From: SAR324 cluster bacterium
GTDB taxonomy: Bacteria > SAR324 > NAC60-12
NCBI GenBank assembly: GCA_029245725.1
Contig: JAQWOT010000341.1
Location: forward strand, 1 to 32,226
Direction: 5' to 3'
DNA length: 32,226 bases
Made by a program: the position numbers and the translations under genes. Shown one piece after another: positions 1 to 32,226 of this stretch (positions within the stretch are counted from its first letter, which is position 1; every line of letters begins with the position of its first letter). The notes under the pieces are model-generated. The model worked only from the letters and a program-made list of their open reading frames with translations, was not told the DNA's origin and did not search any database.

Positions 1-111
1 AAAGTTCAGTTTACTAGTAGTTTTGGTAAAGGTTTTTGAATTATTTAATATTTAAAAAAACTAAAGTTCATGAATTTATAAATTTTAAAAAATTTAATTG
101 AAGTTGGCAGT

Positions 112-885
112 ATGAAACATTTAATTCTTCTTGCCATGCTCATTAGTATATTTAAAATTTCGTACGCACAATATGCTACTCCATATCTGGCAACTAATAA
201 GATGCATATCAACCCAATTGGTGCGGTGTTGCGAGAGACTGGTAATTTTCATTATGGCACACTTGACACTGGAAGAGTTTTAAGAGGTGAAATTGGTTTT
301 TCTGCAATCGGCCACACTTACGGCGCTGAAGCTGAATATGTGACAAAAGCAGGTTACATTGACAATACTAACAATACAGTAATGAGTTTTCGTGGCTCAT
401 ACATTATAGGTGAGTTTTTCACACTTGGTTACTCAAATAAATCACAAAATGGTGATAATAAAACAGAGAATAGTGAATTTGGACTAGGATTAAAAACTCA
501 AGGATTTCACGCGAGTTATCTGTCTAGCGAAAAGAAAGTTGATAATACTAAATATTCCGTAGTAAGTAGCGCAATTGGAATTGTACAAAGTATTTCATTT
601 GCTGAATGGAAATTTGAGTATGCTAGCATAATTGCTAGTGAAGACGCCCATTCCAGTGCTCAAACCGTCTTTGAACTAAGGTCAGATAAGCTAATATTGT
701 TGCTTGAAGTTGAAGATGGAAGTAGTTATGAAAGGCAACTACTAGGATTTGGTTGGGATAATTTAGACGACTTTGCCTTCAGAATGGATTTACATTCTAA
801 AAATTATGAAAATGGTGAAACAGAAGCAGGTTTTAGACTAACAGCAGGTTTCAACTACGATCGTAGAAAAAGCTGTGGTTGTTGA
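112..885 (+). CDS. Secreted protein of unknown function, paralog A
   Basis: I do not recognise a named family. The 257-residue product starts with a Sec-type signal peptide (MKHLILLAMLISIFKISYA, probable cleavage before QYATPYL). The mature part has alternating hydrophobic and polar residues with many glycines and aromatics, as in outer-membrane or surface beta-barrel proteins; this is inference only. It is clearly homologous to the product at 1115-1963: both begin the mature chain with ATPYL, then HINP.GAV.RETGN, IGFS.IG, and later WKFEYAS, LLG.GW. The gene is visibly richer in A and T than its paralog and has no good Shine-Dalgarno before the ATG. It ends in an odd basic and cysteine tail (RRKSCGC). 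A tRNA gene separates the two paralogs. Real gene: likely; function: unknown. Confidence 0.8.
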   Translation: MKHLILLAMLISIFKISYAQYATPYLATNKMHINPIGAVLRETGNFHYGTLDTGRVLRGEIGFSAIGHTYGAEAEYVTKAGYIDNTNNTVMSFRGSYIIGEFFTLGYSNKSQNGDNKTENSEFGLGLKTQGFHASYLSSEKKVDNTKYSVVSSAIGIVQSISFAEWKFEYASIIASEDAHSSAQTVFELRSDKLILLLEVEDGSSYERQLLGFGWDNLDDFAFRMDLHSKNYENGETEAGFRLTAGFNYDRRKSCGC

Positions 886-963
886 GTTGTTAGCATTCTT
901 TGAGGTATGGAGCGTAACAAGAACAGATTTTTGTCTCTACCATTTAGACTGTTCTAATAATAT

Positions 964-1036
964 GCTCCCGTAGTTTAAGTGGATAAAACGTTGGATTCCT
1001 AATCCGAAACTCTGGGTTCGAGTCCCGGCGGGAGCA
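964..1036 (+). tRNA. tRNA-Arg (anticodon CCT)
   Basis: The cloverleaf can be folded by eye. The 7-bp acceptor stem GCTCCCG (964-970) pairs with CGGGAGC (1029-1035), with discriminator A1036. The anticodon arm has the stem TTGGA/TCCGA and the loop TTCCTAA, giving anticodon CCT, which reads AGG (Arg). The T arm is CTGGG-TTCGAGT-CCCGG. The CCA end is not encoded. The acceptor pairing runs on for 3 more bp outside the tRNA (TAT 961-963 with ATA 1036-1038), which may help define the precursor stem. It lies between two tandem paralogous genes. Confidence 0.93.
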
Positions 1037-1114
1037 TACTCAGATAAAATCGCAATCTATAGAACTTAGCGGGGAAATGGACAGAAATTCAAAATCTTTA
1101 GATGGGGAACCGTC

Positions 1115-1963
1115 ATGAAGACCCACTTGCAGCGAGCATGGATATTTGCTCTAGCAGCACTAGGAGTAGCTGAAGTAGCTCGGGCACAGGTGGCAACCCC
1201 CTATCTCTCTAGTAATCGCAGTCATATCAATCCGGTTGGAGCCGTTTGGCGGGAAACCGGAAATCTACGCTATAACATGTTGGATGCTGGAAATGTATCC
1301 AAGCAGGATATTGGCTTTTCACTCATTGGAGAAAGTGCTGGGGGTGAGGTCGATTTTGTGATTAAAGAGACCTTCGATGGTGGGGAAAATTCCACAAATG
1401 GAACTGGTTTCCGAGGTGCCTTTATATTGGGTGAATCATTTGCGATTGGCTATGGGATGGGAACCCACAATGGTGATATTACTAATGAAACAAGCGATTT
1501 AGGATTGGGTCTGAAATTTTTTGATAACATTTACGCGAGCTTTCTCTCCCGAGATGGTAAATCAGGAGAGGATAGCTACTCAGTTGCAGGCTTGGGAGCA
1601 GGGATCATTTCTGGTAATCCGACAGATCTACAGTGGAAGTTTGAATATGCGAGCCTATCTGCCACTGAAGATGCATATTCGACTTCACTGACCGTGATCG
1701 AAGCCAAGACCAATGAATTGAATTTCTTTCTCGAAATGAATGATGGTAAAAACTTTGACGAACAATTACTTGGGTTAGGGTGGGAATATCCGGATAGTTG
1801 GGCTTTTGGAGTGGGAATGTACAGTCGTGATTCGGAAAGTGGTTTTAAATTCACGATTGGCTACAACTACAAGAATGTTTCAAGACTAAGTAGTGGAGGT
1901 TCACAACCTCAGCAGCAAGAACAGCAACAGCAAGAACCACCACCCGAGGAACAGGCACAGTAA
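1115..1963 (+). CDS. Secreted protein of unknown function, paralog B
   Basis: The 282-residue product begins with a signal peptide (basic start MKTHLQRAW, hydrophobic stretch, cleavage probably after ARA or ARAQ before VATPYL). The body matches paralog A (112-885) over almost its full length: ATPYLSSNRSHINP, GAVWRETGNLRY, DIGFSLIGE, LQWKFEYASL, EQLLGLGWE. After the shared C-terminal strand FTIGYNY it adds a low-complexity tail rich in Gln, Pro and Glu (about residues 260-282) that paralog A lacks. A weak GGGGA precedes the ATG. No enzyme motif is visible; a surface or outer-membrane role is inferred from the signal peptide and strand-like pattern. The next gene (MnmD-like) starts 24 bp downstream on the same strand, so co-transcription is possible. 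Confidence 0.85.
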   Translation: MKTHLQRAWIFALAALGVAEVARAQVATPYLSSNRSHINPVGAVWRETGNLRYNMLDAGNVSKQDIGFSLIGESAGGEVDFVIKETFDGGENSTNGTGFRGAFILGESFAIGYGMGTHNGDITNETSDLGLGLKFFDNIYASFLSRDGKSGEDSYSVAGLGAGIISGNPTDLQWKFEYASLSATEDAYSTSLTVIEAKTNELNFFLEMNDGKNFDEQLLGLGWEYPDSWAFGVGMYSRDSESGFKFTIGYNYKNVSRLSSGGSQPQQQEQQQQEPPPEEQAQ

Positions 1964-1987
1964 TTTAACAGATCGAATATATTTTGA

Positions 1988-2677
1988 ATGACAGAACAGC
2001 TTAGATGGAGTGATGGAGTTCCTTGGTCTGTAAGGTTTGAAGATATATACTATTCCCAGAGTGACGGTTTAGCGGAGAGCCGATATGTCTTTCTGCAGGG
2101 GAATCGTGTAGCCGAAAAATGGAATAAAAAACATATTTTTCGTATAAGTGAAACTGGATTTGGGACAGGCCTAAATTTTTTGGCGACTTGGCAACTTTGG
2201 CGGAAGACCCGAGTTCATGGTAGTTGGTTACACTTTGAATCGACTGAAGGCTTTCCACTGAATAGAAAGCAATTGAAGTTAATCCACCAAGAGTGGACAG
2301 AACTGAAAGAACTCTCGGAATTGCTACTGGCTCCAAAGAATACTACCAGTGAATTTCTTAATGATTGGCAGGAGTGGCCGGAAGAAAGGATTACGTTAAG
2401 GTTGCATCACGCAGAGGTATTACCAGCACTGCGAGTCATGCAATCAAACCAAGTTGATGCCTGGTTTCTGGATGGGTTCAGTCCCAAAAAGAATCTTGAG
2501 ATGTGGACAAGGGATGTTTTGCGAGAAGTGGCTCGTATCACTTGTCCTGAAGGAACCTGTGCTACCTACACGGCAGCCAGTCATGTGAGAAAGAGTCTGG
2601 AAGACTCGGGCTTTGTGATGAAGAAGATCAAGGGCTTCGCGCAAAAACGCGAGATGTTACATGGATGTAAATTGTAA
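1988..2677 (+). CDS. mnmD: tRNA 5-aminomethyl-2-thiouridine methyltransferase (MnmD-like)
   Basis: This 229-residue protein matches the stand-alone methyltransferase MnmD, equivalent to the N-terminal domain of MnmC. That enzyme uses S-adenosylmethionine to make the 5-methylaminomethyl group on wobble uridine 34 of some tRNAs. Visible motifs: the SAM-binding loop ETGFGTGLNF (residues 55-64) and the family signature DAWFLDGFSPKKN (157-169), whose second Asp is the expected catalytic or base-binding residue. The C-terminal part (TYTAASHVRKSLEDSGF, then KREML) is also typical. No FAD-oxidase domain follows, so this is the short form. The start has no clear Shine-Dalgarno. The PurD-like gene follows 12 bp downstream, probably in the same transcript, and the Arg tRNA lies nearby, though that may be chance. 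Confidence 0.85.
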   Translation: MTEQLRWSDGVPWSVRFEDIYYSQSDGLAESRYVFLQGNRVAEKWNKKHIFRISETGFGTGLNFLATWQLWRKTRVHGSWLHFESTEGFPLNRKQLKLIHQEWTELKELSELLLAPKNTTSEFLNDWQEWPEERITLRLHHAEVLPALRVMQSNQVDAWFLDGFSPKKNLEMWTRDVLREVARITCPEGTCATYTAASHVRKSLEDSGFVMKKIKGFAQKREMLHGCKL

Positions 2678-2689
2678 AAGAGTTAGAAC

Positions 2690-3961
2690 ATGGCTCGGGT
2701 CTGGGTTCTGGGCGTGGGATCGTTTGCTCATGCAATGGCACAAATTTGTCGAGAAGATGGTGCCGAGGTTAATACTTACCTGACTAGAAATTATGGCCAC
2801 TATGGAGCCTCTCTTTGTGGAGAGGTTTATGAGGCCCGGAGGCATCCGCAACTGCTAACGCTCTTTGACAAACATCCACCAGATCTAGTGATCCCTATGT
2901 CAATTGATTGGCAAACCCAATCATGGGGACCTGATTTGGTACAGTGGGGTATCCCCATTCTCTCTCCGGTTAGAGAAGCTACTCGATTGGAAGTGGATCG
3001 GGATTTCGCAATGCGGCTTTGTGAGCAATACGGTATCCCAATACCACGTAGTCACTATGCTAGAAATCGTTTGGAGGCTGAAGAAATTCTTCGCAATGAT
3101 CCAAGGCCTTATGTGTTGAAAAATCCGATTTGTTCACCCTTCAGTCCAGTACATACGATTGTTTGCGAAACGGTAGAGGACACGTGGGGCTGGATAAGAT
3201 GTGTTGATTACGCAGAAGGACTTTTTCTCCAGGAGTATCTGGGAAATGTGGAAGCAGGTCACTTCGTTTTCGTGAGCAATGGCGAAATTATTAGCCAGAT
3301 CAGTAATCAGGAGTACAAGCGAGCCTTCACAGGGAACATGGGGCCTGTCGCTGGAGCTCCCTTAGGAGGGATCGTTGAGCAGGATCCTGCAGATCGGTAT
3401 GGATTAGCAAAGGATTTAATTCATCCGCTGCAACCGTGGCTAAAGAAAGTGAACTTTCACGGTCCACTGCAAGTCACTGCAATGAGGCAACAAGATCGCT
3501 GGGTACCAATTGAATATAATGTGAGAATGGGAGTGACGTCCGGTGCTCTCTGGTTACGCATGTTAGAAAATCCGGTAAAGACTTTGTGTGCTGTAGCTAA
3601 TAACCAGGCCGTCAAAACCAAATGGCGAGATTCTATCCAAGCAGGAGGAACACTCACACTGGCTGGATATGGTTATCCTTACATTGTGGAAGATGTACCG
3701 CCATTACCAGTGCGAATAGAAGGAGAGATAGACTGTGATCTCTGGTGGAATGAAGTCCGATCAGATTCACTGGGTATCTACACAGAATCCCATAAGGGCC
3801 TAGAAAAAGGGCATCGAATCGCTGATGTGAACGGCCTTGGAAAAACTGTTGAAGAGGCACTACAAAGTGCATATCAAAACATAAGTAAGCTTCACTGTTT
3901 ACATAGTTATTTTCGAACCGATATTGGTCAAACTCTTTGGCCAATTGGTGTCGGCTTTTGA
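2690..3961 (+). CDS. PurD-like ATP-grasp protein (phosphoribosylamine-glycine ligase homolog)
   Basis: The 423 residues are close to the usual PurD length and show its order: an N-terminal Rossmann-like start (VWVLGVGSFAHAMA), a central ATP-grasp region (about 105-300, with PYVLKNP and FLQEYLG), the Mg/ATP segment PIEYNVRMG, and the C-terminal domain ending in the PurD-like HRIADVNGLGKTVEEALQ and FRTDIG. PurD joins phosphoribosylamine and glycine in purine synthesis. The motif that in standard PurD reads EFNVRFGDPE is EYNVRMGVTSG here, so the Asp-Pro-Glu part is lost. It may be a diverged PurD or a paralog acting on another carboxylate and amine. It follows the MnmD-like gene by 12 bp and ends at a hairpin terminator. 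Family is secure; substrate is not. Confidence 0.75.
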   Translation: MARVWVLGVGSFAHAMAQICREDGAEVNTYLTRNYGHYGASLCGEVYEARRHPQLLTLFDKHPPDLVIPMSIDWQTQSWGPDLVQWGIPILSPVREATRLEVDRDFAMRLCEQYGIPIPRSHYARNRLEAEEILRNDPRPYVLKNPICSPFSPVHTIVCETVEDTWGWIRCVDYAEGLFLQEYLGNVEAGHFVFVSNGEIISQISNQEYKRAFTGNMGPVAGAPLGGIVEQDPADRYGLAKDLIHPLQPWLKKVNFHGPLQVTAMRQQDRWVPIEYNVRMGVTSGALWLRMLENPVKTLCAVANNQAVKTKWRDSIQAGGTLTLAGYGYPYIVEDVPPLPVRIEGEIDCDLWWNEVRSDSLGIYTESHKGLEKGHRIADVNGLGKTVEEALQSAYQNISKLHCLHSYFRTDIGQTLWPIGVGF

Positions 3962-3968
3962 GCAAACC

Positions 3969-3995
3969 AGTAGGTTATAACCCTACTAAATTTTT
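3969..3995 (+). terminator. Rho-independent terminator after the PurD-like gene
   Basis: A hairpin with stem AGTAGG (3969-3974) and CCTACT (3982-3987) is followed by AAATTTTT (3988-3995). It begins 8 bp after the TGA stop. The stem is short but placed as expected for the end of the mnmD and PurD-like transcript. Confidence 0.55.
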
Positions 3996-4041
3996 AAGAT
4001 TCACTGCATTTATCTTCGGATAGATGTAAGGAATCTTCATC

Positions 4042-4173
4042 TGGGGAATCTGGCGAGATTCTCCAAGAGATGATCTTTGACAATTGAATCTGAAAAATTA
4101 ACCACTATTGCCGGCAAGTCTCTCGGCTAAGCAATAGTTCAAGCAAGGTAGAAATAAGACTACTTCGCTTGAA
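4042..4173. other. Run of three strong hairpins, possible structured RNA
   Basis: Three inverted repeats follow each other closely. First, 4042-4065: a 10-bp stem (TGGGGAATCT with AGATTCTCCA, one G-U pair) with a GGCG tetraloop. Second, 4104-4138: ACTATTGC pairs with GCAATAGT, with an alternative inner GCCG/CGGC pairing. Third, 4138-4173: TTCAAGC pairs with GCTTGAA, then one A-C mismatch, then AGGTAG with CTACTT (one G-U), loop of 8. They start 47 bp after the terminator of the upstream gene. No run of T follows any of them, so they are not plain terminators. A structured RNA or a remnant of a repeat element would both fit; there is no sequence match to a known RNA. Confidence 0.4.
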
Positions 4174-5244
4174 TCACGCTGACCGTTTTTCCAGTAGACT
4201 TGCCTTGGCAAAGTGTAAATTAAGACAAATAGTATAGAATTCTGGTGATCAATTTCGAAATCCTTAATGCACTAAACTTTCCCTAAGAGTTTCCTAAAAT
4301 ATTAATTATAGTTAGTTGTGTACAGAACTGTTTTTGAATCAAAAATATAATAAGTCTTAGATATTAATAAAATCTAAAATTTGATTTTAGATCTGATTAT
4401 AGATAATAGAGTATAGTTTACGGTTCTAACGATAAAATAGCTAAAGATAAATATTTAAAGAATTAAATGAAATATTCTCAAATATATATGAATTGGAGGT
4501 GAACGTCTTTAGCTATGGTTCATAGAGTGATTCTTTTGATAGTACAAGAAGAAGTAATCGAGTACCACTAACTGAATTAGTCACAGTCGATAGCAGTAAA
4601 TTTTTGAGTTCTTATAAATTTCTCTGTCTGTCCTAAGTTTTTTCGTTGTCGCAAATAAAATTAATTAAAGTCAATGATCTCAAAAAAACTCCTATTTAGA
4701 ACCACTCAAATTTAGCAAACTGGCTTCTTTCGCAGAAAAGCTACGAAATAAATCAGGTCTACTGAAAATGTATTTCTGAACCTCTATATAAATTTCCATT
4801 ATTTTTTCAATAAATTCTACCAATCAGCAAGAAGCTATCTTGTGATACACTCCATCTATTCTGCTGATAATTAGTATTCTGGCCCCTTCGATATGAAGGC
4901 TGAGATTGCTTTTCTAAACCACCAACTATTGACTCTGCAAAGAGTATCACTAAAATTTAATTCCGTGGAGAAAATGTAAGTCAAAAATGAAACTTTGTTC
5001 CTGAAGATAGTCTCCCCAGTCTGAACACCTTAACTACCATCAACTACTATAACTTCAGCAGTGGAAAGATGTGCCTCAGGCTCATCAAAAACCAGTCAAG
5101 TAACCATCACAGGGCCTTCGCTGTAATGCTTGTGGCTCGAAAGTTCACTAGAGGCAAACGTCGCTCAAACTCTGATAAAGCTGTAAGAGCGTGGTGAGCT
5201 AGCTGAGCATGTCCAGATTTGACTTGAAGAAGTAGGTCTAAGGA

Positions 5245-5314
5245 TATTGGGAAGTTTGGGGTTTGACAACAACTCATAAAATAGTTGTAAATCCCTGGGT
5301 ATTGGGAAGTTTGG
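5245..5314. repeat. 15-bp direct repeat pair
   Basis: TATTGGGAAGTTTGG occurs at 5245-5259 and again at 5300-5314, 55 bp apart. Between them sits a 6-bp-stem hairpin (ACAACT 5269-5274 with AGTTGT 5283-5288). No function is visible. Confidence 0.7.
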
Positions 5315-5817
5315 TACTTAGCAAACACAAAAAATTAGTGGAAACACCCATCATTGAAGAATCGACTTTGTCTTGCTAGAGGAACTGAACCAATACTTGC
5401 GTAGTTCTAATCCATTTTTTGCCTTCCCCAAGATTAAATTACAAATATCTGACATCATCCAACCTACTCGGATTTATCTTCTTTTTCGCAGGTTACAAGA
5501 TAACCTCGTCTATATCTAGGGTTTTCAGCAATTGAGGAATTTATTTCTGCGAATCTTGATTGATTTTTTCACCATGAGATGTTAATTTTCATCTATAAAG
5601 TAAAGTCAAATATTCCGATTTCAAATAAAGCAGTATTAGAGCTGATCTTGCCAAGATTATAGATTCATAACTTTAAGAAATTTATAATATTTCTTTGGAT
5701 GTAGTGCTACAGAATATTTTACAGTGAAGTCTAGCTAGGCAATGTCTCAGTTGATAGTTGAACGAATTGAGTTGAGTGATGGCAGCCCTGAGATAGTAGT
5801 GCAAAGATACAGGAATT

Positions 5818-5889
5818 GAGTATTAACTGATCATGAACCAGTCTACGCTATGGAGTATTAACTGATCATGAACCAGTCTACGCTATGGA
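5818..5889. repeat. Perfect 35-bp tandem duplication
   Basis: A 35-bp unit (5818-5852) is repeated without change directly after (5853-5887), and the match runs 2 bp further. The unit includes TGATCA and ends in CTACGCTATG. Two exact copies with no spacer suggest a recent slippage or unequal-exchange event rather than a CRISPR or iteron array. Confidence 0.95.
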
Positions 5890-6951
5890 CCATGTTAGAT
5901 AACTCTATCAATTGCTAAAGTGTCTTCTAGCTGTCTTGATTAATATGCTCTAATAGAAAAACAAGTCTTTTACATGCTCAATGTTTAGACTTTCTCAGAA
6001 AAAAAGCTGCACCGTTCATCAACTACGATGGAAAAGAAGACTTCCATCTTGGCTTAGAAGAATAATGATTCCCTGCCTTTCAAAATAAAGTTGTTTAGTT
6101 CACTTTTGAATGCTGTCTTTTTACCTCTGCAAGGAGACTCAAAAGAGCGTGAACAAATCCAGTAGTAATAATGCTATTATCCTTGATAATATCGTTGATA
6201 TTTAAAATTTATTTAGCTGATTATTAAGTAGTTTCAAAGAAATTTTCAGTATAGTTTAATACTCACCTTATCATAGAATTTAATAGTACAAACTGATCAA
6301 GTAGTGAATCAGTTTGAATTTAAATGATTCGATCTGTGTAGTGAAAGTCTTACAATGTTAGTCTAATCCGTTAGAATCAACTGTCATCCAGTTTTCAGGC
6401 AATCTGTGCCATAGTCCATGGTTGATAAGAGCTTCAATAACTTGAAAATCTTTCTAGTCATCTTGACCGATCCACTGCCAAAAAAACCTAAGTACCTTAC
6501 TAAAAGTAACATCAGTTGCCATCTAGATATAGAATTTAAACTTTCTTAATGATGGCTTTACAGGATTTATTAACCAGCACGAGAAAAAGTTCTTCTTTCT
6601 TATATTAGTTAACTTATAATTAATTTGCGGTCTGAACAAGTCATTGGAAAACTGTTTTGTGATGTACCCAAAGGACTCTGCCAACAGCTCCAAGTCGTAG
6701 TCTTGATAAATATGAGTTTTGAGCCTGCTCTTTAACGGCGGGATCCTTTCGTTGGTGTATCGCCTAAAAGATATGTTAACAAGCTCGTCAAAATTAGCTT
6801 TTAATCACTCAATGCTTATCGAGGAGAATGCTCTGGATGAACACAGTGAAGATATTGTATCATTAGATTTCAAAATCTCAGAGATAACTTCATTTATTCA
6901 AACTATGCAATTACTCTAACTCCACTAAAATTTTGATTTAATCGTTGGTCT

Positions 6952-7427
6952 TCAGATTTTTAAAGAACTGAAAAATAGATTTCTACCGATAAAAATAATA
7001 CCTTGTTGGTAAAAACATAGCTGCTCCATACCTCCTAAATTTTTCTTGAATCAGGTAATCGAGCAATTACTTGCGTGGGGTGAAAACAAGAATTGTGTTC
7101 AATGAATTTTTGAAGGCACTCCTTACCCCAACCCCACCAATTAGGATGGAGAACAAGTACTAACTCAGCTTGATCTTGATGCGGCTGGAATTCTTCCCAT
7201 CCCATCAGTTTGTTTTGGTGGAGGAGTGCTCAAAGACCATACCCATGAGTTTCCCAATACGATTCTTTGATTAGGACAAATCCCTTTGCGTCTTCAAGTG
7301 TAAAGGGAGTTCTGAGCAAAGGGAGGTGTTTAGCATGCTTTGGGTGGTTCATCATCGCCACCCAAGCCTCTGTTTCGATTTCATGCATTCTGTGTAAGGC
7401 AAGTTCTGTCTTTGACTTGATACTCAT
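6952..7427 (-). pseudogene. Broken GNAT-family N-acetyltransferase
   Basis: On the minus strand the frame from ATG (7427) reads MSIKSKTELALHRMHEIET and on to SYWETHGYGL, then hits TGA at 7230-7232. The same frame goes on in good sense through QDQAELVLVLHPNWWGWGKE and VIARLPDSRK, typical of GNAT acetyltransferases of the RimJ/RimL type (acetyl-CoA binding and core strands). Family members usually have Trp (TGG) where the TGA stands. Near 7040, one base appears missing in a run of A, because the C-terminal part (MEQLCFYQQGIIFIG, stop at 6952-6954) continues in another frame. With one nonsense change and one frameshift, about 158 codons in all, the gene cannot give a full protein. Its former target is unknown. 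Confidence 0.8.
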
Positions 7428-7747
7428 AATAGCTTTTATCCGTAAAATGTAGTCTGGAATTTTAGTCTGCTAAGTAGGCTCTTATTCCTACTAATACGGT
7501 CTTTCCGAACTGAATTCTATAAATTGATGGAAAAATTTAGACTGGAGTGAATTAGTTTTTTCCATCTTCATGCGGAAGACTGTAAAAATTCTCTATTTGC
7601 TTATTTTCTCCCCCAAGTTGTAAAGCCCTAGCTTCATAAAATCGAGATTGTTTAAAGAGTGCTTCCAAGTATTAGCTAAAATCTAAAGTAGGTCTTGGAT
7701 ACGAGTTTTGGGGTTGGCGCAGTTGTGTCGTTTAGACAAATGAAGTA

Positions 7748-7766
7748 ATCTCCGAGATTTGGAGAT
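7748..7766 (+). promoter_or_regulatory. Hairpin covering the transposase ribosome binding site
   Basis: ATCTCC (7748-7753) pairs perfectly with GGAGAT (7761-7766) over a 7-base loop. The GGAG at 7761-7764 is the Shine-Dalgarno, 8 bases before the ATG at 7773, so the stem would hide it in the mRNA. Several insertion sequences limit transposase in this way when read from outside promoters; that this one does is inference. Confidence 0.5.
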
Positions 7767-7772
7767 CTAAGG

Positions 7773-8437
7773 ATGCAATGTCCTCACTGTGCTCATCCTG
7801 ACTCTATTCGCTATGGCACCAGCCGTGGTGTCCAACGCTACCGTTGCCAAGCCTGCCGACGGATCTTTCAGACGCTACAACGTGGCAAAGATCCAGCCCT
7901 CAAGCAACAGGCCTGTCAGCTCTATCTAGAAGGGATGGGGAGGCGAGCTATCGGCTGGGTTCTCAGGATCCATCACAAGACTCTCTCTCGCTGGTTGGTG
8001 CAAGCTGCCCAAGCACTCCCAGCAAGCCCACCACAGACCGAAGCCTGCTCCTTCATCGAAATCGATGAACTCTGCACTTTGATCGCTAAAAAAAGTCCCA
8101 ATGTTGGCTCTGGCTAGCGGTGGACTCCATCTTTGGCAAGGTTCTCGGCTTTGTCTGTGGAAGGAGGACGATCAAAACCGCTAAGGTCCTTTGGCAGCAG
8201 ATCAAGCACCTGCCGACGATGGGCTATGGCACGGACATGCTGAAGTCCTACGAGAATTTTATCCCACAGGCCAAGCATTACCCGGGAAAGACCTTCACCA
8301 CACAAATCGAATCACTCAACTGCCGACTGAGGCATTATCTAGCAAGGCTCCATCGTAAAACGCTTTGCTACAGCAAATCAAAAACGATGTTGGAAGTTTC
8401 TTTGAAACTGCTCATCTTTAAGCTAAACAACCCTTAA
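7773..8437 (+). CDS. IS1-family transposase, two frames joined by -1 frameshift
   Basis: The first frame (7773-8117) gives an InsA-like part: a zinc ribbon with Cys 3, 6, 25 and 28 (CPHC … CQAC), then a helix-turn-helix (LYLEGMGRRAIGWVLRIHH). It stops at TAG 8115-8117. The second frame starts as a possible GTG ORF at 8120 and carries the catalytic part. A -1 slip on seven A residues (8088-8094) joins them as AKKSQCWLWLAVDSIFGKVL, which restores the family pattern around the first catalytic Asp (EIDE). The later DDE residues are the Asp in YGTDML and the Glu in QIESLN, followed by RKTLCYSKS, as in InsB. The fused product is about 221 residues, close to normal for the family, so the enzyme may still be active. 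Confidence 0.85.
8088..8094 (+). other. A7 run, probable -1 ribosomal frameshift site
   Basis: In the zero frame the run reads AAA AAA AGT. Slipping back by one base gives AAG TCC CAA TGT TGG, which moves the ribosome into the catalytic frame exactly where conserved transposase residues resume. IS1 itself uses a -1 shift on an A-run. No downstream stimulator was identified. Confidence 0.65.
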
Positions 8438-8500
8438 GAACCAACGCCTCTAGATCTTTTTAATTCAAAAGCTGTTTAGTAGGAATACATACAGTTTTGA

Positions 8501-8530
8501 TTGACAATTCTAAATGGCCTGTGTGATAAA
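8501..8530 (+). promoter_or_regulatory. Candidate sigma-70 promoter for the NitT/TauT-type operon
   Basis: A perfect TTGACA (8501-8506) is followed after 18 bp by GATAAA (8525-8530, four of six consensus bases). It ends 17 bp before the ATG of the first permease and lies 55 bp outside the IS1 right end, so it belongs to the host operon. Confidence 0.45.
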
Positions 8531-8547
8531 TTGAAAAAAAAGAGAAT

Positions 8548-9309
8548 ATGAGCATCAAAAAGAATGTCAGAAGTATATTAGAACCTGCACTCTGGTTTAT
8601 TTGCTTGCTAGTCATATGGCAAATGATTGTGAAGGTATTCGAGGTGCCGATTTATGTACTGCCAGCACCGAGTGACTTCATTGAGCGTATCTGGACGGAC
8701 TACGAAAAACTTTTATCACATGGATGGATTTCGACAAAACTAATAATTTGGGGATTTTTTAGTGGAGCAATTCCAGGAATTGGTCTGGGGTATTTAATCG
8801 CTAACTTTCAATGGTGTGAAAAACTGCTCTACCCGTTGGTGGTATTTATTCAAGGATTACCCAAAATCACACTAGCCCCACTGATGTTAGTTTGGTTTGG
8901 TTTTGCGGATTTTCCAAAAATACTTTTAACAGCCTTAATCACTTTTTTCCCAGTTCTGGTTGATAGTGTAATTGGTTTTAGATGTGTAGATAAGCGAATT
9001 TATTATTTAAGTCGCTCTACAGGGGCTAATTGGTGGCAAACTTTTAGATTCATTCAACTTCCAAGTGCAGCTCCATATATTATTTCTGGTTTTAAAATCA
9101 CAATTGTGGTTGCAGTAACTGTGGTGATAGTTGTGGAGTTGTTAAATTCCCAGAATGGACTGGGATACTTGGTCTTGAGGGGAATGACTGGGAATGACAC
9201 TCCTCTCATTTTTGCAACCCTTGTGGTTGGATCTTTGATCGGCGTAATTCTAAGTTATTGCGTTGATTTAATAGATAAACTGCTACTACCCTGGCGCTCA
9301 ATAAAATGA
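8548..9309 (+). CDS. NitT/TauT-family ABC importer, permease 1
   Basis: The 253-residue inner-membrane protein belongs to the SsuC/TauC/ThiX-type permeases. It has about six hydrophobic segments (first at LWFICLLVIWQMI), the family phrase VLPAPSDF near residue 40, PKITLAPLMLVWFG in the centre, and the cytoplasmic EAA-type loop GANWWQTFRFIQLPSAAPYI that contacts the ATPase. It would form half of the channel for the substrate delivered by the binding protein encoded next (53 bp downstream). The same operon holds a second, clearly different permease (10399-11226), which suggests a heterodimeric channel rather than the homodimer usual in this family. The substrate is unknown. A possible promoter sits just upstream. 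Confidence 0.88.
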   Translation: MSIKKNVRSILEPALWFICLLVIWQMIVKVFEVPIYVLPAPSDFIERIWTDYEKLLSHGWISTKLIIWGFFSGAIPGIGLGYLIANFQWCEKLLYPLVVFIQGLPKITLAPLMLVWFGFADFPKILLTALITFFPVLVDSVIGFRCVDKRIYYLSRSTGANWWQTFRFIQLPSAAPYIISGFKITIVVAVTVVIVVELLNSQNGLGYLVLRGMTGNDTPLIFATLVVGSLIGVILSYCVDLIDKLLLPWRSIK

Positions 9310-9361
9310 GAGTTAAATTTAGTAGTAAGACAAGATTTCATTTTTAACCTTAAGGAGAAAA

Positions 9362-10369
9362 ATGTGCAATTTTTCAAAAATACTTGTTCAGATGGCACTC
9401 CTAGCTTTCTTTTCATCAGTCGCGATGTGCTTCGCAAACGCTGCTGATAAAATAAAACTGACTATGAACTGGACTGCAGATACTGCTCATCTTGGATTTG
9501 CGCTAGCCCAAAAAAATGGATATTACGCCGAAGAAGACCTTGAAGTTACTCTTGAAGAAGGTCGAGGATCTTCAGTGGCTGCTCAACTGGTAGCCACAGG
9601 ACAGTCAGAACTGGGTTATGCAGATGCCGGGGCGGCTCTGAATGTGGCTTCTAAGGGTGCTCCCATAAAAATCATATCGACTATTTGGAAGTCAGGCCAA
9701 TTTGGTATACAGTACCTTGAAAATTCGGGGATAAAGGAACCTAAGGACCTGATAGGTAAAAAACTATCCGTTCCACCTGGTTCAGCTCAAGTTCCGCTGG
9801 TACCGTTGTTTCTAAAAGCAAACGGTATAAAAGAGTCGGAAGTGGAAATTGTTTTGGCTGCCCAAAATGCTAATCTTGGTTTGCTTACTTCTGGACAGAT
9901 TGATGCTGTTGCTGAAACACCAGAAAACACTGTTGTTCCGCTTGCCGCACAGGGTATCAAGGCTGGCAACATGTACTTCTATAACCATGGTGTCCCTATT
10001 GTGAGCCTGAGTCTTATCGCAAGAGAAGACAAACTGGCCCAAAAACCGGAAGTTTACAAAAGATTTATTAGAGCAACCCTGAAGGGTTGGCAGGAGGCGA
10101 TCAAAAATCCTGAAGCTTCTGTTGATGCCCTCAAGGAGGTGTTTCCTGAGTCTCAAAAATCAAGAGATGCCTTACTTAAGAGTGCAGCTTACAGCTTTTC
10201 TTCAGCTTGCCCAGGTGGTGTAGGAGACAAACTGGGGCGCACAGAAGCGAGCACTTGGAAAACAATTGGAGAGATTTTGCAATCTGTTGGGAAACTTGAG
10301 TCCAGTAAGCCGATTACTGCTTACTTCACCAACGATTTTCTTCCAAGTACTTCCGTAAATTGTCCCTAA
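9362..10369 (+). CDS. NitT/TauT-family ABC importer, substrate-binding protein (NMT1/ThiY-like)
   Basis: This is a 335-residue periplasmic protein with a signal peptide (residues 1 to about 27, ending FANA before ADKIKLTMNW). The mature start KLTMNWTADTAHLGFALAQKNGYY and the phrases EEGRGSSVAAQLVATGQ and ELGYADAG are typical of the NMT1/THI5-like fold that binds pyrimidine precursors, sulfonates, nitrate or other small organic molecules. The sequence does not say which. AAGGAG (9352-9357) lies 4 bases before the ATG, a slightly short spacing; a later Met would lose the N-terminal charge of the signal, so the first ATG is preferred. It lies between the two permease genes. No THI-box riboswitch was seen upstream, which argues weakly against a thiamine-precursor role. 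Confidence 0.88.
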   Translation: MCNFSKILVQMALLAFFSSVAMCFANAADKIKLTMNWTADTAHLGFALAQKNGYYAEEDLEVTLEEGRGSSVAAQLVATGQSELGYADAGAALNVASKGAPIKIISTIWKSGQFGIQYLENSGIKEPKDLIGKKLSVPPGSAQVPLVPLFLKANGIKESEVEIVLAAQNANLGLLTSGQIDAVAETPENTVVPLAAQGIKAGNMYFYNHGVPIVSLSLIAREDKLAQKPEVYKRFIRATLKGWQEAIKNPEASVDALKEVFPESQKSRDALLKSAAYSFSSACPGGVGDKLGRTEASTWKTIGEILQSVGKLESSKPITAYFTNDFLPSTSVNCP

Positions 10370-10398
10370 TTCAAAGCGATGCGCTAGCCTGAAAACTA

Positions 10399-11226
10399 GT
10401 GCATCACAATCTTCATTATCAATTGAATTATCTTCAAGTAACTCCCCCAAAAAGTAGTTTAAAAATTAGACTGCAGGTAAATTGGGTCAGTAGTTTAATT
10501 TATCCAACAATTTCTGTAATTATTTTTCTAAGTATATGGGAATTGTTAGTCTGGTTTTTTGAAGTCCCACTTTGGTTAGTCCCAAAACCTTCAGATTTTT
10601 TGAATCGCTTTTTCTCTGATTTTTCAATAATTGCTAATCATGGTGCAGCTACATCTATTACCATCATTAGCGGTTTTTTGTTAGGTATATTTGTCGCTGT
10701 ACCTTTAGCATTGCTGATTGTATCTTCAGATTTCTTACAGCGGGGGCTCTATCCAGTAATTGTTTTTCTTAATATTATGCCAAAAACAGTTATCGGACCA
10801 ATTCTGATTGTTTGGTTTGGAATCGGGCCTCTTGCCGCAGTTATTATTGTTTTTTTAATGTGTTTTTTCCCGATATTAGTAGACAGCATGTCCGGATTTA
10901 GAGCTGTAGATTCAAAATTATTTTACATAACTAAATCAATGGGAGCGACAAGTTGGCAGAATTTTTACTACATTCGTTTACCTGCGTCATTACAACATAT
11001 TTTTGGAGGGATGCGTATTGGAATTGTAAAGGCAGTTGAAGGTGTTATGATAGCTGAATTTATATCTTCAAACGAAGGCCTCGGATTTATGATAATGAGA
11101 GCTTCAAGTTTCATGGACATGACCTTACTTTTCAGCGGACTAATTGCAGCAGCATTAGTCGCCCTACTTTTCAACTCTCTCTTATTGACAATTGAATGGC
11201 TAATGATTCCATGGAAACACCAATAG
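10399..11226 (+). CDS. NitT/TauT-family ABC importer, permease 2
   Basis: A second permease of the SsuC/TauC type, 275 residues, with a first membrane segment at about 35-55 (LIYPTISVIIFLSIWELLVW), the phrase LVPKPSDFLNR, the core PKTVIGPILIVWFGIG, and the EAA-type loop KSMGATSWQNFYYIRLPASL. It is homologous to permease 1 (8548-9309) but diverged throughout, so this is an old duplication and not a recent copy. The called start is GTG at 10399 with no good Shine-Dalgarno. The first 25 or so residues look unlike membrane-protein leader sequence, so the true start may be further in. The ATPase gene follows 36 bp downstream. Together these genes make a full importer. Confidence 0.85.
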   Translation: MHHNLHYQLNYLQVTPPKSSLKIRLQVNWVSSLIYPTISVIIFLSIWELLVWFFEVPLWLVPKPSDFLNRFFSDFSIIANHGAATSITIISGFLLGIFVAVPLALLIVSSDFLQRGLYPVIVFLNIMPKTVIGPILIVWFGIGPLAAVIIVFLMCFFPILVDSMSGFRAVDSKLFYITKSMGATSWQNFYYIRLPASLQHIFGGMRIGIVKAVEGVMIAEFISSNEGLGFMIMRASSFMDMTLLFSGLIAAALVALLFNSLLLTIEWLMIPWKHQ

Positions 11227-11262
11227 GAGTCCATAAACATTGAGAATCAATAGTGTGTGTAA

Positions 11263-12102
11263 ATGATTGAGTTAGCAAATACAAATTACAATTTGGCTTC
11301 AGATGCTCCCTCCAAATCAATCGAGTTTGGTGCCTCCATCCGCGCAAGCGGAATAACAAAAATCTATGGTAATGATCAAGATGCTTTTCATGCATTGGGG
11401 CCTATTGATCTTGAAATTAAATCAGGAGAATTCGTCAGCCTTATCGGCCCATCTGGTTGTGGAAAAAGTACTACACTGCTGATTGTCTCTGGACTTGAAA
11501 AAGTCAGTCAGGGCTATGTTGAAATAAATTCTGAACCACTATCTAGACCGATCTCAGAGGTTGGGATTGTCTTTCAAGATCATTTGCTTCTAGAATTTAG
11601 GACAGCAATCCGAAATGTCATGCTGCAGCAGGAGATTCGTGGGCTGAATCGCAAAGAATATCAAGAAAAAGCGAATAATCTTTTTGAAAAATTGGGGCTA
11701 AAAGGCTTCGAGAATAAATATCCAAAACAACTTTCTGGAGGAATGCGCCAAAGGGTCTCAATTGCCAGAGCTTTAATTCACAACCCATCTATGCTTTTGA
11801 TGGATGAACCATTCGGGGCATTGGATGCTATAACTCGGACTCAAATACGGCATGACCTGGAAATTCTTTGGCTTGAGACGAAAAAAACTGTTCTTTTCAT
11901 AACTCATTCTATTGAGGAAGCAGTTGGACTCTCCGACAGAGTACTTGTTATGTCAACCAGTCCAGGCAAAATTATTGATGAAATCAAAATAGATCTTCCC
12001 CGCCCAAGACCAGCACACCTTGGTGATTATCCAGAGTTCAGTTCATATAGTAAAAGAATTTATAACATTTTTGAGAGGCTTGGAATCTACCGCTTCAAGT
12101 GA
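11263..12102 (+). CDS. NitT/TauT-family ABC importer, ATP-binding protein
   Basis: The 279-residue ATPase shows every nucleotide-binding motif: Walker A GPSGCGKST (62-70), Q-loop VFQDHLLLEFR, signature LSGGMRQRVSIARAL, Walker B MLLMDEPFGALDA and H-loop FITHSIEEAV. It matches the SsuB/TauB type, which energises import with the two permeases just upstream. The N-terminal 25 residues before the usual start (GITKIYG) are longer than in many homologs, so an inner start is possible; no strong ribosome binding site marks either. The end, RPRPAHLGDYPEF, is typical for this family. The AroE-like gene begins 29 bp later, so it is likely part of the same transcript. Confidence 0.9.
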   Translation: MIELANTNYNLASDAPSKSIEFGASIRASGITKIYGNDQDAFHALGPIDLEIKSGEFVSLIGPSGCGKSTTLLIVSGLEKVSQGYVEINSEPLSRPISEVGIVFQDHLLLEFRTAIRNVMLQQEIRGLNRKEYQEKANNLFEKLGLKGFENKYPKQLSGGMRQRVSIARALIHNPSMLLMDEPFGALDAITRTQIRHDLEILWLETKKTVLFITHSIEEAVGLSDRVLVMSTSPGKIIDEIKIDLPRPRPAHLGDYPEFSSYSKRIYNIFERLGIYRFK

Positions 12103-12131
12103 CCTTATTAAAGAAAAAGCCAGAATAAATT

Positions 12132-12917
12132 ATGAAAAATTTTGTTATGATTGGAGCACCTGTAACTTATGTTAGAACTCCTGATCTGTTAAAGGATCAT
12201 TTTAAAAACAGGGGTATTGAAGTAAAAATTGATGCCAAGCATGTAGAGTCGTCTGATCTTGAGAACTTCATGAGTTTCATGAAGAATAATTTGGCTATCG
12301 ACGGTTTGCTGGTGACAATGCCACATAAAAAGTCAGTTTTAAAATACTTAACGAACTTATCCAAAACTTCCCTTCTTTTAGGAAGTGTCAATACTATCAA
12401 AAGAATAAATTCAGGAGGGCTTGCGGGGACTCAGTTTGATGGAATAGCGCTTGTAAATGCACTTTCCAAATTCGGAGTTCCCCTCAAAGAAATAAGCATA
12501 CTTTTAGCTGGTGCAGGTGGTGCCGGTACTGCAATTGCCCTGGCATTGTCAGAACACTGTAAAATGCTTACTATTACAGAAAAAGACAGTGAACTCGCAT
12601 TGTCCTGCATTTCAATGCTTGCAAAGCACAGCGATGGAAATTTTAAATACTTGGCTGGTGCAGATATTAAGAAAACACATTATGACCTTCTCATAAATGC
12701 TACCCCTCTCGGCATGCGTGAAAAAGATCCAAGTCCATTTGATGATGAATTAATTTCGAGGGCAGATTGGGTTGCAGATATTGTTTACGATCCCCCGGTG
12801 ACTAAATTGGGTTTGACCACCGAGAAATTAGGGAAATCCCTGATCAGTGGTCGTGACATGGTTAGAGGACAAATTGAACCAATTGCTGATTGGTTGTTGG
12901 ACTGCGAGGCAACATAA
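12132..12917 (+). CDS. Shikimate dehydrogenase-like (AroE family) oxidoreductase
   Basis: At 261 residues it has the AroE family plan. The N-terminal catalytic domain has VTMPHKK (catalytic Lys at 66 or 67), GSVNT (Asn 87) and QFDG (Asp 103). The NAD(P) domain has GAGGAGTA (127-134), INATPLGM and DIVYDPPVTKL. AroE reduces 3-dehydroshikimate to shikimate. However, the SxSP substrate-binding motif expected near residues 13-17 is VRTP here, and NTD is FD. The two serines that hold the shikimate carboxylate are thus not kept, and the real substrate is probably different. It sits at the end of the NitT/TauT-type operon, which suggests it acts on the imported compound. It is convergent with the next gene, with 19 bp between their stops. 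Confidence 0.8.
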   Translation: MKNFVMIGAPVTYVRTPDLLKDHFKNRGIEVKIDAKHVESSDLENFMSFMKNNLAIDGLLVTMPHKKSVLKYLTNLSKTSLLLGSVNTIKRINSGGLAGTQFDGIALVNALSKFGVPLKEISILLAGAGGAGTAIALALSEHCKMLTITEKDSELALSCISMLAKHSDGNFKYLAGADIKKTHYDLLINATPLGMREKDPSPFDDELISRADWVADIVYDPPVTKLGLTTEKLGKSLISGRDMVRGQIEPIADWLLDCEAT

Positions 12918-12936
12918 TTAATGCAAGTACTAAGTT

Positions 12937-13614
12937 TCAAGAATTCTGTTTCCTAAGTTCATATTCCAATCGATAAGTTCCTGGCGCCCTCAATACTTTC
13001 AATCCATCTATTTGTGCTATAGATGCTGAAAATTCTTTGCAAACATTAAGTAGTGCTTGAGCCCAACCTGATTCAATAATTACTACCAGATCTGGTACTT
13101 CATTGGTATTGGACCTAGCTTTTCTTTCAGAAGTCTCTTTGTTGCTAGCTTCCAAATCAACAATACATAAATGGACACCGCAAACCAAAGAATTTTGCAT
13201 TTCAATTTTCTTGAGTAGATTAGTTGTTTCATCAATTATTTGATTGTTTGCATCAAACTGAAATCCAGCAACGATTATGTTGCCACCTTCACCCATTGAT
13301 TTAGAATAATGTAATCTGGTAAGGCCACGTGTAACATTATAGAAATCTTTTACTGTATCAATCGTAAGTGGTGTTGGTTTGTTGAGCCTTTCCAAATAAT
13401 TATTACTCTGTAAAACATCCATAGAAGTTGTTTCGTACAAAGTAAACCATTCAACTTCAGCATCCTGTCTTATAAATCTTCTACCTCTCAAAAAACCCGG
13501 GATATTGACACGTTCAGGTATATGTTCACTATCGTGCCAAAAATAAAATTTCTCTCTAGCTGCCCAGCGTATGTCGTTCCAGATCGCAATCACACCATTA
13601 CCCATTAAACTCAT
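12937..13614 (-). CDS. Unidentified protein, possible ferredoxin-like alpha/beta-barrel fold
   Basis: I do not recognise a named family. The 225 residues have no signal peptide or membrane segment. The first half (IWNDIRWAAREKFYFWHDSEHIPER, then VEWFTLYE) resembles the strand and WHDxEHIPER helix of dimeric alpha/beta-barrel proteins such as EthD-like enzymes. The second half (about 112-220) has a similar strand-helix rhythm and may be a second copy of the fold. An AAGG ribosome binding site lies about 10 bases before the ATG. It is convergent with the AroE-like gene, so it has its own promoter in the gap 13615-13982. A role in breaking down the compound imported by the neighbouring operon is possible but unproven. 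Confidence 0.7.
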   Translation of the reverse strand: MSLMGNGVIAIWNDIRWAAREKFYFWHDSEHIPERVNIPGFLRGRRFIRQDAEVEWFTLYETTSMDVLQSNNYLERLNKPTPLTIDTVKDFYNVTRGLTRLHYSKSMGEGGNIIVAGFQFDANNQIIDETTNLLKKIEMQNSLVCGVHLCIVDLEASNKETSERKARSNTNEVPDLVVIIESGWAQALLNVCKEFSASIAQIDGLKVLRAPGTYRLEYELRKQNS

Positions 13615-13982
13615 AGTTAAACATCCTTAAATTTACAATTAAAATCTTAAATAAATAGAATGGAAAAAGAAAAAAAAGTAGATTCAATATTTTACATTCT
13701 ACAAAATTTGCAGTTTTGAACGCATGAGAATGGAATAAGTACCAATCAATCATACGAAGTGCCTAAAGTGTTTTTAATTTCCTTGCAAGATTTATTGAAC
13801 AATAGACTTGTAGGTCTTTACTGACTCTGAGTTGGATTTCTGTAGTTTTTTCTTTTACAGCTGTGTGACTGCTAGGGTTTTGGTCAGTTCATTCTTGGGA
13901 TTTTTGCCAACCTTTACCTGCCGATTTACTTCATTTAGCATTTAGGCTCTGATTGATTTGCAATAGCCTTGAAAGAAAAGGA
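13615..13982. other. Intergenic region between the unidentified gene and hutF
   Basis: This 368-bp stretch must hold the promoter of the minus-strand gene ending at 12937 and the end of the hutGF transcript. I see the ribosome binding site next to 13614 and a palindrome (ACAGCTGT, 13858-13865), but no convincing terminator or gene. Confidence 0.5.
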
Positions 13983-15395
13983 CTAAAATGTTTTTCGAAT
14001 TTTGTGTCTGATCTTTGTGAGAGTCCGGATAAAATTATTGCGGAGCTTCTCTTGTCGTAGGTGTTGTTGATTGATGACATACCATCGACCATTGACTAAA
14101 GTTGTCATAATACTTGAAATGTCTGAAGTATAGACAATAGTAGAAAGTCGATGGCTCTTCGGTGATGCAGACAGCAATGGTTGGGATGCATCATATACTA
14201 CAGCATCGAAAGGCTCACCTACAGATAGTGGTTGATCAGAATATCCAGTGGCAGCACGTCCATGCAGTATAGCTTGCTTCAACGCAATTTCCCCACCTTC
14301 ATCAGAACCTTCAAAACAATAGGCGTTGCGCTTTTGATGACGCAACCTTTGTCCATAGTCTAACCAACGCAATTCCTCGCATGGATTGAGGCTAATGTGA
14401 CTGTCTGTACCAATACTCCATCGCCCTCCAGATTGCATGAAGGCACGCAAACTAAAAAAGCCGTCGCCAAGATTTCCTTCAGTCGATGGGCAGATTACAA
14501 CATGGGCCTTCGAACGAGCTAGCTGCTGTACTTCTTCACCATTCATATGAGTGGCGTGAACTAAATGATAGTTTTCTCCGAGATAAATATTTTGTAGTAA
14601 CCAAGTGATCGGTCTATTACCAAGAAACTGTTGGGCTTCTACAACTTCTTTTTGTTGCTCAGCTACATGAATGTGTCTAGGCACTTTTGCAGGAACTGAT
14701 TCGAGAATTTCGCAAATGGCCGGAGGGGAAGCCGCACGCAAAGAGTGAATTCCCATACCGAGCTTTGAATTGGCGGTGTTATCTACAAGTTTTTTGGTTT
14801 GAGAGAGCAGGTCGAGATAGTCATGTGCTGTTGGGGAGATAAAACGTCTTTGGTGAGGGTTCGTTTGGCCCTGAAATCCGCCTCTCTGGTAAAAGATTGG
14901 AATGAGTGTGAGCTTAATACCTGTTGATTGGGCAGCATTCAGTAATGCTTGCCCCATTGCGGCCTTTTCTTCGTATGAAGAACCGTCAAGATTGTGATGT
15001 AAATAATGAAATTCGGCGACAGCAGTGTATCCGTGACGGAGCATCTCAGCGTAGAGCATTGCCGCAATATCCTCCATCTCCTCTGGTGAAATAATGTTTG
15101 CGAGTTGATACATTGCCTCTCGCCAGCTCCAAAAATCATCTTCTGCACTATGATATGGGAGATTTTCTGCAAGGCCCGCCAAAGCATACTGAAAGGCATG
15201 CGAATGAGCATTGTTATGCCCTGGTATTGCAAAACCCCTGATTCTTTCTATCGGTTCTTGAGTCTTGGATTCTTCAGAAATTGAAAGAATACGCCCCTCT
15301 GAATCAAGCTGTACAAATGCTGGTTCAAACCATTGCCTTGTATCCCAAAGAGCCTCAAAACAAAGGTTTATCCTAAAATCAGGTTGGTTATGCAT
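13983..15395 (-). CDS. hutF: Formimidoylglutamate deiminase
   Basis: The 470-residue protein belongs to the amidohydrolase superfamily. HutF hydrolyses N-formimino-L-glutamate to N-formyl-L-glutamate and ammonia in histidine breakdown. Metal-site residues are visible: the HSH pair in PGHNNAHSHAFQ (residues 64-66), a further His in VAEFHYLHHN, the His in RHIHVAEQQ, and the Asp in IGTDSHISLNPCEELRWLDYGQRL. The phrase CPSTEGNLGDGFF is a strong HutF signature. Length is normal for the family. hutG lies 22 bp upstream on the same strand, giving the order hutG-hutF. No hutH, hutU or hutI is in the window, so the first steps must be encoded elsewhere. The reading is confident. Confidence 0.93.
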   Translation of the reverse strand: MHNQPDFRINLCFEALWDTRQWFEPAFVQLDSEGRILSISEESKTQEPIERIRGFAIPGHNNAHSHAFQYALAGLAENLPYHSAEDDFWSWREAMYQLANIISPEEMEDIAAMLYAEMLRHGYTAVAEFHYLHHNLDGSSYEEKAAMGQALLNAAQSTGIKLTLIPIFYQRGGFQGQTNPHQRRFISPTAHDYLDLLSQTKKLVDNTANSKLGMGIHSLRAASPPAICEILESVPAKVPRHIHVAEQQKEVVEAQQFLGNRPITWLLQNIYLGENYHLVHATHMNGEEVQQLARSKAHVVICPSTEGNLGDGFFSLRAFMQSGGRWSIGTDSHISLNPCEELRWLDYGQRLRHQKRNAYCFEGSDEGGEIALKQAILHGRAATGYSDQPLSVGEPFDAVVYDASQPLLSASPKSHRLSTIVYTSDISSIMTTLVNGRWYVINQQHLRQEKLRNNFIRTLTKIRHKIRKTF

Positions 15396-15417
15396 GCTGG
15401 TTCTTGTAGCAGTAAAT

Positions 15418-16239
15418 TCAAATGTGGATTTTGAGTTGGCTTGCTAGAGCTATGAGAGTTTTGATTAAAATTTTTCTTATCTTATCAGCTTGATCTGGGA
15501 GATAGGTTGAAGTTTCCTCATCCATGTAAATTGACTTTGCCATTTCAAGTTGAAGTGCATGAACACCTTGTTGAGGATTACCGTGGTGACGAGTTATATA
15601 TCCTCCCTTGAACGGATCATTTTCAAGAAAGTCATAGGACTTGTCTTCTGAAAGATGAGAAACAGCGACCCTGATTAGCTCAGCGGAAGCACTGTAACCA
15701 TTTTGGTTTCCTAAAATCAGGTCAGGGAATGGGTCTTCTCGAATGGTAGGAACAGATTTACGTATAGAATGAGCATCCCATAACAGAACATGAGGAAAGG
15801 TTTGCTGGAGTTGCTGGAGTTCTTCCTGCAGTCGGAGGTGATACGGATGAAAATAGCGCTCTCTGCGAAGTTGGATATTGTCATCTGTAGGAGGCGCTCG
15901 AGAGTATAATGGTTGCCCAAAGAAAGTATGTGTAGGAACGATTTGAGTTATCGCACGACCATCCTCATAGAGTGGCTTTCCCGCAGGATCCCGATTGAGA
16001 TCGATCACATATCGACTATACTGTGCAACGATCATTGTGATACCTAGTGCAGGAGCAAAGTCGTAAAGTTGGTCCACAAACCAGTCTGTGTCATCTGGAT
16101 ACTGGAGATGCTTTTGATCGAATTGTTTGTAGAGATCCTCTGTAAAAAGTGTTCCACAGTGTGGAACACTCAAAAGAATAGGAAGTCGATGTTTGTTAGG
16201 CCGAATAATCTTGTAGGCTGGGGGATGTACTTTCATCAA
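15418..16239 (-). CDS. hutG: N-formylglutamate deformylase
   Basis: At 273 residues the protein has the expected length. HutG hydrolyses N-formyl-L-glutamate, the product of HutF, to glutamate and formate. Family phrases are clear: LLSVPHCG near residue 23, DDTDWFVDQLYDF, YVIDLNRDP, LWDAHSIRKSVP, DLILGNQNG and LQLEMAKSIYMDE; the His residues and Asp-Glu clusters form the zinc site. Two Met codons stand at the start (MMKV); the first is taken. It leads a two-gene operon with hutF (22-bp gap) and is divergent from the Dpp-type importer across a 439-bp gap. This pair marks the five-step histidine pathway through formylglutamate rather than the formamide-releasing HutG/HutE type. Confidence 0.93.
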   Translation of the reverse strand: MMKVHPPAYKIIRPNKHRLPILLSVPHCGTLFTEDLYKQFDQKHLQYPDDTDWFVDQLYDFAPALGITMIVAQYSRYVIDLNRDPAGKPLYEDGRAITQIVPTHTFFGQPLYSRAPPTDDNIQLRRERYFHPYHLRLQEELQQLQQTFPHVLLWDAHSIRKSVPTIREDPFPDLILGNQNGYSASAELIRVAVSHLSEDKSYDFLENDPFKGGYITRHHGNPQQGVHALQLEMAKSIYMDEETSTYLPDQADKIRKILIKTLIALASQLKIHI

Positions 16240-16678
16240 CTCTTTCTAGTTGAAGCTTAATTCAAAGAGATAGGACACAACTAAACTTTTGATGCTGTTG
16301 TGGACAAAATACTCAGATTTGCTTGATGAGTCATCATAGTAGATCAAAAGAAATGGCAATCAGTTGTCATTTGACCCATTGTTTTGGCAAGTTCTAGCAT
16401 ATTGTTTTTACCTCAGTTAGCTCAGCACTGCAGGCCTCAGTGTCATGTTCGCCAGGCTTTTGTTCACTACATTCAGCAAAGTATTTTATTAGAATTTGGG
16501 GCAGTAGTTTGTAAAGGTTTACTATCGTCTGATTGCATAATTCTATCCGAGAGTCGAACATTTAGAGTTGGAAAGGTCTTGACCCCAAAAAAAGATTGAG
16601 CGATCTTTGCGTCGAACGGCATTAGAATTCGTCAATGCCGTCTCATTCTCTTAATCAACGTGAAAAATGGAGAAAACC
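16240..16678. promoter_or_regulatory. Divergent control region, hutGF and Dpp-type operon, with leader hairpins
   Basis: The 439-bp gap holds no convincing gene. Two perfect hairpins lie just before the importer: AAAGAT-TGAGCG-ATCTTT (16591-16608), and ACGGCATT (16616-16623) paired with AATGCCGT (16634-16641), 37 bp before the preferred start codon. A 5-bp dyad CACTG…CAGTG (16426-16442) encloses AGGCCT. A weak promoter-like pair is TTGACC (16371-16376) and TAGCAT (16395-16400), 18 bp apart. The hairpins could act as operators or as mRNA leader structure; neither is followed by a T-run. Confidence 0.45.
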
Positions 16679-18220
16679 ATGAAGCGATCTTTGCTTGCAG
16701 TAGCCTGTATGCTAATAGGACTTTCAACGACGAATGCCGCACAGACAACTCTAAACGTGGGCATGGGATCTGCCGATGCAGGGAAATTAGATCCGCATCT
16801 TGCTACGACAACGCCTGACAAGGGGCTTTTGCACTGGATGTATAACGGTCTTGTCCGAATTAAACCCGGACAAGCCAGCCCAAAGTTTATTGAGCCAGAC
16901 CTGGCCGAGAGCTGGACCTCATCAGCTGATGGTCTAACTTGGACATTCAAGCTTCGCAAAGGTATACAGTGCCATGGCAAGTACGGTGAGTTTGACGCTG
17001 AAGACGCAGTTTTTTCTATTCAGCGAGCAGCCAATAAGGATACATCCAGTTTCGCAAAAGATTTTGGCGCCGTCGGTAGTGTTGAAGCAACCGGTTCGTA
17101 TGAAGTCAAAATCACTTTGACAGAACCTGTGCCGAGTCTGTTGGGTCTGCTAGTACCGTATCACGGTGGCAATATGGTCTGTAAGGACGCTGTCGAGGAT
17201 TTAGGGGAAGACTACCAGCGCTCCCCGATTGGTACTGGACCTTTTATGTTTGCTGAATATCAGCCACAGCAGTACGTAAAACTGGTTTCAAATGAAGATT
17301 ATTTTAGAGGGGCGCCCAGGATCAAGGAGATCTATTACCGTTACATCCCATCCGATGCAAGCCGCGACTTGGCATTCCAGTCTGGGGAGATTGACCTGAT
17401 CTATGGGAAACAGGATCAGACCTGGGTAGATCGCATCAAGAAGATTCCAAACACTGAGGTAGTAGTGATGGAGCCTGGTGAAATGTCTGTCATTCATCTT
17501 AATATGACAATGCCCCCTCTTGATAATCCACTGGTTCGCCAGGCTGTTGCTCATGCCATCAATCGCGATTTGATGGTTCAATTTAAGGGTCCAGGAGTTA
17601 CCCGTAAGTCTGTCTCAATTGTTCCGGAAGGATATCTAGGCTACACCGACGATATCACTAGATACCCACATGACCCAGCAAAGGCAAAAGCACTACTCGC
17701 GGAGGCTGGTTTTCCAAATGGTGTGACGCTGAAGACAATTCACACCACACTCTCAGGGATGCTCTCGACCATGGAGGCAGTGCAGGCTACACTAAAAGAA
17801 AGCGGGATAAATCTTGAGATCACAACTGTTGAACATGCCACTTTCCATGCACAAATCCGTAAGGATCTCTCACAAGTGGTTCACTATTCAGCAGCACGTT
17901 TCCCAATTGCTGATGTATATTTAACCCAGTTTTTTGATAGTGCGTCAATCGTCGGTACACCTACAGCAGTAACCAACTTCTCACACTGCAATGTCGCAGA
18001 CGCTGAGATCCGAGCGGCCAGGGTTGAGTCTGATAGTACAAAGCAGTTGGCACTTTGGAAGACAGCACAGCAAAAGATCACAGACATGGTCTGTGCTGTG
18101 CCCATCTTTCAGAACCTGCAGCTTTGGGCTTGGAAGTCCTCACTTGATCTTGGAGTTAACGTAAAGGGTTCTCTCAACCTTAGTCCACCGGTTACTGAGA
18201 AAGCATATTTCAAGAACTGA
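16679..18220 (+). CDS. Dpp/Opp-type ABC importer, substrate-binding protein
   Basis: A periplasmic binding protein of the SBP_bac_5 family (DppA/OppA type) for peptides, opines, amines or related compounds. I use the ATG at 16679 because GGAG (16669-16672) lies 6 bases before it; the longer frame from 16667 would overlap that site. The 513-residue product has a signal peptide MKRSLLAVACMLIGLSTTNA, cleaved before AQTTLNVGMG. Typical features are LDPHLATTTPDKGLLHWMYNGLV, the WTFKLRKGIQCH strand and SPIGTGPFMF. There is no lipobox Cys, so it is soluble in the periplasm. The permease gene follows 74 bp downstream across a hairpin. The neighbours hutGF and an amine oxidase suggest an amino-acid-derived substrate. 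Confidence 0.9.
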   Translation: MKRSLLAVACMLIGLSTTNAAQTTLNVGMGSADAGKLDPHLATTTPDKGLLHWMYNGLVRIKPGQASPKFIEPDLAESWTSSADGLTWTFKLRKGIQCHGKYGEFDAEDAVFSIQRAANKDTSSFAKDFGAVGSVEATGSYEVKITLTEPVPSLLGLLVPYHGGNMVCKDAVEDLGEDYQRSPIGTGPFMFAEYQPQQYVKLVSNEDYFRGAPRIKEIYYRYIPSDASRDLAFQSGEIDLIYGKQDQTWVDRIKKIPNTEVVVMEPGEMSVIHLNMTMPPLDNPLVRQAVAHAINRDLMVQFKGPGVTRKSVSIVPEGYLGYTDDITRYPHDPAKAKALLAEAGFPNGVTLKTIHTTLSGMLSTMEAVQATLKESGINLEITTVEHATFHAQIRKDLSQVVHYSAARFPIADVYLTQFFDSASIVGTPTAVTNFSHCNVADAEIRAARVESDSTKQLALWKTAQQKITDMVCAVPIFQNLQLWAWKSSLDLGVNVKGSLNLSPPVTEKAYFKN

Positions 18221-18245
18221 TAACGGATAATGCCCATTTTTTACC

Positions 18246-18277
18246 AGGGCGTCGCTTGCCAATTGGCTATGCGCCCT
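18246..18277 (+). promoter_or_regulatory. Hairpin between binding-protein and permease genes
   Basis: AGGGCG (18246-18251) pairs with CGCCCT (18272-18277), and the loop holds the palindrome GCCAATTGGC. No T-run follows. Hairpins at this place often protect the upstream message so that binding protein exceeds membrane components; that role is inferred. Confidence 0.5.
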
Positions 18278-18294
18278 AAGGCTCTTAACGAGTA

Positions 18295-19236
18295 ATGAGC
18301 AGCTTCATCATCCGGCGGCTTGGTTTTGCCATTGTAACGCTCTTCGCAGTTCTGACGTTGGTCTTCTTCATTGTCAGAATCTTGCCAGGGGATCCTGCAA
18401 TGGTGATTCTTGGTGATCAGGCAAGTATGGAGGCCATTGATGCACTTCGTGCTCGGCTGGGTCTAGACCGTCCGCTCATCGTTCAGTACGGCGATTTCAT
18501 GGTTGGTGTACTCTCTGGCGACTGGGGGACCTCAATGGTCTCTGGTCGCCCAGTCATCGCCGAAATCCTCAAGGTTCTACCGGCAACTATTGAACTGACC
18601 CTGGTCTCGCTGGTCTTAGGGGCATTAATTGGTATTCCTCTGGGTATCTGGTCAGCTGTAAAACGTAATCGTCTCCCAGACTACTTCACTCGACTCAGTT
18701 CGCTGATCGGGCTCTCTTTTCCGGCTTTTGTCTCAGCTATTCTTCTTCTGTTGGTTTTCTCCATCCAACTTCGCTGGTTTCCTGTAATTAGTTCCGGACA
18801 AGGCACAACTCTCGTGGATAGGCTGCGCGACCTTGCGCTACCAGCAATAAATCTTGGTCTGATCATGGCCGCCTACATTACAAGAGTAGCTCGCTCTTCG
18901 ATGTTGGAGGTTCTTGGCCAAGACTATATTCGTACTGCACGAGCCAAAGGCATTATCTTTTCCCAGATCATCTGGAGACATTGCTTGCTTAATTCTATGA
19001 TTCCTGTGGTTACTGTTGTGGGCTTGTACCTTGGAATCTTGATCGGTAATTCTGTGTTAACAGAGATTGTTTTCAACCGCCCAGGCCTAGGTAAGTTGAT
19101 TGTGGGAGCATTAAATCAAAGAGACTACACAATGCTTCAAGGCATGATGGTAATCTATACCCTGATTGTCGTTGTGGTAAATTTACTGACTGATCTAACC
19201 TACGGTTTTATTGATCCGCGAGTAAAATATAAATGA
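18295..19236 (+). CDS. Dpp/Opp-type ABC importer, permease DppB-like
   Basis: The 313-residue inner-membrane protein has the DppB/OppB start IIRRLGFAIVTLFAVLTLVFFIVRILPGDP, the soluble stretch LRARLGLDRPLIVQYGDFM, further membrane segments, and the loop YIRTARAKGIIFSQIIWRHCLLNSMIPV that contacts the ATPase. The end, TDLTYGFIDPRVKYK, is canonical. It pairs with the DppC-like protein, whose gene overlaps it by 4 bp (ATGA, 19233-19236), which indicates translational coupling. It makes half of the channel for the compound bound by the upstream periplasmic protein. Confidence 0.93.
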   Translation: MSSFIIRRLGFAIVTLFAVLTLVFFIVRILPGDPAMVILGDQASMEAIDALRARLGLDRPLIVQYGDFMVGVLSGDWGTSMVSGRPVIAEILKVLPATIELTLVSLVLGALIGIPLGIWSAVKRNRLPDYFTRLSSLIGLSFPAFVSAILLLLVFSIQLRWFPVISSGQGTTLVDRLRDLALPAINLGLIMAAYITRVARSSMLEVLGQDYIRTARAKGIIFSQIIWRHCLLNSMIPVVTVVGLYLGILIGNSVLTEIVFNRPGLGKLIVGALNQRDYTMLQGMMVIYTLIVVVVNLLTDLTYGFIDPRVKYK

Positions 19237-20129
19237 ACTCGCCAGAGCAAACCCCGACACAAGTTTATTGGCGTACTAGTCTTAGAGCCATCTGGTTTGG
19301 TCTCCTCACAGCTTTCAACTCAAATAAAACATCCTGGGTAGGCCTTGTATTGTTCCTTCTAGTCTGCTTAGCCGCAATTCTCGCACCTCTGCTCGCGCCG
19401 CATGATCCACTCGAACAAAGTATCTTGTATAGACTGAAGCCTCCAACTGGGGAGTACCTTATGGGTACCGATTATTATGGTCGTGATACTTTATCCCGGC
19501 TCATTTGGGGTGCCCGGATCTCGTTAACAATTGGTTTACTTGCTATTGGTGCAGCCATGATCATTGGTTCACTGATCGGCCTTGTTGCAGGATATTTTGG
19601 AGGGAGAACTGACATAATCATCATGCAGACAATGGATGTGCTACTGGCTTTCCCATCTCTAATCCTCGGATTGATTGTAGTTGCGATGCTGGGGCCAAGT
19701 ATTACCAACCTTGTGATAGCCATTTCATTTACTGCGATTCCACCCTTTGCAAGGATTGCGAGGGCTCCCACAATGGCTATAAAAGAGAGGGAATTCATCG
19801 AAGCTGGTCGCGCCCTTGGCTATTCCGACCTAAGACTAATGCTCTGCCATATTCTACCGAACATTCTTCCAGAAATATTGGTGATGGGTTCGCTGTGGCT
19901 AGCCACAGCAATTAGAGTCGAGGCCTCACTTGCCTTTATCGGCCTAGGTGTTTCACCACCAACACCAACATGGGGTGGGATGATTAGGGAAGGATTTGAA
20001 AACATCCTGGATAGTTTCTGGCTCGCACTCTTTCCAAGCATTGCTATCCTTATCGTTGTTTTCTCGCTGAATCTGCTGGGTGACGGGCTTCGTGATGCCA
20101 TTGACCCGAAACTTAGGGATGAGCAGTGA
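19233..20129 (+). CDS. Dpp/Opp-type ABC importer, permease DppC-like
   Basis: A 298-residue inner-membrane permease. It shows the DppC/OppC pattern: an N-terminal segment followed by LAPLLAPHDPLEQ, the LMGTDYYGRDTLSRLIWGARISL motif, the EAA-type loop REFIEAGRALGYSDLRLMLCHILPNILPE, and the end LNLLGDGLRDAIDPKLR. It overlaps the DppB-like gene by 4 bp and the fused ATPase gene by 4 bp (20126-20129), so these three genes are tightly coupled and should be made in fixed ratio. Confidence 0.93.
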   Translation: MNSPEQTPTQVYWRTSLRAIWFGLLTAFNSNKTSWVGLVLFLLVCLAAILAPLLAPHDPLEQSILYRLKPPTGEYLMGTDYYGRDTLSRLIWGARISLTIGLLAIGAAMIIGSLIGLVAGYFGGRTDIIIMQTMDVLLAFPSLILGLIVVAMLGPSITNLVIAISFTAIPPFARIARAPTMAIKEREFIEAGRALGYSDLRLMLCHILPNILPEILVMGSLWLATAIRVEASLAFIGLGVSPPTPTWGGMIREGFENILDSFWLALFPSIAILIVVFSLNLLGDGLRDAIDPKLRDEQ

Positions 20130-21967
20130 ATGACATTGAAGAAAATCTGATACCACCAGTACTTCGTGTACGAGATCTGACTACTTCCTTCAGAGTAGGT
20201 GGAGTCTGGAGGACTGTGGTGGACCGCATTAGCTTTGAAATTGGAGAGAAAGAAACGCTGGCAGTAGTAGGAGAATCTGGCTCAGGGAAGAGTGTTACTG
20301 CGTTGTCGATCATGCGCCTCGTTTCAGCTATCAACGGAAGAGTGGAGGGCCACATCACATTAGAAGGCCAGAGTCTTTTAGACCTCCCAGAGGAGGAAAT
20401 GCTCACAGTACGTGGTGGATCTATCGGTATGATCTTTCAAGAACCGATGACTAGCTTGAATCCACTGCTGACGGTTGGCTTTCAAGTTTCTGAGGCACTG
20501 CGCCAACATCGCAACATGTCTCCTACCACAGCAAACAAAGAGGCGCTACGCCTATTCGATCTGGTTCGTATTCCTGACGCTGCCAGGAGATTTTCAGAGT
20601 TTCCCCATACCTTCTCTGGTGGTATGCGGCAAAGAGTGATGATCGCTATTTCTCTTGCATGCAAACCTAAACTCCTCATAGCCGATGAGCCAACCACAGC
20701 ATTAGACGTCACCATTCAAGCACAAATCTTGGAACTAATTCGAGATCTTCAAAGCGAAATTGGTATGTCGGTCATGTTTATTACTCATGACATGGGAGTT
20801 GTTGCAGAGATAGCAGATCGGGTCGTAGTGATGAAGTCTGGCCAACAAGTGGAGCAGGCACTCGTCACCAATCTATTCGATAAACCACAACACTCTTACA
20901 CGCGTCAATTACTCTCTGCCGTACCAAAACTTGGGTCACTGCGGGGCATAAGTCTGCCACAGAGATTTCCTAGCATTGACCAATCCATCCCTGAAAGTAA
21001 ATTCCAAACTATTCCAACAGAAGAAGCCAACGAGTTAGACCACAGAGGGGAGACAATTCTTGAGGTTTGTGGACTCACCACCCGCTTCCCAGTTTGTGGT
21101 GGGCTCTTCAATCGGGTTGTTGGCAATATTCATGCTGTTGAGGACGTGTCATTCAGTTTAAGATCTGGTGAGACTTTAGCTTTGGTTGGAGAGAGCGGTT
21201 GTGGGAAATCAACGACTGGACGGTCAATTCTGAGACTGGTTGAGCCAAATGCTGGTTCGATTCAACTAGGTGGAATTGATTTGATGAATCTTACCCAATT
21301 GGAATTGCGTCGGGTGAGGCAGCGACTACAAATGATTTTCCAAGATCCTTATGGTTCGCTAAATCCACGCAAAACCATCGGTGCATCGATCCGTGAGCCC
21401 ATCGTTGTCCACGGAATTGCAAAAGGATTTGATGCTGACCGGCAGGTCACCCATCTGCTTACACAAGTAGGTCTGGGGCCTGAACATGCCACTCGCTTCC
21501 CCCATGAGTTTTCAGGAGGACAGCGTCAAAGAATATGTATCGCCCGTTCGCTGGCCTTGAAGCCAACTGTTTTGGTGGCAGATGAGTCTGTATCCGCGCT
21601 CGATGTTTCCATAAAAGCACAGGTGATTAACCTGATGCTGGACTTACAGGCTGAGATGGGATTGTCCTACCTGTTCATTAGTCATGATATTGCAGTCGTT
21701 GAGCGTATCAGCCACAGAGTGGCAGTCATGTATCTTGGACAAATCGTAGAGATTGGGCCTCGGAGTGCCGTAATTGAGAATCCAAAGCACCCATACACCC
21801 AACAACTCATGAACGCAGTGCCCGTACCTGATCCTCGCCAGCGAAGGGTTCGAACTGGTCTTATGACTGAGGAAATCAAGAGTCCGGTACGACCTGTGGG
21901 CTTCACACCAAAAATTTTACCAATGATGGAGGTTGGAGCCGATCATTTTGTCCGCAAATGGGAATAG
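20126..21967 (+). CDS. Dpp/Opp-type ABC importer, fused double ATPase (DppD-DppF)
   Basis: One 613-residue chain carries two complete ATPase domains that in the classical Dpp and Opp systems are separate proteins. Domain 1 has Walker A GESGSGKS (49-56), signature FSGGMRQRVMIA and Walker B LLIADEPTTALD. Domain 2 has Walker A GESGCGKS (355-362), signature FSGGQRQRICIA and Walker B VLVADESVSALD. Each domain ends in the oligopeptide-type tail with HPYTQQLMNAVP or HSYTRQLLSAVP. Both catalytic sites look intact. Such fusions (GsiA-like) are common in importers for glutathione and related molecules, but that does not fix the substrate. The stop is 8 bp from the stop of the convergent oxidase gene. 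Confidence 0.93.
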   Translation: MNDIEENLIPPVLRVRDLTTSFRVGGVWRTVVDRISFEIGEKETLAVVGESGSGKSVTALSIMRLVSAINGRVEGHITLEGQSLLDLPEEEMLTVRGGSIGMIFQEPMTSLNPLLTVGFQVSEALRQHRNMSPTTANKEALRLFDLVRIPDAARRFSEFPHTFSGGMRQRVMIAISLACKPKLLIADEPTTALDVTIQAQILELIRDLQSEIGMSVMFITHDMGVVAEIADRVVVMKSGQQVEQALVTNLFDKPQHSYTRQLLSAVPKLGSLRGISLPQRFPSIDQSIPESKFQTIPTEEANELDHRGETILEVCGLTTRFPVCGGLFNRVVGNIHAVEDVSFSLRSGETLALVGESGCGKSTTGRSILRLVEPNAGSIQLGGIDLMNLTQLELRRVRQRLQMIFQDPYGSLNPRKTIGASIREPIVVHGIAKGFDADRQVTHLLTQVGLGPEHATRFPHEFSGGQRQRICIARSLALKPTVLVADESVSALDVSIKAQVINLMLDLQAEMGLSYLFISHDIAVVERISHRVAVMYLGQIVEIGPRSAVIENPKHPYTQQLMNAVPVPDPRQRRVRTGLMTEEIKSPVRPVGFTPKILPMMEVGADHFVRKWE

Positions 21968-21975
21968 AGCCCCTA

Positions 21976-23136
21976 CTAACCATGTAAGGTGAGTGAGCTT
22001 TGCTTTACTTCTTGATCTTGGAATCTAGATCGTTGGAAAGCGTTGAGAGGAAGACGTGGGGTCTCATTAAGAACAAGATCTCGCACTAGTAGAGATGTCA
22101 TCGGTCCGATACCAAAGCCATGTCCAGAGAAACCTGCCGCGATAACAATACCATCGATTTCTGGAGTCCGTTCAATGACTGGCAATGCATCAGGTGTCAG
22201 GTCTAGGAGACCAGCCCAGATTTTAGCAATTTTCGCCTCACCTAATGCTGGAAGAACACCAGAGACATTCTCAATTGTGCGTGCAATACTTGAAGCTGTA
22301 GGTGCTACTGCTGGTGGGGGACCTTGCACAAGCTCCCCATGCCAATCCATGGCACTGCTTGTAACTCGAAGACGCCCATCAATCTGTTGGCGCCCAGCAC
22401 AGTTTGCATTGGCTACCCCAAAAACAGGTTTTAGAAGTGGTTGCAATGGTTCAGTTTGAATGACAGTGACCATTGGAATGCTTAAAGGGATACTAAGGCC
22501 AAGCGGAGCTAGTAAGTCGTTAGAATGGATGCCAGCAGCTACTACACAAACACTGCCAACTATTCTGTCTTTTCCAGTACTGATACCAACAAATTTGTCG
22601 TGGTCAACCAAGATTTCACTTGCAGCTTGACCCAAGAAAAATCTAGCACCATGACGCTCTGCTGCTGCCCGGAAAGCCATGACCGTAGCATGTGGCTCAG
22701 CATGCCCGTCAGTCCTGCAAAAAGAGGCTGCCAGAACCTTTGGAGAGATCGCTGGAGCAATTTCATGAATCTCTGCTGATCCATCTAGAAAGATCACATC
22801 CAAGCCCGCCTTGCTCTGAGCTTTAACCAGGTCTTGGATCGTTTCAACTTCGTTCTCATCCCGAGCCAGTCGTAGGTTGCCTTCTTGCCGATAGCCAGTA
22901 TCTGCTCCAAGTTCCTCACTTAGTTTAGGCCACATTTTCACTGCTTCAATTGCTACAGGCAACTCAGCTGGGTGGCGACCAGACTGCCTAACACCAGCCA
23001 GTGTCCAACCTGATGCCATCGCTGCTGGGGAGAAGCGCTCAATTACGGTGACTTGATGGCCTTCTCGAGCAAGTTGGTAGGCGCTAGCACAGCCATTTAT
23101 ACCAGCTCCTACAATGATAATATCTGATGATGACAT
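21976..23136 (-). CDS. FAD-dependent amine/amino-acid oxidase (DAO family)
   Basis: The 386-residue flavoprotein belongs to the D-amino-acid oxidase fold, the group with glycine oxidase, sarcosine oxidase beta and HcnC. It has the dinucleotide-binding start IIIVGAGINGCASAYQL with VIERF about 20 residues later, the GWTLAGVRQSGRHPAELP stretch near the flavin, and the C-terminal IAAGFSGHGFGIGPMTS that closes the FAD site. It probably oxidises a secondary or primary amine of an amino acid. No signal peptide, so cytoplasmic. AGAGG lies 7 bases before the ATG. It converges on the Dpp-type operon with 8 bp between stops. That places an amine oxidase beside an importer and hutGF, consistent with catabolism of an imported amino-acid derivative; the exact substrate is not readable. 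Confidence 0.85.
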   Translation of the reverse strand: MSSSDIIIVGAGINGCASAYQLAREGHQVTVIERFSPAAMASGWTLAGVRQSGRHPAELPVAIEAVKMWPKLSEELGADTGYRQEGNLRLARDENEVETIQDLVKAQSKAGLDVIFLDGSAEIHEIAPAISPKVLAASFCRTDGHAEPHATVMAFRAAAERHGARFFLGQAASEILVDHDKFVGISTGKDRIVGSVCVVAAGIHSNDLLAPLGLSIPLSIPMVTVIQTEPLQPLLKPVFGVANANCAGRQQIDGRLRVTSSAMDWHGELVQGPPPAVAPTASSIARTIENVSGVLPALGEAKIAKIWAGLLDLTPDALPVIERTPEIDGIVIAAGFSGHGFGIGPMTSLLVRDLVLNETPRLPLNAFQRSRFQDQEVKQSSLTLHG

Positions 23137-23500
23137 GCGCAGACCTCTACTATACTATTGATGATACATTTGGTTTTAATCTAATTCATTTAGATAGTGC
23201 ACCACAAAAATTCTTGCATGACACTGAGATGGAATATCTCTCACCATGCAGATCAATTGGACTGATAATCGGGTGTGAACTTTTACCAAAATAAAACTAG
23301 AGATAAGTGGTGTATGGAGGATAACTAGTTAATCATGACTGTTTGGAAAAAATTAGAAACGAAGAATATTAGTAGGTTATATACTTGAGCAATTAAAGCG
23401 GTCGAAACCATACTTACTAAGTATATTGATGGTACTTTAACTCTGATAAAGTCTATTCATCAAGCAGACATTACTTTCTATTTACACAAAATCTGGATTA
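23137..23500. other. Intergenic region between oxidase gene and carbohydrate importer operon
   Basis: No gene is visible in these 364 bp. The part next to 23136 carries the ribosome binding site of the oxidase, and a hairpin at 23215-23250 may end the importer transcript. Otherwise I see nothing I can name. Confidence 0.5.
23206..23250 (-). terminator. Possible terminator of the carbohydrate importer operon
   Basis: Read on the minus strand, TGCATG pairs with CATGCA and an inner GAGAT with ATCTC (plus-strand 23215-23250), with an internal loop between the stems. TTTTT follows 4 bases later (plus-strand A-run 23206-23210). The stems are AT-rich, so strength is doubtful. Confidence 0.4.
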
Positions 23501-23542
23501 CTAGCCTTTGACTGCACCCATTGTCATCCCTTTGATAAAATA

Positions 23543-24355
23543 TCACTGGAAAAAAAGAAAAATAATAATCGTAGGCAAGCTAGCAACTAAAGAGAGCGCG
23601 CCCTGAACTCCCCAAGCAACAGTATACTGTCCACGTAAATTAACAATTCCAATCATAATTGTTCTTTTTTCGTCAGACTGGGTGAAGATGAGAGGCCAAA
23701 GAAAATCATTCCAAATCCAAGTAAATTGTAGGGTGGCTAAAACAGCCAACGCTGACAAACTTAATGGCATAACAATTTTTGTTAGAATTTGCCATTCATT
23801 CGCCCCATCTAGTATGGCAGCTTCACGTACTTCAATGGGAATTGTTGAAAAAAAGTTGCGCATTAACAAACTACAAATTGGAATTCCCAACGCAGTATGA
23901 ACAAGAAAAATTGGCCAAAGTGTATCGATCAGACCAATACTGTTAAACAGTCGGAATAGCGGAATTAATATTACTTGAGGAGGAAAAAACATTCCCGAAA
24001 CAAGAATCAGAAATAGTATTTCACTTCCATGAAAGGGCAATTTTGCAAAAACATAGCCTGCTAAGCTACCAAGTACAATAGATGCAAAGGTTGCTGGAAC
24101 AGTTACTAGTAATGTATTTATAAAATATTGACCAACAGCAGGATTGTTAAAGACTTCAACATAATTTCCAAAATAAAGTTCACTAGGAATTCTCCATAGT
24201 TCTCCTAGAGCAATGTCCCTTGTAGTTTTAATCGATGATAATAAAACACCAACTGTGGGAGCTAAAAAAAGAATTGATAAAATCAATAGAACAATAAAGA
24301 TTACAACTGGCCAAGAATGAATACCTGAGTCATAAATTTTTTTATAGCCAAACAT
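23543..24355 (-). CDS. Carbohydrate ABC importer, permease MalG-like, C-terminus cut by a stop
   Basis: A 270-residue inner-membrane permease of the MalG/UgpE type with about six membrane segments, PPQVILIPLFRLFNSIGLIDTLW, the EAA-type loop EVREAAILDGANEWQILTKIVMPLS, and WIWNDFLWPLIF. Family members end in a tail like QRYFVRGLTAGAVKG. Here TGA (23543-23545) follows FFQ where Arg (CGA) is usual, and the frame beyond still codes YFIKGMTMGAVKG up to TAG at 23501-23503. One C-to-T change thus seems to remove the last 14 residues. Function may be reduced or kept; a sequencing error is also possible. It is the third gene of the importer operon, 90 bp after the MalF-like gene. Confidence 0.85.
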   Translation of the reverse strand: MFGYKKIYDSGIHSWPVVIFIVLLILSILFLAPTVGVLLSSIKTTRDIALGELWRIPSELYFGNYVEVFNNPAVGQYFINTLLVTVPATFASIVLGSLAGYVFAKLPFHGSEILFLILVSGMFFPPQVILIPLFRLFNSIGLIDTLWPIFLVHTALGIPICSLLMRNFFSTIPIEVREAAILDGANEWQILTKIVMPLSLSALAVLATLQFTWIWNDFLWPLIFTQSDEKRTIMIGIVNLRGQYTVAWGVQGALSLVASLPTIIIFLFFQ

Positions 24356-24445
24356 TTAAATTTTTAAAGAAATTTATTGAATTTCAATTTGAGATATAAC
24401 TTTTTCTAACTAATTAAAAATTTAGAATACTAATTTTATTTATCA

Positions 24446-25366
24446 CTAACCATAAATCTGATCAAACTTCCGAAGTTGCCTAAAATAAATTCCAATAATG
24501 ATCAATGCAATCAAAAATAAAACTACTGAGATACTACTTCCATATCCAATAAGATATTTTTTAAAACTCTCATTGTACATATGCATTGCCAAAGTATCAG
24601 ATGAATTAAAGGGTCCTCCCCCAGTCATGATGTATAAAATATCAAAACCCTTCAATGAATTAATAACAGAGAGTGCTATGACAACAACAGTTGATGGAAC
24701 AAGTAGAGGTATGACTATATACCATATTCGCTGCCATGTCGTAGCACCTTCACTCACACTACTTTCAAGTATTTCAGACGGAATTGCAGTGAGTCCAGCA
24801 AGATAAATGACCATTGATAACCCTGTCTGTTGCCAAGACCAAGCAATAATCACCGAGAAAAGAGCACTATCTGGCTTCGCAAGCCATGCGTAACGAAAAC
24901 GATCTCCAGTGATCTCTTCAATAAATGTGTTGAGTAGTCCCCAGTTTGGTTGATAGATCCAGATCCAGATTTGTCCCACGACAATAGCTGAAAGGCAGAT
25001 GGGTAGATAAAAGATCGTTTTAAAGAATTTTCCACCACGAACTTTTGAGTCAAGTAAAAGGGCTAGTACAAGACCCAGTAAAGTTGGTAGTAGTAGTGCT
25101 GAAACCATCCAAATGATGGTATTTATTGTTGCCTGAAAAAACAGACGATCTGTCCAGATCTTTTGAAAATTACCTAATCCTACAAACTGATAGTTACTAC
25201 TGAAGCCGTTCCAGTTTGTAAAACTATAGTAAAATGAACTAAGGAGAGGCCAGACGATTAAGACAGAAAATACGAGAAGTGGGGGTGTAAGGAGGACGAT
25301 TCGCCAGAAGCGTTTATCGCGTTCCATGCTAGCTTTGGTTCGCGGAGTCCAAGAAGGACCCCGCAT
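24446..25366 (-). CDS. Carbohydrate ABC importer, permease MalF-like
   Basis: The 306-residue inner-membrane protein is of the MalF/UgpA type: first membrane segment IVLLTPPLLVFSVLIVWPLLSSFYYSFTNW, FVGLGNFQKIW, a middle section with IFYLPICLSAIVVGQIW, and the EAA-type loop SSVSEGATTWQRIWYIVIPLLVPS. GFDILYIMTGGGP is a strong family phrase. The frame opens at ATG 25366, but 13 hydrophilic residues precede a second Met (25327) that matches the usual start better; neither has a clear ribosome binding site. It begins 23 bp after the binding-protein gene. It forms the channel with the MalG-like protein. Confidence 0.9.
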   Translation of the reverse strand: MRGPSWTPRTKASMERDKRFWRIVLLTPPLLVFSVLIVWPLLSSFYYSFTNWNGFSSNYQFVGLGNFQKIWTDRLFFQATINTIIWMVSALLLPTLLGLVLALLLDSKVRGGKFFKTIFYLPICLSAIVVGQIWIWIYQPNWGLLNTFIEEITGDRFRYAWLAKPDSALFSVIIAWSWQQTGLSMVIYLAGLTAIPSEILESSVSEGATTWQRIWYIVIPLLVPSTVVVIALSVINSLKGFDILYIMTGGGPFNSSDTLAMHMYNESFKKYLIGYGSSISVVLFLIALIIIGIYFRQLRKFDQIYG

Positions 25367-25389
25367 GTTGGAGTTAATTCAGCTTCTTC

Positions 25390-26658
25390 TCATTCTTTGA
25401 ATGCACCGGCAACATCTTGTGCTGTTTGCTTCATGATTTCATCAACACCTGAAGGATCATCCATAAATCGGGCAAACATCGACAAGCCAACTTCAGCTAC
25501 TGGAGGTGGAGTTGCTAAATCATAGTTGAATGCAAAAGCATCTGAGTTTTTAACAGTCTCAAAAGCTTTCAACATTACAGAATTGTAATTTGATGCATCA
25601 ACATTGACATTCGCTGACAGGGCACCTTGAGCTTTGCTCCAGGCGGCTTGCACCCCAGTATCAGAAACCATAAACTTCAGAAATTCCTCTGCTCCCCTCG
25701 GGTTAGTAGTATTTGCTCCAATTACTAAACCATCTACAGGACCCACCGATGCTGAAGGAACCCCAGCCATGATGCTTGGGAATGGGAAGAAGTCATAATC
25801 TGCTCCTGGGACTAGGCCAAGGCCATTCCAGTAACCCGTAATCCATGTCCCCATCAAAGTCATCGCCGCATCACCTCTTGCAACCTGGTCTGAGGCATCA
25901 GTCCATGTGTTTGCGTTCGCATTTTCCACGAAATACCCTGCATCAACCAACGCCTTCCACATCCCCATAGCCAGTTTAACTTGGGGATCATCATAGGATG
26001 CTTTCCCAGCCATCAATTGAGTTCGATAGTCTGGGCCTGCACTGCGTAATAACAGGTAATCAAACCAAAACTGAGCTGGCCACCGATTCTTTGAGCCTAA
26101 GGCAATCGGAGTGATTCCTTTCGACTGCAACTCTTTACAAAGAGCAAGAAATCCATTCCAGTCGGTAGGCATTTTGGTAATTCCTGCATCTGCCATCACC
26201 TTGGTGTTATAAAACATTCCTGAGTAATGGTAGTTAAATGGTACCAGAAACCTTTTGCCATTGTACATAGTTGCACTGTCTGCCACCGTTTTGGCAACAA
26301 TCTTATCCAATCCAGCTTCATTCCACATTTGGTCAATGGGCCTTAGGCTATCAGAATCCGCAATAAACTGAACTCTTGCACCTGCCCAGTAACTGAAGAC
26401 ATCAGGAAGGCTGCTTCCAGATGCTCGAACCAGAATATCTGTTTTGAAATCTTCGTGACCAACAGGGCTGTTTTTCATTTTATAGCTTGTTGCGGCCTCG
26501 AACTTTTCCATTTGCTCACCGAAAGCCTTCAGCCCTAACTCGCCAGTAAAGTAGTGACTAATTGTTACTTCACTTTGTGCTAGGGCTGGTGTGGTCAAGC
26601 AAATGAAGGGTAGTGCGAATAAAGTTCCCAGAAGTGTACGGCGATTGATGTATTTCAT
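25390..26658 (-). CDS. Carbohydrate ABC importer, substrate-binding protein
   Basis: An extracellular solute-binding protein family 1 member (sugar type). I start it at ATG 26658, because a perfect AGGAGG (plus-strand 26666-26671) lies 7 bases before it; the frame open to 26709 adds a cysteine-rich stretch unlike a leader. The 422-residue product has a signal peptide MKYINRRTLLGTLFALPFICLTTPALA, with twin Arg, cleaved before QSEVTISHYF. Features include DILVRASGSSLPDVF, YNTKVMADAGITKMPTDWNGF, GDAAMTLMGTW and the aromatic residues that stack on sugars. It is first in the operon and divergent from the IclR gene. No ATPase gene is in the window, so a shared MsmX/UgpC-type ATPase is likely. Confidence 0.9.
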   Translation of the reverse strand: MKYINRRTLLGTLFALPFICLTTPALAQSEVTISHYFTGELGLKAFGEQMEKFEAATSYKMKNSPVGHEDFKTDILVRASGSSLPDVFSYWAGARVQFIADSDSLRPIDQMWNEAGLDKIVAKTVADSATMYNGKRFLVPFNYHYSGMFYNTKVMADAGITKMPTDWNGFLALCKELQSKGITPIALGSKNRWPAQFWFDYLLLRSAGPDYRTQLMAGKASYDDPQVKLAMGMWKALVDAGYFVENANANTWTDASDQVARGDAAMTLMGTWITGYWNGLGLVPGADYDFFPFPSIMAGVPSASVGPVDGLVIGANTTNPRGAEEFLKFMVSDTGVQAAWSKAQGALSANVNVDASNYNSVMLKAFETVKNSDAFAFNYDLATPPPVAEVGLSMFARFMDDPSGVDEIMKQTAQDVAGAFKE

Positions 26659-26716
26659 GAGATCTCCTCCTGAGTTAAAGTTGTCTTCTGTCAAACAAAA
26701 ACAGTACACGCCGCTT

Positions 26717-26745
26717 ATCTAAGCAGGGAGTTTTTGTGCTGTCAA
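26717..26745 (-). promoter_or_regulatory. Candidate sigma-70 promoter for the carbohydrate importer operon
   Basis: On the minus strand, a perfect TTGACA (plus-strand 26740-26745) is followed after 17 bp by TTAGAT (plus-strand 26717-26722, three of six consensus bases). Transcription would start about 50 bp before the binding-protein ATG at 26658. Confidence 0.45.
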
Positions 26746-26841
26746 TTAAATTATTGTTCTGGGCAACAAATGTGTGTGAAAATAATGAAAGTTTATAAAA
26801 GTTTCGAAAAAATTGCCCTATATTAAACAATTTGTACAACA

Positions 26842-26891
26842 CTATCAAACCTTTTTGTAATTAGAGCTTGGTCTTCTTTGTTGTTTGATAG
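26842..26891. promoter_or_regulatory. 9-bp inverted repeat in the divergent control region
   Basis: CTATCAAAC (26842-26850) and its exact complement GTTTGATAG (26883-26891) are 41 bp apart centre to centre, about four helical turns, placing both on the same DNA face. They lie between the importer operon and the IclR gene. Paired sites for the IclR-type regulator are possible; the regulator's binding site is not known. Confidence 0.35.
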
Positions 26892-26955
26892 ATATAGCTG
26901 TTCAGAAGAGTAAACGGAATTAATGGCAAAACTTACAAAATTTGATCAGGCATAG

Positions 26956-27699
26956 ATGACTGTGAGGTTATTACAATCCTTGACAAGAGGACTCAAAGCC
27001 CTCGATATTCTAAGAGAAGCTGATGCACCGCTTAGAATGACGCATATTGCTGAGCTACTGGATGTTGATAAATCAAACGCTTCTCACATCTTAAAGACAT
27101 TGGTGGCAGCAGGATATGCATCACAAAATTCATCACGCCGCTATTCAGCTGTTTCACAGAAAACATGCTCTACAAATCAGCATTCTCTCACTGAAGTGAT
27201 TGCGTGTAAGGAACGTTGTCGTCCTGCACTGGAAGAAATCGTTCAGACAACAGGAGAATGTGCTCATCTTGCGGTCTTGGTTGAAGACCGAGTGTGGTAT
27301 GTAGATAAGGTTGACTCTCTGCGACCATTAAAAGTAGACCACCCGATAGGTTCTCTATCACCGCTGCACTGTACCGCACTTGGAAAGGCTTTTCTGGCCT
27401 TTGGAAATGCCCAAATTCCAAATGAACTAAAGATTTATACTCAGAAAACAATCATCAATTTACCTCATATACATCAAGAACTTTTGCAAACTCGCAAGGT
27501 TGGTTTCGCAATTGATAATGAGGAATTTTCAGAAGGAATTCGATGTGCTGCATATCCATTATTTGATGGTCGAGGAGGTATGATCGCAGCTATTGGAATT
27601 TCAGGGCCTTCCGTACGTATCCAGCATGAGCACCTTAAAACATTTGGGGCAATCCTTAAGAATGTGGCGAATAAACTTAATTTTTCAGAGGTAACATGA
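26956..27699 (+). CDS. IclR-family transcriptional regulator
   Basis: At 247 residues it has the IclR plan: an N-terminal winged helix-turn-helix (about 8-70: SLTRGLKALDILREADAPLRMTHIAELLDVDKSNASHILKTL) and a C-terminal effector-binding domain with CAHLAVLVEDRVWYVDKVDS, HPIGSLSPLHCTALGKAFLA and GFAIDNEEFSEGIRCAAYPLFD. Members bind small organic acids or sugars and switch nearby catabolic genes. Its stop overlaps the start of the Gfo/Idh gene by 4 bp, so regulator and enzymes are made together and self-control is likely. It is also divergent from the carbohydrate importer, which it probably controls through the shared 297-bp gap. Confidence 0.92.
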   Translation: MTVRLLQSLTRGLKALDILREADAPLRMTHIAELLDVDKSNASHILKTLVAAGYASQNSSRRYSAVSQKTCSTNQHSLTEVIACKERCRPALEEIVQTTGECAHLAVLVEDRVWYVDKVDSLRPLKVDHPIGSLSPLHCTALGKAFLAFGNAQIPNELKIYTQKTIINLPHIHQELLQTRKVGFAIDNEEFSEGIRCAAYPLFDGRGGMIAAIGISGPSVRIQHEHLKTFGAILKNVANKLNFSEVT

Positions 27700-28778
27700 C
27701 CAGGCAGGCAATTCGCGTGGGCATTATCGGCACAGGTCGAATCTCTGACCTACATGCTATCGAGTACATACAAAACCCCTTCAGTCAGATCACAGCGCTC
27801 TGCGATCAAGATCTCGACCTTGCAAAAGCTCGAGCAGAAAAGTGGGGATGTCCGGATGCAGTTGTTACAAATAATTATGAAGACTTATTGGCGCGAGATG
27901 ACGTGGACTTGGTTGAATTGCTGCTGCCTCATAATTTGCACTTGCCGATTGCTCTAAAGGCGATCGAAGCGAAGAAAATCGTTTCACTACAAAAGCCAAT
28001 GTGCATCAATCTAGATGAAGCAGATCAATTGGTAGCTGCCGCTAAAGTGAGTTCACAGCCTTTTAAAGTCTTTGAAAACTTTATCTTTCATCCACCAGTG
28101 ATGAAGGCCAAAGCTTTGATAGATGAGGGAGCGATTGGTGAACCACTGTCGATCCGGATTAAGTCAAACTCTGGCAAGGGAAAAACAGCGTGGGAGATAC
28201 CAAGCAGTGCTGATGCATGGCGACAAGATAAAGAGACCTCTGGAGGTGGTCCGCTAGTTTTTGATGATGGGCATCACAAATTTGCACTGGCCTGGTACTT
28301 CATGGGGAATCCAAAAGAAGTGCACTCTTACATTCATCATACACAACGGAAAGACGGTGGTTTTTTGGATGCCCCATCATTGATTTCATTTCGTTTCCAG
28401 AATGGGAAAATTGGCAATTTGGAGGTGGTCTATTCTCCTGAACTTGAAATTTCTGGCTACTACTATGCGCAGGATGACCGTTTGGAAATAACAGGCACAC
28501 ATGGGATCATTTGGATCAACGGAGGGCATGGTCGAATCGGTGAAACTCCTCCACTAGTGCTCTACTCCAGGGACAATATCACTGAATATCGGGATATCGC
28601 TATGGGGTGGGAGCAGAGTTTTATTCAGTCAACTCGCCATTTTCTCAATGTGCTAAAAGATGGAGGAGAGCCCATTTTGACTGCCAGGCAGGGAAGACAG
28701 GTATTAAAATTTGCCTTGGCAGCAGAAGAATCAGCCCAAAAAGGGCAATCCATTAGATTGCAGGAGGATCTGTCATGA
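27696..28778 (+). CDS. Gfo/Idh/MocA-family NAD(P)-dependent dehydrogenase
   Basis: The 360-residue enzyme has the Rossmann start IRVGIIGTGRIS and the C-terminal alpha/beta domain with FENFIFHPPV and VFDDGHHKFALA, where the His pair is the expected catalytic site. Members oxidise or reduce sugars and cyclitols. The cofactor-side motif usually read EKP is QKP here (VSLQKPM), a variant seen in part of the family. It overlaps the IclR gene before it and the TPP-enzyme gene after it by 4 bp each (ATGA), so the three are translationally coupled. A first oxidation of the imported sugar or cyclitol is a fair guess from context; the substrate is not known. Confidence 0.9.
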   Translation: MTRQAIRVGIIGTGRISDLHAIEYIQNPFSQITALCDQDLDLAKARAEKWGCPDAVVTNNYEDLLARDDVDLVELLLPHNLHLPIALKAIEAKKIVSLQKPMCINLDEADQLVAAAKVSSQPFKVFENFIFHPPVMKAKALIDEGAIGEPLSIRIKSNSGKGKTAWEIPSSADAWRQDKETSGGGPLVFDDGHHKFALAWYFMGNPKEVHSYIHHTQRKDGGFLDAPSLISFRFQNGKIGNLEVVYSPELEISGYYYAQDDRLEITGTHGIIWINGGHGRIGETPPLVLYSRDNITEYRDIAMGWEQSFIQSTRHFLNVLKDGGEPILTARQGRQVLKFALAAEESAQKGQSIRLQEDLS

Positions 28779-30649
28779 ACTCATCACAAGGTTTCCCAGA
28801 AACCCAATTAAAAAGAGCACAGTGGTTTAAAAGCCATGGTGGAGTGAATGCAGTTGTTGAGGCAGGAATATTATCAAATACAGTTTCCTTAGGCCTGACT
28901 GAGGTACTGGTGCTAGGGCTGATCAGGCAAGGAGTTACGAAATTTCTAATGATCTTGGGACATGGTTCTACTGAATTTGGAGAAACACTTCGAGTTTATG
29001 AATCTGCAGGTTTGGTGAACGGGTTTCAGTTTCGAAATGAAGTTGAAATGGCCCACACCGCCACAGCATTACGTTGGGTGTATGATGAACCATGTGCCGT
29101 TGTTACTTCTATTGGACCAGGAGCTCTGCAAGCCATGGCAGCATCTATAGTTTCTTCATCGAATGGCATTGGAGTCTATCACATTTACGGTGATGAAACT
29201 ACCTATGGCGAGGGATACAACATGCAGCAGATACCGAAACGTGAACAAGGCATGTTCGGGCAAATCACAGCTGTTATGGGATCATCATACACTCTCCACA
29301 CTCCTCAGGCCTTTCGTGATGCACTTCGAAGAGGTGCCACAAGAGTTTTTCATCCTTCAAAGGCAGGACCCTTCTTTTTGAATCTACCCATCAATACACA
29401 GCCTGAAATGGTTACCTTACGATTAGATAGCTTGCCAGAGCGTCCTCGGCAATTGGCACCTTACCTCCTCAACGATACCTTGATCAAAAATGCAGCAGCA
29501 TTGATTTCCCAAACTTCTCAGGTAGCAATCAAGGCGGGAGGAGGTTCTCGCAAAGCTTCAGAGGCATTGCTCTGTTTTGCAGAAACATCTGGGGCCGTAG
29601 TCGTTTTAAGCCCTGGCTCTACAGGGGTTTTACCAGATGATCATCCACAAAACATGCATGTCGGCGGGTCAAAGGGTACCATCAGTGGTAATTATGCCAT
29701 GCAGGAAGCTGAGCTAGTTATTTTTGTCGGTAGCCGAGGAGTTTGTCAAAGTGACTGTTCTGGTATGGGTTGGCCTAAAGCAAAATATGTGATCAACATC
29801 AATACAGATTTTAACGATGCGCTTCACTACAACAATACCCTAGCATTGCAAGGAGATGCAGCTACAGTTCTTAAGCAACTGACTCAATGCTTAGACAAAC
29901 AGAAAAATACAAGTGAATGGTTGTCAAAGTGCTTAGCTAAAAAACAAGAATGGCAAGCATTCAAGAAAGATCGATTTGATGCAGCAACTATTAAAGATGA
30001 CATTTGGAAAATTCCTCTGCTAACTCAGCCTCAGGTAATTAAAATTGCTGATGACTTTGCACGACTTCATGGAGCTATAAAGTTTTTTGATGCAGGTGAC
30101 GTTCAAGCAAATGGATTCCAAATTGTGGAAGATAATTCTCCTGAAGAAACGTTCACTGATTCAGGATCATCCTACATGGGCTTCGCTGTTTCTGCATTGC
30201 TTTCCCAAGCCCTAGCAAATGAAGGCCGTTACGGTATCGCCTTGACAGGAGATGGTTCCTTTATGATGAACCCACAAATTTTGATTGATGGCATTCAGCA
30301 TGGTGTACATGGAACTATTTTGTTACTCGATAATCGTCGAATGGCAGCGATCAGCCAATTGCAAGAAGCCCAATACGGTTGTGCTTATCGAACAAATGAT
30401 TTGGTAGAAGTGGACTATGTGAAGATGGCTCAATCCATAAAAGGCATTCGAGCGTTTTGGGGAGGTACTGATCTTGAGGATTTGAAAAAGGTGTTAGTTG
30501 AAGCCTGTGCTCACCAAGGCCTCAGCCTGATTCAGGTACCAGTTTACCATGGGCCTAACCCACTTGGAAGTATGGGAGCACATGGAAGCTGGAACGTTGG
30601 AAACTGGTGTGAGGAAGTCCAGCAGAAGTATATTGAAACAATGATTTAA
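28775..30649 (+). CDS. Thiamine-diphosphate-dependent enzyme, IolD-like
   Basis: At 624 residues this is a full TPP enzyme of the acetolactate-synthase superfamily. Visible sites: the catalytic Glu in FRNEVEMAH (Glu 89), the GPGALQAM turn, and the TPP/Mg motif GDGSFMMNP (from 492) closing with LDNRRM (Asn 520). The order and length are closest to IolD, the ring-cleaving hydrolase of myo-inositol catabolism (KGQ-like ending GSWNVGNWCEEV). In the middle, the stretch IYGDETTYGEGYN is not typical of acetolactate synthase. If IolD-like, it would open a cyclic diketone or act on a related 2-keto compound made by the Gfo/Idh enzyme. No iolB, iolE or iolG cluster is here, so the inositol reading is not proven. 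Confidence 0.8.
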   Translation: MNSSQGFPETQLKRAQWFKSHGGVNAVVEAGILSNTVSLGLTEVLVLGLIRQGVTKFLMILGHGSTEFGETLRVYESAGLVNGFQFRNEVEMAHTATALRWVYDEPCAVVTSIGPGALQAMAASIVSSSNGIGVYHIYGDETTYGEGYNMQQIPKREQGMFGQITAVMGSSYTLHTPQAFRDALRRGATRVFHPSKAGPFFLNLPINTQPEMVTLRLDSLPERPRQLAPYLLNDTLIKNAAALISQTSQVAIKAGGGSRKASEALLCFAETSGAVVVLSPGSTGVLPDDHPQNMHVGGSKGTISGNYAMQEAELVIFVGSRGVCQSDCSGMGWPKAKYVININTDFNDALHYNNTLALQGDAATVLKQLTQCLDKQKNTSEWLSKCLAKKQEWQAFKKDRFDAATIKDDIWKIPLLTQPQVIKIADDFARLHGAIKFFDAGDVQANGFQIVEDNSPEETFTDSGSSYMGFAVSALLSQALANEGRYGIALTGDGSFMMNPQILIDGIQHGVHGTILLLDNRRMAAISQLQEAQYGCAYRTNDLVEVDYVKMAQSIKGIRAFWGGTDLEDLKKVLVEACAHQGLSLIQVPVYHGPNPLGSMGAHGSWNVGNWCEEVQQKYIETMI

Positions 30650-30719
30650 ATTATCTTGAAAGTAGTTTTATGGCTAGGGTTTGAACAGAGAATGGTATTT
30701 AAACTAAAATTTCAAAAAA

Positions 30720-32204
30720 ATGATCTTCACTAATTACCCTGAGACACCAATGTACGAAAATTTTGGGCTTTTAATCGGTGGAAGATGGCAATCAGCTAGC
30801 GATCGAGAAATATCTGTTGTGAGTCCTGCTACAGAGCAACAGATAGGGACTATTCCAGCAGCTACAAGAGACGATATTGAAAGAACTTTAGTCACCTGTC
30901 AGCAAGCAGGTTTAGAATGGAGAAAAACTTCTGCTTGGTCACGTGCAGCTATTTTGCGTCGCACAGCTGATCTAATCAGATCTCGTGTCGATGAAATTGC
31001 AAAATTAATGAGTACTGAAACAGGTAAACCTCTTGTTGAAGCGAAAGCAGAGGCAGGAGCCAGTGCAGATCAGTTTGAGTGGTATAGTGAGGAGGGTAAA
31101 CGAGCATATGGCAAAATCATTCCAGCTAGGTTGCCAGATGAACGCCTTTCAGTCGTCTACCAGCCAGTGGGTCCCTGCCTAGCACTGTCAGCGTGGAATT
31201 TTCCGTTGTTGTTACCAGCTCGTAAAATTGCTGCTGCACTTGCTGCTGGTTGTCCGGTCATCTCACGTCCTGCCTCAGAAGCACCTGGGTCTTGTTTTGC
31301 TCTCGGTCAAGCTTTAATTGATTCAGGTTTGCCTGCAGGAGTCTTTTCAATTCTTACTGGTGATCCCAATCCAATGGTAGGAGATTTGATTTCTTCACCG
31401 ATTATCAGAAAGGTCTCGCTGACAGGTTCAGTAACTGTTGGAAGAGAAATCCTACGCCAGTGTGCTGAGGGCATAAAGAAAGTCACAATGGAACTGGGTG
31501 GCCATGCCCCAGTCATTGTTTATCCGGATTTTGACCCTATTGCTGCTGCAAAAAAATTGGCTACTTCAAAATTCCGCAATTGTGGTCAGGTCTGTATTTC
31601 ACCCTCAAGGTTCTATGTTCACCATTCCATTATCGAACCTTTTGCCAAAGCTTTTGTTGAGGTTGCTAAAAATCTGAAAACCGGCAGTGGTCTCGATGAA
31701 GAGGTTACAACTGGACCAATGATTCGAGAAAGATCCCTAAAAAATGCACTCTCACTCATTTCTGATGCACAAGCAAAAGGAGCAGAGTTGATCCTTGGTG
31801 GGAACCGAGATGCAAACCATAAAACTGGATATTTTTTGGAACCAACAGTGCTAGTTAATGTCCCCACAGAAGCTAGAATCATGATCGAGGAACCTTTTGC
31901 TCCTGTGGCTCCCATAACAAGTTTTGATCGATTTGAGGAGGTAATCAAATTAGCCAATTCAACCCCTTTTGGTCTGGCTTCTTACATTTTCACACATGAC
32001 TCTGCATTAGCTGAGCAGACTGCTCAGGCTTTAGAATCAGGAATGGTAGGAATCAACGAAACATTGCTGGCCACTGCAGAAGCACCTTTCGGTGGTATAA
32101 AAGAAAGTGGCTTTGGTCGGGAGGGTGGAAGCCTGGGAATTTTTGACTATATGGTTCCAAAGTATATTAGACACCACTTGGCCAAAGGATCTGTGGATGT
32201 CTGA
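30720..32204 (+). CDS. NAD(P)-dependent aldehyde dehydrogenase, GabD-like
   Basis: The 494-residue enzyme has the full ALDH fold: LSAWNFPLLLPARKIAAALAAGCPV, the general-base Glu in VTMELGGHAP (Glu 258), the catalytic Cys in FRNCGQVCISPSRF (Cys 292), and the bridging C-terminal EAPFGGIKESGFGREGG. It is closest in style to succinate-semialdehyde dehydrogenases (GabD). The Lys of the usual KP(A/S)E motif is Arg here (SRPASEAP). The start is uncertain: ATG 30720 has no ribosome binding site, while ATG 30750 has GAGA 8 bases before it. It lies 70 bp after the TPP enzyme and probably oxidises an aldehyde product of the pathway. The reading frame closes 22 bp before the window ends. Confidence 0.92.
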   Translation: MIFTNYPETPMYENFGLLIGGRWQSASDREISVVSPATEQQIGTIPAATRDDIERTLVTCQQAGLEWRKTSAWSRAAILRRTADLIRSRVDEIAKLMSTETGKPLVEAKAEAGASADQFEWYSEEGKRAYGKIIPARLPDERLSVVYQPVGPCLALSAWNFPLLLPARKIAAALAAGCPVISRPASEAPGSCFALGQALIDSGLPAGVFSILTGDPNPMVGDLISSPIIRKVSLTGSVTVGREILRQCAEGIKKVTMELGGHAPVIVYPDFDPIAAAKKLATSKFRNCGQVCISPSRFYVHHSIIEPFAKAFVEVAKNLKTGSGLDEEVTTGPMIRERSLKNALSLISDAQAKGAELILGGNRDANHKTGYFLEPTVLVNVPTEARIMIEEPFAPVAPITSFDRFEEVIKLANSTPFGLASYIFTHDSALAEQTAQALESGMVGINETLLATAEAPFGGIKESGFGREGGSLGIFDYMVPKYIRHHLAKGSVDV

Positions 32205-32226
32205 AATTTCAAAGGGACTCGCTAAC

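Follow-up and report, generated by a model that had tools for sequence, protein, structure and literature searches.

In the shikimate dehydrogenases (AroE) of T. thermophilus and M. tuberculosis, Ser14 and Ser16 form hydrogen bonds to the carboxylate of shikimate, and Thr60, Lys64 and Asn85 to its hydroxyls, as given in PMC2789096. Data on AroE-like enzymes are limited, according to PMC7144000, and PMC7954740 offers, in 5-ketofructose reductase, a precedent for an AroE fold acting on a sugar. Other described relatives of the fold are YdiB (structures 1npd and 1o9b) and C. glutamicum QSDH (3jyo). A further relative is the Pseudomonas putida KT2440 protein of structure 4k28, which we take to be RifI2; its structure presumably contains bound NAD+, the protein reportedly oxidises shikimate weakly with NAD+, and a shortened C-terminus is said to define the RifI2-like class.

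Here we compare with these systems an AroE-like gene, at 12132-12917, in a stretch of 32,226 nucleotides from a SAR324 cluster bacterium (hereafter the window).

An importer operon that ends in an AroE-fold gene

The AroE-like gene is the last + strand gene of an operon with the order perm1-SBP-perm2-ATPase-AroE and intergenic gaps of 29-52 bases, the position that a sequence-only reading of this DNA had given it. The NMT1/THI5-type importer is complete, with an NMT1 binding protein, two permeases and an ATPase all present by Pfam. The features of the region are as follows, with identities to the related loci L052, L053 and L056 described below.

7706..8449, + strand: IS1-like multicopy element (bounds approximate, from repeated match)
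8548..9309, + strand: ABC permease 1 (SsuC/TauC type; BPD_transp_1); 67% to Agrobacterium pAt, 68-70% to L052/L053/L056
9362..10369, + strand: NMT1/THI5-type substrate-binding protein (NMT1 157.8 bits); 72% to L052 and L053, best segment
10399..11226, + strand: ABC permease 2 (Pfam); 63-68% identity to L052/L053/L056
11263..12102, + strand: ABC ATPase (Pfam); 77% identity to L052/L053/L056
12132..12917, + strand: AroE-fold (shikimate dehydrogenase family) dehydrogenase of the VRTP / QFDG class; ATG start, 261 aa, intact (Pfam, structure, tree)
12937..13614, - strand: tandem ferredoxin-like (dimeric alpha+beta barrel) protein, convergent to the AroE-like gene (predicted structure)

The contig belongs to the genome, since one of its genes, 2690-3961, has counterparts of 96-99% identity in three of the genus's five other genomes. 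None of these five (68-93% complete) yielded the operon; their matches are confined to the upstream IS copy, a stretch around 16380-17000 and dispersed short segments. Among 383 genomes searched at E<=1e-40, the binding protein was present only in its own genome and absent from the other 382, and its best relatives, at 72%, are alphaproteobacterial. GC content over 8001-13000 is 0.38-0.42, near the window mean of 0.42 and well below the 0.62-0.66 of the relatives. The operon probably came from alphaproteobacteria by horizontal transfer, or is shared with them.

The IS1-like element ends ~100 bases ahead of perm1, at the place where L052, L053 and L056 carry an IclR-type regulator gene. We found no IclR remnant upstream of the window operon; significant IclR similarity within the window was limited to the gene at 26956, far downstream. 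Scans for promoters and terminators gave results at chance level. The element has dozens of full or partial copies in its own genome and genus, and it accounts for most of the 41 matches to the query region in its own genome.

Several other features of the window lie outside the operon. Adjoining the module, 13983-16239 encodes a HutF-like formimidoylglutamate deiminase and a HutG-like N-formylglutamate amidohydrolase. At 23543-32204 lie genes for a sugar ABC importer, an IclR-type regulator, a Gfo/Idh/MocA dehydrogenase, a large TPP enzyme that we take to be IolD-like, and an aldehyde dehydrogenase, several of these being named by reading only; this part of the contig looks like inositol or cyclitol catabolism. 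At 112-1963, a tRNA-Arg is flanked by a tandem pair of similar proteins (257 and 282 aa) that look secreted or outer-membrane-like, the first of which has no Pfam family.

The AroE-like protein belongs to a distinct motif class

The protein encoded by 12132-12917 matches Shikimate_dh_N (PF08501) with 61.3 bits, above the gathering cut-off of 27. Alignment with canonical AroEs showed that T62, K66, N87, D103 and Q247 are retained, consistent with the earlier statement that the catalytic Lys, Asn and Asp (K66, N87 and D103) are kept. The alignment also bore out the reported motif changes: the SxSP site reads V14-R15-T16-P17 and the NTD ([NSC]TD) site Q101-F102-D103. The claim that the shikimate-binding serines are missing holds only for the first, which is replaced by Val; the second is replaced by Thr16, which preserves the hydroxyl. 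In addition, the Asn two residues ahead of the Thr in TxPxK is Leu60, the NADP+ motif NRT is replaced (aligned residues T149-E150-K151-D152), and the C-terminal tail extends 14 residues past Gln247, compared with 29 in the canonical AroE of the same genome (C200).

We then tabulated these positions in 41 importer-linked AroE-fold proteins of other genomes (41 of 42 genes, one of the two L072 AroE genes being omitted) and in 29 canonical AroEs (C200 and the 28 rows that best fitted it among 32 loci from genome searches). All 41 importer-linked proteins have V/A/I-x-[ST]-P and FD, whereas all 29 canonical proteins have [ST]-x-S-P and TD. Columns 14, 60 and 102 share no residue between the two sets; at column 60, the Asn before TxPxK is found in 29/29 canonical and 0/41 importer-linked proteins. 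By contrast, T62, K66, N87, D103 and Q247 are present in all 70. Since both the first-Ser and the NTD-Thr changes occur in every tabulated importer-linked relative, a chance origin of these changes is excluded. Loss of SxSP marks a class, without excluding shikimate-like substrates.

The cofactor column, occupied by E150 in the window protein, is D or E in 33 of the 41 importer-linked proteins; in the canonical set it is D in 3/29 and N in 26/29. Glu150 is the residue from which we infer that the window protein is probably NAD+-dependent. One group of the importer-linked class (A1) retains the Asn-Arg-Thr cofactor motif, so NAD+ use is not uniform over the class.

The nearest orthologues, in L052, L053 and L056, have AroE identities of 51, 47 and 43% to the window protein and conserve VR[ST]P / QFDG. 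This conservation bears on whether the window gene is a decaying or non-functional copy with a drifted motif, as the adjoining multicopy IS element and the lack of the operon in the congeners might suggest. The reading frame is intact, the catalytic residues are retained and the motifs are the same in three orthologues at 43-51% identity; we therefore rejected a drifted pseudogene, which we regard as extremely improbable.

Fold and phylogeny

A structure predicted for the AroE-like protein from 36 of the 43 available alignment rows had a pLDDT of 94.8. The top fold match was 4k28 (Z 32.3, rmsd 2.1 over 255), although its lead is small, with the next rows at Z 31.2, which counts against the interpretation favoured below. 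Identities were 20-29% over the 50 Foldseek matches listed. By sequence, the best PDB matches were the AroEs 1nvt and 3don, with 4k28 third.

The window protein and 4k28, whose motifs are VKSP and NVD, both have V-x-[ST]-P instead of SxSP, lack the NTD Thr and carry an acidic residue in the cofactor column. They differ in that identity over the structural alignment is 24%, the window protein has QFD where 4k28 has NVD, and the two are not sisters in the tree. Canonical AroEs (C200, E. coli 1nyt and T. thermophilus 2d5c) have the same fold and the same active-site T, K, N, D and Q as the window protein, in which SxSP, the Asn before TxPxK, the NTD Thr and NRT are replaced and the C-terminal tail is shorter. 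The fold is likewise that of YdiB and QSDH, whose NAD+ use the window protein would share; however, it scores far under the cut-offs of the corresponding models (PRK12749, 53.7 against 349 bits; PRK14027, 62.2 against 515 bits). The 5-ketofructose reductase structure 7cok also has the AroE fold, with a sugar rather than shikimate as substrate; it differs in its 23% identity over the structural alignment, and the NADPH-bound structure 7col belongs to that enzyme.

In a maximum-likelihood tree of 78 rows, from which nine near-copies were omitted, canonical AroEs fall on one side with 100/100 support. The other side holds the window protein, 4k28, a further AroE-like protein of the same genome (C83) and the importer-linked proteins, with an inner order that is not fixed, apart from a clade of the window protein with L052, L053 and L056 (100/100).

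The genome has three AroE-fold genes, one of them canonical

The sequence-only reading had proposed a search for a housekeeping aroE elsewhere in the genome, and had named a sole AroE that restores growth of an aroE mutant as the finding that would refute its view. The genome contains three AroE-fold genes: 12132-12917, C200 and C83. The C200 copy is canonical, with S-L-S-P and NTD, and has a methionine adenosyltransferase gene (605.4 bits against a cut-off of 309.4) in its vicinity. Because this canonical copy exists, aromatic biosynthesis does not depend on the window copy. That the window gene duplicates C200 as a further biosynthetic AroE might be read from the curated models, among which the best matches of the window protein are AroE models, but it scores 138.1 bits against the TIGR00507 cut-off of 200.2, has lost the motif and lies across the tree from the canonical AroEs. 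We rejected this explanation on these grounds and give it next to no credence.

The third copy, C83, lacks both SxSP (F-K-A-P) and NTD (M-F-D), and the four of the 32 genome-search loci that did not fit C200 fitted this copy. Immediately upstream of it is a full-length gene for a QuiC-like 3-dehydroshikimate dehydratase (619 aa), whose match of 597.7 bits covers almost all of the QuiC model but stays below the cut-off of 1200; this protein has AP_endonuc_2 and HPPD domains. Downstream of C83 is an HpaI-like aldolase (306.5 of 368.8 bits). The QuiC-like gene, the AroE-like gene without SxSP and the HpaI-like aldolase gene thus stand in series (L106 1151-4695, G000:C83). This row of three genes is likely a catabolic shikimate/quinate locus.

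Since C83 without the motifs adjoins a QuiC-like gene, motif loss need not mean loss of shikimate-type substrates. The window protein might accordingly be a catabolic shikimate/quinate dehydrogenase, in which case shikimate or quinate would enter through the importer and bind despite the altered motif. T62, K66, N87, D103, Q247 and the hydroxyl at position 16 are retained, and the 4k28 protein reportedly has weak shikimate activity. Against this, the first Ser is Val and the Asn is Leu, and a tblastn search of the window, L052, L053 and L056 with the Agrobacterium TIM barrel and a portion of the QuiC-like protein next to C83 found no dehydratase-like gene (best E 0.74), although one may be elsewhere in those genomes. 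In PMC2789096, both serines at 14 and 16 bond the shikimate carboxylate. Overall, we consider a shikimate or quinate substrate unlikely, without dismissing it. Of the earlier proposal that the enzyme works on an imported acid other than shikimate, the importer link is conserved (see below), but a non-shikimate substrate is not established, given C83 and 4k28.

The importer and the AroE-like gene are linked across loci

A scan of a contig collection with the binding-protein alignment returned 44 loci, of which 43 (mean length 18.9 kb) were counted after removal of L095, a duplicate of the L050 record. Gene content was determined by tblastn with annotated reference genes, ORF clustering having been dropped because of antisense ORFs in GC-rich loci. 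Class-level and phylum-level searches gave an identical 52 genomes, which were counted once. The plasmid records L046-L051, chosen because they matched, stand outside the counts. A contig scan with the AroE protein alone gave no relative; its six short patterns differed from the conserved motifs.

An AroE-fold gene lies within the available stretch in 39 of the 43 loci, which were selected by the binding protein alone and are interrelated, hence not independent events. The chance expectation is ~0.02 AroE-fold genes per 21 kb locus, with a background of 92 Shikimate_dh_N matches, linked ones included, in ~107.7 Mb of 22 of these genomes. The AroE gene is complete in 38 of the loci, and 42 have either a complete AroE gene or a complete homologue of 12937-13614; the four loci with no AroE-fold gene in the available stretch are L055, L060, L089 and L093. 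The AroE-like gene immediately follows the ATPase in only five loci (L052, L053, L056, L082 and L092). We conclude that the link between the importer and the AroE-like gene is real and conserved.

The gene clusters fall into three types:

Type W (the window, L052, L053 and L056, the last three alphaproteobacterial): perm1-SBP-perm2-ATPase-AroE
Type A (Agrobacterium): importer with a TIM barrel, two AroEs, an FG-GAP protein and the DHDPS family; ribokinase in the plasmid records
Type C (Caballeronia/Bosea/Aureimonas): MaoC, enoyl-CoA hydratase, CoA-transferase and FAH, with IclR and LacI regulators

The best plasmid relatives of the binding protein are from Agrobacterium (six records, 54-56% identity); in one of these, L046, identities for perm1, SBP, perm2 and ATPase are 67, 56, 63 and 74%. 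In four Agrobacterium plasmid records, a TIM barrel gene and two AroE-fold genes come after perm1-SBP-perm2-ATPase (domains tested in L046); the TIM barrels of the larger clusters are DHDPS and AP_endonuc_2. Of the 43 loci, 33 have MaoC, 32 enoyl-CoA hydratase, 28 CoA-transferase and 16 FAH. For the 2,4-didehydro-3-deoxy-L-rhamnonate hydrolase model, the L049 FAH reaches 399.9 of 500 bits; together with the DHDPS and AP_endonuc_2 TIM barrels it belongs to a set of sugar-acid-type enzymes that favours the interpretation given below. Because the AroE-fold gene of types A and C is accompanied by catabolism-type enzymes, we suggest that there it oxidises a hydroxyl to a ketone en route to central metabolism. 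The accompanying enzymes vary over the three cluster types, so the substrate may vary too.

In L046, the gene at 15561-16388 is annotated 'ThiF family adenylyltransferase'. It scores 68.8 bits for Shikimate_dh_N and 26.8 for ThiF, below the cut-off of 28.1, and copies in L047, L048 and L051 also match the window AroE. By these scores, the 'ThiF' name is a database misannotation of a predicted AroE-fold protein. Separately, on a Paraburkholderia plasmid (L034 3523-8526) a gene related to the window AroE lies behind an ABC importer of the branched-chain amino-acid type, and the AroE-like/importer pairing thus also occurs with another importer family.

A conserved neighbour with a ferredoxin-like fold

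A homologue of the 12937-13614 protein is present in 30 of the 43 importer loci and absent from 13. Within type W, the window has this gene in convergent orientation, and L052, L053 and L056 have it upstream on the opposite strand. Pfam, NCBIfam and PHROGs gave no family for the protein at E<=0.001, and Pfam none at E<=1; DUF4286 appeared at E 0.013-0.046 in three of six relatives scanned. Its profile matched no PDB sequence at E<=1.

The predicted model (pLDDT 95.3) has a tandem ferredoxin-like fold, as do sulfur oxygenase reductase (Z 16.1, rmsd 3.1 over 205) and the anthrone-oxidase-like 5f9p (Z 16.0, rmsd 3.2 over 204), although identity to these proteins is only 6-11%. Columns invariant in 31/31 neighbour-family proteins include W12, W26, H27, E30, H31, P33, E34, R35, Y60 and E61; of these, W26 to R35 make up the motif W-H-x-x-E-H-x-P-E-R, and Y60 and E61 the Tyr-Glu pair. 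Because of these invariant residues, the protein is probably an enzyme. The iron ligands of sulfur oxygenase reductase are His86, His90 and Glu114 (PMC7398979); by analogy, H27-x3-H31 and E61 could possibly form a two-His, one-carboxylate metal site, which we offer as a lead only.

Discussion

Our preferred interpretation, to which we assign a probability of roughly 0.58, is that the 12132-12917 protein is an NAD+-dependent dehydrogenase of the SDH family that serves a dedicated NMT1/THI5-type importer as part of an uptake-and-catabolism module. The binding protein would deliver a small polyhydroxylated compound, perhaps a sugar acid, a cyclitol acid or a cyclic hydroxy-acid, and the dehydrogenase would oxidise one secondary hydroxyl to a ketone with NAD+, with Lys66 and Asp103 as the putative acid-base pair and Glu150 selecting NAD+. 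The ferredoxin-fold protein may then act on the product, by isomerisation, dehydration or oxidation, and the remainder of the compound would flow into ordinary metabolism.

The nearest solved structures to the binding protein are 4nmy, ThiY (3ix1) and THI5. ThiY and THI5 are thiamin-pyrimidine proteins, which do not indicate a polyol and so count against our interpretation. They raise the alternative that a heterocyclic or aromatic compound, for instance a pyrimidine of the thiamin type, is imported, and that a hydroxymethyl group or a hydroxyl on its ring is the target of the dehydrogenase. However, NMT1 is a broad family, with taurine and sulfonate proteins in the same match list, and no gene in the six annotated records is annotated for thiamin, the 'ThiF' name in four of them belonging to an AroE-fold protein (tested in L046). 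We regard such a substrate as improbable.

More broadly, and only tentatively, the loci in the window, alphaproteobacteria and betaproteobacteria may represent an undescribed nutrient-use module that combines an NMT1-type importer, a new subclass of AroE-fold NAD+ dehydrogenases and a new family of tandem ferredoxin-fold enzymes, and that takes up and degrades a compound with no known bacterial pathway. We found no description of such an importer/AroE-like cluster in the set of open-access articles searched. Genes of this class are often named 'shikimate dehydrogenase' in public records, and others 'hypothetical protein', though the first Ser is replaced in 41/41 importer-linked proteins. The importer provides a direct handle, in that whatever ligand its binding protein takes should reveal the compound; the smallest set to assay is the two-enzyme form of the window, L052, L053 and L056. 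If our interpretation is true, the range of substrates accepted by the AroE fold would widen, and a so far unannotated family of ferredoxin-fold proteins would gain a function.
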